In this document: positions 1 through 64,000 of the stretch, piece by piece
How positions within the stretch are numbered: the stretch's first letter is position 1
Layout of the letters: the number at the start of each line of letters is the position of its first letter
Assembly: GCF_000023125.1 (NCBI RefSeq)
Contig: NC_013037.1
Coordinates: 6,302,501-6,366,500, forward strand
Direction of reading: 5' to 3'
DNA length: 64,000 nucleotides
From: Dyadobacter fermentans DSM 18053
GTDB taxonomy: Bacteria > Bacteroidota > Bacteroidia > Cytophagales > Spirosomataceae
The notes under the pieces: model-generated
Databases searched by the model: none
Seen by the model: the letters and a program-made list of their open reading frames with translations, nothing else
Told to the model about the DNA's origin: nothing
Translations under genes and position numbers: made by a program

Positions 1-1040
1 AGGTTGGCTCCTTTTTCAAGTTTCTCGCGTACCCGCCTGACGCCCGTCCCATTACGCTTTTCGTACTCCAAGACAGCAAGTGGGGGACGTGAGGTAGAAA
101 GCTGGATTTGTTCCAGATATAGATATCCACTGGTACCCGTAGTACCTTTGATGTTGATACCTTTTACCTGGATTTTCTTTACGAGCTTCTTGTTATAGGC
201 ATCCAGTGCATCGAGACGATATACCTTGTTATACTCAAATTTATGGGTAGCGGAATAACGGAGTGTAAAAAGCGGGTTGAAATCCTGCATACTCTCCAAG
301 GTTTTATCGCCTTCTACCGATTGTGGTTCATCAATAATCAGAATGGGATTAGTCTGAGCGATAATCTCGATGGGCTTTCGAGTGCCGAACTGATCAAGTT
401 CCATATAAATACGACGTGCATCTTTACCTTTAGCATTAAATGCCTGCGTATTGATGATCATCACACTAATGCGGCTATCCGACGCAAAACTCTCAATGTC
501 CTGTGGACGAGATGAGTTATAAATAAATGGGCTAATGCGGTGTCCGTATCGCTCCTGGAAGTGGTCTTGCATCACCTGGAACGACTTATAGACCCCTTCA
601 CGGATTGCAATACTGGGAACAACCACAATAAACTTACTCCAGCCATAAAGCTGGTGCAGTTCATACATGGTGCGGATATAGGTGTACGTTTTACCCGTTC
701 CAGTCTCCATTTCAACGGTGAACTGATAGCCCTTTTTTACACCTTTGGGTTTTTCAAGGGATTTACTTTGAGTGATATCATTTTGCCGCTGAACCTGCTG
801 AATGTTCTCTAGTAACTGATCTTCGGTAATCTGGATCTGCCGGTTTCGGTACCCGATCAGCTCCTCTACCTCCAGATCCATACCAAACTGACCTTTGCTT
901 GCCGACCTTGCTTTGGCAATCAGTTCCTTGCTTTTTTCCAGTGTAAAACGGTTCGTTTCTCTGGGTTGCCCCAGAAAGCAGTCGGTGATGGCCTGAACAG
1001 CATCTAACTGAAAGCTTTGCTCTTTAAATTGTAGTTTCAT
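1..1040 (-). CDS. res: Type III restriction endonuclease, Res subunit (3' end outside window)
   Basis: The minus strand from 1040 downward is open to the window edge, giving the first 346 residues of a much longer protein. It carries a Walker A motif (GTGKT, residues 114-118, within METGTGKTY) and a helicase motif II of the form IDEPQ near residue 236, the DEAD/DEAH-like signature of type III Res subunits. In this family Res hydrolyses ATP to move or communicate along DNA and cuts about 25 bp from the site recognised by Mod; the nuclease domain is C-terminal and lies outside the window. The ATG at 1038-1040 starts 3 bases after the mod stop, so the two genes are translationally coupled. The visible part shows no frameshift. 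Confidence 0.93.
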   Translation of the reverse strand, partial: MKLQFKEQSFQLDAVQAITDCFLGQPRETNRFTLEKSKELIAKARSASKGQFGMDLEVEELIGYRNRQIQITEDQLLENIQQVQRQNDITQSKSLEKPKGVKKGYQFTVEMETGTGKTYTYIRTMYELHQLYGWSKFIVVVPSIAIREGVYKSFQVMQDHFQERYGHRISPFIYNSSRPQDIESFASDSRISVMIINTQAFNAKGKDARRIYMELDQFGTRKPIEIIAQTNPILIIDEPQSVEGDKTLESMQDFNPLFTLRYSATHKFEYNKVYRLDALDAYNKKLVKKIQVKGINIKGTTGTSGYLYLEQIQLSTSRPPLAVLEYEKRNGTGVRRVREKLEKGAN

Positions 1041-1043
1041 ACT

Positions 1044-2969
1044 TTAAATCACACGCATTTCAGTATCAGGGCTCAATTGCTTCAACAACTGGCGAACATT
1101 TTCCTTTGCTGTATCATCTTTGAAACTCTGGTCCCGAAACACAATTCGCAGCGGTTTATAGGATGCTATTTCCTTTGCAAAGGCCTCATCTATTCCCTTA
1201 TCGAAACAGGCTAGCAATGAGTCCTGGGCAACGCGGAACACCTTTTTATCAAGTACAAACAGTTGCTCAATCTTATAGGAAAGCGGCAAGCCCCAGTCCA
1301 GCATTACTTGGGCTAATAGATCATCAGCCGTACGATCAGGTTTGATATTGTCTGTAAATATGTCCATTTGATCCTGTTGATAATCCTGCGGACGGTAATA
1401 TACATCTTGCATATTACTGGAATCTAAGCGGAATGCACGAAAACCTATGTCTGGTCGTTTCTCGCTCCGATCCCTAAAATCCAGTTCTGCCGTTCTCTTT
1501 TGATCGTACTGTTCGCCCAGCGCTTTTCCTACTTGTCGGATGCGTTCCCTGCCTATCTGACAAATATCTGTGTACCCGTTAATGTATGCTCCCGATTCAT
1601 TAGGAGTTGGTTCTGGAAGTTGCACCATGATGAATTTTCGATGCGAGTTTTCACTACTGTTTGAATCTAGAATGGCATGCGCCATTGACGCCGAACCTGC
1701 AAAAAAATCAAGCACAATATCATCTGGGCCTAAGTTTGCCACTCGAATTAAGTGTTTCAAAAGCCGTAATGGTTTAGGGTTACTAAAAATCTTTGGGCCT
1801 ATTAACTTAGCTAATTCTTGTCCACCATCTCGATTTCTACCGTGTATATTCTCAACTAAAAGACTTCTAGGGGTAACTCCATCAAGAGACTCCCAAGTAC
1901 GTGTATAGACCCTCCACTCTCCGGTTTTTTTATCCCTATGAAATTCTATCTCACTTTTTTCCGTTTCAATTTTGTCCTTGCTCCATCTCCAAATTGTTGT
2001 CCTATTCCTTAGATCTGGCTGCGGTGGATATATTTCAGTGCCATCTGGAGCAACTATTGGAAAGTCCATCGATTTGCTGTAAGTCAAGCTCGTCTTGTCG
2101 AGTCTTTCTAGATAATATCTCCTTCCGTTTTCCACTTTATTGTACTTAGCAGTCATCGAAGGGCTTTCATGTTCGATTTGTCCAAGCTGGACACTTTCTT
2201 TTGCCTTTGCGTAAAAAGCGACATACTCATGCTCTAAGGCAATTTGGCTGCTATCGTCACCACCACCCGCTTTCTTTTTCCATATGAAATTCCCCAATGC
2301 ATTTTGTTCTCCAAATATTTCATCACATAGCGATAGAAGGTTTTTTACTTCGTTTTCATCGATTGAAATAAAGATTACTCCATTGTCCCCGAGTAAGTTT
2401 CTTGCAAGTTTTAATCTTGGGTACATCATACTTAACCAATCCGAATGATATCTTCCTGAGGTCTCGGGGTTTACAATTAAACGGTGGTTGTATTCGTCCT
2501 TCTGACCACCTTCAAATAGCTCAGCCTGTGTATCTCTCGAAAAGTTGTCTTTATAGACGAAGTCCTTGCCTGTATTATAAGGTGGATCAATGTAGATCAT
2601 CTTGATCTTCCCGAAATAACTTTCCTGCAACAGCTTCAGTACATCTAGGTTATCGCCCTCGATAAACAGGTTTTCTGTTTCATCAAAGTTAACGGAGTGT
2701 TCACGGCTTGGACGTAGAGTCTTCGTAGTCGGCAGGTTTGCCGTGACAATGGCCTCCCGCTTGCCGGGCCATTCCAGACGATAACGTTCTTTGTTGCCTT
2801 CAATCACTTGATGACTGAGTTCCTGCTTCAGCAGATCAAAGTCAACAGCTTTGCCGTTTTCCGTCTCAGTGATACAGTTCGGAAATAGGGCAGCAAGTGC
2901 TTCTAGGTTCTTACTCACCAGATCGGGGCTGGCCATGTCAAGACGGTCTTCCTCTGATAAATAGGGCAT
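1044..2969 (-). CDS. mod: Type III restriction-modification DNA methyltransferase, Mod subunit
   Basis: 641 aa. The catalytic motif DPPY lies at residues 128-131 and the SAM-binding motif DFFAGSAS at 421-428. The order DPPY before FxGxx is that of beta-class N6-adenine methyltransferases, as in type III Mod. The roughly 290 residues between the two motifs would hold the target recognition domain. Mod confers sequence specificity, methylates one strand, and forms the restriction complex with Res, encoded immediately downstream. I chose the ATG at 2969 (MPYLSEEDR). The frame stays open to 3083, but those extra 38 residues look like translated upstream region and would overlap the inverted repeat at 3010-3026. 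The gene looks intact. Confidence 0.93.
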   Translation of the reverse strand: MPYLSEEDRLDMASPDLVSKNLEALAALFPNCITETENGKAVDFDLLKQELSHQVIEGNKERYRLEWPGKREAIVTANLPTTKTLRPSREHSVNFDETENLFIEGDNLDVLKLLQESYFGKIKMIYIDPPYNTGKDFVYKDNFSRDTQAELFEGGQKDEYNHRLIVNPETSGRYHSDWLSMMYPRLKLARNLLGDNGVIFISIDENEVKNLLSLCDEIFGEQNALGNFIWKKKAGGGDDSSQIALEHEYVAFYAKAKESVQLGQIEHESPSMTAKYNKVENGRRYYLERLDKTSLTYSKSMDFPIVAPDGTEIYPPQPDLRNRTTIWRWSKDKIETEKSEIEFHRDKKTGEWRVYTRTWESLDGVTPRSLLVENIHGRNRDGGQELAKLIGPKIFSNPKPLRLLKHLIRVANLGPDDIVLDFFAGSASMAHAILDSNSSENSHRKFIMVQLPEPTPNESGAYINGYTDICQIGRERIRQVGKALGEQYDQKRTAELDFRDRSEKRPDIGFRAFRLDSSNMQDVYYRPQDYQQDQMDIFTDNIKPDRTADDLLAQVMLDWGLPLSYKIEQLFVLDKKVFRVAQDSLLACFDKGIDEAFAKEIASYKPLRIVFRDQSFKDDTAKENVRQLLKQLSPDTEMRVI

Positions 2970-3009
2970 AAGGTATTCTTTGTTTAAAAATCTAATTGTC
3001 GAATGTTCA

Positions 3010-3026
3010 AACACACATTGTGTGTT
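3010..3026. promoter_or_regulatory. Inverted repeat upstream of mod, possible operator
   Basis: Perfect inverted repeat AACACACA-T-TGTGTGTT, centred at 3018 and lying 41-57 bases upstream of the mod ATG. Its compact symmetry and position suggest a regulator site or an autoregulatory element of the restriction-modification operon. No regulator gene is seen beside it. The rest of the divergent gap up to about 3300 is AT-rich and presumably holds promoters for both directions; I see no other gene in it. Confidence 0.35.
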
Positions 3027-3301
3027 GCGCCTTGCAAAAGCGCAGTAACCACTTGTGGCGAAACGGAAAAATACGACAATCAAGCCATTTAGTTACTATT
3101 CGGCTTTGCCCTGCTTCTGTCATATTTTGTAAGAGTTTGGGAACATATGCAATTCTAGACAAGTCGAAGATTTTCAATTTTCTTGAAAAGAATACACTTT
3201 ATCATTGATATAACAATCTCATTCACAACCTGTCCACCAGGTGAACATCTTGATTTTCAATAATATCAATTCGATTTTTGTCTCTCTAAACAACAAATGT
3301 T

Positions 3302-3472
3302 ATGAGAGGAAACAAATTCAAATTGATCTTCTACCTGAAGATCCCAGGTGTCAATCGTGAAGAAGATAGGCGAGCGATTTATTTGCTCACGACGGTTAAT
3401 CTTCCCAGAGACATCGCGGGGAGGCGATGCCGTCGATTATTCAAATGGAGTCTGCGCTGTGAAGGTAGATAA
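3302..3472 (+). CDS. Possible 56-aa small protein at the start of the mobilisation operon
   Basis: ATG at 3302, stop TAA at 3470-3472, 56 residues, rich in basic residues at the C-terminus (AGRRCRRLFKW). The amino acid composition (KFKLIFYLKIPG then AIYLLTTVN) looks more protein-like than the competing frame over the same bases. It ends 14 bases inside the GTG at 3459 that I prefer as start of the next gene. I recognise no family. It could also be a remnant of the N-terminus of a longer gene. Confidence 0.3.
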   Translation: MRGNKFKLIFYLKIPGVNREEDRRAIYLLTTVNLPRDIAGRRCRRLFKWSLRCEGR

Positions 3473-3857
3473 GAATATCCTCATTGACCTTTTCGAACGG
3501 AAGGACAAGAAACGTCGGAAGATTCTGTATGAGCTCTATGCAGAGCTAGTGATGACATCACTTTCGGCTTACTACGTCGCCGAGATGATCTGTTCTGATT
3601 TGGGAAAGCCGGATCTGGTCGATGCTGATGACGTGCGGTATTGTCGATTCTATTTCTGCAAAAAGCCAAAGACGCTTTCAAGTGCTCCGGAGAGGGAGCA
3701 GCGGCTTCTTTCTTCACCAGCTTCTAAACGGGAGCAGCAGGTTACTCAAGAAAAAGCTAAAGACTTATCCAAGGCGGTATGGTCGGATGGGGAGACGATG
3801 GATATGCAAGTCAATTTTTTTAGGGGAACCAAACTAGGTAAGAAAAATGAGACGTAA
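3459..3857 (+). CDS. Unknown protein at the head of the mobilisation module
   Basis: 132 aa from a GTG at 3459 (VKVDKNILIDLF). The frame is open from another GTG at 3348, giving 169 aa, but the first 37 residues of that longer version look non-coding. Residues 1-75 (helical, with a KDKKRRK basic patch and a YAELVMTSLS helix) look well formed; the C-terminal 55 are polar and probably disordered. I recognise no family. It overlaps the ParA-like gene by 11 bases and opens a same-strand series that ends with the relaxase, so a role in element maintenance or mobilisation is an inference from position. Confidence 0.55.
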   Translation: MKVDKNILIDLFERKDKKRRKILYELYAELVMTSLSAYYVAEMICSDLGKPDLVDADDVRYCRFYFCKKPKTLSSAPEREQRLLSSPASKREQQVTQEKAKDLSKAVWSDGETMDMQVNFFRGTKLGKKNET

Positions 3858-4545
3858 ATTCAATTTAATACTTCAAGCTAAGGGTGGTGTCGGTAAAAGC
3901 CTGCACACCTATCTGCGAGCCTTGTCTGAAAAGGACAAAACTTCACTTTTTGTTGATCTCGACAGTTCTACGCAAACATCAACGCGACAGCTCGCCTTTC
4001 TGGGCGACGAGCGGTTAGAAACAGTTTCGTTGATTGATAATCGCGATATGCTTGTCCGGGATATTTTTGTCGGGTATATCGAGAGTTTAATGGAGGCACC
4101 GTACAATGAAATCTATTTTGATTTTGGAGCACCAGAGAGTGAACAATTTCCTGCGCTTATTTCGCGTGACCTGGATTTCGAGGAATGGTGCGAGGAAGTA
4201 GATGCCGAAGCGATATTCCATATCGTAATTGGTGGCGGTGGAGCGTACCGCCCAAGTGTCGAATACCTACAAAAAATGATTGAAGTATTAGGCGACAAGT
4301 TTCGAATCCTGGTGTGGGAAAATGTTTTTAGTTTCAGACAATTCCCGAAGCTTTCCGATGAATTAGCCGCCAACTGTGCGGCGCTGGGTTTGGAGCATGT
4401 AAGGTTTGGCGATTTCGAGGCTAACTCTTTACTGGGTAGCCAGATTTTAGATGGCATCAGGAAAGGCTTTCCGTTGGAGAGTTACGGTCCCGGGGCAAGA
4501 TTGAGATTGAAAAAGGAAATCCGTGAAAACTTTTGCCATGACTGA
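3847..4545 (+). CDS. ParA/MinD-like SIMIBI ATPase of a mobilisation module
   Basis: 232 aa. The N-terminus has a deviant Walker A motif, KGGVGKS (residues 12-18), with the signature lysine KGG, then a strand LFVDLDSSTQT typical of the switch/Walker A-prime region of ParA proteins. The rest is less typical: the canonical DxPP motif is replaced by FDFGAPESEQ, and the protein is short. ParA relatives of this kind often occur beside mobilisation genes in Bacteroidota, where they may help segregate or position the element or the relaxosome; the role here is inference. It overlaps the previous gene by 11 bases and the next by 8. Confidence 0.75.
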   Translation: MRRKFNLILQAKGGVGKSLHTYLRALSEKDKTSLFVDLDSSTQTSTRQLAFLGDERLETVSLIDNRDMLVRDIFVGYIESLMEAPYNEIYFDFGAPESEQFPALISRDLDFEEWCEEVDAEAIFHIVIGGGGAYRPSVEYLQKMIEVLGDKFRILVWENVFSFRQFPKLSDELAANCAALGLEHVRFGDFEANSLLGSQILDGIRKGFPLESYGPGARLRLKKEIRENFCHD

Positions 4546-5056
4546 TAGAGCTGAATTGAATCATATCAAAGGAAAGTACTTGCAAAAGTATGCGCAGGAG
4601 ATCGATGACTGGTCTGCGTTGTTGCTTGCCGAAGTCGAGGAAAACTTTGGCCGCATGACGTCAGATCTGGATCAATCCATAGACGCAATTGACAAAGCGG
4701 CTGCTGCAATTAAAAGCAATCAGCGTTCGGTACATTTTTCTGACAAAAAGCTAGCTTTCTGGCATGGCTTGGCAGTGAGTCTTCCGTGGTCTGTTGTCGC
4801 TATTGTTTCGTTGTGTTTGTTTTCCTGGCTGATATCAACCGGCGAGGAGTATCGAGAGCTTCGCAGAATAGTCGACGCCTACAAGAATGCACCTCATTAT
4901 CGACTGTTAATGGAGAACGGAGAGATCTTGCAGAAAGATGGCAGCAGCTATTTGAAGCTTCGACCACAGGCGAACAAAGGGGATTTGCTGATCGGGCGAG
5001 AGTATATTTTTGACAAGAAGAGCAAGGAGATGCTTGTTCCACTTGGACGGAAATAA
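4538..5056 (+). CDS. Small membrane protein of the mobilisation module
   Basis: 172 aa from ATG 4538; a GTG at 4523 would add five residues. An N-terminal helical region (about 1-70, likely coiled coil, with DLDQSIDAIDKAAAAIKS) is followed by one transmembrane segment (about 80-101) and a C-terminal soluble domain of about 70 residues. No family is recognised. Single-pass proteins of this layout between a ParA-like gene and relaxase genes recur in Bacteroidota mobilisable elements, possibly linking the relaxosome to the membrane; that link is inference. It overlaps the upstream ParA-like gene by 8 bases. Confidence 0.6.
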   Translation: MTDRAELNHIKGKYLQKYAQEIDDWSALLLAEVEENFGRMTSDLDQSIDAIDKAAAAIKSNQRSVHFSDKKLAFWHGLAVSLPWSVVAIVSLCLFSWLISTGEEYRELRRIVDAYKNAPHYRLLMENGEILQKDGSSYLKLRPQANKGDLLIGREYIFDKKSKEMLVPLGRK

Positions 5057-5261
5057 CGCACTGTGTGTCTGAGATCAAAATCTCGAATATTTTCAAACAA
5101 AGACAAACAAACTCAAACATTTTCGGGAACCACGGTGGTTTTTCCACAGCCAGCTATCGCCGGTACGTCGCAAAAAAGCGACTACCCGGCGGCTGGCCAT
5201 GGGAAAACCCCTGGACCCCTGCTATTCGCCTCACGGCTCATAGCTTAATTTGAAAGACAAT
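5057..5261 (+). other. Candidate origin of transfer (oriT) region
   Basis: This 205-base spacer directly precedes the MobC-like and relaxase genes, the usual place of oriT in mobilisable elements. It contains AACCAC-G-GTGGTT (5128-5140), a perfect inverted repeat, and a stem-loop GTCGC-AAAAAA-GCGAC (5167-5182), followed by a CCC/GGG-rich stretch to about 5220. Short frames can be drawn through it but they lack protein character. Calling it oriT rests on location and repeat structure; the nick site is not identified. Confidence 0.5.
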
Positions 5262-5924
5262 ATGGAAAGCAAAAGAAAAGGAAGACCACCGAAAGAGGAG
5301 AAGGTTGTGAGAAGGGATCACTTTTCTGTATGGGTTACCAAAGATGAAAAAGCGAGGATTAACCAGTTGATCGAGAAGAGCGGACTTTCAGCAAGTCAGT
5401 TCTTTCTCACGCTCGCATTGGATACTCCCATCAAACGACCGCAAAAAAAGACACTTCCCGCCAGGACGGCAGAAATGATCAAGACACTTGAACAGCTCAG
5501 CGGCATTTTGTCGCTTGCTGTTTTGAAAACGAAGGATCATCAAATGCAAAGTCAGCAATGGATGCAAAGCAGTCGGTACGTGCGGCTACTTTCACAAATC
5601 ATAACCTTATGGGTGTTTGAAGACTTTGAGATCAGGACGTTCTCAAAGACGCTCAACAAAGTTCAGGAATGGATGCGTCAGCTCAGATTATACATCCGCC
5701 GCGTGTTGCCGGATTCTCATAACAAAACCAGCATTATGGAAACGACTGAGAATCTGTTTCATAGTGCCAAGGAGCTGCTGGCAAAATATGAGCGCCACTA
5801 CCAACCAGCGGAAATGACCGCCCAGCTTTCGTCATGGAAATCCGATGTATCAAGCAATCCGGATCTCGTACATCGGATGATTGAAGAAAAAGTTACCGCA
5901 ATGCTTAAACGTCTTGATGCATGA
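5262..5924 (+). CDS. MobC-like relaxosome accessory protein
   Basis: 220 aa from ATG 5262; a TTG at 5250 would add four residues. The N-terminus is strongly basic (RKGRPPKEEK), followed by a ribbon-helix-helix-like segment: strand (HFSVWVTKDE), helix (KARINQLIEK), turn, helix (SASQFFLTLALD). This layout is found in MobC and related plasmid mobilisation proteins of Bacteroidota, which bind oriT and help the relaxase nick. The C-terminal 130 residues are helical. The stop overlaps the relaxase start (ATGA at 5921-5924), a standard mobC-relaxase coupling. Confidence 0.78.
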   Translation: MESKRKGRPPKEEKVVRRDHFSVWVTKDEKARINQLIEKSGLSASQFFLTLALDTPIKRPQKKTLPARTAEMIKTLEQLSGILSLAVLKTKDHQMQSQQWMQSSRYVRLLSQIITLWVFEDFEIRTFSKTLNKVQEWMRQLRLYIRRVLPDSHNKTSIMETTENLFHSAKELLAKYERHYQPAEMTAQLSSWKSDVSSNPDLVHRMIEEKVTAMLKRLDA

Positions 5925-6766
5925 TCGGAAAAGTCGGACTGGGTAATTTCGCGAAAGGAATATTGAGCTATTGCTACTACGAAAAAGAATTGTCGGCAAA
6001 GCAAGCGAAGCAAATGACGCTCGACGATGTTCGGGGAGAGCTCATCTATATCCAGCATCTTGGCATCAGCACGTTGAAGGACGGCAGACTGGATTTGGAT
6101 TACCTGGCAAAACAGATGCTGGACAATAGGGACAAGAACAGAAACCTTAATAAATATGTATGGCATCAGTCATTCAGCTTTCCACCGGGCGAAGATCCGC
6201 CCGAAGAGAAGTTGACTACGCTCGCGCAAGAGTTTGCAAAGGAATTTGGTTTCACAGAAAATCAAATGCTTGTATTCCGGCACAACGACACGAAACACAA
6301 GCATATCCATATCGTGGCCAACCGTATAAACTACAATGGCAAAAACACTGCTGACCATTTCAAAAACTATGCACGAACGGGTGAGTTTTCAAGAAGAATG
6401 GAAATGGAGCTCGGGCTGACCATAACTCCCGACATGAGCCTGAATCAGAACGTAAAACAGCAAGTCCCGACACAAGACACTGCGATCATTAAACTAAGAA
6501 ATCTAGTCGACCAAACGCTGGCAAAGGTATCCGCATTTGACGACTTCGCTAACCAAATGCTCGCTCATGGTTTCAAAACGTATAGAGGGAGAGGTGTAGC
6601 TTTTTTCAATATGCAGAATCGGATGAAAGTGAAAGGTTCTGACCTGGGTAAAGACTATTCATTGCAAAATCTCGAAAAGCGAATGGGTATGGGGATGCCG
6701 CAAGCTTTATTACCTATTAAAAAGAAGAAAAAGTCTCGCAGGAAGCAACAGGGATTAGGTATGTAA
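5921..6766 (+). CDS. Relaxase/mobilisation nuclease (MobA/VirD2 type)
   Basis: 281 aa. The metal-binding histidine motif HNDTKHKHIHIVANR (His121, His126, His128, His130) is the HxDxxxxHxH-like signature of MOB-family relaxases. Tyrosines in ILSYCYYE (residues 17, 19 and 20) are candidates for the nucleophile that attaches to the nicked strand, and WHQSFSF (81-87) matches the expected strand before the active site. The protein ends with a very basic tail (KKKKKSRRK) and has no helicase or primase extension, so it is short. In the family, relaxase cuts oriT and pilots the strand into the recipient, using a coupling protein and mating channel from another element; none is seen here, so the element would be mobilisable rather than self-transmissible. 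Confidence 0.88.
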   Translation: MIGKVGLGNFAKGILSYCYYEKELSAKQAKQMTLDDVRGELIYIQHLGISTLKDGRLDLDYLAKQMLDNRDKNRNLNKYVWHQSFSFPPGEDPPEEKLTTLAQEFAKEFGFTENQMLVFRHNDTKHKHIHIVANRINYNGKNTADHFKNYARTGEFSRRMEMELGLTITPDMSLNQNVKQQVPTQDTAIIKLRNLVDQTLAKVSAFDDFANQMLAHGFKTYRGRGVAFFNMQNRMKVKGSDLGKDYSLQNLEKRMGMGMPQALLPIKKKKKSRRKQQGLGM

Positions 6767-6858
6767 AAGTTTGAAATAGAAAAGCAGCTTATGGTATGCT
6801 TTCCTGAGTTCAAAACTACGCACACACTTGTCAGTCAGTGCAACGAAAGTTACGAAGT

Positions 6859-7025
6859 AAAAAGTGACGGGTGCAAAGTCTCCGGCTATTTACCGCGGCT
6901 AGGCGCCCCCGGCCCTCGCCGCTCCTTAAACCGCCTCCCGACTTTGCACCCAAGGGGCAGGCCCCGTCACTTTTTCTTCGATTGAAGAAGGCGATTGCCC
7001 TGAGCACAAAGCCGGGGCGGCCCCG
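6859..7025. repeat. GC-rich nested inverted repeats after the relaxase gene
   Basis: Bases 6859-6880 (AAAAAGTGACGGG then TGCAAAGTC) pair with two blocks, GACTTTGCACCC (6940-6951) and CCCGTCACTTTTT (6963-6975), separated by an 11-base bulge. The result is a stem of about 22 bp closing a GC-rich loop. Forty bases on is CGGGGC-G-GCCCCG (7013-7025). The 290-base gap between relaxase and ardA holds no convincing gene. Such structure could be a single-strand origin, a transfer termination or recombination site, or a structured RNA. The T-run after the second arm could also make it a terminator. Confidence 0.55.
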
Positions 7026-7056
7026 CCGGGGCTCGTAACTTCAAAGACTTTCAAAC

Positions 7057-7614
7057 ATGAAATCATTAGAAAATGCTCCAAGAATCTATGTAGGTACTTA
7101 CGGAATGTACAACAGCGGTTCACTCTTTGGGAAATGGTTTGATTTGACAGACTATGCTGATGCAAAGGAGTTTTACCAGAATTGCTATGAATACCATAGG
7201 AATGAGTTCGATCCAGAATTGATGTTCCAAGACTGGGAAAACATTCCGGAATTCCTGATCTCCGAATGCAGTTTAGATGATAAGGCGTTTGATTACTTCC
7301 AGGCGCTGTACGAGATGGATGATGATACAGCGGAAGCATTCAAGATTTACTCCGAACAGATTAATAGCTGGCCTGGGAATGGAAAAGTGTTAGGCGATCA
7401 AGTCGAAAGTTTTCAGGAGAGCTACCGGGGGTACTTTGGTGGATCGATGAAGGATGCGAAGATAGAGTACACTTACCAGTACATTGAGGAGACAGGATTG
7501 TTAGCAGATGTACCTGCGACGCTTGAAAGGTATTTTGATTACGAGGCCTTTGCTCGTGACTTGTTTTTGGAAGGATATACCGAGGTGGATGGATATGTGT
7601 TTGCTGACTATTAA
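7057..7614 (+). CDS. ardA: ArdA-like antirestriction protein
   Basis: 185 aa, acidic. It shows the ArdA layout: N-terminal PRIYVGTYGMYNSGSLFGKW, then DLTDYADAKEF, a central FQDWENIPEFLI, and a C-terminal FDYEAFARDLFLEG block. ArdA proteins are elongated acidic dimers that mimic DNA and block type I restriction enzymes and some methyltransferases, protecting an incoming element. Position just after the relaxase on the same strand fits a leading-region antirestriction gene. Length is slightly above the usual 165 or so residues. The same window carries a type I system at 15-22 kb, which this protein could target. Confidence 0.88.
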   Translation: MKSLENAPRIYVGTYGMYNSGSLFGKWFDLTDYADAKEFYQNCYEYHRNEFDPELMFQDWENIPEFLISECSLDDKAFDYFQALYEMDDDTAEAFKIYSEQINSWPGNGKVLGDQVESFQESYRGYFGGSMKDAKIEYTYQYIEETGLLADVPATLERYFDYEAFARDLFLEGYTEVDGYVFADY

Positions 7615-7618
7615 GTCT

Positions 7619-7655
7619 TTCAGAGAGATAGCTAATAATTAGCTATCTCTCTGAA
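7619..7655 (+). terminator. Strong stem-loop after ardA
   Basis: A perfect inverted repeat with 17-base arms, core CAGAGAGATAGCTAA (7621-7635) and its exact complement (7639-7653), and a 3-base loop, begins 5 bases after the ardA stop. There is no long T-run, but stem strength and position suggest it ends the mobilisation/ardA transcript. Confidence 0.7.
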
Positions 7656-8092
7656 TATTAGCATCATAATAATTCGCATTACTGCCGAAATCCGGGATAA
7701 CCCGTGAATCATGGATGATCACCAGTTCAACAATTGAACTGGTTGACCAGCAACCAATTGAGCTACCCGTTCTAATACCTCGCTAACATAAGCCAGACTT
7801 TATTAAATGGAAGAATCACTAGATGACTTTGAAATCGAAACACTAAACTATTGTAGGCTTACATATCCGCTTTCACCTTATTGGGAAAAAATCGGTTACT
7901 AGTCTAGTACTGGAAAGCGTTAAGACGGTAAGTATCGAGTTTTCAAAAAGCCACTACTGATGCTTTGGTAGAAGCATAAAAGATACGCAAAACTCGAGTA
8001 TGCACCTGTGTGTCACCGTTCAAAAGGTAATCCAAAATTTGAAATGTTAGGCTGAATTTCCGAGTCTGAGTGGAACTGCTTATTCGGTATCG
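7656..8092. other. Intergenic stretch without a convincing gene
   Basis: 437 bases. It contains a small inverted repeat CCAGTTCA-N5-TGAACTGG (7722-7742). On the minus strand, tRNA-like fragments resemble a D-arm (near 7754-7770) and a T-arm (7693-7704), but no cloverleaf or acceptor stem can be drawn. A 31-codon open frame starts at 7807 and shows no family resemblance. The stretch may be decayed DNA. Confidence 0.5.
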
Positions 8093-8740
8093 TCAGTCAA
8101 CTTTTTCAATATTGCTCGCGAATATAATCACATATCGCTTTTTTGGCTTGTCATAGAAGTATTCCATTCTTCCAATTGCGCTCCTTGACTTGGAGTACGC
8201 CCAGTAAGCTTTTCCATTGTAATCCTTTTCAGTCCGATAAAACTTACTGATGATCGAATAAATGTTTCTGTATAATCGTAATGTCTCTTTTCTAAGGCTA
8301 CGTTTTGCTATTGTTGAATTTTCTAAGCTCCATTCAAATGACATGTTTCTAATTGTGTCGATGTTTGTTTTCAAATCCTCACCCGGCCGCGAGTTTGTCA
8401 AAAAAGTGTATGTCTGTTTTACTTGGTAGCCAGCGGCGGCCTCAACCATTTCATGTCCAACTGCCTTTTTAAAGTATTTTAGGTAATCTATTTGGGGGCA
8501 CGCTCTTGGCGGTGTGACTGCTATAACCTGGCAAGGATCATGCCAGACCGTATCGGTGGTCAGTTTGTAGTATGTTAGCGTATTAGAAGGCCTGAGATAA
8601 TCTATCAATGAGTTCCACGCGACTGATTTGTTCGCCACGAATGCGAATTTATTTTCAAAATTAGCTTCGATCGATTCTTGACAATAGCTGATTGGCGAAT
8701 ACAGAATGGAAATGAGTAAAATGACTAGTTTCTTCATCAT
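8093..8740 (-). CDS. Secreted protein of unknown function
   Basis: 215 aa with a clear signal peptide (MKKLVILLISILYSPISYCQ, with cleavage expected around residues 20-22). The mature part is mixed helix/strand with two cysteines in the stretch DPCQVIAV...RACPQ, which could form a disulfide. I recognise no family. It is followed upstream (minus-strand sense) by a 405-base gap and a lipoprotein gene on the same strand; the gap argues against one tight operon. The two could be accessory cargo of the mobile element, which is inference. Confidence 0.6.
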   Translation of the reverse strand: MMKKLVILLISILYSPISYCQESIEANFENKFAFVANKSVAWNSLIDYLRPSNTLTYYKLTTDTVWHDPCQVIAVTPPRACPQIDYLKYFKKAVGHEMVEAAAGYQVKQTYTFLTNSRPGEDLKTNIDTIRNMSFEWSLENSTIAKRSLRKETLRLYRNIYSIISKFYRTEKDYNGKAYWAYSKSRSAIGRMEYFYDKPKKRYVIIFASNIEKVD

Positions 8741-9145
8741 ATTATTGTTCGATTTTTGGTTTTAAATATTTTCGCTAGTTTTCATTTTAGTATTTTTATT
8801 GTCTTAGTGGATAGCAGTTGTATCCAACGATTCGTCAGGGTCGTATAAGTTGAAAGGTCTTAACAATGATTTTTATCTCGTGCCGTGTCACAGGATTACT
8901 CTCCCAGTTACTTGTAAGAAAAAGCAAAAGCTAAATTCTAAAATAGAATGCTCTTTCTACATGCTGCTCAACCCGACTTCGTTTCTGTGTAGGGTTGTTT
9001 GTAGGAAACAACGGAAAAGAACACTGCACCTCGTATTTAGAGAAAGTGGAGACTTAATATCATTCGGCAAGTCACCTTTTTTATCTCGATGATTGTCTAG
9101 CCCCACTATTTTGCTTTATTTCGATCAGTAAAGTATGACCCTGTG
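8741..9145. other. Intergenic stretch, no gene seen
   Basis: 405 AT-rich bases between two minus-strand genes. It contains a small hairpin GTTGTTT-GTAGG-AAACAAC (8994-9012), which may end transcription of the lipoprotein gene or act on the downstream gene. An 80-codon plus-strand frame here has no protein character. Confidence 0.5.
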
Positions 9146-10288
9146 TCATTGACCCGATAGTTGCCGAATTAAATCCTTTACCTTTACAAGATTTACATAC
9201 CCAGGCGCATTAAGTCTCTGGCGACCTGTTAAATAAGTGTCAAATGACCCATAGGAGCTGCTACGTGAAACTGAGCCTGATAGATCAGTTGATCCGCCGG
9301 CTTGAGCGATACCTATCCCGAGACCACCTTTCGCTGAAAAATTAGCTGAACCATTAAATCCTTGTTCACCCTTACTGGATGCCCAAATTACTTCATATGA
9401 CATCATTAATTCTATTTCATCTGAATCCACTATTCCAGGAGTTGATACTAATGCGTTGAGCAACTCCACTCGGTCTGCGTCCGCCATTTTCACTCCGGAT
9501 GCACTGCCGAAAAATGCGGAGTAAAGAGGCGATATGACTACTCCGGCTCCGACAAACATTGAACTTTTTTTATTCATAGCTGCGGCTGCGGACGTTTTTA
9601 TGTCTGCACCAGGTACAGTGGCTGTTCCATCAATGGATGCGTTCATTAACCCTGAACAATCGAGAGTGTATCCAAAGCTGTTGTTGCTACTTTTACTAAT
9701 CCATTCGTTGATATTTATATTAGAAAATGTTGGAGCACCTATAACAATATGGGTCTCAGATTTACCATTTGTATGCTTTACATTTATGCTATGTAACACA
9801 ACTGTGAGCCCTGTCCCTTTTAAATATAGTGCTTTATCTGGCATTCCGCCTAGAAGGCTCGCTAGCTCCCTTGGCACCCATGACTTTTTTTCATCCTTAA
9901 ACTTTCGTAGTTTTTTAAGCACTTTTTCAGGAATAGGGCACGGTTGTAAATCAGGGTCAAATAATTTTGAGACAGAGTCTTTAACATTTACCAAAATGGG
10001 TGAGATAGCTATATGTTCAGGCGCTAACACACCGTTTTTGAAGTCCCCATTTGCATTCAGGCGTTTCAAACGAAATTGGATATGCTCCATACTACTGGAA
10101 CTGCTCTTTAAAGCCGCAAAATGATCCTCAATGTCGTTCAGTATTTTTAAATTGCTTGAATCCGAGCTTGAGCGAATGATGTTTTCCTGCTTTATGTTCT
10201 CATCGTTCCCAGAACAGGAATGAAATATGATGAAGATCCAAACGCAAACTGAATAGAACAAAATCTTGATGTAAAATGAGGCTTTCAT
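9146..10288 (-). CDS. Predicted lipoprotein of unknown function
   Basis: 380 aa. The N-terminus is hydrophobic (IKILFYSVCVWIFIIF) and ends in a lipobox-like HSCSG, so it is probably a lipid-anchored surface or periplasmic protein. The region after the anchor is Ser/Asn-rich and flexible. The C-terminal half is rich in Gly, Ser and Ala, with small-residue strands such as GGLGIGIAQAGG and SGSVSRSSSYGSF, reminiscent of a beta-sheet or pore-like domain, but I cannot name a family. A TGA at 9146-9148 ends the gene cleanly. Accessory gene of the mobile region by position. Confidence 0.6.
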   Translation of the reverse strand: MKASFYIKILFYSVCVWIFIIFHSCSGNDENIKQENIIRSSSDSSNLKILNDIEDHFAALKSSSSSMEHIQFRLKRLNANGDFKNGVLAPEHIAISPILVNVKDSVSKLFDPDLQPCPIPEKVLKKLRKFKDEKKSWVPRELASLLGGMPDKALYLKGTGLTVVLHSINVKHTNGKSETHIVIGAPTFSNININEWISKSSNNSFGYTLDCSGLMNASIDGTATVPGADIKTSAAAAMNKKSSMFVGAGVVISPLYSAFFGSASGVKMADADRVELLNALVSTPGIVDSDEIELMMSYEVIWASSKGEQGFNGSANFSAKGGLGIGIAQAGGSTDLSGSVSRSSSYGSFDTYLTGRQRLNAPGYVNLVKVKDLIRQLSGQ

Positions 10289-11496
10289 AGAGAGGTTTTG
10301 ATTGATTTGTATATATAAAATAGCCAGCCTAGCGACAAAAAATGCCTATTTATAAACGTAGCAAAATTGCCACTACGGCCCTTGTAAATTTTTCACTTTG
10401 TATGCTAAAAATGGGGCATAATTCCAGGGAAATAGCTTTTAATTTATTTGCCATAGGCGGCTATTTAATTTTTAAAAGAGAAAAAATAGAGATATTTTCC
10501 TTCGGAATTTATTAACATCAAATATCCAAACTGTCGCGAGTTTTCGAAGATACATATCCGACATAAAGATCTCATGGGCGTCATTTCTTAAAATTTAGCC
10601 TACAATACCAACCATATGCCACACTGATGCTTTCGTAAGGATGGTTTCTGTTAAGACACAGCTCCAAATCCCAGCGGATGCCATATCAATTTCTCGAATT
10701 TTTAGCTTCCAGGGCACATGCCAATCGTGAGGCAGCGCTTGTAGAAACAACTATGACCAATCTCCAGGGCTTACAGGCTGCTGCCTTTCGTAAGTGTAAG
10801 TCAATTCTGCACGCAATTGTCCATTGAGCTACCGCAGCATGCCTACGCTGAACTAGCCGCAATTCCCAATTCATCGTGCGTTGTATGTGGAACGAGAGGT
10901 AAACGAGATGGTCATATACATACTTTTATGTAACATGGTGTGTCAAATACGAAAGATTCTGTAGTAGTAATTTGTTGTCGAGTTTTCCGATTTTAGATGT
11001 GCATACCTTTTGTACTAAACCATCAGAATTAGTTGAAAAAATAATATCTGACGGTTACGAAAGCTAAGCTTGGTATACAAGCGATTTTCTTCACAAGGCA
11101 ACATTAGTCGAAGATTAGGTCAAACAAATGATTACATAGTATTAATTAAGAAGTCGATGACTATATCCAGCACAATCTTTTTTAGAGGCGGCTAGTGCAA
11201 TAGACTCAGCTATGAAAATATTGACTGGATTTAGGTATCAAAAACATCACACAGTTACAGAGCTTCGCTAAATCGACGTTCTGAGGCTTATGAGCCCTTT
11301 CCATCGGACAATACATTGCTTCCACGACTAGGCTTAAACCCCAGCCAACGGGGAGTAATGTTCATAATATACAAAATTGCATTTGCTTCGGTGAAATTTA
11401 TGGAACTCAAGCTAACAACGATTTCGAAAACAGGCGACATGACAAACGGTTACTTGCTCGAAAGTCAATGAGGTCTTTAACATACGGTAGATAAAA
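10289..11496. other. 1.2 kb without an intact gene; looks like decayed coding DNA
   Basis: No open frame above 62 codons. The best plus-strand fragment is 10678-10827 (49 aa, MPYQFLEF...KSILHAIVH), which has protein-like composition but no partner. Short protein-like runs in shifting frames (for example around 11000-11270) are broken by stops. I infer relics of a deleted gene or transposon but cannot identify it. The left 150 bases are AT-rich and probably hold the promoter of the lipoprotein gene. Confidence 0.45.
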
Positions 11497-12227
11497 CTAG
11501 CCGATGGGACAACATGCCGTCCCGTGGTCGTAAGCGACGGGCGGATCGTCCACCCACTCACCATCTATTTTCGTTACTTCAAGCTCTGTGGTGATCTCAC
11601 TGACAGCAAATACAACGCTAAGTGTTTGCTCTCCCAAGACGTCATCCAAAATAAAATAAGCATAAAATGGCTTATACTCTTTTTGGCCGTTAGCCTGAAA
11701 TACTTCGTTATCGTCGTACATTTTTTGTACAACTTTCTTCATATCCCGAGTAATTAGATGTGCCCTGCCTTCCCTGTCTGATTGAAAATCAGGAATATGA
11801 AGGTCATTGACAATCTTTTTCCTGCGGCCCAGATAGCTATCCTTCCCAATTTTCAAATCTCCTGTCGTTACCTCCCGTCCATCCGCCCAATAAATCTTGC
11901 TTTTAGCAGTATCATCCCGGCCTATGATCTTTTTTTCCTTATACAAAAGCCGATCGTTAAACCCTTAAATCCTCTGTCTTCCGGTTGACACATATATTGC
12001 GCGACGAGGTAATGCCCCTCTTGCGCTGATTGGATCAGTTCATTGAGCTTTACAGCATCAATAGCCACTGATTTTGTTTCATTGGTAAAATCCAATCCAC
12101 GATCTCTCAATTTGTTATGACGTTTCTTGAATTCCTTTCGATATTCATAGATTATACCAATGTCAATTTCGTCCCAATCGAGAATACCCAATTGCTTTGC
12201 TTGTGAAGATCTGATGATAAATGGCAT
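11497..12227 (-). pseudogene. Unknown protein split by a one-base frameshift
   Basis: Two overlapping frames (12227-11922, 101 aa; 11946-11497, 149 aa) appear to be one gene of about 243 aa. The second has only a TTG start. The first degenerates after EDRGFKG while the second frame reads GFNDRLLYKEKK just there, consistent with loss of one G in the AAGGG run near 11965. The total length, 731 bases, is one short of a multiple of three. No family is recognised. It lies downstream of the endonuclease and M15-like genes on the same strand, where an immunity or accessory gene would be expected; that is only positional. A sequencing error is an alternative. Confidence 0.55.
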
Positions 12228-12323
12228 AGTGACAGAAGATAGGTTGAGCAGTCAATATAATGTAAATCAATTCTCGAGAAAAACCGGTTGATAAATTCTT
12301 TCCCAAAAACCGGGTTATATCAA

Positions 12324-12758
12324 TTAGGATAACTCAAAGCCCCAATCTGCGATGTCGTCGTACTCGGACTTTGTGCATTTGACTGATATGTGAACGTGCC
12401 TATCGTGCGGGTTGCTTCCTGCATACGGCCTCCAAGCCCATGCCGCCGTTCCGCCAACAGGAGCTGAATTAACAATTCGTCTATTCCAGATAATATATTT
12501 AATCCGAGGATCTTTGTTTGTGACAAGAGATGCGACAAGAATGTTGCAGTCGCATTTACCCGCCGGGTCGTGGGTCACATCCAATGCGGTTACCACCCCT
12601 CTCTCTGTATTTTCGTCCCATACCCACGGATTATGATCCGAATTCCGGTTTCTGTGGGCCATATCGCCGATGGTCCCGTCAGAATTTTTCTTTCTCGCAG
12701 GCGCGACGGCATTAATTTGTGCCAACAATTTTTTCAGACTTTCTGCAACGCCATACAT
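12324..12758 (-). CDS. M15-like peptidase domain protein
   Basis: 144 aa. It has the zinc-ligand pattern of the M15 (VanY/L-Ala-D-Glu peptidase-like) fold: SDH (His42), LDVTHDP (Asp60) and a C-terminal HVHIS (His121/His123). In the family these cleave peptidoglycan peptides; in phage and toxin contexts the domain acts as a lysin. No signal peptide is present. The start overlaps the end of the endonuclease frame by 47 bases, so the two may have been one fused polypeptide or tightly coupled genes. Function is inferred from the motif only. Confidence 0.62.
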   Translation of the reverse strand: MYGVAESLKKLLAQINAVAPARKKNSDGTIGDMAHRNRNSDHNPWVWDENTERGVVTALDVTHDPAGKCDCNILVASLVTNKDPRIKYIIWNRRIVNSAPVGGTAAWAWRPYAGSNPHDRHVHISVKCTKSEYDDIADWGFELS

Positions 12759-13868
12759 TCCACTGCGCGCTGGGATTTACAGGGCAGTCCTGGATTAAAT
12801 TCACTCCCGCACCTCCGAATTCGTTGGCAGCCGTTTCATCTTGCGGGGTGATCTCTGTTGAAAAGGTATTTGTTGTCGATTTAAGGTCGAATGTATGCCT
12901 GAAATCTACATTCGCGGCAAGCTCAGGGAAATCGACAAATGGGTTGCGGTTTCCCTGTAATTTGTAAATAGACTGATTTCGATGGAGCTCATACAAGGTA
13001 ACGGGATTATTTTCATGCCATCGAACCAGCATCGCAACATCCTCAAATTTATATCTATTTCCAATTATCCCCGGATATCGCACTAAAAAATACAATACAG
13101 CTCTTGCCACCGCACCCTTGTTTTCGATAGGCTTAAATTTTTGCTCGTTCAAACCATTTACATTGTCCACCAGCCCACATCGCGGTTTATCGAAATCATT
13201 GGTACCATATCCTTGAAAATCATAGTATGGATAATTTTGACGAAACGCGATACAAACAAGTTCGCATGCAAACAGGTGGTGTAGGTCCCCCACCATGGGC
13301 GCATTATGCCCAAACCAACTCTGCGGAATTACATGCTCGCAATTGTAAGGGAGCTCGCGCCGTATCTGCTGCTCGAATTCGGCATTAGACATTTCGAGGC
13401 AATCAAATTGCTCGCGTTTCTTTTCCCGTAAAAAATCAATCTGCTGATCCATAGCGATTAACGCATTAGGATCAAAGGCTGTCTCTGGATGGTATACGCT
13501 GCGAAGCAAATTATCAGGATGCAGATCTACCAAAGAATAAAGGTAATTGAGGGTTTGTAGGGCAATTTATTGCGATGCGTCTTTGTCAGCAATCGAACCA
13601 GTGATCCAAAAAGATTCTGCGGCGCGGCCCAGTCGATTCCGGCGTAATATGTTCGTTTCTCAACCTCGTTCTGTACCTCATTGAAATATTCGTTTATCGA
13701 CCCCTGAGTTCCTCCGATCTACCTGTTGGCAAATAAAGATGCCGGTGAAGTCGGAGCCTTTTGCAATGAATCTACCTTCGCTTCAAGCTCTTTAATTTTG
13801 GCATTCGCTTCGAATAATATTAAACCATCCAGGGAAAATTTCCATGTATCACGCAAGGCCTTTTGAAG
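12712..13868 (-). pseudogene. Endonuclease I family protein, broken by a stop and a frameshift
   Basis: The 3' part (13533-12712) has the endonuclease I (NucM/EndA) signature CEHVIPQSWF and GDLHHLFAC, with catalytic-type His residues. It has no proper start: only TTG at 13533. Upstream, another frame carries a coiled-coil-like KIKELEAKVDSLQ, then an in-frame TAG at 13719-13721, then EYFNEVQNEVEKRTYYAGID and LVRLLTKTHRNKLPY, which continues logically into YLYSLVDLHPD in the downstream frame. One nonsense change plus one frameshift near 13540-13560 restore a protein of about 385 aa. Endonuclease I enzymes degrade DNA non-specifically. No signal peptide; a toxin or effector role with the adjacent M15-like gene is inference. 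Confidence 0.68.
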
Positions 13869-13990
13869 TCAAAAATCAACGTATTAACTTTACAAAAACA
13901 CAGAATTGCTACTTATTGATAATCAACCAGTTAAGCAAACGGTATTTATCGGGATTTTGGACGAGTCGCGCATCATGGAAGGGGATTTTA

Positions 13991-14015
13991 GAAAATCAGT
14001 ATTAAACTGATTTTC
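13991..14015. repeat. Stem-loop beside the attachment-site candidate
   Basis: GAAAATCAGT-ATTAA-ACTGATTTTC, 10-base perfect arms with a 5-base loop, 18 bases before the tRNA-like fragment. It could be a transcription terminator or part of a recombinase-binding region. Confidence 0.5.
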
Positions 14016-14033
14016 AGAACGTTAAGTGAATCA

Positions 14034-14055
14034 TTCGAATCCCTCTCTCTCTGCA
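14034..14055 (+). other. tRNA(Ser)-type 3' end fragment, candidate att site
   Basis: The 22 bases begin TTCGAATCCCTC and end TCTCTCTGCA. They match the T-loop, T-stem 3' half, acceptor 3' half and G discriminator of a serine tRNA. Upstream sequence does not form the rest of a tRNA: there is no matching T-stem 5' half or acceptor 5' half. A terminator follows as it normally would after a tRNA gene. Integrative elements that insert into tRNA genes leave just such a 3' duplicate at the far end. I therefore infer this is one end of the island lying to the left, with the intact tRNA outside the window. No integrase is in view. Confidence 0.55.
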
Positions 14056-14077
14056 ACCTATTGAAAAGTTAAAAGAA

Positions 14078-14100
14078 CCTCGCGTTAAGCGGGGTTTTTT
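14078..14100 (+). terminator. Rho-independent terminator after the tRNA fragment
   Basis: CCTCGC-GTTAA-GCGGGG stem-loop (one G-U pair) followed by six T. It sits 23 bases after the tRNA-like fragment, as a native tRNA terminator would. Confidence 0.8.
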
Positions 14101-14178
14101 GCTTTTAAAGCTGCCCTGAAATCCTAAGTAAAGAGATCAAGCAGCTAGCTTATCTTAAATATAGCAAGCCGCGAACCT

Positions 14179-14601
14179 ATGAAAGAGCAGGACATCCGTT
14201 GGGAAGAGCGCTTTGAGAACTACAAAAAAGCACTTGCAAAACTTGGCGAAGCAGTACAACTGGATTCGCAGCGCGAACTCAGCGAGCTGGAAAAGCAGGG
14301 AACTATACAGGCGTTTGAATACACCCACGAACTGGCCTGGAAGGTAATGCAAGACTTTTTCATCTAACAGGGCAATTCAGAAATCAGAGGTTCGAGGGAT
14401 GCAACCCGCCAGGCTTTCAGTGCCAACCTCATTACAGATGGTGATCATTGGATGGAAATGATCAAAAACAGAAACCTCACCAGCCACACCTACAACGAGC
14501 AAATTTCCGAAGAGATCTACAAAAATATCATTAGCGACTTCTATCCGCTTTTCGTCGCATTTGAAGAAACAATGGAGACGATCAAAGCCAAAAATAACTG
14601 A
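14179..14601 (+). pseudogene. HI0074-like nucleotidyltransferase partner (HEPN-fold antitoxin/toxin family) with in-frame stop
   Basis: The frame from ATG 14179 to TGA 14599-14601 would encode 140 aa, but codon 63 is TAA (14365-14367). Both halves match the HI0074 / nucleotidyltransferase substrate-binding family: RWEERFENYKKALAKL and EYTHELAWKVMQDFF before the stop, then GSRDATRQAF, DGDHWMEMIKNRN and TSHTYNE after it. The expected residue at the stop is probably Tyr, so a single base change explains it. The last base overlaps the MNT gene (TGATG). In MNT/HEPN pairs this protein is the partner modified or held by the nucleotidyltransferase. Here it should be non-functional unless readthrough occurs. 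Confidence 0.8.
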
Positions 14602-14915
14602 TGTACGGATTATCAGAAAAAACGATAAAGGCCATTCACGGCGTCTTCGCCAACCATCCCCCAATAGAACGCGCTATTCTATACGGATCCCGTGCAAAAG
14701 GAAATTACCGAAAAGGCTCTGATATTGATCTGGTATTGGTGGGCGCGGCGCTTGATTTGTCGCTGATATTCAAAATTGAGCTGGAACTGGATGATTTGAT
14801 GCTTCCTTATCGGATTGATTTAAGTGCCTATCATCAAATTGAGAATCGGGAGTTGGTGGAGCATATTGATCGGGCTGGGGTGGTGTTTTATGAAAGAGTC
14901 GATACATCAGCTTAA
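14601..14915 (+). CDS. MNT-type nucleotidyltransferase (HI0073-like)
   Basis: 104 aa. The minimal nucleotidyltransferase motif GSRAKGNYRKGSDIDL is complete: Gly29-Ser30 and the two metal-binding aspartates Asp41 and Asp43. Family members act as antitoxins that nucleotidylate HEPN-fold toxins, or with HI0074-type partners as two-component transferases. It overlaps its partner gene by one base. Since the partner carries a nonsense codon, this copy may be an orphan. No domain beyond the minimal fold is present. Confidence 0.85.
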   Translation: MYGLSEKTIKAIHGVFANHPPIERAILYGSRAKGNYRKGSDIDLVLVGAALDLSLIFKIELELDDLMLPYRIDLSAYHQIENRELVEHIDRAGVVFYERVDTSA

Positions 14916-14951
14916 ATTTTTCTTTAAGTGAAATTACAAACGCTCAATCGG

Positions 14952-15629
14952 TCAAAGAATAGATTTAAAAATCACATAACCGCTCCGACTTTTTGAATCT
15001 ACATTATACTCTTTAACAATATAGCCCTGGGATATCCAAGCCCTCTTTTGTCGATTAGTTTCCCAGCCTCCATTTGGCCAAAACGATGAGGGAGTTTTGA
15101 AGCAAGTATCATTTAAAGGAATATCTAATTCTGTTTCAATAAAGTTCAAATCAATTGTAATTTCAGTTTGCCAAAGTTTCTTCAACGAAGCTATGTAATA
15201 TTGCAAATTGAAATATTTATCTCCTTCGAACAATTCCGGACAAGTCTCATCATTTGCATTTTGTTTTTTAATTGAAGTAGTCTTCGAGTAGACAATTAGC
15301 TCTGATTTTTGAGATTTAACAAATTTTCCAGCTGCAAAAAGTATTCGGTCAATATGAAAGGCATAGCCATTTTCTTCTTTCAGTTTAGAACTCAACTCAT
15401 CAGACAATAGCCAATTTTTGTACTGATCTATGATAGGTTTATGCTTCTTTGTAACGCCTTTTATTGCCAAATACTCAGCTGGATCTTTTCCGTCTCTGAT
15501 CGCTCTATAAACGGAGAAAGCCCTGATAACATGCTGATCTACAATTGGCTGATTAACGGCGCCAGTTAGATATTTGCCAAACTGATAGAAAACCAGTGCA
15601 TCTTTTTGGTCCGTAAAATCATCATTCAC
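14952..15629 (-). CDS. Unknown protein at the end of the type I restriction operon
   Basis: 225 aa, soluble, mixed alpha/beta, no signal peptide. Residues 1-110 are helical (DALVFYQFGKYL, VIRAFSVYRAIRDG). The C-terminal third ends WETNRQKRAWISQGYIVKEYN, which could be a winged or beta-hairpin nucleic-acid-binding region; I cannot name a family. Its ATG overlaps the stop of the 109-aa gene (ATGA, 15626-15629), so the two are co-translated, and both follow hsdR on the same strand. A role as an accessory of the restriction system or a separate defence cassette is inference. Confidence 0.62.
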   Translation of the reverse strand: MNDDFTDQKDALVFYQFGKYLTGAVNQPIVDQHVIRAFSVYRAIRDGKDPAEYLAIKGVTKKHKPIIDQYKNWLLSDELSSKLKEENGYAFHIDRILFAAGKFVKSQKSELIVYSKTTSIKKQNANDETCPELFEGDKYFNLQYYIASLKKLWQTEITIDLNFIETELDIPLNDTCFKTPSSFWPNGGWETNRQKRAWISQGYIVKEYNVDSKSRSGYVIFKSIL

Positions 15630-15955
15630 ATACCTCTGGCTATATGCTTTATTTTCTTCAAGTCCCCGTTTTTCCAGGCCAATGCATATAGTATTCTAGC
15701 CAGCGGATCTGTCAGAGTTTTGGAAATATCACTAGCGATATTTAATTCGGAATTCAAAAATCCTAAATTAATCAGTGATCCGACATCTTCACTATCCAAC
15801 GTAAATTCAATTTTTGGATAAGTTTTTGGATCTAACTGATACTTCTTTGGAATAGCGCATTTTTCAGGAATTGACACCAATTCCTGAATTGATTTTGCCT
15901 TCTTCAAGTGGCTAAAGACCATTTCAATAAAGCTAATCTTTTCGTTCTCCGACAT
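15626..15955 (-). CDS. Unknown 109-aa protein following hsdR
   Basis: 109 aa, no signal or transmembrane segment, helical with a mid-section of charged residues. It ends LARILYALAWKNGDLKKIKHI, a stretch resembling the N-terminal motif of the next protein only in being helical. It lies 27 bases after hsdR and overlaps the next gene by 4 bases. No family recognised. The tight packing implies co-transcription with hsdR. Confidence 0.58.
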   Translation of the reverse strand: MSENEKISFIEMVFSHLKKAKSIQELVSIPEKCAIPKKYQLDPKTYPKIEFTLDSEDVGSLINLGFLNSELNIASDISKTLTDPLARILYALAWKNGDLKKIKHIARGM

Positions 15956-15982
15956 TTTACTTTCTTTTTTTGATTCTAACTC

Positions 15983-18907
15983 TCACCCAACAATCCCCTC
16001 AACAAAAGTTTCAATAAACCCCATGATCTTACTCAAAACTCTTTCCCCAACTTTCTTCCTTTGTAAAACCGTTGGCATATTTCCTTCCAATAAGCCAAGT
16101 ACTTCCTCCCGTAATGGCTCGCGTTCTGAGAAGAGGATGCTTTCAATCAGTTTCTCGGTTTTGGGTTCGGAAAGTTTTTCTTCCTCCACCAATTGTTTGA
16201 ATGCCTTCACCTGCTCTTCATTCCAGAATTTCTCAAATTCATCGGGCAGTGTTTCATTGTCTTCTATCCGGGGCAGGTTTTCGGCAATGAATTTTTCGAT
16301 CAGTTCGCGTTTACTGCGCAGGTTGGCTTCCCCGGTGAGGAGATCGATGATTTCTTTGCGTTTCTTTTCCTGGTCTGCCTTGCTGCCATTGTTCAAGTTT
16401 GCCAGCAATTTCAGAATGTAGGCGACATTTATCTCGTCGCGGTGGATGAGTTCCAGTTCAAAATCCACATCTTCCAGGATCGATACCTTTTCTTTCTGCG
16501 TATCGAACTTCACCTTGTCATGCAGGTCGAGGTATTTGCTTTTGTAATCCTCAAAGAGCTGCTCGCTCATCGCCAGGTCTTCCCATTTGAAATCGGCAAA
16601 TGTGGTCAGCACGTTCTTGATCCGCATCAGCTCACGGAATGCCTTGATGAATTCCAGCTCGTCGTATTCGGTTGTCAGCTGATTTACGCTTTCGACAGTC
16701 GGAGCAACCGTGAGTAACTTATCGAATGCAGCGCCAAACTTCTCGGCATAATCCTCATACGGCTCCATGATGATGATGTCCTTCGCATCCTTATTACTGA
16801 ACAATGCAATGGCTTCGTCGGTGGCCTTTTTCAGGTTGCGAAAGACAATGATGTTCCCCTGTGATTTCACATCATTATCGATCCGGTTGGTCCGCGAATA
16901 AGCCTGGATCAGTCCGTGGTATTTCAGGTTTTTATCGACGTAAAGCGTGTTCAGCTTCTTGCTGTCGAAGCCTGTCAGAAACATGTTTACAACCAGCAGA
17001 ATGTCGATCTGCTTTTCCTTAACCTTTTTGGAAACGTCGTTGTAATAATTGTAAAATGAAACGCTGTCTTTGGTGGAGTAAGCCGTTCCAAACATTTTGT
17101 TGTAATGCCCGATGTATTCATCCAGCTTTTCCCGGCTGTGCTTATTGATGATCACAGGTGCAGTCGGCGCAGCCTCTTCGCCTTTTTTCAGGTAAGGGGC
17201 CGGAGGATCGGCCACCATTCGCAGTGGAGGCGGATCGGATTCATAGCTCATCGATCCGTTTGCATCCTGATCATCTTCATTGGCTGTATAGCTGAAAATC
17301 GTGGCAATTTTGAGGTTATGCTGCCCGGCGAGTTTTTTAGCCTGCAGAATTTCGTAATAGCGGATTAATGTTTCCACACTGCTCACGCAAAACATGCCCG
17401 TGAACTCGCGGCTGTGTGTTTTCCGTGCATGGTTGGCGAGGATGTAATCCGCGATCTTTTCCAGACGAACCGGCGAATCCATCAGTTCTTTGGTGTCAAT
17501 GTCTTCTACCTCAATGTCTATATTTGTACGGCTTTCGTCTTTTTGCTTGTACCTGCCCACATATTCGACGGAGAATTTTAAAACATTTTCGTCGCGGATC
17601 GCGTCCGTAATCACATACTTGTGCAGGCACTCGCCAAACAGCTCCGTGGTGGTCCGTTTTCCCAATTCATTCTTGACTGCATTATCTGCAAAAATGGGCG
17701 TCCCAGTAAAGCCAAAAAGCTGTATGTTATTGAAAAATGATTTGATCCGCGTGTGCGTTTCACCAAATTGCGAACGGTGGCATTCGTCGAAAATGAAGAT
17801 AATGCGCTCATCTTTCATCCGCGCCATCTGATCGAGATATTGCTTTTTGCCGATCGCCGAATTGAGTTTCTGGATCGTGGTAACGATGAGCTTGGTATCG
17901 TCGGCAAACTGCTTCACCAGCGCCCGGGTATCGTCCGTCCCGTCGACGCTGCCTTTGCTGAAAATGTTAAACTCCTTATTAGTCTGATAATCCAGATCTT
18001 TCCGGTCGACCACGAAAACGACTTTCTTCACTTGCGGCAAATGCATCAGGATCTGGCTGGCTTTAAAGGACGTCAATGTCTTCCCCGAGCCGGTGGTATG
18101 CCAGATATACCCGTTTTTATGCGGGCCTTTGATTCCTGAATTCTTCACCCGCTCCACCAATGCTTCCACTGCATAAAACTGATACGGACGAAGCACCATC
18201 AAAACCTTATTCGTTTCGCTGACGACAATGTATTTGCATATCATTTTGGAGATATGGCACGGTTCCAGAAACTGGCTCGTGAAGCCATTGAGAATATTCG
18301 TCAGCCGTTTATTAGCGACATCACTCCAGTAAAAAGTCTGCTTAAAAGTCTGGTTCTTGTTATTGGCATAATACTTGGTATTCACACCATTGCTGATCAC
18401 GAAAATCTGCACATACTGAAACAGCGCCGAATTGACGCCGAAAGAATGCCGCTGATATCGGTTGATCTGGTTGAATGCTTCTTTGAGTTCCAGCCCGCGC
18501 CGTTTGAGCTCGATCTGCACCAGTGGCAAACCATTGATGAGCAGCGTCACATCATAACGGTTCTTATAAACGCCCTCCATGCTCACCTGCTGCGTCACCT
18601 GAAACTGGTTCTGGCACCAATGTTCCTGGTTCAGAAATTCAAAATACAGGCTCTCCCCATTATCCCGCACGATATGCTGCTTCTCCCGTAGTGTTTTAGC
18701 TTTTTCAAATACGGAACCCTTATTGAGGATGTTGAGGACTTTATCGAATTCCTTATCTGAGAAAACAATACTATTATGTTTTTCAAGCTGGGATTTGAGG
18801 TTAGAAATCAGCTGCTTTTCGTCTTTGATGGCCACAAAAGCATAACCCAACTTTTGAAGTTGATCAACTAATTGTTCTTCAAGGATCTGTTCTGGTTGCT
18901 TAGCCAT
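15983..18907 (-). CDS. hsdR: Type I restriction enzyme, HsdR (restriction/translocase subunit)
   Basis: 974 aa. The N-terminal nuclease domain has a PD-(D/E)xK core: Asp119 (RYDVTLLING) and Glu133-x-Lys135 (VQIELKRRG). The superfamily 2 helicase core follows, with motif I TGSGKT (272-277) and motif II DECH (374-377), and further motifs TGTPIF and LLVVNMFLTGFD. The last 200 residues are helical, for contact with the methyltransferase. HsdR needs the M2S1 core to recognise DNA, translocates using ATP and cuts at a distance. The frame is intact, but its HsdM partner gene is frameshifted, so the complex may not form. Confidence 0.95.
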   Translation of the reverse strand: MAKQPEQILEEQLVDQLQKLGYAFVAIKDEKQLISNLKSQLEKHNSIVFSDKEFDKVLNILNKGSVFEKAKTLREKQHIVRDNGESLYFEFLNQEHWCQNQFQVTQQVSMEGVYKNRYDVTLLINGLPLVQIELKRRGLELKEAFNQINRYQRHSFGVNSALFQYVQIFVISNGVNTKYYANNKNQTFKQTFYWSDVANKRLTNILNGFTSQFLEPCHISKMICKYIVVSETNKVLMVLRPYQFYAVEALVERVKNSGIKGPHKNGYIWHTTGSGKTLTSFKASQILMHLPQVKKVVFVVDRKDLDYQTNKEFNIFSKGSVDGTDDTRALVKQFADDTKLIVTTIQKLNSAIGKKQYLDQMARMKDERIIFIFDECHRSQFGETHTRIKSFFNNIQLFGFTGTPIFADNAVKNELGKRTTTELFGECLHKYVITDAIRDENVLKFSVEYVGRYKQKDESRTNIDIEVEDIDTKELMDSPVRLEKIADYILANHARKTHSREFTGMFCVSSVETLIRYYEILQAKKLAGQHNLKIATIFSYTANEDDQDANGSMSYESDPPPLRMVADPPAPYLKKGEEAAPTAPVIINKHSREKLDEYIGHYNKMFGTAYSTKDSVSFYNYYNDVSKKVKEKQIDILLVVNMFLTGFDSKKLNTLYVDKNLKYHGLIQAYSRTNRIDNDVKSQGNIIVFRNLKKATDEAIALFSNKDAKDIIIMEPYEDYAEKFGAAFDKLLTVAPTVESVNQLTTEYDELEFIKAFRELMRIKNVLTTFADFKWEDLAMSEQLFEDYKSKYLDLHDKVKFDTQKEKVSILEDVDFELELIHRDEINVAYILKLLANLNNGSKADQEKKRKEIIDLLTGEANLRSKRELIEKFIAENLPRIEDNETLPDEFEKFWNEEQVKAFKQLVEEEKLSEPKTEKLIESILFSEREPLREEVLGLLEGNMPTVLQRKKVGERVLSKIMGFIETFVEGIVG

Positions 18908-18959
18908 GCTTATTGAGGAGAAATAATGCTAGTATTGTTAAAAACGATTCCTAAGTCAT

Positions 18960-19592
18960 CTACTCCTCAGACAAACCATTTAGGTCCAAGTAATCAAACA
19001 ACTGTTGTTTATACGTTTTTATCTCTTGGTCAAACAAAGCCTTGCTATAACTAATACTACCTATGGGATTAACTGTATCGAGCCATTCATTAAAATTCAT
19101 GTAGTCTTCATACCTGATCTCTTTGGCTAGGTTAACATCACAAAAACATTTCAATTTGTAATGTAACACACTGTCAGTAATACTCATCACTAAATCAGAA
19201 AAGAGCAAATCACTCTTTATTTCTTTTGGTGACAACCTTCCATGTGAAATATCACCTCTTTTATTACGTATATTACCTACGACCTTCATTAGGTCTTCTA
19301 GCTTTCGAACAAAGTCGACTTCAAAGCTTAGCGAATATTCACCTAATTTGAGCGATGATTTCTTAACAATTTGATGGAAATCTAAGTTATCTATGGCCTG
19401 TCCGTTGTAAGTTGTGTCGATCTTCTTTAAAATGAATTTGGAAATCCCCTCCAATAGAGATTTACAAGTTTCTATACATATATCAGGATTCAAGCCCTTA
19501 TTTGACTCAATGGTCTCAATTAACAAATAGTAATACTCGACCTCAAAATGTTCTTTTTCGACAAGCCCTATAATTTCCCTAGCTAATTTCAT
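18960..19592 (-). CDS. Abi_C / HEPN-like protein inside the type I operon
   Basis: 210 aa. The central segment CIETCKSLLEGISKFIL followed by RNKRGDISHGR (Arg109 to His117) matches the abortive-infection C-terminal (Abi_C) domain, a HEPN-related helical fold in which R...H residues are RNase-like. The gene starts 2 bases after hsdS ends and stops 52 bases before hsdR. In this family such proteins occur as stand-alone abortive infection factors. Placement between hsdS and hsdR suggests a guard that responds to restriction failure or phage inhibition, which is inference. Confidence 0.7.
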   Translation of the reverse strand: MKLAREIIGLVEKEHFEVEYYYLLIETIESNKGLNPDICIETCKSLLEGISKFILKKIDTTYNGQAIDNLDFHQIVKKSSLKLGEYSLSFEVDFVRKLEDLMKVVGNIRNKRGDISHGRLSPKEIKSDLLFSDLVMSITDSVLHYKLKCFCDVNLAKEIRYEDYMNFNEWLDTVNPIGSISYSKALFDQEIKTYKQQLFDYLDLNGLSEE

Positions 19593-19594
19593 GA

Positions 19595-20863
19595 TTAAAC
19601 AAATAACCTTTGGAGTAAACCTTTCTTCCAGATTTCAAGTAACTGAATCTCATTTGTGCAGCAGGCAATTGTCGAATCTAAATTTGACAAAAAATCAACT
19701 ATTTTCTTTTGCTCGAAGATTATTGGAAGGTCGATTTCAATATTAGACAATCTTGATGTTGATATGCTGAGTACTTTTGTCCCCTGCGCAATAAACATTA
19801 ACTGCAACTTGACTTTTTCTGACCGCATCAGATAGCCTCCAAATCCAGGCGACATCGTATTACGATTGGGCCGTGCAAGAAAAGTGTGAAGTCCGGCTAG
19901 TACTTTTTCGCCGTCTAGGTTGAAGATTTCAATACTTTTACCAATGTCATTGTAGTCCTCCGACGCATCTGCAATAACCAAATCACCCTCTTTGCAATAG
20001 CTGTCCTCGCTAAGCCTATTCAATAAAACATCGTCGTTTACAAAGGGAACCGGCTCCTTCTTGATGTCGAAAAGTATGTTAAACTTTGTATGTATGTCTC
20101 CATAATGAATGTTTCTGACTTCGCCTTCGGTATAGTTCAGTTTGTCTCTCGACAGTGAATTGGTAACCTTAAAGGTATATACCTCACCAAACTTAACTTT
20201 CTGCCAATCCGGAAACGCCTCTCCATTATCACCCTTAAATCTCAACTCCTGCGAAAAGATTTTTTGCATCACCCCTTTTTTGTATTGTTCCAAAAGGCTT
20301 TTCTTCTTTTTGAGGGCTTGCAGTTTTTCGTCTACTGCGGTTAGGAAGGAGGCAATTTTTTGTTGTTCCTTCTTTGAGCATATTGATATTTTGCATCCCC
20401 CAATGTCCCCTAGGTTAATCTTTTTGGGGAACGCGGTATGGATAATCCTTTTATGAAGTTCTTTTCTAAAATAAACTGAATTAATATTTTGGTTGAAAAA
20501 TTCTACACTACCATCAATTTTAATGCGAAGCAGAGCTAGGCTAACATAGATACCAAGAGGCTCGTCATCCCTTACAATAGCGGTGTCACCAATTGTACCA
20601 GCAGTTATGCGGGTCATCAAAATATCATTAGTTTTTGGTTTTATTTTGAAATCTTTTCTAAATGCTGCCTCAGATATGTATTTTCTTGACGCTTTTAAAT
20701 CTTTTATATCTTCTACACTTACAAAATTTACACCTTCACTTGTGTAAGTTGGGGTTTGATGAGTACCGTCGTAAATTTCAAAAATATCAACTAAATCAAA
20801 TCTGTTCCAATCTCCCGAGAATTCAGGAAACCGCAACCTCGGCACATTACTTTGCTGTTCCAT
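19595..20863 (-). CDS. hsdS: Type I restriction enzyme, HsdS (specificity subunit)
   Basis: 422 aa in two half-repeats. Each has a variable target recognition domain (about 20-150 and 225-360) and a conserved helical spacer: EQQKIASFLTAVDEKLQALKKKKSLLEQYKKG (about 165-200) and EQKKIVDFLSNLDSTI...WKKGLLQ (385-420). HsdS binds a bipartite DNA site and organises two HsdM and two HsdR. It starts 3 bases after the hsdM stop. The frame is intact. The specificity cannot be read from sequence. Confidence 0.94.
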   Translation of the reverse strand: MEQQSNVPRLRFPEFSGDWNRFDLVDIFEIYDGTHQTPTYTSEGVNFVSVEDIKDLKASRKYISEAAFRKDFKIKPKTNDILMTRITAGTIGDTAIVRDDEPLGIYVSLALLRIKIDGSVEFFNQNINSVYFRKELHKRIIHTAFPKKINLGDIGGCKISICSKKEQQKIASFLTAVDEKLQALKKKKSLLEQYKKGVMQKIFSQELRFKGDNGEAFPDWQKVKFGEVYTFKVTNSLSRDKLNYTEGEVRNIHYGDIHTKFNILFDIKKEPVPFVNDDVLLNRLSEDSYCKEGDLVIADASEDYNDIGKSIEIFNLDGEKVLAGLHTFLARPNRNTMSPGFGGYLMRSEKVKLQLMFIAQGTKVLSISTSRLSNIEIDLPIIFEQKKIVDFLSNLDSTIACCTNEIQLLEIWKKGLLQRLFV

Positions 20864-20866
20864 AAA

Positions 20867-22439
20867 TCAAAAAGGAGTTGAAATACCTAATTCTTTACAA
20901 AAAGCGGCAATGGTAGCATCGGTCTCGCCAATTTGCTTTTCCAATGAGACCAATTCCTGCGCAATCGCATTGATATCAATGCTATCCTCGGCTTCAAACG
21001 TATCTACATAGCGCGGAATGTTCAGGTTATAATCATTAGCTGCAATTTCCTCCAAAGTCGCACGCTTGCTGTATTTTGGTTCTTCGGCGCGGCTGCGGTA
21101 GGTTGCAATGATCTTGTCCACATGCTCATCGCGCAGCATGTTCTGGGTTTTTACCTTTTCATAATGCTGGCTGGCATCGATAAAGAGAATGTCTTCCGGC
21201 TGCTCCCGGCATTTCTTGAAAACAAGGATGCTGGTCGGGATGCTGGTCCCGTAAAAGATATTGGCAGGCAGACCTATCACAGCGTCCAGATAGTTGCGGT
21301 CCTCGATGAGATACCTGCGGATATGCTGTTCAGCTCCGCCGCGGAACAAAACGCCGTGCGGTAGTACAATCGCCATCGTTCCATTGTCGGCCAGATGGTA
21401 AATCATATGCTGCACAAAAGCAAAATCGGCTTTGCTGGAAGGTGCCAGTTTTCCATACTGGCTGAAACGGTCATCGGTCGTGAAGAGGGGATTGGCGCTC
21501 CATTGTGCCGAGAAAGGCGGATTGGCGACGATCGCTTCAAACTGTTTGTCGAGATGCTGCGGATGTTCGAGGGTGTCCTCCTGTTTGATGTCGAACTTGC
21601 GGTAATGCACATCATGCAGGATCATGTTCATCCGCGCGAGGTTATAGGTCGTGCGGTTGAGCTCCTGCCCGTAAAAGTTGCTCACCCTCCTTCACTTCCC
21701 TGGCCACGCGCAGCAACAAGGAGCCCGACCCGCAGGCAGGATCATAAACGGACCGGAGCTTGTCTTTGCCCGTGGTGACGATTTTGGCGAGTACTTTACT
21801 AACTTCCTGGGGCGTATAAAACTCGCCGGCTTTCTTTCCGGCATTGCTCGCAAACTGTCCGATCAGGTATTCGTAAGCATCTCCAAGAATGTCCAGCTGC
21901 GTGTTATGTAATTGAAAATCAATCTTGTCCAAGTGCTGCAAAACTTTCGCAATCAGTTCATTCTTGGCAGATTCTGTTCTTCCTAATTTCGTACTCGTTA
22001 AATCGAGGTCTTCAAATAAATTATCAAAATCATCCTCGCTTTCGGTCCCCATCGTGCTTTGCTCGATGTTGTTGAGGATTTTGGCCAGGTCTTCCAATAT
22101 GAACTTATCCTCACGTTCCTTATCGCTGTTCCCACGCTTGGCAACCTCGCTAAACAGCTCAGAAGGTTTTAGAAAGTACCCAAGTTTGGACAATGATTCT
22201 TCTCTGATCGCCTCAATGTATTCTTTGCCATTGTCAGTCTGCTCATCGATCTCCTTGAATTTCAGACCATCGGGCTCTAAAATGGAGTCGGCATAGATCT
22301 CCATTTTCTCAGATAGATATTTATAAAAGATAAAACCCAGAATGTAGTCGCGGAACTCATCCGCATTCATTTTCCCGCGAAGGGTATTGGCAATATTCCA
22401 CAGCTGTTGTTCAAGCTGCTTCTTTTGGTACTCGGACAT
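20867..22439 (-). pseudogene. hsdM: Type I restriction enzyme, HsdM (methyltransferase), split by a one-base frameshift
   Basis: Two frames together encode a complete HsdM. The first part (22439 to about 21690) has the N-terminal helical domain, GEFYTPQEVSKVL and the SAM motif DPACGSGSLLLRVAREVKE. The second part, starting at VSNFYGQELNRTTYNLARM, has the catalytic NPPF (FEAIVANPPFSAQW). The junction is in GGAGGGTGAGC (minus strand, about 21683-21690): removing one G of the GGG run restores one frame. The full length, 1573 bases, is one over a multiple of three, giving 523 aa when corrected. Without HsdM neither methylation nor HsdR-mediated cutting should work. A sequencing error is possible and should be checked against reads. 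Confidence 0.85.
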
Positions 22440-22629
22440 TAAAAATCAAATATGTTGAAGTTGTAATGTCGCAATTTCCATCAAAACAACTAGAAAATGA
22501 ATATTTATCTTTAAGTTGTTTCAATGGTTCACCGACTTCGGCTGGATGCCAGTCCCTGTCTTCGAGTCCATTGTACCGCGAGCAGATCTTGCCATAATCA
22601 TCGACGCTATGCTTGTGCATTGAAATCAC
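22411..22629 (-). CDS. Small unknown ORF between MNT-HEPN and hsdM
   Basis: 72 aa from GTG 22629, or 69 from ATG 22620. It overlaps the upstream MNT-HEPN stop by 4 bases and the hsdM start by 29 bases. The composition (YGKICSRYNGLEDRDWHPAE) looks protein-like, but the last part reads through the hsdM leader. No family recognised. It may encode a small regulator or be a leader frame. Confidence 0.3.
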   Translation of the reverse strand: MISMHKHSVDDYGKICSRYNGLEDRDWHPAEVGEPLKQLKDKYSFSSCFDGNCDITTSTYLIFNVRVPKEAA

Positions 22630-23480
22630 CTATCTGCAAACCCCGCAATGCGCTCCCTGCAAATCCGCTCCGTCAAATCTCTCAGCAATGTCACCCGACT
22701 GCCGAGGTATTCCAATTCTTCCTTTTCGATCTTGTAATTCTTGTTGTAGCGCGCATCGATGTACGCTTTTTTGAGAAGTATAAATAGTCTATCCTCTTCG
22801 GCTGTTTTTCTTGGAAAAACGGTTGCAAAGTTTGTGTCCAGTTTCTCGACCTGATTTCCCAAAATCTCGATGTCGTGGATTCTTGGCTTGTAATCAGTGA
22901 AAACCAGCAAGATGGCCGCGTAAAATCTTTCCGTGGCCTGGTGAAGTTGAAATGCAGCGATTTTATACCAGGTTTTTTCAATCTGGATATATGCTGTCTC
23001 CAAGAACTGGCAAGCACCTTCGAACCAATGCTCAAATTCCTCTGTCGATTTTTCCACCCGCTGCGCCACATTGAGATTTTTAGGCTCGGACAAAATGAAT
23101 TTCCCGGAATCATAAAGCATAATCCCTTCTTTCAGAATATCTACAAAGAAATAATAGTTCCGCTCGATTTTGTCGTTCACGAAGCCAATGCTGTGGTAGA
23201 TGATGCTGGTCCTGGTGATTTCCTCATTGGCCATCAGCTCCACTTCCAGCTCCCGCGATTTCTTAACCTGCTTGGCGGAATTCTTGTCTTTGGTGACGAT
23301 CAGAATGTCAAAATCGCTCACGTACTCGTATTTCTCCTGGTAGTCTTCCACCCAATCGCCACGCGCATAGCTGCCGAATAGGATGATCATTTCGGCCGGG
23401 ACTTTGCCGAGAATGATCTGGGTGAGGGCTTTTAGTTGCTCTTGTTTGGTTTGCGGGAGGTGGGTGAGGGTGGTTTTCAT
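22626..23480 (-). CDS. Fused MNT nucleotidyltransferase-HEPN protein
   Basis: 284 aa. Residues 30-62 hold the MNT motif GSYARGDW...SDFDIL with Asp56 and Asp58 as metal ligands. Residues from about 145 form a HEPN-like helical domain: WFEGACQFLETAYIQIE, AAFQLHQATERFYAAIL, KPRIHDIEIL and a final DARYNKNYKI, where the usual R-x4-6-H catalytic histidine is replaced by Tyr. In separate gene pairs MNT silences the HEPN RNase; the fused, apparently catalytically altered form is common in Bacteroidota next to restriction systems. As first gene of the type I operon it could act as a sensor or regulator; that is inference. Confidence 0.82.
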   Translation of the reverse strand: MKTTLTHLPQTKQEQLKALTQIILGKVPAEMIILFGSYARGDWVEDYQEKYEYVSDFDILIVTKDKNSAKQVKKSRELEVELMANEEITRTSIIYHSIGFVNDKIERNYYFFVDILKEGIMLYDSGKFILSEPKNLNVAQRVEKSTEEFEHWFEGACQFLETAYIQIEKTWYKIAAFQLHQATERFYAAILLVFTDYKPRIHDIEILGNQVEKLDTNFATVFPRKTAEEDRLFILLKKAYIDARYNKNYKIEKEELEYLGSRVTLLRDLTERICRERIAGFADR

Positions 23481-23982
23481 GGTGTGTGGTTTTTGCTTGG
23501 CAATTTATGCTTTTTCGGCTTGATCCCGAGCACTCCCTTTTCCGAAAAATTCTGCAACCGGCACGTTCTTCATTTAGCTAATAAGCTCGGCCCTGGCACG
23601 ATAAGCGTAAGACGGATGATGAGATTCTTCCCAACACCATGCCTGACCGACTTCAAATTCGAGAGCTTAAACAAGGATTAAACAAAGAAAAAATTTAATT
23701 TTCAAAATTTCTTTTCTAACAAAATTTCTCTAAGTTTACCACTGTACACTAAATGTGGCACCCGAACGAAGGCTGTCATTTAGTTTCCTTTCAGCACCCA
23801 AGAATCTCAGAAAAATTGCAATCCTTATTCTATCCGCTGGCCGCTGGCGGAATAAGGAAACTCATGTCTTTACTCAAATGACATCATTTCACAGGCAATA
23901 ATCATTTTAATTCCAATAAAGTTTTTTAGGCAGTCAGGTCTCACATTCTCAACATTTATCATAATTCTTTAAAACGGTTGCT
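23481..23982. other. Divergent intergenic region between the restriction and peptide operons
   Basis: 502 bases that should hold promoters for both directions. A stem-loop lies at 23823-23857: CCTTATTC pairs with GAATAAGG, with a GC-rich inner stem CCGC/GCG. It sits about 125 bases before the VKOR-fusion gene and could be a 5' leader element or a terminator against upstream transcription. I see no gene and no clear TAnnTTTG box. Confidence 0.5.
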
Positions 23983-25611
23983 ATGCTTAACTTCTTTAAA
24001 GTTTCCGGAGATAATGCCACCGATACATTGTATAGCCTGCTGCGAAATCTGAATGCAAAAGTGACCTGGGAAACCGTTCGGGAAACGATGTTGCAGCATC
24101 CCGATTCTCCGAGTTTACTGAGTTTGAGTGAAGTTCTGTCGGGTTGGAACATTGATAACGCCGCGCTTCAACTGAATACAGTGGAACAGCTCCGCGAGAT
24201 TCCTGTGCCATTTATTACGCAAATCAAAAAGAAAGGTGGATGGTATATTCTGATCAATCAAATTCGCGAAAAACATATCCAATACACCGACAGTGAGCAG
24301 GGAGAGGTAACTTTATCGCTGAGCGATTTTGAAAAAAGGTGGACTGGGATAGTGTTATTGACAGAAATCAATGAGCAATCCGGTGAAGTTGATTATGATT
24401 CAAAACGATTAAAGGAGCAATTGAGGAAGTGGCGGAGCCCGTTTGTATCAGGAGCGACGTTACTCGTTTTATTTAGCGCTCTAATGTTTGCCGGACGAAG
24501 CTTTTCAACTCCCGAATGGCTATTGTTTTTTACAAAAATTTCCGGCTTGTTTTTTACGGGTTTGTTGATTGCCAAACAATTAGGTAGTAAAAATGACTTG
24601 ACGGACCGGCTATGCAGGATTAATGACAAAACCAGTTGCGAAAACGTTCTGAATTCACCCGGCGCTAAGCTGTTCGGCTGGCTAAACTGGTCGGACTTAG
24701 GCTTACTCTACTTTGCAGGCGGTTCTTCTGCTTTGCTCTTCACAGGTGAACAGCACAATGAATTCAATCTTTTAAATGCCCTTGCTTTGCTAGCGATGCC
24801 TTACGTCGCTTTTTCGATTTATTATCAAGCCTATAAAGTGCGTCAGTGGTGCACATTATGCCTTGGGGTACAGGTAATTCTTATTGTCGAAGGAGTAATA
24901 GCACTGACTCAATTGAAGGCCTTACCCGGACATATCCAGCCATATTTAGTGCTGCTGATTGGCTTTTTGCTTCCAACTATTGCATGGGTAATTATAAAGC
25001 CGTTATTAGATAGCCGAACCCAAATCCGTCGTGAGCATGAAGAATTATTGGCTTTAAAGCGAGATCCGGCAATATTCAAAACCTTGTTAATTCAACAGCC
25101 TCAATCACCGCCAATTTCTGCTGATATTTACCCGCTTGTGCTCGGAAATCCTGATGCTGAAATCAAAATTACAATGGTGACGAACCCTTATTGCAGTTCG
25201 TGTTCCAGGGCACATAAGGAATTGGAACAGTTGGTTTTGCAAGATGAGAATGTGAGCGTGACGACCATTTTTTCTACAACCGGCGATTCCAGTCCCGCGA
25301 CGAAGGTAGTTACACATTTATTGGCATTGGCCAGGCACGAAACGTCGGCTCGCAGTGCTTTAACTGAATGGTATAGTCAAAAAGAAAAGGACTACAATGC
25401 ATGGGCTAAGTCCCATCCAACGACCACAGATCCCACGGAGATGATGGCAATATGCCGAAACCAAAGGCTATGGTGCCATGAAGCGGATATCGCCCTAACT
25501 CCCACTATTTATATCAACGGCTACAAAATGCCCGAAATATATAAACTAGAAAGCTTGCAATGGATTTTAAAGAGAGTGGAGTTTGATAAAGTGTTAGAAT
25601 CAAACGTATGA
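23983..25611 (+). CDS. VKOR-thioredoxin oxidoreductase with inactive C39-like N-terminal domain
   Basis: 542 aa. Residues 1-130 resemble a C39 peptidase domain without the catalytic Cys (PSLLSLSEVLSGWNI, PVPFITQIKKKGGWYIL, FEKRWTGIVLL). Residues 150-345 are a vitamin K epoxide reductase domain with four or five transmembrane helices, loop cysteines Cys211/Cys219 and the active CxxC, Cys290-Cys293 (QWCTLCLG). Residues 385-540 are a thioredoxin/DsbA-like domain with CSSC at 404-407. VKOR-Trx fusions form disulfides in exported proteins. As first gene of an operon with a six-cysteine precursor peptide, it probably oxidises that peptide; the dead C39 domain could bind the leader. Its TGA overlaps the next ATG (25608-25611). 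Confidence 0.88.
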   Translation: MLNFFKVSGDNATDTLYSLLRNLNAKVTWETVRETMLQHPDSPSLLSLSEVLSGWNIDNAALQLNTVEQLREIPVPFITQIKKKGGWYILINQIREKHIQYTDSEQGEVTLSLSDFEKRWTGIVLLTEINEQSGEVDYDSKRLKEQLRKWRSPFVSGATLLVLFSALMFAGRSFSTPEWLLFFTKISGLFFTGLLIAKQLGSKNDLTDRLCRINDKTSCENVLNSPGAKLFGWLNWSDLGLLYFAGGSSALLFTGEQHNEFNLLNALALLAMPYVAFSIYYQAYKVRQWCTLCLGVQVILIVEGVIALTQLKALPGHIQPYLVLLIGFLLPTIAWVIIKPLLDSRTQIRREHEELLALKRDPAIFKTLLIQQPQSPPISADIYPLVLGNPDAEIKITMVTNPYCSSCSRAHKELEQLVLQDENVSVTTIFSTTGDSSPATKVVTHLLALARHETSARSALTEWYSQKEKDYNAWAKSHPTTTDPTEMMAICRNQRLWCHEADIALTPTIYINGYKMPEIYKLESLQWILKRVEFDKVLESNV

Positions 25612-26948
25612 AAACTGCTCTTTTTATCATGCTTCCGGTTCCGAGCCACTATAACGCCTGTTTTGGCCTTGCAAATCAACTGCGGATGCAAGGATACCGC
25701 GTAGTGTTTTCGGGCACTCGGGACTTACAAAAGCATGTCGAAGCACAGGATTTCGAATTTACTATACTACACTGCTTGGAAGAGTATCTGGTAAACAATT
25801 GGCGGGCGGCTTTGGGTTTCTTTTTGAAAAATATTGTTAACAAAAGATTCACGCTTCTTCGCTACCGGGAGTTTCTCGAATCCCTGCAAGCAGTTCGTGA
25901 AATTTGTCTCGCTGTTGATCCTGATGAGATTTTTATTGACCAACATTTAAACCATTATTATTTCTTACTTCATCAGCAATACAAAAACATAACGTTAGTC
26001 AACAGTAAGCTGCCAACGCGCCGGCAAAAGGGCATACCTCCTTTAACTTGTGACACGCCGTTTAGGGACAGTTTTGTTTATCGCTTGTTGGCGAATGTTC
26101 TTTGGAGAGCTTACCTGGCTAAACGTGGGGCATTGTCCATATTAAAGAAAGCAGTGTTTTTAGGTGCCGATGATCAGTACTTTTTAAAAAGATTTTCATC
26201 GAGGCAAGGTGTGGACATTGATTTGTTTCGCCGGAGGGACAATGCCCTTTACGAAAGTATAAGGAATGTGCCGATCATTCATCTTCGGCCTCGGTTCCTG
26301 GAATATGATTGGTATGTGCCGGACGAATATGAGCGGTTTGTCTATTATGCTTTTGAAAAAAAATCCAACGATTCACAGGATTCTTCTGCCATCTGGACGA
26401 GCATTTATGCGTTACGTAACGATGCAAACACGAAAAAGAAGAATTTGATTTACGCTTCATTGGGAACGCTGGGTGCATTGCACAAAGCAGTCGCAACCGG
26501 TTTTTTCCGTAGATTAATTACTGCTGTTGAGCACATACCAGATACTTACCTGATTATCTCCGCTGGTGAGATGTACACGGATATCGCAAACCGACAAAAT
26601 GAAAAAGTGTTGATCACGCGGTTTATGCCTCAAACCGAATTGCTACCATATTGCGATTTGATGGTCACGCATGCCGGGATGAACTCGATATGTGAGTGTT
26701 TAACGGCAGGTGTCCCAATGCTCGCGTATCCACTGAACTATCAAAGCGATCAACCGGGAAATGCTGCGCGATTGGTGGCGAAAGGGTTGGGCATAAAGGG
26801 GAATTTGCGGAGAGATTCGGCACGAAATATCAGAATGAAGATAATGGAATTGTTGAATAATTTGACCTATCGAGACAATGTCGGTCAGGTTAACATGAAC
26901 CCAATCAATGATTGGAATTTAGAGACGGATTTGGCCAAATCACCATAG
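25608..26948 (+). CDS. GT-B fold glycosyltransferase (UGT/MGT type, GT1-like)
   Basis: 446 aa. The C-terminal nucleotide-sugar signature is clear: THAGMNSICECLTAGVP (His355, Gly357) and YPLNYQSDQPGNAARL (Asp381-Gln382), with SLGT at 285-288. The N-terminal acceptor domain starts ALFIMLPVPSHYNACFGLANQL, with a His at 14 near the expected catalytic base position. GT1/MGT enzymes glycosylate small molecules, macrolides and lipids. In this operon, directly before the precursor peptide, it may add or extend a sugar on the peptide or on a lipid carrier; the substrate is inference. Coupled to the upstream gene by ATGA overlap. Confidence 0.85.
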   Translation: MKTALFIMLPVPSHYNACFGLANQLRMQGYRVVFSGTRDLQKHVEAQDFEFTILHCLEEYLVNNWRAALGFFLKNIVNKRFTLLRYREFLESLQAVREICLAVDPDEIFIDQHLNHYYFLLHQQYKNITLVNSKLPTRRQKGIPPLTCDTPFRDSFVYRLLANVLWRAYLAKRGALSILKKAVFLGADDQYFLKRFSSRQGVDIDLFRRRDNALYESIRNVPIIHLRPRFLEYDWYVPDEYERFVYYAFEKKSNDSQDSSAIWTSIYALRNDANTKKKNLIYASLGTLGALHKAVATGFFRRLITAVEHIPDTYLIISAGEMYTDIANRQNEKVLITRFMPQTELLPYCDLMVTHAGMNSICECLTAGVPMLAYPLNYQSDQPGNAARLVAKGLGIKGNLRRDSARNIRMKIMELLNNLTYRDNVGQVNMNPINDWNLETDLAKSP

Positions 26949-26978
26949 ATCAATTACTTACTTAAACAATTTCCAATC

Positions 26979-27164
26979 ATGAAAAAGTTGCTAATGGATT
27001 TTGCTGCAAACTTGCTGTCAAAGCAGCAGATGAAAGAAATTAAGGGTGGCGGTAGTTATCGGTGCGTATGTGCGGATTCCAGTCAGAACTCGCACTGCAT
27101 CGAGGCTGTGGATAAATATAGCATTTATTGTCCTTGTTGGGGCGGTTCCGTAGAAAACTGTTAA
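26979..27164 (+). CDS. Double-glycine leader precursor peptide, six-cysteine core
   Basis: 61 aa. The leader has the Bacteroidota type LSKQQMKEIKGG (residues 13-24), so cleavage is expected after Gly24 by the C39 peptidase encoded downstream. The 37-residue core has Cys at 29, 31, 40, 51, 53 and 61: a CVC pair, a lone Cys, a CPC pair and a C-terminal Cys, together with five Ser and four Tyr/Trp. Thr is absent. Six Cys and an operon-encoded VKOR-Trx argue for disulfides. Two glycosyltransferases argue for an O- (Ser) or S- (Cys) glycan. No lanthionine synthetase or radical SAM gene is in the operon. Probably a secreted bacteriocin-like or signalling peptide. Confidence 0.88.
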   Translation: MKKLLMDFAANLLSKQQMKEIKGGGSYRCVCADSSQNSHCIEAVDKYSIYCPCWGGSVENC

Positions 27165-27170
27165 GAGCTT

Positions 27171-27191
27171 GGGGGCACTTTGGATGCCCCC
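27171..27191 (+). terminator. Stem-loop after the precursor gene
   Basis: GGGGGCA-CTTTGGA-TGCCCCC, 7-base perfect arms, starting 6 bases after the precursor stop and followed by ATCTTT. Likely a partial terminator or 3' stabiliser that makes precursor mRNA more abundant than the downstream exporter mRNA. Confidence 0.65.
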
Positions 27192-27256
27192 ATCTTTAAC
27201 CATTATCGCATTGATCAAATTTGCAATATTAACTGCATTCATCCGCTGCTTCATTT

Positions 27257-28081
27257 ATGTTGGACAGGTTGTTTGGTAGAAGGAAAATACATGCGGGCGA
27301 TGAAAATGGACTCGTAACGGTTATTCTAACGGTTTGGAAAAGAAATCACTTGGAAGAACAGATTGCGGCGCTTTTGAGCCAGACCGAGCAGCCGTACCAA
27401 ATATGGATATACCAATGCGGGGCCCATGTTAACATTGAAAAGGTCCTGAGAAAGTACAGTAATATCCAGTTTGTTAGTTCATCGGTTAACCTAAAATACT
27501 TCGGTAGATTTTCTCTCGCATTGCATGTGAAATCTGAATACGTTTGGATACTGGATGATGACGTTATCCCGTCACCGAACTGGCTTGAAGAAGCCCGAAG
27601 AATGTCAGAAGCTAGAAATGCAATTATAGCCAGTGCCGGGAGAATCATCAGTTATCAAGCGAGGTCGAATGGACCGGAAATAACTGATCTGAGACGTTTC
27701 CTGGTAGGGGATGGCGATGAGGAAAAATTTTGTAATTACAACAGAACTGACACAGAAACAGATTTTGGTTGCAATAGTTGGCTGTTCAAAAGAGATTGGG
27801 TGTCTTTATTTTGGCGAATTAAACCTTACACGCTCGAAAATGCGGAAGATATTCACTTATCTGCTGCTTGCAAGATATTCGAAAATATACCCACCATTGT
27901 ACCTGCCCAGAGCGAGTTGTTATTATGTGGCAATTTAAAGAAGTATTATGGCCATGACGAGGTTGCGTCCTGGAAAAGATTTGACTTTCAGAAAGAGAGA
28001 ATCGAGGTGATCAATTACCTGATACGCGAACATGGATGGCAGATATTGCAAAGAACATATCGAGAGCATCCGACGCTTTGA
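27257..28081 (+). CDS. GT-A fold glycosyltransferase (GT2-like)
   Basis: 274 aa. The N-terminal nucleotide-binding strand VTVILTVWKRN, the metal-binding DDD at residues 100-102 (WILDDDVIPSPNW) and a later acidic pair NAEDIHLSA (Glu197-Asp198) outline a GT-A glycosyltransferase. In glycocin loci the S- or O-glycosyltransferase that modifies the peptide core is a GT2-type enzyme located near the precursor and a C39 exporter; this gene holds the equivalent place between the two. No membrane segment, so it would act in the cytoplasm before export. Donor sugar and acceptor residue are unknown. The next gene starts 23 bases after the stop. Confidence 0.82.
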   Translation: MLDRLFGRRKIHAGDENGLVTVILTVWKRNHLEEQIAALLSQTEQPYQIWIYQCGAHVNIEKVLRKYSNIQFVSSSVNLKYFGRFSLALHVKSEYVWILDDDVIPSPNWLEEARRMSEARNAIIASAGRIISYQARSNGPEITDLRRFLVGDGDEEKFCNYNRTDTETDFGCNSWLFKRDWVSLFWRIKPYTLENAEDIHLSAACKIFENIPTIVPAQSELLLCGNLKKYYGHDEVASWKRFDFQKERIEVINYLIREHGWQILQRTYREHPTL

Positions 28082-28104
28082 AATCTCTTCACTAGCATCA
28101 TACT

Positions 28105-30513
28105 ATGGCCTTTCCTATTTACAAGCAGCTGGATCAAATGGACTGCGGCCCCACTTGTCTTCGCATGATTGCGAAGCATTTCGGGAAGCATTATACAGCA
28201 CAAACCCTTCGGGAAAAATCGCAAATCAGCCGCGACGGAGTATCCATGTTGGGCATTGCGGAAGCAGCGGAAACAATTGGTTTCACGTCGATTGGTGTGA
28301 AGGTAACGGTAGAAAAACTGATAGATGAGGTTCCACTTCCCTGCGTATTACATTGGGGGCAAAATCATTTTGTGGTTTTGTATGAGGTGAGTGGTCGCTC
28401 ATCCGTGATTGACAGACACCTATTAGGAAAGGCCTGGGGAGGGAGGGCATCAGGTAATTCCCTGGATAGTAGAATAATTACGCCTTCTGTTCATGAGAAA
28501 AATGTACACGACAGAGAAAATGGGTATGGCAATAAGAAAGCGATTTTTCACATCGCCGATCCTGCCAGCGGCCTGGTTTCGTATACAGCTGCTGAATTCA
28601 ATAAACAGTGGCTTTCGGGTGGTGTTGAAGATAGCAGGGAGGGTTTAGCGCTGCTGCTGGAACCTACCACGCGCTTTTACGAGGAAGAGGGGGAGAAAGT
28701 GAAAGGATTGCATTTTTTTCAACTGCTGGGTTATCTCTGGCGGTATAAAAAACTGGTTGTTCAGTTAGGGCTCGGCATGTTGGTAGGCAGTGGACTGTCA
28801 TTGCTTATGCCTTTCTTCACGCAATCAGTGGTCGATATAGGAATTAATAACCAGAACTTATCTTTTATATATCTGATTTTAATTGCTCAAATTGTTCTTT
28901 TACTGAGCACAGGAGCAGTTGATTTTCTTCGCAGCTGGATATTGCTTCATATAAGCACAAGGCTCAACCTGACGGTTTTGTCGGAGTTTCTTTCCAAACT
29001 AATGCGCCTTCCTCTTTCCTTTTTTGATGTCAAGCAATTCGGTGACATTATGCAGCGGATGGGCGACCATAGTCGCATTGAGGCTTTTCTCACGGGGCAA
29101 ACGCTGAGTCTTTTGTTCTCGATTTTCAATTTAATTGTTTTTGGTTTTGTACTTGCTTACTACCATATATCGATATTTTTTGTAGCTGCTGGTGCGTCCA
29201 TTTTGTACGCGGTTTGGGTGTTGTTATTCCTGAACCGGCGCCGGGTTTTGGATACGAAACGTTTTGATGTTTCGTCTTCCAACCAAAGCAAAATTGTTCA
29301 GCTTATCCAGGGTATGCAGGATATTAAGCTGGCAGGAGCCGAAACCGCCAAGCGCTGGGAATGGGAGCGGGTACAAGCGCAGCTTTTTAAATGGTCGATA
29401 AAGAGTTTATCGCTATCGCAGTATCAACAGGCAGGGGCACTTTTGATCAATCAGGGGAAAAACATTTTTATCACCTTTTTGGCAGCAAAGGCTGTGATTG
29501 ACGGGCAGTTAACCTTGGGCGGAATGGTGTCTGTCCAATATATTCTAGGGCAGTTCAATGCACCCATTGAGCAAATGATCAGCTTTCTGCGCTCGTGGCA
29601 GGATGCGCAAATGAGTTTGGAAAGGTTGAATGAGGTCCATGAACTCGCCGACGAAGAGCCCGCCGGGGAACCGAAAAGAAGGACCTGGGACCAAGAACAA
29701 GATATTAACTTAAATAACATCACTTACACTTACCCGGGTGCAGGAAATGAGCCTGTTTTGAGGAACATCAATTTCACTATTCCATATGGTAAAACGACCG
29801 CTGTTGTAGGGACAAGTGGAAGTGGCAAAACGACGCTATTGAAATTATTGTTACGATTTTACGAGCCTCAAAGTGGATCTATTTCATTAAGTAAATGCGC
29901 AATACAAGAGTCAGATTCAACAGGAAAAAAAGTTGGAGATGCAAGTCATCAAAACATAATTGGAAATGCGCTTGATTTGAAATACATTTCTCATAAGGCC
30001 TGGCGGCTTCAATGCGGCGTTGTAATGCAGGAGGGATTTATTTTTTCCGATTCCATTGCCAGAAATATTGCCGTGGGCGACGAGGTAATTGATCAGGAGC
30101 GGTTATATCAGGCTGCGCATATTGCTAATATTCATGAATTTATAGAGTCACTCCCCCTGGGCTATCATACCAGAATAGGAGCGGAAGGAAACGGGATAAG
30201 TCAGGGGCAAAAACAACGCATATTAATCGCCCGCTCCGTTTATAAAAATCCTCAATTGTTGCTTTTCGACGAAGCGACCAATGCACTTGATGCCAATAAT
30301 GAAGCCATCATTATGCGAAACCTGGACGAATTTTTTAAGGGCCGTACCGTGATAGTCGTAGCCCATCGCCTGAGTACAGTCAGGCATGCCGACCAGATCG
30401 TGGTTATGGACAAAGGAGAAATTGTAGAAATAGGAACGCATGATGAGTTGGTACTTGCTCATGGAAAATATTTTGAGCTGGTTAGTAATCAATTGGAATT
30501 AGCAGCTGGATAA
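28105..30513 (+). CDS. Peptidase-containing ABC exporter (C39 peptidase-ABC, PCAT)
   Basis: 802 aa. The C39 peptidase is complete: Gln8, Cys14 (QMDCGPTCL), His88 (WGQNHFVVLY) and Asp152 (HIADPASG). About 45 extra residues lie between the His and the Asp. Six-helix membrane domain about 215-500, then the nucleotide-binding domain: Walker A GTSGSGKTT, signature region GISQGQKQR, Walker B LLLFDEATNALD. A second insert of about 28 residues (SLSKCAIQESDSTGKK onward) follows Walker A. In the family the peptidase cuts the leader after GG and the transporter exports the core. Its substrate is very likely the six-Cys peptide. It is followed after 65 bases by the HlyD gene. Confidence 0.95.
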   Translation: MAFPIYKQLDQMDCGPTCLRMIAKHFGKHYTAQTLREKSQISRDGVSMLGIAEAAETIGFTSIGVKVTVEKLIDEVPLPCVLHWGQNHFVVLYEVSGRSSVIDRHLLGKAWGGRASGNSLDSRIITPSVHEKNVHDRENGYGNKKAIFHIADPASGLVSYTAAEFNKQWLSGGVEDSREGLALLLEPTTRFYEEEGEKVKGLHFFQLLGYLWRYKKLVVQLGLGMLVGSGLSLLMPFFTQSVVDIGINNQNLSFIYLILIAQIVLLLSTGAVDFLRSWILLHISTRLNLTVLSEFLSKLMRLPLSFFDVKQFGDIMQRMGDHSRIEAFLTGQTLSLLFSIFNLIVFGFVLAYYHISIFFVAAGASILYAVWVLLFLNRRRVLDTKRFDVSSSNQSKIVQLIQGMQDIKLAGAETAKRWEWERVQAQLFKWSIKSLSLSQYQQAGALLINQGKNIFITFLAAKAVIDGQLTLGGMVSVQYILGQFNAPIEQMISFLRSWQDAQMSLERLNEVHELADEEPAGEPKRRTWDQEQDINLNNITYTYPGAGNEPVLRNINFTIPYGKTTAVVGTSGSGKTTLLKLLLRFYEPQSGSISLSKCAIQESDSTGKKVGDASHQNIIGNALDLKYISHKAWRLQCGVVMQEGFIFSDSIARNIAVGDEVIDQERLYQAAHIANIHEFIESLPLGYHTRIGAEGNGISQGQKQRILIARSVYKNPQLLLFDEATNALDANNEAIIMRNLDEFFKGRTVIVVAHRLSTVRHADQIVVMDKGEIVEIGTHDELVLAHGKYFELVSNQLELAAG

Positions 30514-30578
30514 GTTGGCATAAAGCCCGACGAAACTTGTCGTCGTAATTGGCTTTTGACCGTTAACCCATAACCTGT

Positions 30579-31637
30579 ATGCCGCAAAATCAGGACTTTA
30601 CGCCACGTGCAACTCCCTTCAACGAATTTAATTCGGAGGAAGTACAGGAGATCATCAGCCGCCCGCCGAATTGGCTGATAAGCTGGGGCATTACATTGTT
30701 TTTTGGAGTAATGGTGTTGTTAGGATTAGGGACATGGCTGATCCGCTATCCGGATACTATTACCGCACCATTTACACTCATAGCAACCGAGGCTCCGCGG
30801 GCAATTGTGGCGCAAACCGAAGGTGAACTAACTAAGCTTTTTGTCAAGAATGGACAACAGGTTTTGAAGGGTCAAACGGTTGCTTATCTAGAAAGCGCGG
30901 GCGATCATGAGCAGATCATAAAGTTGGAAAAGGAAATGGAACAGATCAGTCATGCGATTTCAAATAATCGCTGGGATTCGGTCCGGCATTTTCCGATCGT
31001 TTCTTACAAGCAATTGGGTGAGTTACAAAATGACTTTCAATTTTTTAATCAAAAACTTACCGGATTGAAATCCTTTCTTGTAGGTGGAATTTATTATCAA
31101 AAGCAAAAAGGGGAAATACTTGGAGTTGAGAATGCTATTGAGGAACGCAAAATTGACTTTTTGCAATCATTGCATGCATTGTGCAATAGCATCGATCGTT
31201 GGCGGCAGAAATACATTCTTACGGCGCCAGTCGCTGGAAAAGTATCTTTCTCAATGCCATGCCACGAGGAACAATATCTAATCGCAGGCCAGGAGCTTAT
31301 GACGGTGGGGCCGACAATTAATTCATTCCAGGGGATTGTTAAAATCCCGCAACCAAACATCGGCAAATTGAAGGAAGGGCAGACAGTTTTGATTAAACTG
31401 GACGGATTTCCACACCGGGAATATGGCATGGTGGAAGGCAAATTGGCCCAACTTTCGAATTCACCCGGGAAAGATGATAGCTACTGGGGATATATCGAAT
31501 TGCCTGACAAACTGAAAACGCGCTACGGGCATACGCTATCCTACCGAAACGGCCTGAAAGGCCAGGCCGAAATCATTACGGCTGACAGGCGACTGGCGGA
31601 AAGGCTGCTATCCACGATTCGGGTCGGAGGGAAGTGA
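30579..31637 (+). CDS. HlyD-family membrane fusion protein
   Basis: 352 aa. A cytoplasmic N-terminus is followed by one transmembrane helix (about 33-57), a biotinyl-lipoyl-like half motif (IVAQTEGELTKLFVKNGQQVLKGQTVAYLES), a short helical hairpin and the second half motif (YILTAPVAGKVSF), then a barrel domain (VLIKLDGFPHREYGMVEGKL). It links the ABC exporter to an outer-membrane TolC-type channel, not encoded here. The helical hairpin is short, making the protein about 80 residues shorter than typical HlyD. Last gene of the peptide operon; it ends 7 bases before the convergent SMP-30 stop, leaving no room for a terminator. Confidence 0.9.
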   Translation: MPQNQDFTPRATPFNEFNSEEVQEIISRPPNWLISWGITLFFGVMVLLGLGTWLIRYPDTITAPFTLIATEAPRAIVAQTEGELTKLFVKNGQQVLKGQTVAYLESAGDHEQIIKLEKEMEQISHAISNNRWDSVRHFPIVSYKQLGELQNDFQFFNQKLTGLKSFLVGGIYYQKQKGEILGVENAIEERKIDFLQSLHALCNSIDRWRQKYILTAPVAGKVSFSMPCHEEQYLIAGQELMTVGPTINSFQGIVKIPQPNIGKLKEGQTVLIKLDGFPHREYGMVEGKLAQLSNSPGKDDSYWGYIELPDKLKTRYGHTLSYRNGLKGQAEIITADRRLAERLLSTIRVGGK

Positions 31638-31644
31638 CTTGGCG

Positions 31645-32490
31645 TTATCCACGCCCCCGCACCACAAAAAGCGACCCCGCCAGCGGCTGCGCCAGCAGCT
31701 CAACATCCGTAAGTCCCGTGCGGGCGGTGGTGATGTAGAGGTCGCGCAGGGTGGGGCCGCCGAATGTGCAGGAAGTGACGAGTGTGACTGGTAAATGTAT
31801 TTCGTCGAGGCAGAGGCCTGTGGCGGGGTTGAATCGCTTCACTTTTCCGCCGCCCCAGATTGCTACCCAGAGCATTCCTTCGCTGTCGATCGTCATCCCG
31901 TCGGGGTAGCCTTCTTCCGGTGCGATGCGGATGATGGTCCGTTTGTTGGAGATTGTTGCGTCGGCGGGGTGGAAATCGTAGGCGACAACTTCTTGTGTGC
32001 CGGTGTCGATGTAGTAGAATGTCCTCTGGTCGTGGCTCCATGCCAGGCCGTTGGAGCAGCTGACGCCGTCGATTTTCGTTTGTACCGAATGGTCGTTGTC
32101 CAGCATATATAGCTTCCCGGCATTGGCTTTGCCGGTTACCGACATTGTGCCGGCCCAGAACCGTCCGGCGGGATCGCATTTGCCGTCGTTGAAACGGTTT
32201 TCTGGTAGATTGGCTTCGGGGTCGGTGATTTGTTCGAGAAGCTCGTTTTCGAGGTCGATATGGTAAAAGCCGTGGTGCAGCGCGCCTATCAGGCTACCGG
32301 TTTTGGTCAAGGCAATGGCCCCGACCATTTGTCCGGCTTTAAAAATGTGGTGTTTTTCAGTGAGCGTAAAATATTGGTGGATCTCGCCCCGCAATATATC
32401 AACCCACAATATACGCTGCCGATCCGCGTCCCACACCGGGCCTTCGCCCAGCAGGCATCGGTGTTCCAATACGGTTGCGATCGTACTCAT
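31645..32490 (-). CDS. SMP-30/gluconolactonase family lactonase
   Basis: 281 aa six-bladed beta-propeller of the SMP-30 family: LLGEGPVWDADRQRILWVDI (metal ligand Glu15), RFNDGKCDPAGRFWAGTMS (Asn and Asp ligands), GLAWSHDQRTFYYIDT, and GYPDGMTIDSEGMLWVAIW. These enzymes hydrolyse sugar lactones to aldonic acids. Last gene of the carbohydrate operon, 9 bases after the symporter gene. With the SDR and the enolase-superfamily dehydratase it would give a non-phosphorylating route: sugar to lactone to aldonate to 2-keto-3-deoxy acid. Confidence 0.92.
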   Translation of the reverse strand: MSTIATVLEHRCLLGEGPVWDADRQRILWVDILRGEIHQYFTLTEKHHIFKAGQMVGAIALTKTGSLIGALHHGFYHIDLENELLEQITDPEANLPENRFNDGKCDPAGRFWAGTMSVTGKANAGKLYMLDNDHSVQTKIDGVSCSNGLAWSHDQRTFYYIDTGTQEVVAYDFHPADATISNKRTIIRIAPEEGYPDGMTIDSEGMLWVAIWGGGKVKRFNPATGLCLDEIHLPVTLVTSCTFGGPTLRDLYITTARTGLTDVELLAQPLAGSLFVVRGRG

Positions 32491-32499
32491 TTCGGTCGG

Positions 32500-34071
32500 T
32501 TAGGCGTATTTGACATAAAAAAATAGGACGATCGCCGTGATGAGCGCCCACCAGTAGAATGGGTTCCGGATGCCGCGCTGCTGCTCGCGCTCGGCTGCGG
32601 GTAATGTGAGGCTGGCACGGTTCCAGATCAGCCCTTCCAGCTCGGCCTCGGGCTTGGGCGCGGTAACGAGGCTCACGAGCACGCACGCCGCCATGCAGGT
32701 CCAGAAAACAATGCCTGTGCGGTTCAGGAAAGGCATTTCAGGGAAAATGAATTCAATCAAAAGAGAAAGGGGGATCGTCATGATGCCGGCAGTGAGTGCG
32801 CCGGCGTGCGTGGTTCTTTTCCATAAAATACCCAGCAGGAACATCGCTGCAATGCCCGGCGTGAATAGTCCGTAAGCGTTGATGAGGTAGAGAAATACGG
32901 GCTTGTCGGAATGTGCCAGGAACAATCCCGTACACAAAATGCCGATCACGATAATGGTCGCGCCAGACACTCTTCCGAAGCGCACAGCGTCTTTTTCCGA
33001 TGTTTTTTTGCTGAAATAGGGCAGGTAAATGTCCATGGTCAGGATGGTCGTGCAGGAATTGATCGCCCCCGAAAGGTGCGACATAACCGCCGCAATCAGT
33101 CCCGCCATCACGAGCCCTACCAGCCCGGACGGCAGCAGGTTTTGCACCAATGTCGGAAATAGCAGGTCGGGTTTTTCCAAATTGGGGAACAATTTCGGGG
33201 CTACCAGCGCGGGTACCGTGATGATCAGCGGAATGAGGAATTTGAGGTAATCGGCAAAGATCACACCCATGCGCGCGTGCCATTCGTTTTTCGACGCGAG
33301 CACTCTTTGCACGATAAACTGGTTGGTGGCACAGTAAAACACGCTGATGCAAAGCGAACCGCCCAGGTACATCGTCCACGGGAAATCCGGGTCGTTTGCC
33401 GGGAGGATCAGCTCCCAGTTTTCGGAGGTGGCCATCACGGCCGATACACCGCCCGCGGCGTCCACCGTGGCCACGGTGAGGATAATCCCGCCGAGCACCA
33501 GCACGCCCAGTTGCAGCATTTCTGTCCAGATCACCGCGCGTAACCCGCCGATAATGGTGTACAGGCCCGTCAGTACCGCCAGCACCACCACGCTCGTCAG
33601 CACAGGAATGTCCAGCAGCGAATGCAGCGAAAGTGCTCCCAGATACAGCACCGCGCTGATTTCCACCAAAACATAAGTAAGCAGAATCAGCACCGCGTAC
33701 GTCGTGCGCGCCGCTCCGCCGAACCTTTTATGCAAAAATTCAGGAACGGTGTAAAATCCGTTTCGGATGTAAAAAGGCAGGAAAATCCATAGCAATGCAT
33801 TGAACCCCATGAAAATCGCGCCCCATTCCATTGCCACAGCAATGAAGCCGCGACTATAAGCCATGCCCATTGCACCTACCAAATGATGGCTGCTGATGTT
33901 GGAAGCGATAATGCTGCCGCCGATCATCCACCAGGGCAGCTTGTCGCCAGCCAGGAAGTAGTCGCGTTTGGTTTGTTCGCCTTTTCGGGAGGCGTACATG
34001 CCCAGGCCGATCACGCCCAAAATGTAAATGCCAAATATCGTTGCGTCGAGCGCGGTGAGGTTGATATCCAT
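32500..34071 (-). CDS. Sodium/solute symporter (SSS family)
   Basis: 523 aa, about 13-14 transmembrane helices. Family features include YFLAGDKLPWWMIGGSIIASNIS near the N-terminus, the GLRAVIWTEMLQ segment and AVMSHLSGAINSCTTI. SSS proteins import sugars, sugar acids and related solutes with sodium. It should carry the monomer that reaches the periplasm through SusC/SusD across the inner membrane. The start codon overlaps the stop of the upstream gene (TAATG), so expression is coupled. Confidence 0.93.
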   Translation of the reverse strand: MDINLTALDATIFGIYILGVIGLGMYASRKGEQTKRDYFLAGDKLPWWMIGGSIIASNISSHHLVGAMGMAYSRGFIAVAMEWGAIFMGFNALLWIFLPFYIRNGFYTVPEFLHKRFGGAARTTYAVLILLTYVLVEISAVLYLGALSLHSLLDIPVLTSVVVLAVLTGLYTIIGGLRAVIWTEMLQLGVLVLGGIILTVATVDAAGGVSAVMATSENWELILPANDPDFPWTMYLGGSLCISVFYCATNQFIVQRVLASKNEWHARMGVIFADYLKFLIPLIITVPALVAPKLFPNLEKPDLLFPTLVQNLLPSGLVGLVMAGLIAAVMSHLSGAINSCTTILTMDIYLPYFSKKTSEKDAVRFGRVSGATIIVIGILCTGLFLAHSDKPVFLYLINAYGLFTPGIAAMFLLGILWKRTTHAGALTAGIMTIPLSLLIEFIFPEMPFLNRTGIVFWTCMAACVLVSLVTAPKPEAELEGLIWNRASLTLPAAEREQQRGIRNPFYWWALITAIVLFFYVKYA

Positions 34072-35459
34072 TATTTTTCAGAAGTGAGGAGACGAACCTC
34101 CGAGAGTACGGTTTCGGTGAGCAATTCGAGGGAGCCTTTGTCAAAAGGGGTTTGCCATACTGCGTACATATCTTCGGCGTACAGCTCGGCGGGCGGCAGG
34201 TAACCGATACTTCCGTTCACGACATTCATCACCGCCACCGCATGGTGTGGAAATGCAGCGCGCACATCCGTTTGGAACCGCGAGTAAGCTTCATTGCATT
34301 GGGCGACGATTACGCTGTCGCCCAGCTGCCATAGCCACACGGGCATATTCGCCGTGCTGCCGTCGCCCACCACTTTGCGGATGCACCGTTTGCGCCAGAG
34401 GCGTTCCTTCAAAACCCGATCGTCGCAGGCCGCCCATTCCGCTTCCAGGTCGGACAGCGCGGGCATGGGTTTCAATGACAGTGGAATGTCTATTTTGTTG
34501 ATTTCGAGCTTATTGGAAACGACTCCTTTCTCCTCGCGCCACAATGCCAGCGGAGCGCCAGACTCTACCGCCTGCTGGTAAGTGAGCACGGATGCCGGCC
34601 CCAGCATGCTTTCCAAAACCGCGAGCATCGCATATCCCAGCTGCTTTCCGTAGCGGTCGGCCAGGGTGTGGTCGCCTGAGTACTGCTCGGCAGGGGACAG
34701 GTCGCCCGACGCTCCTTGTAAAAACAACAACGGAGCCTGCGTTTCGGCCTCCACGAGCTCGCGCATGCCGCCGATGAAGTCGGGCGAAATGAGGCGATTG
34801 TCCCAGGCGAGGGTAGTAGGGTGGCAGGCATAGTTGGCAATGGTCGCGATGATCTGCCCTTGCGTGCCCGTAACCCGTCCCACGAGCAATGTGTCGTCGG
34901 CAGGGATTTCAGCATTGTATCCGACCAGAAACCGGTTTTTCTCCGGTTGAGGCAAATCGCGGTTTTTGGCCAGGTTGCATTTGCCGTATTCCCAGGTGAG
35001 CACCGCTTCGCCGGCCGCTGCCAGCGCCTCGTTTACTGCGACTGCCGTTACTTCAATAATGCGGTCGAGGTAGGGGGCGATCAGCTCGCCGCCCGGCTTG
35101 GCGGCATCGTCGCGGCACAGGCTGGGACCCGCGTGGGTGTGCGACAGGCAGAACAGCAGCCGTCCTTCATCGAGCGACAATGCATTCAGAATGGCCTTGC
35201 GGACAAACCGTTCGTCTTCTGCATTTTTCCACCATCCCAAATCGGCCGCTACGAGCACGAGCGGAGTTTCCGCCGGCTCGGCCTGGATCGTGAGGCAGGT
35301 GAGTGTGAGCGGTCGGTGAATGCCCGCCGCCGTGTCGAATTGGGAGGCGCCCCAGTTGCGGGAGTAAATGCCGGCAGGAGGAGTGATGTCTTTTTGCGCC
35401 ACACCGATCCATCCCCGGAAAGAGGCATTTCGGACGGTTGGGTAATGCTGTGGATCCAT
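34071..35459 (-). CDS. Neutral/alkaline ceramidase-fold protein of unknown substrate
   Basis: 462 aa without signal peptide. The N-terminal half matches the neutral/alkaline non-lysosomal ceramidase N-terminal domain family: GVAQKDITPPAG, LSHTHAGPS (His107, His109) and ANYACHPTTLAWDN (His213) give the zinc-site pattern. Cytoplasmic members of this fold in sugar operons are not ceramidases as far as known; here a hydrolytic step on a sugar derivative is more likely than lipid cleavage, which is inference. Lies between the SDR (20 bases) and the symporter (1-base overlap). Confidence 0.75.
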   Translation of the reverse strand: MDPQHYPTVRNASFRGWIGVAQKDITPPAGIYSRNWGASQFDTAAGIHRPLTLTCLTIQAEPAETPLVLVAADLGWWKNAEDERFVRKAILNALSLDEGRLLFCLSHTHAGPSLCRDDAAKPGGELIAPYLDRIIEVTAVAVNEALAAAGEAVLTWEYGKCNLAKNRDLPQPEKNRFLVGYNAEIPADDTLLVGRVTGTQGQIIATIANYACHPTTLAWDNRLISPDFIGGMRELVEAETQAPLLFLQGASGDLSPAEQYSGDHTLADRYGKQLGYAMLAVLESMLGPASVLTYQQAVESGAPLALWREEKGVVSNKLEINKIDIPLSLKPMPALSDLEAEWAACDDRVLKERLWRKRCIRKVVGDGSTANMPVWLWQLGDSVIVAQCNEAYSRFQTDVRAAFPHHAVAVMNVVNGSIGYLPPAELYAEDMYAVWQTPFDKGSLELLTETVLSEVRLLTSEK

Positions 35460-35479
35460 TCAAATTTGGTTTTTAAGGG

Positions 35480-36247
35480 TCAGGTTAGTAGCGATAGTCC
35501 GCCGTCCATGAGTACGGTGCTGCCGGTCATGTGCTCGTTTTGAGGGTGACAAAGCTGCACCGCCTGCCAGGCGACGGCCTGCGGGCTTATGATTTTTTTG
35601 ATCGGTATTTTCTCGCGCGAAACCTCTTTCAGTCCCGGGTTATCGGCCCAGATACCGGCGCTCAAACCCGCCTCGACGTAGCCGGGCGCGATTTCGTTCA
35701 CCAGGATCTGATGCGGCGCCAGTTCCAGTGCCATGCATTGGCAAAGCATCCGCAAGCCCGCTTTGGAAACGGAGTAGGAGGGGCAATGCACGTGCACGGA
35801 TGCCGCCGCCCAGCTCCCGACAAATACCACCCGGCCCGGCCGACCGTGGTGAAGCAGCCGCGCTGTGGCCGCCTGGGCGAGATAAAATGCGCCGTCGAGG
35901 TTCACCCGCAGCTCCCGTGCCCATTGCGCGGGGGTAATGTCATGAATGCCTCCGAGGGTCACCGTGGCCGCATTGGCGATGATTAAGTCGGGCGGGCCCA
36001 GCGTATTTTCTACGTAGAGCACCCAGCGGGCTACGGCTTCGGGATCGGTGATGTCCACCTGCCGGTAATGCGCTTTTACTTCCAAAATCCTGATCTGTTC
36101 CAAAAGTCCGGCTGCGTCGTTTTCCGGTAAAATATCGCCTATGCCAATGTGAGCGCCCTGCCGGGCAAATTCCAGGGCTAGCGCACGACCAATGTCGCCA
36201 AGCCCGCCGCTGATGATGAGTGTTTTTTCTCCGAATATCTTTTCCAT
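35480..36247 (-). CDS. Short-chain dehydrogenase/reductase
   Basis: 255 aa. NAD(P) motif GGLGDIGRALA near the N-terminus, NAATV in the middle, a catalytic Ser in FVGSWAA, YSVSK as the Tyr-Lys pair, and PGY after it. The C-terminus ends GSTVLMDGGLSLL, as in many classical SDRs. The expected job is oxidation of a sugar to its lactone, or of a hydroxyl of a sugar acid. Cofactor preference cannot be fixed, although GIGDI after the second strand suggests NAD. 32 bases upstream is the dehydratase gene. Confidence 0.92.
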   Translation of the reverse strand: MEKIFGEKTLIISGGLGDIGRALALEFARQGAHIGIGDILPENDAAGLLEQIRILEVKAHYRQVDITDPEAVARWVLYVENTLGPPDLIIANAATVTLGGIHDITPAQWARELRVNLDGAFYLAQAATARLLHHGRPGRVVFVGSWAAASVHVHCPSYSVSKAGLRMLCQCMALELAPHQILVNEIAPGYVEAGLSAGIWADNPGLKEVSREKIPIKKIISPQAVAWQAVQLCHPQNEHMTGSTVLMDGGLSLLT

Positions 36248-36279
36248 TAAAACTGCCGTTTGCCCTTTTTGCTTGAAGA

Positions 36280-37458
36280 TTACCAGTCGCCCACGCTGCC
36301 GTCGCTGTAAAATGAGCGTTGCAGCACTTCCTGTTCAAAGGGATGACGCCGGACTTCTTCCTCATTGATTTCGATGCCCAGGCCGGGTTTTTCGTTCGGA
36401 AAGACGGTCCTGCCGTGTTTTTCGACGGTAAAACCTTCGCTCACCACGGCCTCGCGCCAGGGAACGTCGCTGTGCACGCTTTCGCAAATGATGTACGACG
36501 GCGTGGCAAAGCCGAATTCAATGGACGCGGCGGTGCTTACGGGTCCTTGCGGATTATGCGGCGCCACGGCTACCCGGTAAGCCTCGGCCATCGCCGCGAT
36601 CCTGCGCACTTCACTCAGTCCGCCGCAATGCGTGATATCGGGCTGGATCACACTCACCGCCTGTTTTTCCAGCAGCTCGCGGAATGCATGCACGCCCACG
36701 AGCCGCTCGCCGGTTGCGATGGGCGTTTTCACGGCCCGCTGAATGAGCGCAATGTCTTCCAGCGTCTCCGGCCAGCACGGTTCTTCAAAAAAATACAAAC
36801 CATAAGGTTCCAGCGCTTTGGCAAACTGCATGCCCATACGCGGACTAGGCCGGGCGTGGCAGTCTACCATGATGTCGATATGGTCGCCTACGGCTTCGCG
36901 CATGGCTGCCACGCAGGCCTCGGCATAATGGACCGGTTTGAGGCCTTCTAGCGGCATCGTTTCCGGCACGGCCATGGATTTGAAAGCTGTGAAGCCATCT
37001 TCCACCGCCGCCTGGGCCAGCTCACCGAAGCGGTGGGCGTCGTCGGGGCGCGTTTGGTAAAAATCCTCCATTTTGCCGCCTCCCAGGTGGCAGTATAGCC
37101 GGATATGGTCGCGTACGCGGCCGCCCCAGAGATGGTGCGTCGGCACGCCGTGGATCTTGCCCGCAATGTCCCACAGGGCAATGTCGATGCCGCTGATCGC
37201 CGTGCCGCGGACAATGCCGTTTCCGTGCCAGAAATGCTGCCGGTACATCATTTGCCACAGATGCTCGATCCGCCGCGGGTCTTCGCCGATAAGCAGCTGC
37301 GAGAGGTCTTCAATCGCCCCCACGACCGATCGGGTGTGCCATTCGAGCGTGGCTTCTCCCCAGCCCCAGAGCCCGGGCTGGTCCGTTACAACTTTCACAA
37401 AGATCCAGTTACGCATACGGGCGTTACAGACCATTGTTTCAATGGAAGTAATTTTCAT
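36280..37458 (-). CDS. Enolase-superfamily sugar-acid dehydratase (galactonate dehydratase-like)
   Basis: 392 aa from ATG 37458 ([10 protein letters not shown]); the frame is open six codons further. Metal ligands Asp199, Glu225 and Glu251 are in [13 protein letters not shown] and ATGERL. His201 in DCH and His301 in APHNPQGP are positioned like the acid/base histidines of D-galactonate dehydratase. The family removes water from aldonates to give 2-keto-3-deoxy acids. The exact sugar is uncertain, since related enzymes act on several aldonates. A 2-keto-3-deoxy acid kinase or aldolase is not in the window. Confidence 0.88.
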
Positions 37459-37481
37459 AAAATGTTTTGCAAACAAATGGA

Positions 37482-38849
37482 TTACAGGACCGGGCTTTTC
37501 TGCAAAAGGCGCTGCACTACGTCCTCGGTTTTTTCAAGTGTTTCTTCAATGTCCTGTAACGTGTGGGCAAATGAAATGCTGCCTTGCTTAATAGGGAGGG
37601 GAAAATTGAAGATTCCCTGTTCAATCAGTTTCAGGCGGTATGTTTTATCAAACCCGAAATCGTGGTTTTTAAGAATGTCATGAAAATCCATCGGCGCGTG
37701 GTCCATAAAGTACACGCAAAATGCCGACCCCTGCCGGGCTACATGAAAAGGCTTGTCCATTCCCGAAAAGATGGAATGCAGCCCGTCTTCCAATACCTGT
37801 CCGAGCTGGTTAACGTGCTCATACACATTATGTTCCGGCGAAGCCAGTTTTTCCAGCGTTGCAATGGCGGCAGCAGTAGTGAGCGGAAATGCATTGAATG
37901 TACCCGCGATCAGCACCCTTTTTGATTTTTCGGGGTGAACAAAATAATCCATATACTTTTTCTTTCCGCCAATCACCCCCAGTGGATAGCCATTCGCTAC
38001 CGCTTTTCCGAACGTGCTCAGGTCGGGCTGGACGCCGCAAATGCTCTGGTAGCCGCCCAATGCGTGGCGGAAACCGGTTTTTACTTCATCAAATATTAAT
38101 AAAAAGCCTTCTTCATCGGCCAGTTTGCGCAGCTCCGGCAGGTAACCGGGCAGCGGCTTCACGATACCGATATTTTGCAGGATCGGTTCGAGCAGGATGC
38201 AGGCGACGGGGAAGTTTTTCACGATGTGCCGCACCGAATCAAGGTCGTTGTAGTTGATCACATGCACCAGCGACTTGTGCTCGTCGGGAATGCCTGCCGA
38301 CAGTGAATCGAACGGATACTCGCCCGGGCTCACCCGCTCACCCACGTCGGCGAGCGCGCTGATCACGTTGCAGGCGACGTCGTTATGCCAGCCGTTATAG
38401 CCGCCCTGCATCACGATAATGTGGTTGCGCCCGGTAACTCCCCTGGCTATACGAATAGCGTGGTAGGTCGCTTCGGAGCCTGTGGTGGTGATCTGGATGC
38501 TTTCCACCGTGGGCACCGACCGGCAGAACAGCTCCGCAAACCGGCCTTCCAGGTCCGTCGGCCCGGCGCCCATGAGCACGCTGTCGTCTTGGAGCGTCTG
38601 CATTACGGCCGCATTCACGTCGGGATCGTTGTGTCCGAGGAAAGAAGCTGCGAAACCGGCCTGGTAGTCGATGTATCTGTTGCCTTCGAGGTCCCACACG
38701 TGGCTTCCCACGCCTTTGGTAAAACATATATTCGGGTCGGACTTCCGGTTGAGCGATACCACGCCGCCGGGAATCCATTGTTCGTTATTTTTCAGTATTT
38801 CCGATGACTTCGGCCATGTTGCATTCATAATGTCAGTATTTAAAATCAT
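37482..38849 (-). CDS. Class III aminotransferase (glutamate-1-semialdehyde aminomutase-like)
   Basis: 455 aa. It carries [44 protein letters not shown] (Asp for the PLP ring nitrogen) and [14 protein letters not shown] with the PLP lysine. It resembles HemL-type aminomutases but lies in a sugar operon, so a role in haem synthesis is unlikely. It probably acts on an amino sugar, amino sugar acid or keto derivative. ATG 38849 is used; MNATWPKS at 38828 is an alternative. Confidence 0.88.
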
Positions 38850-38892
38850 ATGGATCGAAACAGAGTAGGGGCTTTGGGCCCCCGAAGACCTG

Positions 38893-40182
38893 CTAAACCT
38901 TGTACTGGGGAATTTTGAGTGTTTCGCCGTTTTTCATGGCCGAGTTGTGGGCCACAATGCCCGCTACGGTCATGTTCAATGCTACGGCGATGTTGACCAG
39001 CGGCTGGCGGTCCTGCAAAACCGCGGCGATAAACTCGTCGGTAAGTCTGCCGTGCGATCCGCCGTGCCCGCCCTGGTCCACACCCGGGGGCAGCGGAGGC
39101 CGCACGATGTCGGGCAGTTGCTTTTCGTGGCCCTCGTATTTGCCGTAGTAAGATCCCTTTTGTCCCCTGATCCGGCCTTTTTCGCCATGATCGCCCGGCG
39201 AATCCCAGCTCACGGCCATGCGCGACATTCCGCCTTCGCTGGTCCTGAAAAGCGCGATTTCAGTTCCAAAAGGGTTTTTATAAGTGTTGTTCGAAGGCTG
39301 CAACTGCTGCACAATGCTCGGAATGCCCAGGCACGACACTTCGGTGAAGCTGCCGCCCGTCACGCCCACATAATAGGCATTGGAATGCGTAGGGTAATAC
39401 TGCGGCGGAAGCCCCACGCGCCAGTTTTTGTACGAGGCCAGCGGCTCATCCATATAATGGTAGTATTCGCCCTCCGAGTACACCAGCTTGCCGAATCCGC
39501 CTTTGTCATAAATTTGCTTCATCGCATACAGGTCTTCGTGGAAGCACGATGTTTCGAACATCATGTACTTTTTACCGCTCGTTTTCACCGCTTCATACAA
39601 CCGGTCGGCATCTTCCAGCGAGCCGAAGACCGCCGGCACCGCAACGGCCACGTGTTTTCCGTGTTTGAGCGCTTCAATGGCATGTTTGGCGTGGCTCGGG
39701 GCATCGGTGGCGATGAATACCGCTTCGATGGAGTCGTCCTTCACGAGTTCTTCCAGGGATGGGTAGGTTTTGGAGCAGCGGCAGGCTTTGGCAAGCTCGG
39801 CGCAGCGGTCGGGAAAGAGGTCGCTTACGGCGACGATCTCGACGTTCGGGTGATTTTGAAATTCAAATGCCGCTCCGAATTTGCAAAGGCCGTAACCGAT
39901 AATGCCCACCCGCACTTTTTTGTCCGACACCGGCACCCATTTTTTGGTGGATTCGGCCGTGGGCTCCGTTTTTTCAAAACCCTGGATATCCGGATTTCCC
40001 TTGCTGCCGTCGTCGCCCTGCTTATCGGAAGAGCAACTGGCCGCGAAAGCCCCCAATGCCGCCGAACCCAGCCCGATGGACTGCAAAAAAGAGCGTCGGT
40101 TGAATGGGTTTTGGGCTGTTACCGGTCGGGATGCACTTTCGTCGCGGGTTGTGGGAGCCTGGTTTTTGTCTGGATTTTTCAT
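38893..40182 (-). CDS. Gfo/Idh/MocA family oxidoreductase, Tat-type lipoprotein
   Basis: 429 aa. The N-terminus has a twin-arginine motif RRSFLQ (29-34), a hydrophobic stretch and a lipobox AASC (Cys50). It should therefore be exported folded and lipid-anchored. The Rossmann motif VGIIGYGLCKFG follows. The usual EKP is replaced by AVPAV (KHVAVAVPAVFG), unlike typical family members. Secreted Gfo/Idh proteins of Bacteroidota can bind NAD tightly and act as glycoside-cleaving or epimerising enzymes, so this could process the substrate in the periplasm or on the surface; inference. 43 bases after susD. Confidence 0.88.
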   Translation of the reverse strand: MKNPDKNQAPTTRDESASRPVTAQNPFNRRSFLQSIGLGSAALGAFAASCSSDKQGDDGSKGNPDIQGFEKTEPTAESTKKWVPVSDKKVRVGIIGYGLCKFGAAFEFQNHPNVEIVAVSDLFPDRCAELAKACRCSKTYPSLEELVKDDSIEAVFIATDAPSHAKHAIEALKHGKHVAVAVPAVFGSLEDADRLYEAVKTSGKKYMMFETSCFHEDLYAMKQIYDKGGFGKLVYSEGEYYHYMDEPLASYKNWRVGLPPQYYPTHSNAYYVGVTGGSFTEVSCLGIPSIVQQLQPSNNTYKNPFGTEIALFRTSEGGMSRMAVSWDSPGDHGEKGRIRGQKGSYYGKYEGHEKQLPDIVRPPLPPGVDQGGHGGSHGRLTDEFIAAVLQDRQPLVNIAVALNMTVAGIVAHNSAMKNGETLKIPQYKV

Positions 40183-40225
40183 GTTTTTGGAATTAAATGA
40201 ATAAATGGTTCGGGTATAGGAATAA

Positions 40226-42004
40226 CTAATAACCTGGATTCTGTTTTAAGGTTGGCGTACCGTCTTTCATACTCAGGTCGATCTGCGCTTGCGGGATCGG
40301 GTACACCTCATTCTTTCCTTTGGTGAAGTTAGTGTTGGGCATGTAGGCCTTGTTGTCGTACTTGGGCACGTTGGTTTCGAAGTTCAGGTAAGTGTTGAGC
40401 GTCGTGGCCATAAAGCCGGTGCCATTGTCGTAGCGTTGCAGGTCGAAAAACCGGTGGTGTTCTAGCGCAAGTTCCAGTCTCCGCTCAAAGCGTACGGCTT
40501 TTCTGGCGTATTCTTTTCCCTGCTGCGTGAAATGCCCTTTGTATAACCCGACTTTGTAATTAGCGGCTGGAATGTCGGTAAAGCCTTTTAGCGGCGCTTT
40601 GTCATCGATATACTTTTTAACCCAACCCGCCGGATTCGCCGCCCGGGCGCGCACGCGGTTCACATATTCCTCCGCTTTGGCCAGGTTACCCACTTCCACC
40701 TCCGCCTCGGCCGCCCAAAGCAGCACGTCGGCGAAGCGGATCATATTATAGGGCGAGTTCATGGCGGCATTCTCGCGGTCGAGCGATACGCGCTCCTGCG
40801 TGGTGATGTTTTTGATCACACTGTAAGGCCCGCCGGTTAGCTGCTGGCGAATCCACGCCTTTCCGGGATGCAGTCCCCAGTCGAGGTAGGGGATGCCGCG
40901 CCGGCCCACATTCCAGTCGAGGCGCGAATCCAGCGTGCCGGTATGCGGCGTGAATGGCTCCGACGATTCGAGGCCCTGGTCGTTTTTGACCGGGTTTTGA
41001 TTATACGTGTCAAACAGCGGGAGGCCTGTGACCGGGTCGGTTTGGTAGGAATTCACCAGGTCGAATGAGGGTTGCAGCCAGCCGTAGCAGCACGAAGGCG
41101 GACCGCCGAAAGGACCGTTGTACAAATCGGCCCCGTTGCCGTTCGCGCCGTTGGAACCGTCGTATACCGACATCTGAACTGCGAATACGACCTCGGCCCC
41201 GTGTTTTTTGGCGGTCAGGAAGTTGTCGAAATAAGCTTCCGCCAATGCGTACTTTTTGCCATTCACCGTCACGCCATTCGCGATAATGTCGTCCAGCAGC
41301 GTTTTAGCTTCATTGAATTTATTTTGAAACATATACACTTTTGCCAGAAACGATTTGGCTGCCCAGCTGTTGGCGCGCCCCACGTCCGATTTGGTGGGCG
41401 TCAGATTTGTTGCGGCGAATTGCAGGTCGGCCTCGATTTTCGGCCATATCGGGTCGGTATTGGTCACATTGTAGTTACTGGCATCGTAGGTGATGGTTTC
41501 GTCCACAAATGGCACATTGCGCCATAGCTTGGCGAGTTCGAGGTGGTACACCCCGCGCAGGAACGTGGCTTCGGCCTTAATTTGCAATGCGTCGGCTTCG
41601 GAAATATCCTTAACCTTAGGCAATATACGTAATACATCATTCGACCGCTGGACGGCCGCGTACAGGAACCGCCACTTTTCATCTGTGGAGGAGGTCGTGG
41701 GATCGTGGCTGTAACCCTCGTAAGATGCGAGCAGGCCATTGGGCTCGGTGCCGGTATGCGCGTCGTCGGAAGCAATGCTGGCCATCACGGTGAGGCTGCC
41801 CCAGATCCCGCCGCCCACGGCCCCGGCGCCGTCGAGCAGGGAGTAAGCGCCGATCAACACCCCGTCCACGCCCGATTTGGTAGCCAATATCGATTCATTG
41901 ACCGACCCAATCGGGTTCAGTTCAAGGTAATCCTTGTTGCAGGCCGATAGCATGACGAGCGAAAGCAGCAGGATTTTACGGAATGGGTTAGAATATCTTT
42001 TCAT
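40226..42004 (-). CDS. susD: SusD-like outer-membrane nutrient-binding lipoprotein
   Basis: 592 aa. Signal peptide ending LSAC (lipidated Cys22). TPR-like helices across the N-terminal half are interrupted by the carbohydrate-binding loops. Conserved C-terminal signature: LWAAEAEVEVGNLAKAEEYVNRVRARA, then KAVRFERRLELALEHHRFFDLQRY and NEVYPIPQAQIDL. It caps the SusC barrel and binds the incoming oligosaccharide. The susC gene ends 27 bases before it. The symbol is a family name, not proof of starch use. Confidence 0.95.
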   Translation of the reverse strand: MKRYSNPFRKILLLSLVMLSACNKDYLELNPIGSVNESILATKSGVDGVLIGAYSLLDGAGAVGGGIWGSLTVMASIASDDAHTGTEPNGLLASYEGYSHDPTTSSTDEKWRFLYAAVQRSNDVLRILPKVKDISEADALQIKAEATFLRGVYHLELAKLWRNVPFVDETITYDASNYNVTNTDPIWPKIEADLQFAATNLTPTKSDVGRANSWAAKSFLAKVYMFQNKFNEAKTLLDDIIANGVTVNGKKYALAEAYFDNFLTAKKHGAEVVFAVQMSVYDGSNGANGNGADLYNGPFGGPPSCCYGWLQPSFDLVNSYQTDPVTGLPLFDTYNQNPVKNDQGLESSEPFTPHTGTLDSRLDWNVGRRGIPYLDWGLHPGKAWIRQQLTGGPYSVIKNITTQERVSLDRENAAMNSPYNMIRFADVLLWAAEAEVEVGNLAKAEEYVNRVRARAANPAGWVKKYIDDKAPLKGFTDIPAANYKVGLYKGHFTQQGKEYARKAVRFERRLELALEHHRFFDLQRYDNGTGFMATTLNTYLNFETNVPKYDNKAYMPNTNFTKGKNEVYPIPQAQIDLSMKDGTPTLKQNPGY

Positions 42005-42031
42005 CCTATTGTTAAATTAATAAGTTGATAA

Positions 42032-45000
42032 TCAAAAAGAAAGGTTGACGCCGAACAGGAAATTCTGCTGGTTGTTCGGGTAGTTGCCGTAATCCACCCC
42101 AAAGCTCGAACTGCTGCCGCCCAGCTCGGGATCGAGGCCCGAATATTTGGTAATGGTAAACAGGTTGGCCGCCTGTGCGTAGAGCCTGAGTTTGGACACC
42201 TTGATCTTCTGCAATATCCCCGGCTTGATCGTATAGCCCAATATCAGCGACCGGAGCCGGAGGTACGAGCCGTCTTCGATGAAGTAGGAATTCAATGCAC
42301 CCGAGGTACTTAACGTGGCGCCGGTTTCAATTTTGGGTACGGTCGTGTTGGTGTTTTCGGGCGTCCAGGCATTCAGCAGCGCATTGCTTTTGTTGCCGAT
42401 GTATCCCGCATAAAAGTGAGTGTAGGAACGAATGGTGTTGACGATCTCGGCCCCCTGCGAACCGTAGAAAATGGCGGAGAAGTCGAAGCCCTTGAAATTC
42501 AGGCCCAGGTTGAGGCCGTAGGTGAAATCCGGGTTGGGGCTGCCCAGCATGGTGCGGTCTTCGGGGGTGATCACGCCGTCGCCGTTCACATCGCGGTAAC
42601 GGAACCGTCCCGGAGCGGCGCCGGTTTGTGCTGGTGCTTCGGCCACCTCCTGGTCCGAATTGAATAGTTTAATCACCTCGTAACCAAAGAAAGAGCTCAC
42701 TTCTTCGCCCTGCTTGTTGCGGACGAGTGTGCCCATTCCCTGCTGGCTCACGCCGTCGAAATAGCCCGGACTCGGAATGTCCACCACGAGGTTTTTGTAG
42801 GCCGTAATGTTGGTCCCGATCGAGTACTGCAGCCCGTTGCCGACGCGGCCGCGGTAGGTGAGGGCCACGTCGAAGCCCTTGTTCTGAATGTCGCCGATGT
42901 TTACCACCGGTGCGGCAGCGCCTCCCACCGTGGCGGGCAGCGGCTGCGTGAAGAGCAGGCCGTTGATCGATTTTTTGTAGTATTCGAATGAAAAATCCAG
43001 GCTATTGTTCAGAATCGTAGCGTCGAGCCCGATGTTGGTCACCACATTCTCTTCCCAGCTGGCATTCGGGTTCCCGATTCTCGTTTGAATAAAACCTTGC
43101 TTAACACTGTTGCTGGAACCGGTAATGTCGTAATATGCATTGCCGTAGCCTCCGCCGAAGAGGGTGTAGGCATTTTCCGGGGCCACATTGTTTTGCGAGC
43201 CGAGCACACCGTAGCTGGCCCTCAGTTTCAGGTCGTTGAGCCAGTTGACCGACTTCATGAATTCCTCGCCCGACAGCCGCCAGCCGAGCGAAACCGACGG
43301 GAATGTGCCATATCGGCTCCGCGAGCCAAACCGCGAAGAGCCGTCCCGTCTGATCGTGGCGCCGATCAGGTATTTGTCCTGGAACGCGTAATCGACGCGG
43401 CTGAAAATGGAAAACAGGCTGTTGACGTACGCATTGCTGAAATTGGTCACCCCGGAAGTTCCGTTGCCGAGGATGAGGTAGTCGAATTCAGTGGAGAAAA
43501 AGCGCTGCGACGCCCCGCCGACACTTCTTCCCATACTTTTGATCGACTCTGAGCCCAGCAAAACCTGCAAGCTATGCTTGCCAAACTGCCTGTTGTAACC
43601 CAGCGTGTTGGTCCAGGTGATCATGTTGTTATAGCTGGCGCTTTCGGAGTAGCTGTTCGGGCTGCTGTTGCCCTGCTTGTTGTCGTATTGGGTGTAGTTA
43701 AAGCTCTGGCTGTAAGGATTGTTGATATTGACCCCGAAACTGGTGCGTGCCGTCAGGTTTTTGAGGATTTCGACTTCCGCATAGGCATTACCGACGATAT
43801 TCCAGGAGCTGTTACGGTTGTTGAGCGTGCGCTTTTGCTGCGCCACGGGGTTCTGGTTGCTGCCCAGGTCCGGGCCCGCAAATGTGCCCCCGAAATTGCC
43901 CCGGATATCGTATACCGGTACGATCGGCATCATTTTGTACACCGCCGAGAGCGTCCCGAATTCCGACTGATTCCCGAATCCGGGGTTGTCGACATGGAAA
44001 ATATTGACATTTTCACCCACTTTAATGCGTTTGCTGATCCGGTATTCTGTATTGATCCGCGCGGAATACCTTTTCAGGTAAGTTTCGATCAATGTGCCTT
44101 TCTGGTGAATGTAACCGAGGGAAAAAAGGTAGCTGGCCTTCTCATTTCCACCGCTCACAGCCAGGTTATGGTTGGTCATTATCGCTGGTTTGAATAGCTC
44201 GTGAAACCAATCGGTTCCCTGCTTGTTGACCTTCTGGATCAGGTAATTTTTGGAAGTGTTAATAGGGTCGAGGAAATATTTGGAAGGATCTACGGCCGGA
44301 TCGCCTTCCTTCGCCACGCCTGCCACGCCCGGGCCAGCATAGAGATAATCGGGCATTCCGTTTCGGAAAAGCGAATTGTTGGGATTGGCAATGTTGACCA
44401 CTTTCATATAATCCTCCGAATTGAGCAGGTCGAACGGATTGCCCTGAAGTGGCCGCTGTACACCCACGTAACCGTCGTAAGTCACGGTCGGTTGACCGGA
44501 TTTCCCCTTTTTCGTAGTCACCACAATCACCCCATTGGCACCCCGCACGCCGTAAATAGCCGCGGCGCCCGCGTCTTTCAATACCTGCACGGATTCGATA
44601 TCATCGGCACTGATATTGTTGAGGTCGGCCTGTATACCGTCCACAATGACAAGCGGTTGTGTATTTCCGAACGAGGTAACGCCCCGGATGAAAATGTTGC
44701 TGCTCGCGCCCGGAACGCCCGAGCTAATCACATTCACACCCGCCGCCTGCCCTTGCAAAGCCTGCACCGCCGACCCTGCCGGCACCGATTTCAGGGCTTT
44801 CATGTCCACCACCGACACTGAGCCGGTAATATCCTGCTTCCGCTGGGATGAGTAGCCCGTCACGACGATCTCGTTCAAGGCTTGGCTGTCCGGCCGCAGA
44901 TTTACGTTGATATTCGAGCTGTTTCCGATCGTAATTTCCTGGCTGGCATATCCTACGAAGCTGAAAACCAATGCACTAGCGTCGGTAGGGAGCGCCAGTG

Positions 45001-45214
45001 AGTATGCGCCGTTGGCGTCGGTGGTAGTGCCCACGCTGGTAGTGCCTTTGAGAACCACACTCACGCCCGGCAGGGCCGTCTGGCTCAGGCTATCGAGCAC
45101 CACCCCTTTAATCTCTTTCGAAGTCTGCGCCTCCACCCGCGCGGTCTGGCCCAAACACAGGGCGATCAGGAGAAAAACGGCGATTCTTAACTGGTAAAGC
45201 TTTTCTTGTTTCAT
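42032..45214 (-). CDS. susC: SusC-like TonB-dependent outer-membrane transporter
   Basis: 1060 aa. Signal peptide; a carboxypeptidase-regulatory-like domain (KEIKGVVLDSLSQTALPGVSV, about 33-115); TonB box region and plug (NEIVVTGYSSQRKQDITGSV to about 240, with PLVIVDGI); then a 22-strand-type barrel ending NQQNFLFGVNLSF. Together with SusD it imports oligosaccharides using TonB energy. No N-terminal anti-sigma-interacting STN domain is present, consistent with control by the GntR regulator rather than an ECF sigma. First gene of the operon. Confidence 0.96.
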   Translation of the reverse strand: MKQEKLYQLRIAVFLLIALCLGQTARVEAQTSKEIKGVVLDSLSQTALPGVSVVLKGTTSVGTTTDANGAYSLALPTDASALVFSFVGYASQEITIGNSSNINVNLRPDSQALNEIVVTGYSSQRKQDITGSVSVVDMKALKSVPAGSAVQALQGQAAGVNVISSGVPGASSNIFIRGVTSFGNTQPLVIVDGIQADLNNISADDIESVQVLKDAGAAAIYGVRGANGVIVVTTKKGKSGQPTVTYDGYVGVQRPLQGNPFDLLNSEDYMKVVNIANPNNSLFRNGMPDYLYAGPGVAGVAKEGDPAVDPSKYFLDPINTSKNYLIQKVNKQGTDWFHELFKPAIMTNHNLAVSGGNEKASYLFSLGYIHQKGTLIETYLKRYSARINTEYRISKRIKVGENVNIFHVDNPGFGNQSEFGTLSAVYKMMPIVPVYDIRGNFGGTFAGPDLGSNQNPVAQQKRTLNNRNSSWNIVGNAYAEVEILKNLTARTSFGVNINNPYSQSFNYTQYDNKQGNSSPNSYSESASYNNMITWTNTLGYNRQFGKHSLQVLLGSESIKSMGRSVGGASQRFFSTEFDYLILGNGTSGVTNFSNAYVNSLFSIFSRVDYAFQDKYLIGATIRRDGSSRFGSRSRYGTFPSVSLGWRLSGEEFMKSVNWLNDLKLRASYGVLGSQNNVAPENAYTLFGGGYGNAYYDITGSSNSVKQGFIQTRIGNPNASWEENVVTNIGLDATILNNSLDFSFEYYKKSINGLLFTQPLPATVGGAAAPVVNIGDIQNKGFDVALTYRGRVGNGLQYSIGTNITAYKNLVVDIPSPGYFDGVSQQGMGTLVRNKQGEEVSSFFGYEVIKLFNSDQEVAEAPAQTGAAPGRFRYRDVNGDGVITPEDRTMLGSPNPDFTYGLNLGLNFKGFDFSAIFYGSQGAEIVNTIRSYTHFYAGYIGNKSNALLNAWTPENTNTTVPKIETGATLSTSGALNSYFIEDGSYLRLRSLILGYTIKPGILQKIKVSKLRLYAQAANLFTITKYSGLDPELGGSSSSFGVDYGNYPNNQQNFLFGVNLSF

Positions 45215-45410
45215 AGTTTTTCAGGTTAAGGAAAGAGTTTAAGAAAGAACTGACGCGCAAAAACGACAAGGTGTTTGGAGTAACCCTACCAGTGATGTAG
45301 TGTGCCGGAGTGAAGAAGAAGCCCGTCGATCAATCGTGACTGTAATACATTTTTAATACAAAATGTCTACGAAAATCGGCCAGGCTTTGTGGATATAACA
45401 GGAGTAATAA

Positions 45411-45441
45411 TGTTTACAAATATATATCTGTTTTGTAAACA
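45411..45441. promoter_or_regulatory. Inverted repeat overlapping the susC promoter, candidate GntR operator
   Basis: TGTTTACAAA-N11-TTTGTAAACA, 10-base perfect arms. On the minus strand a -7 box TATATTTG (45417-45424, read as CAAATATA on plus) overlaps one arm, so a bound protein would block susC transcription; the leader to the ATG would be about 200 bases. Half-sites of the same kind (ATGTAAAC) occur at 46255-46262, reversed at 46329-46336, and partially near 46397, all around the GntR gene start. This supports autoregulation by the adjacent regulator. The 377-base gap holds no gene. Confidence 0.6.
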
Positions 45442-45591
45442 AAAAATATTTGAAGCAGATTTTTTCTAAAAACCCGGAACGGCGTTCTTCTGACGGTGCC
45501 GTTATTGCGCGCAGGAAGAAGGTGTCCACGGAGTGGGGACATTAAAATGATGGCAAAAGAAGATAGGCGGGGCAGCGGCGCGGAGCGTGGC

Positions 45592-46230
45592 TTACTCCAA
45601 ATCCAGAACGGAAACTTCGCCCCTGATCAAGTGCTTGATGAGCGTTTCTTCGGCTAGCTTGAGGTCATTTTCTTTCATGGCCTGCACGATTTGCCGGTGC
45701 TCGAAATCGGTTTGCTCGTAGTCGTTCAGGTGTGTCTGGGCCTGTCCGAGCTTGTGGTGAAACAGGGGGATATTGCTCAATTGGTACAAATCCATCAGCT
45801 TTTTGTTGCTCGCGCTGTCGATCAACGTCTCGTGAAATTTGACATCCGCCTCGCAAGCCCCGCCAAAATACCCGCCGCTCACCATGGAAGTGAAATCGTC
45901 GCAAATGTCTTCCAGCTTCTTAATCAGTACATCGTCCCTTTTTTGGAAAGTCAGCCGTAGCGCGCCGAGTTCGAGCACCTCGCGCAACTCCCTGATCTCC
46001 TTAATGTCCGCAGCACTCAGCGACTTTACAAAATAGCCACCTTTCTCGCCAAAAACGATCAGATTTTCGCCCAGCAACCTGGTCAGCGCCTCCCTCACGG
46101 CCATCCTGTTGACCTCCATCCGTTTGGCCCAGACATCCTCTTTAAGCCGGATGCCCGGCACGAGCTGGTTAGACAAGATTTTTCTCCGTAGTTCAACATA
46201 CACCTTGCTGGCCAGCGAATCCTCTTTCAT
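45592..46230 (-). CDS. GntR-family regulator (FadR/FCD subfamily)
   Basis: 212 aa from ATG 46230 (MKEDSLASKVYVELRRKI); the frame continues upstream to 46350 but that part looks untranslated. N-terminal winged helix: LRRKILSNQLVPGIRLKEDVWAKRMEVNRMAVREALTRLLGENLI. The C-terminal FCD domain is helical with metal-type residues in ADVKFHETLID and FHHKLG. FCD regulators sense small organic or sugar acids and repress nearby catabolic genes. It is separated from susC by a gap with a matching inverted repeat, so it probably controls this operon and itself. Confidence 0.92.
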   Translation of the reverse strand: MKEDSLASKVYVELRRKILSNQLVPGIRLKEDVWAKRMEVNRMAVREALTRLLGENLIVFGEKGGYFVKSLSAADIKEIRELREVLELGALRLTFQKRDDVLIKKLEDICDDFTSMVSGGYFGGACEADVKFHETLIDSASNKKLMDLYQLSNIPLFHHKLGQAQTHLNDYEQTDFEHRQIVQAMKENDLKLAEETLIKHLIRGEVSVLDLE

Positions 46231-46400
46231 TTGCGGAAAAGTAATGTGATAAAAATGTAAACATAAAGGTAGGGATTTTTGATAAAAATAGTTGCTGGAT
46301 TTGTAAGTCTTGGAATTATTGGTTTGGGGTTTACATAGGGCCGGGCCCATAAGGGATCACTTCGGCTCCTATGTGCCCGGTTAAAACTTGAAAGAATGTA

Positions 46401-46450
46401 AATACCCCGATCGGGGTATTGGATGCGATCGGGGGGCGAATTTATTTTTG
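46401..46450 (+). promoter_or_regulatory. 20-bp perfect palindrome and promoter of the repeat-protein gene
   Basis: AATACCCCGATCGGGGTATT (46401-46420) is a perfect palindrome with no loop. Its right end overlaps a -33-like TTG (46419-46421), and 21 bases downstream lies TATTTTTG (46443-46450), matching the Bacteroidota -7 consensus TAnnTTTG. The gene start is 26 bases later. The palindrome is thus placed as an operator for a dimeric repressor. Confidence 0.6.
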
Positions 46451-46475
46451 TAGAAAATCCTCTTCTATCTTTTTC

Positions 46476-49400
46476 ATGACAAAACTTCTACGCTCCGGAG
46501 TACATCTACTTCTTTTCAATCTTATGTCATTCTGCGCCCTTTCCCAGGTGACAGATCTTCTCAATCCATCCGGTACAGAACAATTTGGCACGCTGGTAAC
46601 AGCACTGGAAAACGGCAACTATGTCGTTTTGGACCATATGTACGATCTCAATGGGGTTTCCAATGTTGGTGCTGTGTTTCTATACAATGGTAAAACGCAT
46701 GAACTGATCAGTACATTAACCGGAAGTACGGCTAACGATCAGGTCGGTAGTGGACTGATCATTCCCCTGAAAAACGGCAATTTTGTCGTTCGAAGCGTTT
46801 ATTGGAATAATGGTACCGCTACTTCGGCCGGTGCGGTTACGTGGGTAAACGGAACCACAGGATTGAACGGCGTTGTCAGTGCCGCAAATTCGCTGGTCGG
46901 CAGCTCGACAAACGACATGGTTGGATCAAACTGGATTGAGGTTTTACCCAATGGTAACTACATTGTCGGAAGCCCATCGTGGCGAAATGGGACGGCGGCC
47001 AGCGCAGGCGCCATTACCTTAGGAAATGGCACGACCGGAACGACAGGCCCTGTTTCTGAAACCAACTCTCTGGTAGGCTCCTCGGAAAATGACTACGTCG
47101 GAAGAGTGGTAGTGTTGAAAAATGGCAATTTCCTGGCCCAAAGTCATAGTTGGAATAATGGAAATGTTACCGATGCCGGTGCAGTCACATGGTGCAATGG
47201 TTCTGCACCCGTTACCGGCGCGATAAACGCAAGTAATTCTCTGGTAGGCACGGCGACGAACGATCGTGTCGGTATCGAAGATATTACGGTTTTGGCCAAT
47301 GGGAATTATGTTGTCAGTAGTTCGAGGTGGAATAATGGAGCAGCCAGTGCGGCTGGGGCGGTAACTTTCGGCAATGGCGCGACTGGCGTTACCGGGGCGG
47401 TCAGCAGTGCCAACTCGCTGGTAGGTAGTTCGCTGGGTGATCAAGTGGGCAATGATAGGATATTGGTGCTCAGGAACGGTAACTTCCTGGTGCGGAGTAG
47501 ATATTGGGATCGTGGAAGCATTACGGATGCCGGCGCGGTCACCTGGGTAAGTGCGGTTACGGGATTGTCGGGTGTTGTGAGCAGCGATAACTCGCTCGTA
47601 GGCACCAGTGCAAATGATGCGGTAGGGCAATATATCCCGGCCCTTTTAGCAAATGGTAATTATATAGTAGGGGTCCCCGCCTGGGACAATGGTTCCCTCC
47701 AGAATGCAGGGGCGGCAACGTGGGGAAATGGTTCAACCGGCATTACAGGGAGCATTTCGCAGAGTAATTCTCTGGTCGGAACGTCTGCCAATGCCTATGT
47801 CGGGGGCATTGTTACTGAGCTGACAAACGGGAACTATGTTGTCAGTAGCTCCAATTGGAGCAACGGGTCAGCTGTAAGCGCCGGAGCTGTTACCTGGTGT
47901 AGTGGGGCTGGGGGATTAGCAGGTGAGGTCACTGCCCAGAACTCCCTGGTTGGCTCAACAAGTTACGATCAGGTGGGGACTCAGGTAACTCCCCTTGCTA
48001 ATGGTAATTATGTGGTAACCAGTTTTAACTGGGGAGCCGGGTCGGTTCAAAAAGTGGGCGCCGTCACATTCTGCGACGGTAGCCAGCCTACAAGCAAGGT
48101 GGTAGGAGCTGATAATTCCCTTGTCGGAGTTTTGCAGAGCGAAATGATCGGAAACGGAGGGGTAACTGCCCTTGCGAATGGGAATTACGTCGTAGTTAGC
48201 ACCTCGTGGCGAACCGGTACGGCGTACCAGCGCGGTGCCGTCACCTGGGGAAGCGGCACATCGGGAATTGCAGGCCATATTACTGAGCAAAATTCTCTTG
48301 TAGGCAGCAGAGATCAGGATAACATCGGAAATAAGGGGATCGTGGCCCTGCCCGATGGAAACTATCTTGTGCTAAGTAGCCAATGGGCCAATGGAACAAC
48401 TCTATATGCAGGTGCTGTGACATTTGGCGATGGCCAAAACGGGACTGCCGGGCAGATTTCCCAGCTGAATTCGCTGATCGGCTCGTCGGCTAATGACCAG
48501 ATCGGCAGCCACGGGGTTACCATTCTCCGGAATGGAAATTACCTGGTCAGAAGTCCTTTTTGGAACAATGGCAGCACAATGCGTGTGGGCGCAGTTTCGT
48601 GGGGCAAACGCAATGTGCCGTTAACTGGAATAGTTGGTCCTGATAACTCGTTCGTGGGGTCCATCGCTTACAGTAATATCGGGATAGGAGAACCACGGAT
48701 CTTAGCGAACGGGAACTTTGTGTTGTACAACGCTTTCTCAACAACGTGGGGTGATTCGGAAAGAGGGCTGGTAGGTTTCTGTACCAACCAAAATTCTCTT
48801 GGAAGTTACGGGGGAAACAACGTAGGCGTGGTGGAAGTTTCTGACAATTACTACTACGTGATCAGCATATATAGTCTCACAAACCCTTACACATATCAAT
48901 TCAGGTCTGTTACGCTTTGCAATGCAGTCACCGGCACGTCGGGATCGCCAAACACTTGTAATTCCGTACTCGGCAACTTTAGTACGCCTTTTGCAAATAC
49001 CGCATACAATGCCCAACACGGGTATATGGTTGTGGGACAGCCGCTTTTAAACAAGGTAAGTATTTACGACCCGCTCGGAGCGCCGCTTGCCAACTCTCAG
49101 GACGAGAGTAATTTAAATATCGCCGCAGAAGGCAAGGCTGAGCTCGAAGTTGCATCCGGATGCAGTATTTTGGGTGTGATAGCGTCTACGGGCCCGGAGG
49201 GGATAAGAGGAACTGTAAATGCCAAGGTTTGGGTAGAAGACGAGGTGCCGGATTACAAAGGAGAACCGTTTGTGGCCCGGCATTATCAGATTACACCCGA
49301 GTCGAACCCTGGTACGGCGGAGGGACGCGTCACCCTTTATTTTTCCCAGCTCGATTTCGACAATTTTAACAGCCATCCCAAAAGCATTGAAAAGCTACCG

Positions 49401-50171
49401 ACGAGCGGCTCTGACACGCAGGGGATCATTAACCTGCGCATAGGCAAGTTTTCCGGCGTGAGCAGTGACGGCTCCGGGCTGCCTGGCTCTTATCCAGGCG
49501 AAGCTGGCGAGGTGATCAACCCCGAGGACAGCTATATCGTTTGGAATGCAGCTTATAGCCGTTGGGAAGTCAGCTTTTTTGTAAAAGGATTTAGTGGGTT
49601 CTTTGTGCAAACGAACGCAAATGCATTGCCGGTAACGCTCGTTTCTTTCTCCGGATCTCAGCTTGAAAATGACGTCCTTCTGACCTGGAACGTGACGGAC
49701 GCACAAAATTTCAGCCATTTTGATGTTGAAAGAAGTGTGGATGGAAAGCGCTTTTCCGTGTTGCAGACGGTCCCCTACGTAGACCAGCAGGCCCTATACA
49801 ATGCCATTGATCCAGGCGCCGCCCATTATTTTCCGGGCAAAACGCTCTACTATCGCCTCAGGATGAATGATATCGATCAAACTTTTGCTTACTCCAGGAT
49901 GATCCCCGTCCGTATTGCGGGGGACCGGAATGATGTGGTGGTATATCCCAATCCATCCGCCGGAAAATTTATGGTGACCGTTCATTCGACCGAGGGCGAA
50001 CTTGCCGATATCACCGTGGTGGACCTGCTGGGGAGGGTGGTATCGAGGAGCAGTGCGCGTGTGTCCGCGGGTAAGATAGAGCTGGATGCCGCCGGTCTTT
50101 CTTCCGGATCTTACACGCTGCGCATAGAGGTTCAGGGTAAGGTACAGAGCAGGGTGATTGTGAAGCGATGA
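46476..50171 (+). CDS. Large secreted repeat protein with type IX sorting domain
   Basis: 1231 aa from ATG 46476 (MTKLLRSGVH). The signal peptide ends near FCALSQ. Residues about 50-770 consist of 12-13 units of about 56 aa with the pattern NSLVGSSxNDxVG, LxNGNYVVxSxxWxNG, AGAVTWGNGTTG. Next comes a stretch of about 250 residues rich in beta structure, and the last 90 residues are a Por secretion/T9SS type A domain (VVYPNPSAGKFMV, DLLGRVV, LSSGSYTLRIE). The protein is thus exported through the type IX system and attached to the surface or released. The repeats resemble short beta-strand repeats of Pfam DUF5650 as I remember it, unverified. Function unknown; adhesin is the simplest guess. Confidence 0.85.
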   Translation: MTKLLRSGVHLLLFNLMSFCALSQVTDLLNPSGTEQFGTLVTALENGNYVVLDHMYDLNGVSNVGAVFLYNGKTHELISTLTGSTANDQVGSGLIIPLKNGNFVVRSVYWNNGTATSAGAVTWVNGTTGLNGVVSAANSLVGSSTNDMVGSNWIEVLPNGNYIVGSPSWRNGTAASAGAITLGNGTTGTTGPVSETNSLVGSSENDYVGRVVVLKNGNFLAQSHSWNNGNVTDAGAVTWCNGSAPVTGAINASNSLVGTATNDRVGIEDITVLANGNYVVSSSRWNNGAASAAGAVTFGNGATGVTGAVSSANSLVGSSLGDQVGNDRILVLRNGNFLVRSRYWDRGSITDAGAVTWVSAVTGLSGVVSSDNSLVGTSANDAVGQYIPALLANGNYIVGVPAWDNGSLQNAGAATWGNGSTGITGSISQSNSLVGTSANAYVGGIVTELTNGNYVVSSSNWSNGSAVSAGAVTWCSGAGGLAGEVTAQNSLVGSTSYDQVGTQVTPLANGNYVVTSFNWGAGSVQKVGAVTFCDGSQPTSKVVGADNSLVGVLQSEMIGNGGVTALANGNYVVVSTSWRTGTAYQRGAVTWGSGTSGIAGHITEQNSLVGSRDQDNIGNKGIVALPDGNYLVLSSQWANGTTLYAGAVTFGDGQNGTAGQISQLNSLIGSSANDQIGSHGVTILRNGNYLVRSPFWNNGSTMRVGAVSWGKRNVPLTGIVGPDNSFVGSIAYSNIGIGEPRILANGNFVLYNAFSTTWGDSERGLVGFCTNQNSLGSYGGNNVGVVEVSDNYYYVISIYSLTNPYTYQFRSVTLCNAVTGTSGSPNTCNSVLGNFSTPFANTAYNAQHGYMVVGQPLLNKVSIYDPLGAPLANSQDESNLNIAAEGKAELEVASGCSILGVIASTGPEGIRGTVNAKVWVEDEVPDYKGEPFVARHYQITPESNPGTAEGRVTLYFSQLDFDNFNSHPKSIEKLPTSGSDTQGIINLRIGKFSGVSSDGSGLPGSYPGEAGEVINPEDSYIVWNAAYSRWEVSFFVKGFSGFFVQTNANALPVTLVSFSGSQLENDVLLTWNVTDAQNFSHFDVERSVDGKRFSVLQTVPYVDQQALYNAIDPGAAHYFPGKTLYYRLRMNDIDQTFAYSRMIPVRIAGDRNDVVVYPNPSAGKFMVTVHSTEGELADITVVDLLGRVVSRSSARVSAGKIELDAAGLSSGSYTLRIEVQGKVQSRVIVKR
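46700..48840 (+). repeat. Tandem repeat array of about 56 codons per unit, 12-13 units
   Basis: Array within the surface protein gene. Units begin with S-[LF]-[VI]-G and contain the anchor motifs NGNY/F and AGAVTW. The units are divergent at DNA level, so this is an old expansion rather than a recent tandem duplication. The final units (after about 48600) are degenerate. Confidence 0.8.
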
Positions 50172-50189
50172 ATGGATGATGGCAGGAGG

Positions 50190-50267
50190 CTGTCGGGCAG
50201 ATTTGATAACTGCGTATGGTGATAATCGTTCAAATTGAATAGGCTGGTGCCTGCCTGACAGTTTTTT
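50190..50267 (+). terminator. Terminator after the repeat-protein gene
   Basis: CTGTCGGGCAG (50190-50200) pairs with CTGCCTGACAG (50251-50261) with one G-U pair, closing a 50-base loop, followed by six T. It ends the transcript 19 bases after the stop codon. Confidence 0.6.
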
Positions 50268-50444
50268 GTCGAATGACTCCCGACTTGATGTTCTTATTGG
50301 GTAGTGAAATTTTATTGTAACCTTTTCTAACTATTTACTTTACGGTAAAATAAGATGTAGAAATCTGATCTAAATTGTGCCACGTCAATTAGTTAACAGC
50401 TATTGATTAGCTATCTCACGTTTCCATTCTTCTCCTCTATCGGT

Positions 50445-51200
50445 ATGTTAAAACACTGTTTCCTATTTTTAATCGCCCTGTCATGCCTGTGTTGCGACAA
50501 GGATGCGAACGAATTACCCAAAATCTCACCGCCAACTCCCACAATTCTTACCGCTTATCAGAACAGTGAGGCGATTCTGCAGATATTGCTGACTAACAAA
50601 AGTGACGAATGGCGGAAACAGACCCAGGTTGAAATCAAGAATCTTACAGGGGCAGCTATTAAAGGATTGGCTTTCCATATAGAGGGCTGCAAGACTGCTG
50701 AATCAGGATCATATAACTGCGAAAATGTTTACAGTTATCAAATGAAAGCAGGTGAGGAGATCGCGAGTGAGGGAAGTAAGACAGTTACAACTATCGATGA
50801 TTTTTTTTACGGAAAAGATTTTAAAAACAATCTGTATGTAACTAGGCTTAGTCCGGTTGCAGACGATTCAGGCCTTCCGGCAGGATATTACAGAAATATA
50901 GATGTTGACTATGCAACAGTTGATACATCGGTATTCTACTACGGTAATGGCCGCTGTTTTATCACCGTTGACAACGACGTCGTTCTCAGATATAACCTTT
51001 ATCGCAGGGGCAACGCGGGCGTTGAGATGAAGGATATTGTTGGGAAGATATCGAGAGACACCGTTGTAAACGCCCGATTGGACCAGCGAAAGGCGTCGGA
51101 CACATTCGACTTTCTTACGGGAAAAATCAAGGAACTGGAAATTCTGCTGAATCCCGACGATGATACCAGCGTAAAGTCCATCAAGGTGACGCTCAATTGA
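50445..51200 (+). CDS. Predicted lipoprotein, first gene of an unknown envelope operon
   Basis: 251 aa from ATG 50445. Signal sequence with lipobox-like SCLCC followed by acidic residues, so probably lipid-anchored. Mature domain is beta-rich with paired Cys (EGCKTAESGSYNCEN) likely forming a disulfide. Strands such as AILQILLTNKSDEWRKQTQVEIKNL suggest an immunoglobulin-like domain, but no family is recognised. 30 bases separate it from the next gene. Confidence 0.6.
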   Translation: MLKHCFLFLIALSCLCCDKDANELPKISPPTPTILTAYQNSEAILQILLTNKSDEWRKQTQVEIKNLTGAAIKGLAFHIEGCKTAESGSYNCENVYSYQMKAGEEIASEGSKTVTTIDDFFYGKDFKNNLYVTRLSPVADDSGLPAGYYRNIDVDYATVDTSVFYYGNGRCFITVDNDVVLRYNLYRRGNAGVEMKDIVGKISRDTVVNARLDQRKASDTFDFLTGKIKELEILLNPDDDTSVKSIKVTLN

Positions 51201-51229
51201 ATCTCCGTACTCTTCTTCCTCTTAATACA

Positions 51230-53842
51230 ATGAAATTAACTTCTACAATTACGTGGTTGCTGTTGCAGTTTTGTGCCTTAGCAGCACTGGCACAATCTGA
51301 AAAATCCAGTCAGAAACTTGTCAAGATTACCCAGACGATTGATTCTGATGTCGTGTATTCCGATCTGGACCGCATTTCGGTAACTTTTACTGTGTACTAC
51401 ACAAATCAGCCTGATAAGGAAAAGAAGGAAACCAATTACGTTATAACCTACAAATGCCCGGCCCCTGACGCCCTGCTGGATACTGCGAGCATTAACCTGG
51501 ATGCGCCAATCAATTTTTTAACCTTGAAAACAGAACTGAACCAAAAAATTCAGGTTAAAGGTGATTCTGTCAGGCCCATTCAAGGTAATACGATTATGAA
51601 ACTTTTCGTAGCGTTTACTTCCGTCGGTCAGCTCGATGGGAAGCGGTTGCCGGCGGGTAATTTGCTGGTGCACGACTATATTGGTACATACAAAAAGGAC
51701 ATATTCAAGCATCACGAAGAGAGGCAGGCATTTGTCAGTTCTCAAACCAGTAAGGTAATGGTATTGAATATTGGAATAGACAGCCTGACTAAGGAAATGG
51801 GAGTGCTTGCGGATACTATATCAAAATACGCCAAATTTATCAAGATTGAAGATGAAAAGATTTTAAACTCACGAACGCTGGTTGAGGATAATAATAAGAA
51901 GATCGATGAATTGAAAGCGAAGAAATCGGAGCTGGAAAGACGGCTAGCTGATCAGAACGGAAATATAAGCAAGAATGATGCGTTATTGAAAAATTCAAGA
52001 GAAAAAAGAGATAGCGTAATAAAATTAGAAAAGGCTAAGTCACTTAATGTTTCGGATACGCAAAATACAATTAATGTCGCTGAAACGAATAAGCTTAAAC
52101 TGGAAAAATACGTAGTAATATTGGATAAACTAATTAAGTCAAATGTTTTCAAATTGGACAGCGTATCTGGAACATATAAAATTGATGCGGATGTCTTGAA
52201 GAAAAACTTACTACAAGGTGACTCGATCATTCTGACAAGCCTAATAAAGGATGGATATTTAAAAGAAGATAACCAAAAAATAATTGAATTAGCCACTACT
52301 GATTTAACTAGTAAAATTAAAGAAGACAAGTCCAAAATTGACCGCTATAATAGTGAATTGGTGTCTTTTAGAGCTAAATTAGATAAGCAGAGGGATTCGG
52401 TCTTGGTGTCTCGTATTGAGCTAGCGAAGGTGGAGGAAGAATATTCTGGTTTCAAAAGACTTGTAGATATCCAGGTTGACGAACGGGCAAAAACCGAGAC
52501 TGAACTGGATAAAATCAAAAAGGATATTTCTGAGGCAGAAACTGTTGGTAGAAAGCTTGCCGATATACCCGGTTTGCAACGTGTGCGGGATGAGAAGGTT
52601 AATCTAAACAAGGCACTGATGTCAAAGAGTGATAGTCTTGGTAAAACGCTTACTGCATTTCGTAGAGAGGTAAAGGAAGAAAATAAGAAACTGATCGCGG
52701 CGGGAATATTTCAGATTTTTAAATTACATGTCCAGATCGAGCGGGGTTACATTGAGCGTGTTCAGGTATTTATTCCTGATGCTACGGGCAACCTTGCTAT
52801 TTATGAAAATATTTATGCTATCGGGTTTTCTTCTGTGAAGAACTTTATGCGGTTTTCGAGAACGAGATTGTACGCCCGCCTCTCGCCGGATAAGTTCGTG
52901 TACCTGAGCGATGTATTCGCCAATTACGAAAACTTCCTGGAAAATTATACCCGGGATTATTGTCCGGCCGATACTACCATTAACGATTTTAAACCGTCGG
53001 ACGGCTTCATGAGCTTACAGCGTGACACATTCAAGAATCTTTTTGACACGAAAGTGTACACTGATTTTGAAGGAATAGACCCGGGGAAACCGAATGGTCT
53101 GATTCAATTTGAGGTGTCGCGACGATTTAACATTAAGACGTCCAGGATTCAGGTTCGTAATTCTCGTTCCGATATCGGATGGCTAACATATTTCAATGCA
53201 TTCGGATCACTTAATAAAATTGAAAAGGATAAGCGCGTCCTCGAATTGCGCAATGAGGATGTTGTGCGGAACAATCAGGTGATATCACCTTACTATGCAA
53301 CGGCGCTCGATATCCGCCGGTATCAGAACTTTGCATTAGGAGGCGAACTCAATCTCTTCCTGTTCGACTGGCCGGACGGTAAAATGACATCTTATTTGGA
53401 TATCGGGGCAACATATGGCCACACGCCGCTTGTTCAACGCCCATTGAATGTTGCCGACCCTTCTGCACGCAGGGATTCTATTTCACTGAGCGGACATTCA
53501 TCCACAGTGTACCCGAAAATTTCCGTCGAGCTTTTGTCTGAAAAGCGTATAGGGTTTGTGCTATCATTTCAATTTAATCGCACGGTACTTTTTAGCAATA
53601 ATAATTTCAAGCCTATTACCAGTTACGCAAAATCGGATCTTACCAGTAGGGTTATCGAGCCATCGGCCCGCAATTCACATATGGTGGAATGCTATATCCG
53701 TGCTATGCCTACCAGTAACAGAGACGGGCAGTTTTTCTTTCGCGCGCGATATTTTATTCAGCAGAGAGATCGGAATACATTTTTTGCACAATTCCAGTTT
53801 GGTTACAGCTATAACATAAAACTTAAAGGATTCGACTCATGA
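51230..53842 (+). CDS. Large coiled-coil envelope protein with C-terminal barrel-like domain
   Basis: 870 aa from ATG 51230. Signal peptide (WLLLQFCALAALAQ). Residues about 35-170 form a beta domain. About 180-490 is heptad-rich coiled coil with many Lys, Glu, Asp and Leu (LVEDNNKKIDELKAKKSELE, KIKEDKSKIDRYNSELVSFRAKLDKQRDS). From 500 a globular domain is followed by alternating hydrophobic strands to the end, which ends in aromatic-rich FQFGYSYNIKLKGF, like an outer-membrane barrel. Not recognised as a named family. The stop overlaps the next ATG (53839-53842). Likely spans the periplasm to the outer membrane. Confidence 0.65.
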   Translation: MKLTSTITWLLLQFCALAALAQSEKSSQKLVKITQTIDSDVVYSDLDRISVTFTVYYTNQPDKEKKETNYVITYKCPAPDALLDTASINLDAPINFLTLKTELNQKIQVKGDSVRPIQGNTIMKLFVAFTSVGQLDGKRLPAGNLLVHDYIGTYKKDIFKHHEERQAFVSSQTSKVMVLNIGIDSLTKEMGVLADTISKYAKFIKIEDEKILNSRTLVEDNNKKIDELKAKKSELERRLADQNGNISKNDALLKNSREKRDSVIKLEKAKSLNVSDTQNTINVAETNKLKLEKYVVILDKLIKSNVFKLDSVSGTYKIDADVLKKNLLQGDSIILTSLIKDGYLKEDNQKIIELATTDLTSKIKEDKSKIDRYNSELVSFRAKLDKQRDSVLVSRIELAKVEEEYSGFKRLVDIQVDERAKTETELDKIKKDISEAETVGRKLADIPGLQRVRDEKVNLNKALMSKSDSLGKTLTAFRREVKEENKKLIAAGIFQIFKLHVQIERGYIERVQVFIPDATGNLAIYENIYAIGFSSVKNFMRFSRTRLYARLSPDKFVYLSDVFANYENFLENYTRDYCPADTTINDFKPSDGFMSLQRDTFKNLFDTKVYTDFEGIDPGKPNGLIQFEVSRRFNIKTSRIQVRNSRSDIGWLTYFNAFGSLNKIEKDKRVLELRNEDVVRNNQVISPYYATALDIRRYQNFALGGELNLFLFDWPDGKMTSYLDIGATYGHTPLVQRPLNVADPSARRDSISLSGHSSTVYPKISVELLSEKRIGFVLSFQFNRTVLFSNNNFKPITSYAKSDLTSRVIEPSARNSHMVECYIRAMPTSNRDGQFFFRARYFIQQRDRNTFFAQFQFGYSYNIKLKGFDS

Positions 53843-54993
53843 AAAATTTAGTATTAATGTTATTCTGCTGGCACATTGCAAACTGCGTACATGCGCAGTT
53901 CAATACAACTTATAAATCTCCGGACGTGTCGTGGAAAATAATGTATCCAATCGGATGGCGCGTAGGAAAAGGAATAGTAATAGGATATGATTCTACTTCC
54001 TATATGAGAGATGGGAAAATTAGCAGGGAAATGACGACGCGGTTTATACAAATCTTTAAAAGGAGTGGTGTCGAGGAGTTTCAGTTTATTCCTACAACGG
54101 ATGATGTTTTAACCCAAACCAATATCCGTAAATGGATTGCCATTCCTAAAAATGATAAATACACTTACTATGAGAACGCAGCTGATCAGTCTTTCTCGAA
54201 GCCTTTGCAGGCTTTCTACAATAATCCGAAGCTGGCCACAAAAATTAGTATTAAGACAATAGTTTCGAATCGGGATAAATTGGTAATCGAGGAATGGGTT
54301 GCCGGCGGCTTTGTTGAAAACCCTCAGCCACTCTTATCGCCTAAAAATCGTTTGCAAACTTTCTATACGCGCAATCAGCTTCGCAACGCTTTTAGAATGT
54401 ACAAAACACCAAAGGTTCTGTACTTAGAGGCAAGCGTAATGCCCGGTGTGGGTGGCAGGGTTCTCCAGGTAATGAATCGCCAACCGGACATTTCGATGTA
54501 TAGTGACAGGGAACAAAATGAAATGGGTATTTTTAACTGGGGAGTTTCTCTTAAAGTTGGGTTTAATGTAGATAGCCGAAATTCGTTTTATTTGTCGGGA
54601 GTTTTGCAACAACAAGGGTTTCGTACACAGGGGCACATAATAAATTGGAGCAACGGATTGAGCACAGGTAATACCGGTCGCCGTTATGATTTCCGTTATT
54701 CTGGATTTGAAACTGGTTATAGCTTTAATCCCTTTAAAGAAAATACTTCTTTTTCATCCGATGTAGGCCTTCATTTTCTATTCGCATCGCGCGCTTTTGA
54801 TGCAAGTGACTTCACATGGGGTTCACATTTGTCGATTGGGCCTAAATTCAGAATCGGAGGACGTTTAGATCTAAGAGTGTTGCCTACGGGCTATTTCAAT
54901 TTTAAGCGCCTGGAGACCGGATCTCAAGACATGGAACTGGTTACAAGGTTATTCACTGCCGGACTTAAAGTTGCAGTGCGCCAGTATTTTTGA
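53839..54993 (+). CDS. Predicted outer-membrane beta-barrel protein
   Basis: 384 aa. Signal peptide (LVLMLFCWHIANCVHAQ), then a non-barrel region of about 170 residues, then amphipathic strands (WGVSLKVGFNVDSRNSFYLSGVL, FETGYSF, SSDVGLHFLFAS, SIGPKFRIGGRLDLRVLP) and a C-terminal Phe (VAVRQYF), a classical outer-membrane barrel signature. Coupled to the upstream coiled-coil gene by ATGA overlap. Function not recognised; its partnership with the upstream gene suggests a two-part outer-membrane assembly. Confidence 0.6.
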   Translation: MKNLVLMLFCWHIANCVHAQFNTTYKSPDVSWKIMYPIGWRVGKGIVIGYDSTSYMRDGKISREMTTRFIQIFKRSGVEEFQFIPTTDDVLTQTNIRKWIAIPKNDKYTYYENAADQSFSKPLQAFYNNPKLATKISIKTIVSNRDKLVIEEWVAGGFVENPQPLLSPKNRLQTFYTRNQLRNAFRMYKTPKVLYLEASVMPGVGGRVLQVMNRQPDISMYSDREQNEMGIFNWGVSLKVGFNVDSRNSFYLSGVLQQQGFRTQGHIINWSNGLSTGNTGRRYDFRYSGFETGYSFNPFKENTSFSSDVGLHFLFASRAFDASDFTWGSHLSIGPKFRIGGRLDLRVLPTGYFNFKRLETGSQDMELVTRLFTAGLKVAVRQYF

Positions 54994-55048
54994 TAGCCTG
55001 ATTATAGTAACAAAATACAACCCTCTTCATAGCCAAAACTGCCAGACA

Positions 55049-57934
55049 ATGCTTACAGATGCTGCAAATTCGGGTACATTACGACATTATTTATTACAGC
55101 ACGGTCTTACAAAAAAGGAAATCGAGCGCGATCTGCCGACCAGCCAATTGGATAAGCCATTTAGACAGGCTGAAAGAATTCTTTTCTATGAAGGAACTAC
55201 CAGCGGAATCGCGAACTGCCAATTGAATATAAACCGCGAATTCAAGCCAAGCAGATCAGGTGACCGCAGGCCATGGAAGGAGCGGGAAAAAGTAATCCGC
55301 TCGGAGTTTTTGCAGTTTCTTTTTAGTCCTCAGTGGTCCAAAAGATTATTACACGGGCAAACATTGAAGATAGTTGGCGCAAATATCAGGTCTACTGCCG
55401 AAGACATGTGGGAGATGAACAGTTGGAAACAGCCAGGATCTCGTATGAATCCTTCCCAACGCCCCAATGCGTATTCCCTTGACCTGCGCTATTCTGAGAT
55501 CCCGGTGGAAGTATTATTTCAGGATTGCTCGTTTGCAAGTGGAATTAATGTAAAGAACAGTTCTACTAAAACTATCAAGTTTTTAGACTGTCAAATTGGC
55601 TTTACAAGGAACAAGGGACTGCAATATCAAGATGATGCAAACGCAGGAAAAGTAAGCTTTAATGGCATCGGCTTAAACATGAATGGCAGTTTGGTTTTCC
55701 AGAGGAGGTCTGTGCGTGGCCAGGGATTCGTAAGTAAGAGCAGTGAAACCGGAGAGCGTAAGGGGCCGGAGGATCTAAGCGGAGATGTCGTCCTAAGTGA
55801 ATCACGTATTACAGGCGAGCTTAGGTTTAAAGGCGAGGGCGATCAGGATTCAAGGATACATGTTGATGGTCGTATCAATCTTGAAAAGGCCAACATAGGA
55901 GGGATTACATTTGAATCTGTCGTTTCAGGAGGGCTAGCAGGACAATTCCTTAAATGCCGGAGTATTGACTGTATCACCGCCATTTTTAAAAAGGAGTTCA
56001 ATCTCGATTTCGCTATGGTAGCGGAACGAGTTTCAAGTTGGTTGATATCGAGCGACTATACCATCCGGATGAATAAATTCAACGCAGGAATTTCTATGCG
56101 AGGTATTGAGGCCGTAACAATATCGCTTATGCAAATGGATACGACTTTTATAAACCTAGTCGGCGCCAGAATTTCATCTTTTTGCTCCTTTGCCGGATCT
56201 CATGTTTTGTCTGGCAACCCAGCGGATAATGGGGTAACTCTCCGGGACGCTATTATCAAGGGTGATTTGATGCTTTCCTCTGGTTTTCAAACAGATGGCT
56301 TAGTTGACCTTCGCTCAATAGTAGTTGAAAACCTGGTTTTTGCCGGCGGAACATTTATTCACTCCAATGCCTTCGATGACTACGGCTCAGAAAGAGAAAT
56401 AATATCTGCCCAGGATGCGGTCGTAAATGGGTCGGTCTTTTTCAATTTCAGATCATTCAAGAAAGATAGTTTAGCGCAGCAGGAGGGGGAGGAACAAAAC
56501 AGACATTTCGGCGATGTCGATTTGAGGTTTAACCGCAGACCATCAGTGGAAGAATCCGGAAATGCTATTCTTCAATCGAACGACTTAACAAGTTCGCAGT
56601 CACAATTCCAGAAGCAGCTAAATCGCTTAATGGTTGGTGACATCAATACTAACTATCAATTAGAAGAAAAAAAGTATAGTGCCGACGTTTGCAATGGGCC
56701 GTTCAGCCAGTTCTTTTGGCTGACGTTTTTTGATGAGTTCGGAGATAAGCAGCAGTGGCGTGCGCTAAGTAACCAAGCCTTAATTGGTATGGTCGAAGCT
56801 CGTCAGATTCTAGCAAAAATTGAAAGAAAGATTACATTTTTCCGACGTGTCATTGTTAACTCGAAGCAGCAAGGCAGTCGGAGTCAGCATTTTAAGGCCA
56901 GGCTGTATACTTTGTTTGCGCTTCGGCGAGAAATCAAACGAAAACACCGACGGAAGCATCCACTCGGCGTTACGCTTGTTGCTGGAAAAGTGAATTTTGA
57001 GAGAGCCATTGTTAAGCGCAACTTTATTTGTAACGGAAGTTTTTTCTATGCCTGTTTGCCCGCTCAGTCAACATCTGCAAAGGGCGCTCAAACATTTGGC
57101 AAGCGGGTATTTTCCGGATTTCCCTATGTCAGGGATTGGCTTGATTCTCAGACTTGGAAATCCGATTTGGTTACAGACCAAAAAAAGTTGCCAACGGCAA
57201 TTAGTCTTCGGCGAACCAGGGTTTCGGGTGACCTTTATTTGAACGAGGGCGACGACCTCGAAGCAATCCCTTTTCGTGTTTTCGGGAGAGTCGATTTACA
57301 TTCGTCCGAGGTCGGGCAATTCTTTGTCAATCCTGTCCGTGGAATGCACGAGCAAACAGAGTGGAAGATAGTTGGCATGAAATACAATTATATTTACAGC
57401 TACTCTTCACGGGCAATAAAGGATCACGAAAAGGTTTTAGATCAATGCTTATGGTTTAAAGATTATACTGAGGAATCTAATTACAGGCAGCCATATGAAC
57501 AATTTGCTAAAACATTATTGCATTCAGGTGAGGATTCCAGAGCACGACGAGTATTGTTAAGAACAAAAACCCGAGGTGTTGGTGAACTTGGTTTGATGTT
57601 CATTCTTAAGTCGTTTGCATTCCTGGGGTTGCCTGCCTATCGAGCGCTGGTATCACTTTTCGGTTTGTGGCTTTTAGGAGTAATCATATTTGATTACGCA
57701 TTCAATAGTGGCCAGTTTTGCGCCCCTTGCTCTTCGCTACAATTTGACGCTAAATTTTTATCAGCTGAAAATATGCTGCCTCCACTTTTGTCTCGAATGA
57801 CCCGAGATGTTTGCAGGCTTGAAGTAAACGCTGCATCTGGAGTCCGTTTTTTCTACTTAATCCAACCTTTAATCGGAACGATATTGAGTACCATGTTCCT
57901 GTTGGGTATCGGAAGAATAATTCGCAGGTCGTAG
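55049..57934 (+). CDS. Membrane-anchored beta-helix protein
   Basis: 961 aa from ATG 55049 (MLTDAANSGTL). The N-terminal 100 residues are basic and helical with no signal peptide. From about 110 to 850 there are long runs of short strand repeats of pentapeptide or beta-helix type (LRYSEIPVEVLFQDCSFASG, LDCQIGF, FNGIGLNMNGSLVFQ, LSSGFQTDGLVDLRSIVVE, LYLNEGDDL). The last 120 residues hold two transmembrane helices (ALVSLFGLWLLGVIIF; LIQPLIGTILSTMFLLGIG). It would face the cytoplasm from the inner membrane. Similar layouts exist in unstudied membrane proteins; I cannot name a family. Confidence 0.6.
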   Translation: MLTDAANSGTLRHYLLQHGLTKKEIERDLPTSQLDKPFRQAERILFYEGTTSGIANCQLNINREFKPSRSGDRRPWKEREKVIRSEFLQFLFSPQWSKRLLHGQTLKIVGANIRSTAEDMWEMNSWKQPGSRMNPSQRPNAYSLDLRYSEIPVEVLFQDCSFASGINVKNSSTKTIKFLDCQIGFTRNKGLQYQDDANAGKVSFNGIGLNMNGSLVFQRRSVRGQGFVSKSSETGERKGPEDLSGDVVLSESRITGELRFKGEGDQDSRIHVDGRINLEKANIGGITFESVVSGGLAGQFLKCRSIDCITAIFKKEFNLDFAMVAERVSSWLISSDYTIRMNKFNAGISMRGIEAVTISLMQMDTTFINLVGARISSFCSFAGSHVLSGNPADNGVTLRDAIIKGDLMLSSGFQTDGLVDLRSIVVENLVFAGGTFIHSNAFDDYGSEREIISAQDAVVNGSVFFNFRSFKKDSLAQQEGEEQNRHFGDVDLRFNRRPSVEESGNAILQSNDLTSSQSQFQKQLNRLMVGDINTNYQLEEKKYSADVCNGPFSQFFWLTFFDEFGDKQQWRALSNQALIGMVEARQILAKIERKITFFRRVIVNSKQQGSRSQHFKARLYTLFALRREIKRKHRRKHPLGVTLVAGKVNFERAIVKRNFICNGSFFYACLPAQSTSAKGAQTFGKRVFSGFPYVRDWLDSQTWKSDLVTDQKKLPTAISLRRTRVSGDLYLNEGDDLEAIPFRVFGRVDLHSSEVGQFFVNPVRGMHEQTEWKIVGMKYNYIYSYSSRAIKDHEKVLDQCLWFKDYTEESNYRQPYEQFAKTLLHSGEDSRARRVLLRTKTRGVGELGLMFILKSFAFLGLPAYRALVSLFGLWLLGVIIFDYAFNSGQFCAPCSSLQFDAKFLSAENMLPPLLSRMTRDVCRLEVNAASGVRFFYLIQPLIGTILSTMFLLGIGRIIRRS

Positions 57935-58006
57935 TCTCGGTACTTATAAATGTAATCAGGAGAGAAAAGTTAAATCCATCTAAATAATCCTTAATCGACT
58001 ATCACA

Positions 58007-59050
58007 TTGGAAAATACACAGGTTAACTATGACAAGCTGAATCTTTTGAAAAGGCTTCGTGACGAGTCGTTATACGGGTGGACCATTTGGGAGCCCACAG
58101 ATATTCACTCTCACGGTATTCCGAATGAGCATAAAATAGCACGAAGAGTCCGGCATTTTACGATTATCAACGAGTCACTGAAAAAGCATCGCTTTAATCC
58201 CGATACAACAAAGGTTTACTATGCGCAACGCTTTGACGAAACATGTGGGCCATTTCTCCGGAATACAACCAGTAGATTAATGTTACTGGAACTGGTTAAT
58301 GAGGAAGTAATACACGGCGCTCTGAATATCAAGTCGGTAAGGGGATTCTATATCCCTGAGCATGGGAGGTGGTTTGAATTTGATATGACCAACGTGCCGA
58401 TTTACGATGCAGTTAAACCATACTTGACCTCCCAAAATCAGAAAGCAGAGTTTTTGAAAGATCTCAACAATCAAATAGGTGCAGGTCTATCGTTTTCATT
58501 ACAAGAATCAGGGCAGTTTAATGTCAGGATTGATAAAATCATTGATGCGGACTTTGAAATAACCGCAAATCAGTCTCAGGGATGGCAGATATTCATCCAC
58601 AATTACTTTCGATTTTTCTTCGATAATGTAAAAGGTCGGTTTGGGCACTTCTGGATATGCGAGAGCCCGGCGGAAGCTTTGAATGTGCTTTGGCTTGCGA
58701 CTTATGTCGAGGGTAAAGAAGAACATGAGTATTCGGAGAATGGTACCTATGACGGTTTGAAGCGAAACGACGAGGGTAAGATAGAGTTTGTGATTAAACC
58801 AAAGGATGGCGAGCAACCTACCCAGGTTGAAACCAGTTCGATGGAAATGAAGCAGTTGACACTTGCTTTTGCGGATGGCAAGTTTCAGGCAAAATCTTCT
58901 GCGTTTTTGATTTTCAAAGATTCATTATTCTCCACCTCTGTTGTTTTAATGGACGAGGGATTGGTGAAGCTAGAAGGTGAAGAATTAATCATAGAAGGAA
59001 TTAACCCCTTTCAAATGGAACGGGACTATGAAAATTTGATGAATGTTTAA
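58007..59050 (+). CDS. Unknown cytoplasmic protein, last gene of the envelope operon
   Basis: 347 aa from a TTG at 58007 (MENTQVNYDKLN); no in-frame ATG lies close upstream. Mixed alpha/beta, no signal or membrane segment. Residues 1-120 are helical with Arg-rich patches (KIARRVRHFTIINESLKK). The middle has aromatic strands (GWQIFIHNYFRFFFDNVKGRFGHF). No family recognised. Same strand and 72 bases after the beta-helix gene, so most likely one operon. Confidence 0.55.
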   Translation: MENTQVNYDKLNLLKRLRDESLYGWTIWEPTDIHSHGIPNEHKIARRVRHFTIINESLKKHRFNPDTTKVYYAQRFDETCGPFLRNTTSRLMLLELVNEEVIHGALNIKSVRGFYIPEHGRWFEFDMTNVPIYDAVKPYLTSQNQKAEFLKDLNNQIGAGLSFSLQESGQFNVRIDKIIDADFEITANQSQGWQIFIHNYFRFFFDNVKGRFGHFWICESPAEALNVLWLATYVEGKEEHEYSENGTYDGLKRNDEGKIEFVIKPKDGEQPTQVETSSMEMKQLTLAFADGKFQAKSSAFLIFKDSLFSTSVVLMDEGLVKLEGEELIIEGINPFQMERDYENLMNV

Positions 59051-59115
59051 TAGCCTGAAAACCGGTAGATTTCCCCCCAACCGCCGTTTTCCCGCAAACA
59101 ACCAACGCTCTCATC

Positions 59116-60801
59116 ATGCGACGCAGTTTACGGGTCACCATTCAGCTTCTTTTAATATTTATCACCGTTCTACCCGCATTCGCGCAGCAGCCTGTGCGGG
59201 TGGAGGTCGATTTTGCCAAAAAGGTGGGGCCGATGAATCCGGCCTGGGCGTGGTTCGGGTATGACGAGCCCAACTATACTTATATGAAGGATGGTAAGAA
59301 ATTGCTGTCCGAAATTGCGGCGCTGAGTCCCGTGCCGGTGTATGTGCGGGCGCATTGCCTGCTGTGTACGGGCGATGGCACGCCGGCGCTCAAATGGGGT
59401 TCCACCAATGCCTACACCGAAGATAGCCAGGGCAAGCCCGTTTATAATTGGGCTATTGTCGATAGTATTTTCGACACCTACGTGCAAAGGGGCATGAAGC
59501 CGCTCGCGCAGATCGGCTTTATGCCCGAAGCGCTGTCGACCAACCCCACGCCTTACCAGCACGACTGGAAGCCCGGTGACCCTTATTTTAAAATCATCAC
59601 CGGCTGGGCCTACCCGCCAAAAGATTATCAGAAATGGACCGATTTGGTTTACAATTGGGTAAAACATTCAGTAGAACGCTATGGCCAGAAAGAGGTGGAG
59701 AGCTGGTATTGGGAGGTCTGGAACGAGCCGAATGGTTACTGGAAAGGCACGATGGAGGAGTTTTTCAAACTTTACGATTACTCCGCCGATGCGGTGAAAA
59801 GGGCATTGCCTACGGCCCGCATTGGCGGACTGAATATTGCCGGCACTTCGGGCAAGACGGGCACGCAATGGCTGGAAGCATTCCTGAAACATTGCGCGGA
59901 AGGGACCAATTATGCAACCGGCAAAACCGGATCGCCGCTGGATGCCGTGTTGTTCCATGCCAAAGGATCGCCCAAGCTGATTAACGGCGTGGTGCGGATG
60001 AACATGAGCCCGCAGCTGCGCGATATCCAAACCGGCTTCAAGTCCGTTCTGGCCTATCCGCAGTTTAAAAACCTGCCGCTGATCGTCGGCGAATCGGACC
60101 CGGAGGGCTGTGCGGCTTGCGGAATGGCCACGAATCCTTCCAATGCCTACCGCAATGGAACCATGTATTCGAGCTACACCGCAGCCACATTTGCCCGCAA
60201 ATATGCCCTGGCCGATCAGTATGGTGTCAATTTCCTCGGTGCGGTGTCGTGGTCTTTTGAATTCGAAAACCAGCCGTGGTTTTACGGCTTCCGCGACCTC
60301 GCCACCAACGGCGTCGACAAGCCGGTATTGAACGTCTTCCGGATGTTTGGCAAAATGAGCGGCGACCGCGTGGAGGCCCGCAGCGAGCGGATGTATCCGC
60401 TGCAAATGGTGCTCGACTCCAGCATTCATGGCGAAAAGACGGAAATCGGCGTGCTTGCATCCAAAGCGGGGCGGAACGCCGCGGTGATGCTTTGGAACTA
60501 CCACGACGATGACCGCCAGGGCGCGGCCGAACCCGTCGAAGTCCAACTGAGCGGAATCCCGGCAGGCTCGGTAACCTTCACCGAATACCGCATAGATCAC
60601 GAACACAGCAATTCCTACGAGGTTTGGAAGAAAATGGGCTCGCCCCAGCAACCCACCGCCGCGCAAATTACGACGCTCGAAAAAGCCGGCCAGCTCGAAA
60701 CAATGGGCAAACCCCGTAAGCTGAAAGTTGCCAACGGCTCAGTACGAATCCCCGTGGCATTGCCAAGGCAGGCCGTATCGCTAATCAAGCTCGATTGGTA
60801 G
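59116..60801 (+). CDS. GH39-like glycoside hydrolase, secreted
   Basis: 561 aa. Signal peptide (LLLIFITVLPAFAQQ). TIM-barrel glycosidase with WYWEVWNEPNG, in which Glu204 is the acid/base, and LIVGESDPEG, in which Glu326 is the likely nucleophile, as in GH39 xylosidases/iduronidases and relatives. Additional C-terminal beta domain (VEVQLSGIPAGSVTFTEYRID). Probably a periplasmic or surface xylosidase-like or arabinosidase-like enzyme. Starts 65 bases after the previous stop; the operon relation is doubtful given the different GC content. Confidence 0.85.
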   Translation: MRRSLRVTIQLLLIFITVLPAFAQQPVRVEVDFAKKVGPMNPAWAWFGYDEPNYTYMKDGKKLLSEIAALSPVPVYVRAHCLLCTGDGTPALKWGSTNAYTEDSQGKPVYNWAIVDSIFDTYVQRGMKPLAQIGFMPEALSTNPTPYQHDWKPGDPYFKIITGWAYPPKDYQKWTDLVYNWVKHSVERYGQKEVESWYWEVWNEPNGYWKGTMEEFFKLYDYSADAVKRALPTARIGGLNIAGTSGKTGTQWLEAFLKHCAEGTNYATGKTGSPLDAVLFHAKGSPKLINGVVRMNMSPQLRDIQTGFKSVLAYPQFKNLPLIVGESDPEGCAACGMATNPSNAYRNGTMYSSYTAATFARKYALADQYGVNFLGAVSWSFEFENQPWFYGFRDLATNGVDKPVLNVFRMFGKMSGDRVEARSERMYPLQMVLDSSIHGEKTEIGVLASKAGRNAAVMLWNYHDDDRQGAAEPVEVQLSGIPAGSVTFTEYRIDHEHSNSYEVWKKMGSPQQPTAAQITTLEKAGQLETMGKPRKLKVANGSVRIPVALPRQAVSLIKLDW

Positions 60802-60902
60802 GCGGATTGGAATCAGTAAGATTTACCGTTTGGGATTTTGTATGCCATTGGTGGTGATAAGTCATTTATAGACGTGTGATTGACAATGATTTCACTTGTA
60901 GA

Positions 60903-61397
60903 TCAATGCTTGTCGAGCGGCGTCAGGCAGGCCAGGAGCACCAGCACGAACGACAGGACCGAAGCGTAGGTGCGGATCGCGTGCAGCCGGTTCCAGGGCA
61001 TTTCAAACCGCAAGCGGTGGGCGGCCAGTTCGTCCGTGGAAGCTCCGGTCAGGTTCATCTTGCTTAGTAGTTCGTTCAAAGGCACATTACCGGCCGCGGT
61101 AACGCCGAACGTCCCGATCACATACACCAAAGTAGCGCCCAGCAGAAGGTAGAAGCGTGTGCCCGTGCCCAAATGCTGGTAAGTGCTCAATGGAAGTAGT
61201 AGTAATGTCCCCATGAAGCTGAAAAAGAACACGGGATTCAAAATAGCCCGGTTAATCGATTGCATCGCGGAGAGGTAACCCGCATCCGGTAGCGCGCCTA
61301 GCCCGGGGTTCACCGAGCAGGAGTAGCTGTAAAACAATCCGGCGATGAGGCCGCTGGTAAGGGCTGTCGCAAGCAGGAAGAGATTGATCGTCGTCAT
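60903..61397 (-). CDS. DUF1772 membrane protein
   Basis: 164 aa from ATG 61397 (MTTINLFLLATALTSGL); a longer frame to 61454 is unlikely. Four transmembrane helices (about 4-24, 50-72, 78-97, 140-160) with the family pattern AGLFYSYSCSVNPGL and FFSFMGTLLLLPL. DUF1772 proteins include anthrone oxygenase-like members, but the function of most is unknown. Convergent with the glycosidase gene, 101 bases apart. Confidence 0.8.
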   Translation of the reverse strand: MTTINLFLLATALTSGLIAGLFYSYSCSVNPGLGALPDAGYLSAMQSINRAILNPVFFFSFMGTLLLLPLSTYQHLGTGTRFYLLLGATLVYVIGTFGVTAAGNVPLNELLSKMNLTGASTDELAAHRLRFEMPWNRLHAIRTYASVLSFVLVLLACLTPLDKH

Positions 61398-61521
61398 ATT
61401 TTTTTCTTCAAAGTTCGCCGGTGCATGACCGGAAAAATAGAAGAAAAGCGACAACGGCAGGCAGCGCGCTCCGATTGCATCGCTAACCTGCCCGAAACAA
61501 CCAACTCCCTGCTTGCAGATG

Positions 61522-61836
61522 CTAGTTGCGTTCGAAGCGGATCACCCACATCCAGTTCATAGGCCAGTGCGAGTTGATGCCGTCATGGCTGAGTAATATG
61601 TTGTTTACCAGCTCGTAACCCATCAGCGACCCTCCCTTTTGAGCGAGATCTTCCTTGGCGCGATTGTAAAGTTGTATCCATGTTTCAGGGGAAATCAGTT
61701 CCTGGGATGCGCTTTTGAGTTTTTTCCAGTTAAAATTTTCAGAAGTGCCGTATCGTTCGATCAGGTAATGCTTGAAGCTTTCGTCGTTCAGCGTGATCAC
61801 GGCCTGTTTTTCGTTTTCGCTTTCCATAACCATCAT
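61522..61836 (-). CDS. Unknown small protein
   Basis: 104 aa, soluble. N-terminal VITLNDESFKHYLIERYG, helical NWKKLKSASQELISPETWIQLY, and C-terminal HWPMNWMWVIRFERN. No family recognised. Isolated between the DUF1772 gene and the LuxR regulator. Confidence 0.5.
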   Translation of the reverse strand: MMVMESENEKQAVITLNDESFKHYLIERYGTSENFNWKKLKSASQELISPETWIQLYNRAKEDLAQKGGSLMGYELVNNILLSHDGINSHWPMNWMWVIRFERN

Positions 61837-61964
61837 GTTAAATTTTGGATAAATAGGAAATTGTAACCGACGTTAGCATTAAAACTGTACCATTTATTTT
61901 TACTCACTTGTAGAATTATTTCAAATCAATATTTTCTTGATCAAAATGCCGGCTCAAATGGCTC

Positions 61965-62819
61965 CTAAGCCAGCAGCCCGATCATTTTTGCACTCTGTAA
62001 TGCCTCGATGGAATTGTCGGCATGCAGCTTTTCAAGAATGCGCTGCCTGTGAGTGTTGACAGTATGGACACTGATGTCCAGCAATGCGGAAATTTCTTTA
62101 CTCAATTTGCCCTTGCCGATCATCCCGAGTATTTCCTTCTCCCGCGACGTCAGTTTGATCCCGGGATCAATGCGGCTGGCCACTGGCTGGATGAGCTCGC
62201 CCGTGCGGAAGTTGATGACCTGGCTGCGGACATCGGTCTGGGACTGGTTCGGCGAAACGTCGATCACGCCCAGCGATAGCCATATGTTTCCCGACGCATC
62301 CAGTTCAAGCACCTGGTGTTGTTCAGTTACCCGCAATACCTGGTCGTTCAGCACGAGCCGGTATTCAGTTACCATTTTAAAATGCTTCCGCAGGTGCACC
62401 GGCTGCCCCATAAGGAACTTCATCGCATCGTAGCCATTGCGCGCCAGCGTTTCGCGGTCGTCGGGGTGTATTTTTCGGTCAAACAATTCATTGGGAATGC
62501 TCGATTCCGTTTCTGCGAATTCATAACCGTAGAGTTCATAGAAATTCCGGGAGACGTACACGTGCGTTTGTTTTTGGAGATCATAAACCGTCACGCCGCT
62601 GCTGCTGAGCTGCGCCATAGCCCGGATAAGCGCCAGTTGCTTGTCCAGGCGCTCGGGTTCGAAGCCGTCGAAGTCGTAATATTTATTCAGCAATGGCAGG
62701 TAGTCGGGCGCAATCCTCGCAGGGCGGCCCGGCGTGTTTTGTAATGATAAATCAGTATTTCCTCTCATGGGCTTCCCGGTTTTCTTTGCGGTATGTTGTA
62801 AGGACAACTCTGGTGGCAT
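61965..62819 (-). CDS. PAS domain LuxR-type transcriptional regulator
   Basis: 284 aa, or 267 from the ATG at 62768 (MRGNTD), which may be the true start since the first 17 residues would leave only 10 bases to the divergent gene. PAS-like fold about 60-190 (VTVYDLQKQTHVYVSRNFYELYGY, IHPDDRETLARNGYDAM, MVTEYRLVLNDQVLRVTEQ). The C-terminal LuxR HTH is complete: LTSREKEILGMIGKGKLSKEISALLDISVHTVNTHRQRILEKL. Such proteins bind DNA after sensing a signal through PAS. Targets are not seen. Confidence 0.88.
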   Translation of the reverse strand: MPPELSLQHTAKKTGKPMRGNTDLSLQNTPGRPARIAPDYLPLLNKYYDFDGFEPERLDKQLALIRAMAQLSSSGVTVYDLQKQTHVYVSRNFYELYGYEFAETESSIPNELFDRKIHPDDRETLARNGYDAMKFLMGQPVHLRKHFKMVTEYRLVLNDQVLRVTEQHQVLELDASGNIWLSLGVIDVSPNQSQTDVRSQVINFRTGELIQPVASRIDPGIKLTSREKEILGMIGKGKLSKEISALLDISVHTVNTHRQRILEKLHADNSIEALQSAKMIGLLA

Positions 62820-62865
62820 TTAACCTAAAATGCCCTCATTATTTCGCAAAAAATTATCCTACGCC

Positions 62866-63489
62866 ATGAATTTCTCGGTAATACGCCAGGCCGACACGCC
62901 TTGGGGAAAAGCCTTTGCCAATGCGCTGGCCGCCAATCACCGCCATCTCATCCTCACCGGCACCAGCGAACCCGCGCTCGAAGCGCTGGTGAGGGATATT
63001 GTGAGGAAATATCCCGTGCTCGTCCATTACCTGGTCACCGACGACGCCGATACCGGAAGCATCATCGTCGCCTGCGAGAAGATCAACGATCGTTTCGAGG
63101 TCGACCTGCTTGTGAATTATGCCGAAACCGGTTTTCCGCTGACGCTCGAAAACGAGGACATCCGCGCGCTCGACCGAAGGTTGAAAACCAGTCACGCGAG
63201 CCACATTTTGTTCCTGCACCAATTGTTGCCGAACCTGCTCCTCCATGCACACGCCCGGGTGGTAGACCTGTGGTGCAGCCCGCAGCCCGTTTCGGTGTGG
63301 GAGCAGGCGCTGCTCACCTACCACATACGTTTTGCGGAACATCTGAACGCCGAAATGGATGATGCCGGGCTGGGCATTGCCAGCTTTCACCTGCCGGTTT
63401 CGGACGGGCCGGAGCTTCCTGCGATGGCTGTGACGATGCTCGAAGAGGCAGTGCCCGGTTTTTGCGGGAGCAGCGTGATGGCCGGATAA
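62866..63489 (+). CDS. Unknown protein with Rossmann-like N-terminus
   Basis: 207 aa from ATG 62866 (MNFSVIRQADTPWGKAFANALA), or 219 aa from 62830. The first strand-turn-helix and the following HLILTGTSEPALEALV are SDR-like, but no TGxxxGxG or YxxxK motif is present, so it is not an active classical SDR. The middle matches the LVNYAETGF pattern seen in SDRs. Divergent from the LuxR gene. Function unknown. Confidence 0.55.
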   Translation: MNFSVIRQADTPWGKAFANALAANHRHLILTGTSEPALEALVRDIVRKYPVLVHYLVTDDADTGSIIVACEKINDRFEVDLLVNYAETGFPLTLENEDIRALDRRLKTSHASHILFLHQLLPNLLLHAHARVVDLWCSPQPVSVWEQALLTYHIRFAEHLNAEMDDAGLGIASFHLPVSDGPELPAMAVTMLEEAVPGFCGSSVMAG

Positions 63490-63604
63490 TGCCGTTCGGA
63501 ATGCACATATTAATGCACCCGCAATGCATATCGGTCGTCGGAATGCAGTCAGGCAGGCATTACAGGATTTCATAGGCAGGGCCGGAAGCGGCGCGGGGTT
63601 TTCT

Positions 63605-63643
63605 TTTTTGTACATAAATCCGCATTTTAGCGACGTACAAAAA
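63605..63643. repeat. Inverted repeat upstream of the winged-helix gene
   Basis: TTTTTGTAC (63605-63613) and GTACAAAAA (63635-63643), 9-base arms, 21-base spacer, 15 bases before the ATG. Possible operator or promoter part. Confidence 0.35.
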
Positions 63644-63658
63644 TCCCAACGTCCAGCC

Positions 63659-64000
63659 ATGAACCTCGCCGACATTGCCGCATTGCGTCTCGCCAACCAG
63701 CAGATACTCAACTCTCGCTACACCGAGCCGGCCGAGCTGGTCGCCTGGATGGGCGCGGTGCAGGCGCAGGATTTTGGAATGGCAAAATGGGCGCTCGGAC
63801 TTCGGCTGAAACAAGCCACCGACGCCCGGGTGGAGCAAGCTATTGACGCCGGGGGTATCATTCGCACACATATCCTGAGGCCTACCTGGCATTTCGTGAC
63901 GAAAGAGGACGTTCGCTGGATGATGGACCTCACCGCGCCGCATGTGGTGAAGCTGGCCGGGAGTATGTACCGCCAGCTGAAACTCGATAGCTCCGTGTTT
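63659..64000 (+). CDS. Winged-helix DNA-binding protein, AlkZ-like (3' end outside window)
   Basis: 114 codons from ATG 63659 to the window edge. MNLADIAALRLANQQI, VAWMGAVQAQDFGMAKWALGLRL and THILRPTWHFVTKEDVRWM match the HTH_42 / AlkZ (YcaQ) family, whose Gln-x-Gln motif (QAQ) is catalytic in DNA glycosylases that unhook crosslinks. The rest is outside the window. Confidence 0.85.
   Translation, partial: MNLADIAALRLANQQILNSRYTEPAELVAWMGAVQAQDFGMAKWALGLRLKQATDARVEQAIDAGGIIRTHILRPTWHFVTKEDVRWMMDLTAPHVVKLAGSMYRQLKLDSSVF

Follow-up and report, generated by a model that had tools for sequence, protein, structure and literature searches.

Dyadobacter fermentans is a bacterium of soil and plants. 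In a 64,000-nucleotide window of the genome of strain DSM 18053, six open reading frames on the plus strand extend over positions 23983-31637, encoding a VKOR/thioredoxin protein, a GT-B glycosyltransferase (GTB), a precursor peptide, a GT-A glycosyltransferase (GTA), a C39-ABC exporter and an HlyD protein, in this order. The GTB gene overlaps the preceding VKOR gene by 4 bases. An earlier note, made from the sequence alone, had proposed a six-gene operon here, and all of its reading frames were found at that span. The Pfam domains also agree with the exporter and adaptor that it named and with two glycosyltransferases (GTs) of different fold, the extra one being of the GT1 type. The features are as follows.

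23983-25611, plus strand: C39-like/VKOR/thioredoxin protein, 542 aa (Pfam, alignment and PDB profile matches)
25608-26948, plus strand: GT-B (GT1/UDPGT-like) glycosyltransferase, 446 aa (Pfam UDPGT, E 2.4e-15)
26979-27164, plus strand: precursor reading frame, 61 aa
26979-27050, plus strand: GG leader of the precursor, 24 residues, MKKLL...KGG (similar to TIGR04149 and NF047798)
27051-27161, plus strand: precursor core, 37 residues with six Cys (from the sequence)
27257-28081, plus strand: GT-A (GT2) glycosyltransferase, 274 aa (PF00535, E 2.5e-9)
28105-30513, plus strand: C39 peptidase-ABC exporter, 802 aa (Pfam Peptidase_C39 plus ABC)
30579-31637, plus strand: HlyD-type periplasmic adaptor, 352 aa (Pfam HlyD_3)

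The exporter retains the catalytic Cys14 and His in the alignments, and both residues are present in 14/14 exporters aligned. No lanthipeptide or radical SAM enzyme was found among the six operon proteins by Pfam and NCBIfam, as the earlier note had stated, and the operon was accordingly rejected as a lanthipeptide or radical SAM locus. The operon holds no further polysaccharide gene and no further gene-like reading frame for an immunity protein, which could be encoded elsewhere. Promoter-like sites (13 against 16.8 expected) and terminator-like sites (12 against 9.0 expected) were uninformative, and Rfam gave nothing at the gathering threshold over positions 22000-33000. The precursor corresponds to the GG-leader peptide described before: when cut after GG, it leaves a core of 37 residues. 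The leader is similar to two Bacteroidota GG-leader families but scores below the cut-off of both, with 22.5 bits against TIGR04149 (cut-off 25) and 17.4 bits against NF047798. Across the genome TIGR04149 has 2 matches at E up to 1, the precursor being the sole one with E <0.01. The TIGR04149 peptides are rSAM-modified RiPPs, whereas the Dyadobacter operon is free of radical SAM enzymes. Taken together, a dedicated peptide-maturation and export operon is supported.

Both domains of the predicted VKOR-thioredoxin enzyme were recovered by Pfam (VKOR PF07884, E 3e-20, plus Thioredoxin_4), together with an N-terminal Peptidase_C39 domain that the earlier note had overlooked (residues 16-129, E 1.7e-15). 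An extra helix, TM0 (approximately residues 149-171), and the VKOR region (179-305) follow. The loop Cys pair (Cys211/219), the CxxC (C290xxC293) and a thioredoxin partner with its own site (C404xxC407), as in a VKOR oxidase, are all present. The N-terminal domain lacks the catalytic Cys and His of a C39 peptidase, which are missing in 15/15 proteins in a column check that omitted L098 (truncated N-terminus) and L099 (gene divided between two frames). In the PDB profile search the N-terminal part aligned to PCAT1 in one stretch, reaching beyond the C39 domain through TM0; the match of the domain to HlyB reached E 0.28 only. The dead C39 domain and the extra helix are thus apparently derived from an exporter of this kind, whose catalytic residues and ABC transporter part they lack. 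The VKOR region aligns to Synechococcus VKOR (PDB 4nv2, 3kp9) with the CxxC kept, and the operon protein differs in the C39-like domain and additional helix that precede this region, in its predicted inversion in the membrane and in its occurrence in peptide loci. An AlphaFold model from the single sequence (pLDDT 40) was of no use for structure.

The core Cys count was even in 19/20 plausible precursors of one set and in 50/50 of another, drawn with a slightly wider pattern, although these counts are not independent, many precursors within one locus being paralogues. The odd precursor of the first set (L027, 441-737) looks broken. The second set consists of 53 pattern matches minus 3 non-precursors, one without Cys and two with 2 Cys each, which we take to be NifU-like; a seven-Cys precursor in L055 was missed by the search pattern. 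Even counts hold in loci with and without GTs. The loop Cys pair and the thioredoxin CxxC are absent in only 2/16 VKORs, both of them GT fusions, and the precursors of these two have few or zero Cys; as a point against this, both candidate precursors of L100 still carry core Cys (1 in the first; 2 in the other, which lacks a GG site). The even counts, and the coincidence of redox-site loss with Cys-poor precursors, suggest that the redox activity is directed at the precursor.

Bacterial VKORs usually act in the periplasm. The membrane orientation of the C39-VKOR proteins was assessed by charge bias, following the positive-inside rule, which is a tendency and not absolute. Lys and Arg were denser on the redox side in 16/16 Dyadobacter C39-VKOR proteins (16 of 17, the split L099 being left out) and in 22/22 from other Bacteroidota, all of which come from 20 hand-picked, non-random loci in genomes from the family, the order or the class to which Dyadobacter belongs (open frames of 503-569 residues). 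The opposite bias was found in 17/17 canonical VKOR-thioredoxins of the phylum, a set that includes the near-identical L114 and L115 and several other close relatives. These were 17 of 27 listed VKORs, after removal of the short, thioredoxin-free L101, L103, L104, L106, L107, L116 and L122, of L108 (other helix pattern), and of L112 and L129 (C39 type); L129 (383 aa) has the reversed bias too. Judged by charge bias and helix count, the redox sites are not on the periplasmic side and apparently face the cytosol, the reverse of the usual arrangement.

The genome has no more than 2 UDPGT matches, of which GTB is one; its relatives in the PDB are mostly UDP- and macrolide-type glycosyltransferases, and its best NCBIfam scores are to macrolide-type families. 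In GTA, DDD100-102, E197, D198 and H200 are invariant across 10 aligned sequences. A model of GTA built from three sequences (mean pLDDT 58, the core alone being usable) has a GT-A fold, nearest to TarP, SpsA, chondroitin polymerase and COLGALT1 among the best 50 of 1508 matches. The GTs found across these loci belong to six Pfam families (PF00201, PF00535, PF01755, PF25342, PF04488 and PF02485). The PLOD and GT25 types are known from collagen glycosylation.

The GTs belong to the system. That they are chance neighbours, which the earlier note had named as grounds for abandoning its reading, was rejected in view of the recurrent adjacency, the gene fusions and the scarcity of UDPGT genes in the genome. 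In 48 Dyadobacter genomes, a UDPGT gene adjoins VKOR in 9/17 VKOR loci, and in 2 of these 9 the VKOR itself is fused to a further GT: an 798-aa reading frame in G067 joins VKOR to GTA and an 827-aa frame in G029 joins it to a PLOD-type GT, each with a GTB gene beside. Every GTA orthologue in these genomes (11/11) is found no more than 5 kb from a C39-ABC gene; of the 45 GT2 matches in the D. fermentans genome, GTA alone comes closer than 130 kb to any of the three C39-ABC genes there. Among 15 loci whose exporter shows 59% identity or more, 13 carry a GT, identified either with Pfam or by orthology to GTA. In L058 and L056 the GT gene is on the opposite strand or some kilobases off, L059 has a DUF6625 gene only in place of a recognised GT, and in L053 no GT was recognised beside the VKOR, precursor and exporter. 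Outside the genus, GTB was found in 1/20 C39-VKOR loci and a marginal GT25 match, on the opposite strand, in 1. The C39-VKOR loci there are mostly without GTB or GTA, and glycosylation would therefore be an add-on. It may also be that the GTs modify one another's product, or that their substrate is a different one altogether. Radical SAM loci contain GTA relatives as well (loci L024 and L077 identified with Pfam, L025 and L026 from motif and similarity), and candidate cores without Cys were found in the GTA-relative loci L076, L024, L025, L026 and L077. Two VKOR loci are LanB-type, L097 by Pfam and L096 by a dehydratase 82% identical to that of L097, with no exporter match in the retrieved stretch.

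We propose that the product of the operon is probably a secreted peptide, which would be glycosylated and acquire its disulfide bonds ahead of export. The dead C39 domain would bind the leader and thereby keep the precursor at the inner membrane face, where the cytosol-facing thioredoxin and VKOR sites would form three disulfides and pass the electrons to quinone. GTB and GTA would add one or more sugars from cytosolic nucleotide donors; with every Cys expected to sit in a disulfide, Ser, Thr or Tyr would be the most likely acceptors, and we infer that the mature peptide carries the sugar. The exporter would then cut after GG, and the peptide would leave via HlyD and an outer-membrane channel encoded elsewhere. 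A bacteriocin-like weapon would be the likeliest role of the product, and this is the weakest step, because no immunity gene was seen.

The earlier note had called the operon glycocin-like. A maturation and export operon with GTs of its own is supported, while kinship to the glycocins, by SunS, Cys pattern and parity, is not. Glycocins (sublancin, glycocin F, pallidocin, thermoglycocin) have in common, in passages of PMC6405829, PMC8620827 and PMC12457901, a leader-bearing disulfide precursor, a GT2, thiol-disulfide enzymes and a C39-ABC transporter. This gene logic is shared by the Dyadobacter operon, with a C39-like VKOR-Trx in place of the Bdb proteins, a second, GT1-type glycosyltransferase and an HlyD, and with no immunity gene seen in the cluster, which is weak evidence. 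Glycocin-type clusters or GlyS domains have also been called before in Bacteroidales (passages of PMC10352776 and PMC4922554), including a locus of B. fragilis 20793-3, likewise outside Firmicutes, whose passage in PMC4922554 describes no enzymes comparable to VKOR or the two GTs; that glycocin clusters occur beyond Firmicutes is already in the title of Singh and Rao 2021, cited in PMC9576775. A true Gram-negative glycocin, with GTA as a SunS/GccA-type S-glycosyltransferase placing hexose on one or two core Cys, is nevertheless highly improbable. GTA is not SunS-like: it is not among the 15 weak, sub-cut-off matches of the genome to the SunS model TIGR04195 (1/14 control genomes had a match above cut-off), a PDB search with a 10-sequence GTA profile did not recover any SunS chain up to E 10, and SunS is not among the best 50 of 1508 fold matches. 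Glycocins are described with five Cys and a Gly-Cys-Gly-Gly/Ser loop in a passage of PMC6405829, whereas the core has six Cys and lacks this motif. According to a passage of PMC12457901, newer glycocins have seven or more Cys, so that the count alone is not absolute, and orniglycocin carries two S-linked GlcNAc in addition to three disulfides, which makes an even count compatible with S-sugars. Here the counts are even with or without GTs and GTA relatives serve Cys-free candidate cores; S-glycosylation by a SunS-like enzyme was rejected as a likely reading. By the features tested, the operon is not a glycocin.

Two further explanations concern the enzymes. A peptide with disulfides only, the GTs working on exopolysaccharide, on lipid or in self-protection like macrolide glycosyltransferases, is possible but on the unlikely side. 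The scarcity of GTB and GTA in C39-VKOR loci outside the genus and the macrolide-type scores of GTB favor it, whereas the fusion of GTA and of a PLOD-type GT to the VKOR protein in two species, the six GT Pfam families in these loci and the lack of other polysaccharide genes in the operon argue against it. A VKOR oriented to the periplasm as usual, oxidising the peptide after export, would fit the canonical role of the family and the secreted-looking redoxin proteins that adjoin several related loci. This orientation is unlikely given the extra helix and reversed bias in 38/38 family proteins against 17/17 canonical ones, the homology of the N-terminal domain to a cytosolic exporter domain, and the GTs fused behind the thioredoxin domain. 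In our reading, the C39-VKOR protein is a putative oxidase that is guided by the leader and acts in the cytosol on peptides destined for secretion; in the Dyadobacter lineage the glycosyltransferases that accompany it would be exchangeable.

An inverted VKOR making disulfides in the cytosol is credited to Hatahet and Ruddock 2013 in a passage of PMC4727284; here the flip is predicted, and it goes together with an exporter-like domain in the same protein and with a peptide as substrate. Bacteroidetocins share the GG leader and C39 exporter, and are set apart from the operon peptide by their description as unmodified class II peptides in a passage of PMC10352776. In the open PubMed Central literature, nothing on a link of VKOR to RiPPs or bacteriocins was found among the matches listed, and a search for Dyadobacter RiPP precursor peptides gave another system only. 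New here are the VKOR with a dead C39 domain and extra helix and the charge bias for cytosolic redox sites.

With about an even chance, these loci represent a so far undescribed class of secreted disulfide peptides that is widespread in Bacteroidota and whose Cys would be paired in the cytosol before export by a VKOR that became flipped when it was fused with an exporter's C39 domain and first helix, the dead C39 domain serving as leader-recognition module. In Dyadobacter and its family the system would be a glycopeptide factory with exchangeable adjoining or fused GTs of the GT1, GT2, GT25 and PLOD types. If true, a large set of unknown peptides could be searched for by one rule: beside a C39-VKOR gene, a precursor in which the GG leader is followed by an even number of Cys. 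It would also mean that ordinary bacteria have dedicated disulfide formation on the cytosolic side and a leader-binding module built from a dead protease, and would provide natural tools for peptide glycosylation, with PLOD- and GT25-type enzymes among them.

Six genes stand in a tight row on the plus strand at window positions 23983-31637, as read from the open reading frames, and the gene downstream of HlyD is convergent. The operon and the domains that an earlier note had assigned to it by eye were each borne out by the reading frames and Pfam. The features of the region are as follows.

15983-18907: HsdR, of a type I restriction-modification set
19595-20863: HsdS, of a type I restriction-modification set
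23983-25611, plus strand: VKOR/thioredoxin protein (reading frame and Pfam)
25608-26948, plus strand: GTB, a GT1/UDPGT-like glycosyltransferase (reading frame and Pfam), overlapping the VKOR gene by four bases
26979-27164, plus strand: precursor peptide with GG leader and core (reading frame)
27257-28081, plus strand: GTA, a GT2 glycosyltransferase (reading frame and Pfam)
28105-30513, plus strand: C39-ABC exporter (reading frame and Pfam)
30579-31637, plus strand: HlyD adaptor (reading frame and Pfam)

The genome report describes Dyadobacter fermentans NS114 as a non-pathogenic bacterium of maize stems with a single replicon and gives a genome-wide GC content of 51.5% (PMC3035232), against 43-44% at 24-30 kb of the window. 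The genome comprises 6,967,790 bases in one contig. A type I restriction-modification methyltransferase gene (20867-22439, minus strand) is read as two overlapping frames, and may be broken or reflect a sequencing slip. Alignment of the exporter family revealed two hypervariable inserts, at residues about 102-165 inside the C39 domain and 600-635 inside the ABC domain; the copy from locus L027 contains DSAQG-type repeats.

To assess whether the glycosyltransferases belong to the operon or are chance neighbours, we compared related loci. At a threshold of at least 59% identity, 15 exporter matches were found in 48 Dyadobacter genomes, including the window's own, a second locus of the same genome and one partial match, and all were inspected in context (the window and 14 fetched loci). 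In 13 of these 15 loci, Pfam or orthology to GTA identifies at least one glycosyltransferase. By these means none was recognised in L053, or in L059, which has only a DUF6625 gene on the opposite strand; the GT25 match of L049 is marginal (24.2 bits, cut-off 24), and in L058 the glycosyltransferase genes are either upstream or on the opposite strand, so that some lie outside the operon. Of the 48 genomes, 14 encode the VKOR protein, with 17 copies in total, each in a locus that also encodes a GG precursor or a lantibiotic dehydratase; in nine cases a UDPGT gene directly adjoins that of VKOR (the window, L023, L050, L051, L056, L057, L076, L099 and L100); the window's genome has only two UDPGT matches. 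Eleven of the 48 genomes have one GTA member each, that of the window counted; a sample of 394 further Bacteroidota genomes yielded one more (at E 1e-25), and relatives in Parapedobacter and Parabacteroides were found in a separate collection. A C39-ABC gene lies within 5 kb of GTA in all 11 loci, seven of which resemble the window operon and four of which are radical SAM loci. Among 45 GT2 matches in the window's genome, only GTA lies less than 130 kb from any of the three C39-ABC genes.

Two gene fusions were also found. In genome G067, a 798-aa reading frame consists of VKOR followed by GTA (49% identical), with a GTB gene directly before it and two GG precursors, a C39-ABC gene and an HlyD-like gene after it. 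In G029, an 827-aa reading frame joins VKOR to a PLOD-type glycosyltransferase (E 4.6e-31), again with a GTB gene directly before. Together with the recurrent adjacency to VKOR and exporter genes, the fusions argue that the glycosyltransferases belong to the operon rather than being chance neighbours. Other related loci carry enzymes of the GT25, Gly_transf_sug or core-2/I-branching type, or additional GT2 enzymes; the platform is constant while the glycosyltransferases vary between loci.

The second such locus of the window's genome (L049 4899-12079; G000:C1 about 2.053-2.060 Mb) encodes a six-Cys GG precursor, VKOR, the marginal GT25-like enzyme, a C39-ABC exporter (69% identical) and HlyD. 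The HlyD gene of L056 is flanked by an IS66-like set of three transposase genes, present in inverted copies (4926-8042). The GTA relatives inside radical SAM loci (L024, L025, L026 and L077) have a DUF6625 protein and an enzyme of the core-2/I-branching type as neighbours (by Pfam in L024 and L077), and the precursor candidates there have conserved, Cys-free cores ending in LLE(N/K)LGLN(I/N)H.

The precursor of the window consists of a 24-residue GG leader, whose likeness to TIGR04149 and NF047798 is below cut-off for both, and a 37-residue core bearing six Cys. The calculated monoisotopic mass of that core is 4026.58 Da when three disulfides are formed and no sugar is attached, 4188.64 Da with a single hexose and 4229.66 Da with a single HexNAc; cleavage after GGG would give an unglycosylated peptide of 3969.56 Da. 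A mechanical pattern search of 17 Dyadobacter loci gave 20 GG precursors, 19 with an even number of core Cys and a single odd one that looks broken; in 20 loci of other genera none of 53 matches has an odd count, and 50 of them look plausible as precursors, having 4, 6 or 8 Cys, although related precursors enter more than once and the counts are not independent. Outside the two fusion loci, the even-Cys rule for GG precursors of VKOR loci is nonetheless strict. In contrast, seven core Cys are found in the precursor of L055, a LanB-type locus with a related exporter whose genome lacks VKOR. In L144 and L141 a single VKOR and exporter are surrounded by numerous distinct GG precursors, each with four, six or eight Cys; such arrays would constitute a peptide repertoire within one locus.

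In addition to the domains listed in the earlier note, Pfam detected a Peptidase_C39 match at residues 16-129 of the VKOR protein, starting from profile position 18. In one alignment the catalytic Cys and His are present in all 14 exporters and in none of 15 VKOR proteins, so this domain is dead. The VKOR-domain CxxC is kept in 16 of 16 aligned Dyadobacter proteins, and the loop Cys pair and thioredoxin CxxC in 14, being lost only in the two glycosyltransferase fusions. Both precursors at the G067 fusion lack core Cys; of the two candidates at the G029 fusion, one has a single core Cys and the other has two but no GG site. The redox sites of VKOR and the Cys content of its putative substrate thus appear to vary together. 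All six redox Cys are present in 22 of 22 long-type proteins from other genera. The related loci L050, L051, L054, L056, L027 and L130 encode a protein of ~500 aa that begins with a signal-like sequence and ends in a redoxin domain; it is absent from the window. In L096 and L097, C39-VKOR genes adjoin lantibiotic dehydratase genes, with no exporter match within the fetched stretch; here an oxidase of the same type would act on a different substrate.

The canonical VKOR-thioredoxins examined have five helices, whereas the C39-VKOR family has six. The sixth (TM0) lies after the C39 domain and before VKOR helix 1, and is truly extra, since the alignment with Synechococcus VKOR begins only at profile position 176-178. 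Profile positions 65 to 176 align with PCAT1 in one stretch, beyond the C39 domain and through TM0, the latter being matched to what is presumably PCAT1's first membrane helix. Orientation was assessed from K+R density around the membrane ends. The redox side is denser than the opposite side in 16/16 Dyadobacter proteins (0.147 vs 0.069 overall) and 22/22 proteins of other genera (0.166 vs 0.029), and sparser in 17/17 canonical VKOR-thioredoxins of Bacteroidota (0.042 vs 0.213). The simplest reading of charge and helix count is that the C39 domain, VKOR sites and thioredoxin are all predicted to face the cytosol, which would place the glycosyltransferase part of the fusions on the same side as the nucleotide sugars.

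Any sugar is expected to be O-linked, because with every Cys paired none would remain to carry it and because GTA relatives lie in loci with Cys-free candidate cores (L076 and the four radical SAM loci). Parity alone makes no exclusion: orniglycocin carries two S-sugars despite an even Cys count (PMC12457901). The earlier note had read the operon as glycocin-like and proposed, as a check, clustering GTA with SunS/GccA-type enzymes. No such kinship was found by family model, PDB profile search or fold search (best 50 fold matches). The operon works like those of glycocins in outline, and its glycosyltransferases belong to it, but it fails the testable glycocin-family features, and the interpretation in the earlier note is supported in part. 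Earlier papers have already claimed glycocin-like clusters beyond the Firmicutes, which means that this aspect is not new. We found no papers on VKOR in such peptide loci in the open literature. New here are the association of glycosyltransferases with the oxidase, the rule of even Cys counts, and an oxidase that has borrowed a domain from an exporter and is predicted to face inwards; the operon product, its sugar, disulfides, topology and function are predictions from sequence.

Of 395 Bacteroidota genomes sampled, 93 encode VKOR, in several lengths. Among 20 long-type loci of other genera, which were chosen by us and fetched rather than drawn at random, the mechanical pattern detects a GG precursor in 18, and 11 have a C39-ABC gene within the stretch examined, with one more farther off in L150. 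GTB was found in one of the 20 (G257, another genus of the same family, with VKOR, GTB and precursor in the window's order, 39% and 36% identical) and a marginal GT25 on the opposite strand in one further locus, the scan having used GTB and GTA profiles only, so that other glycosyltransferases may be missed. Because the long-type loci mostly keep the GG precursor and rarely GTB, the oxidase-peptide pair looks like an old core, which the glycosyltransferases seem to have joined later, in this family.
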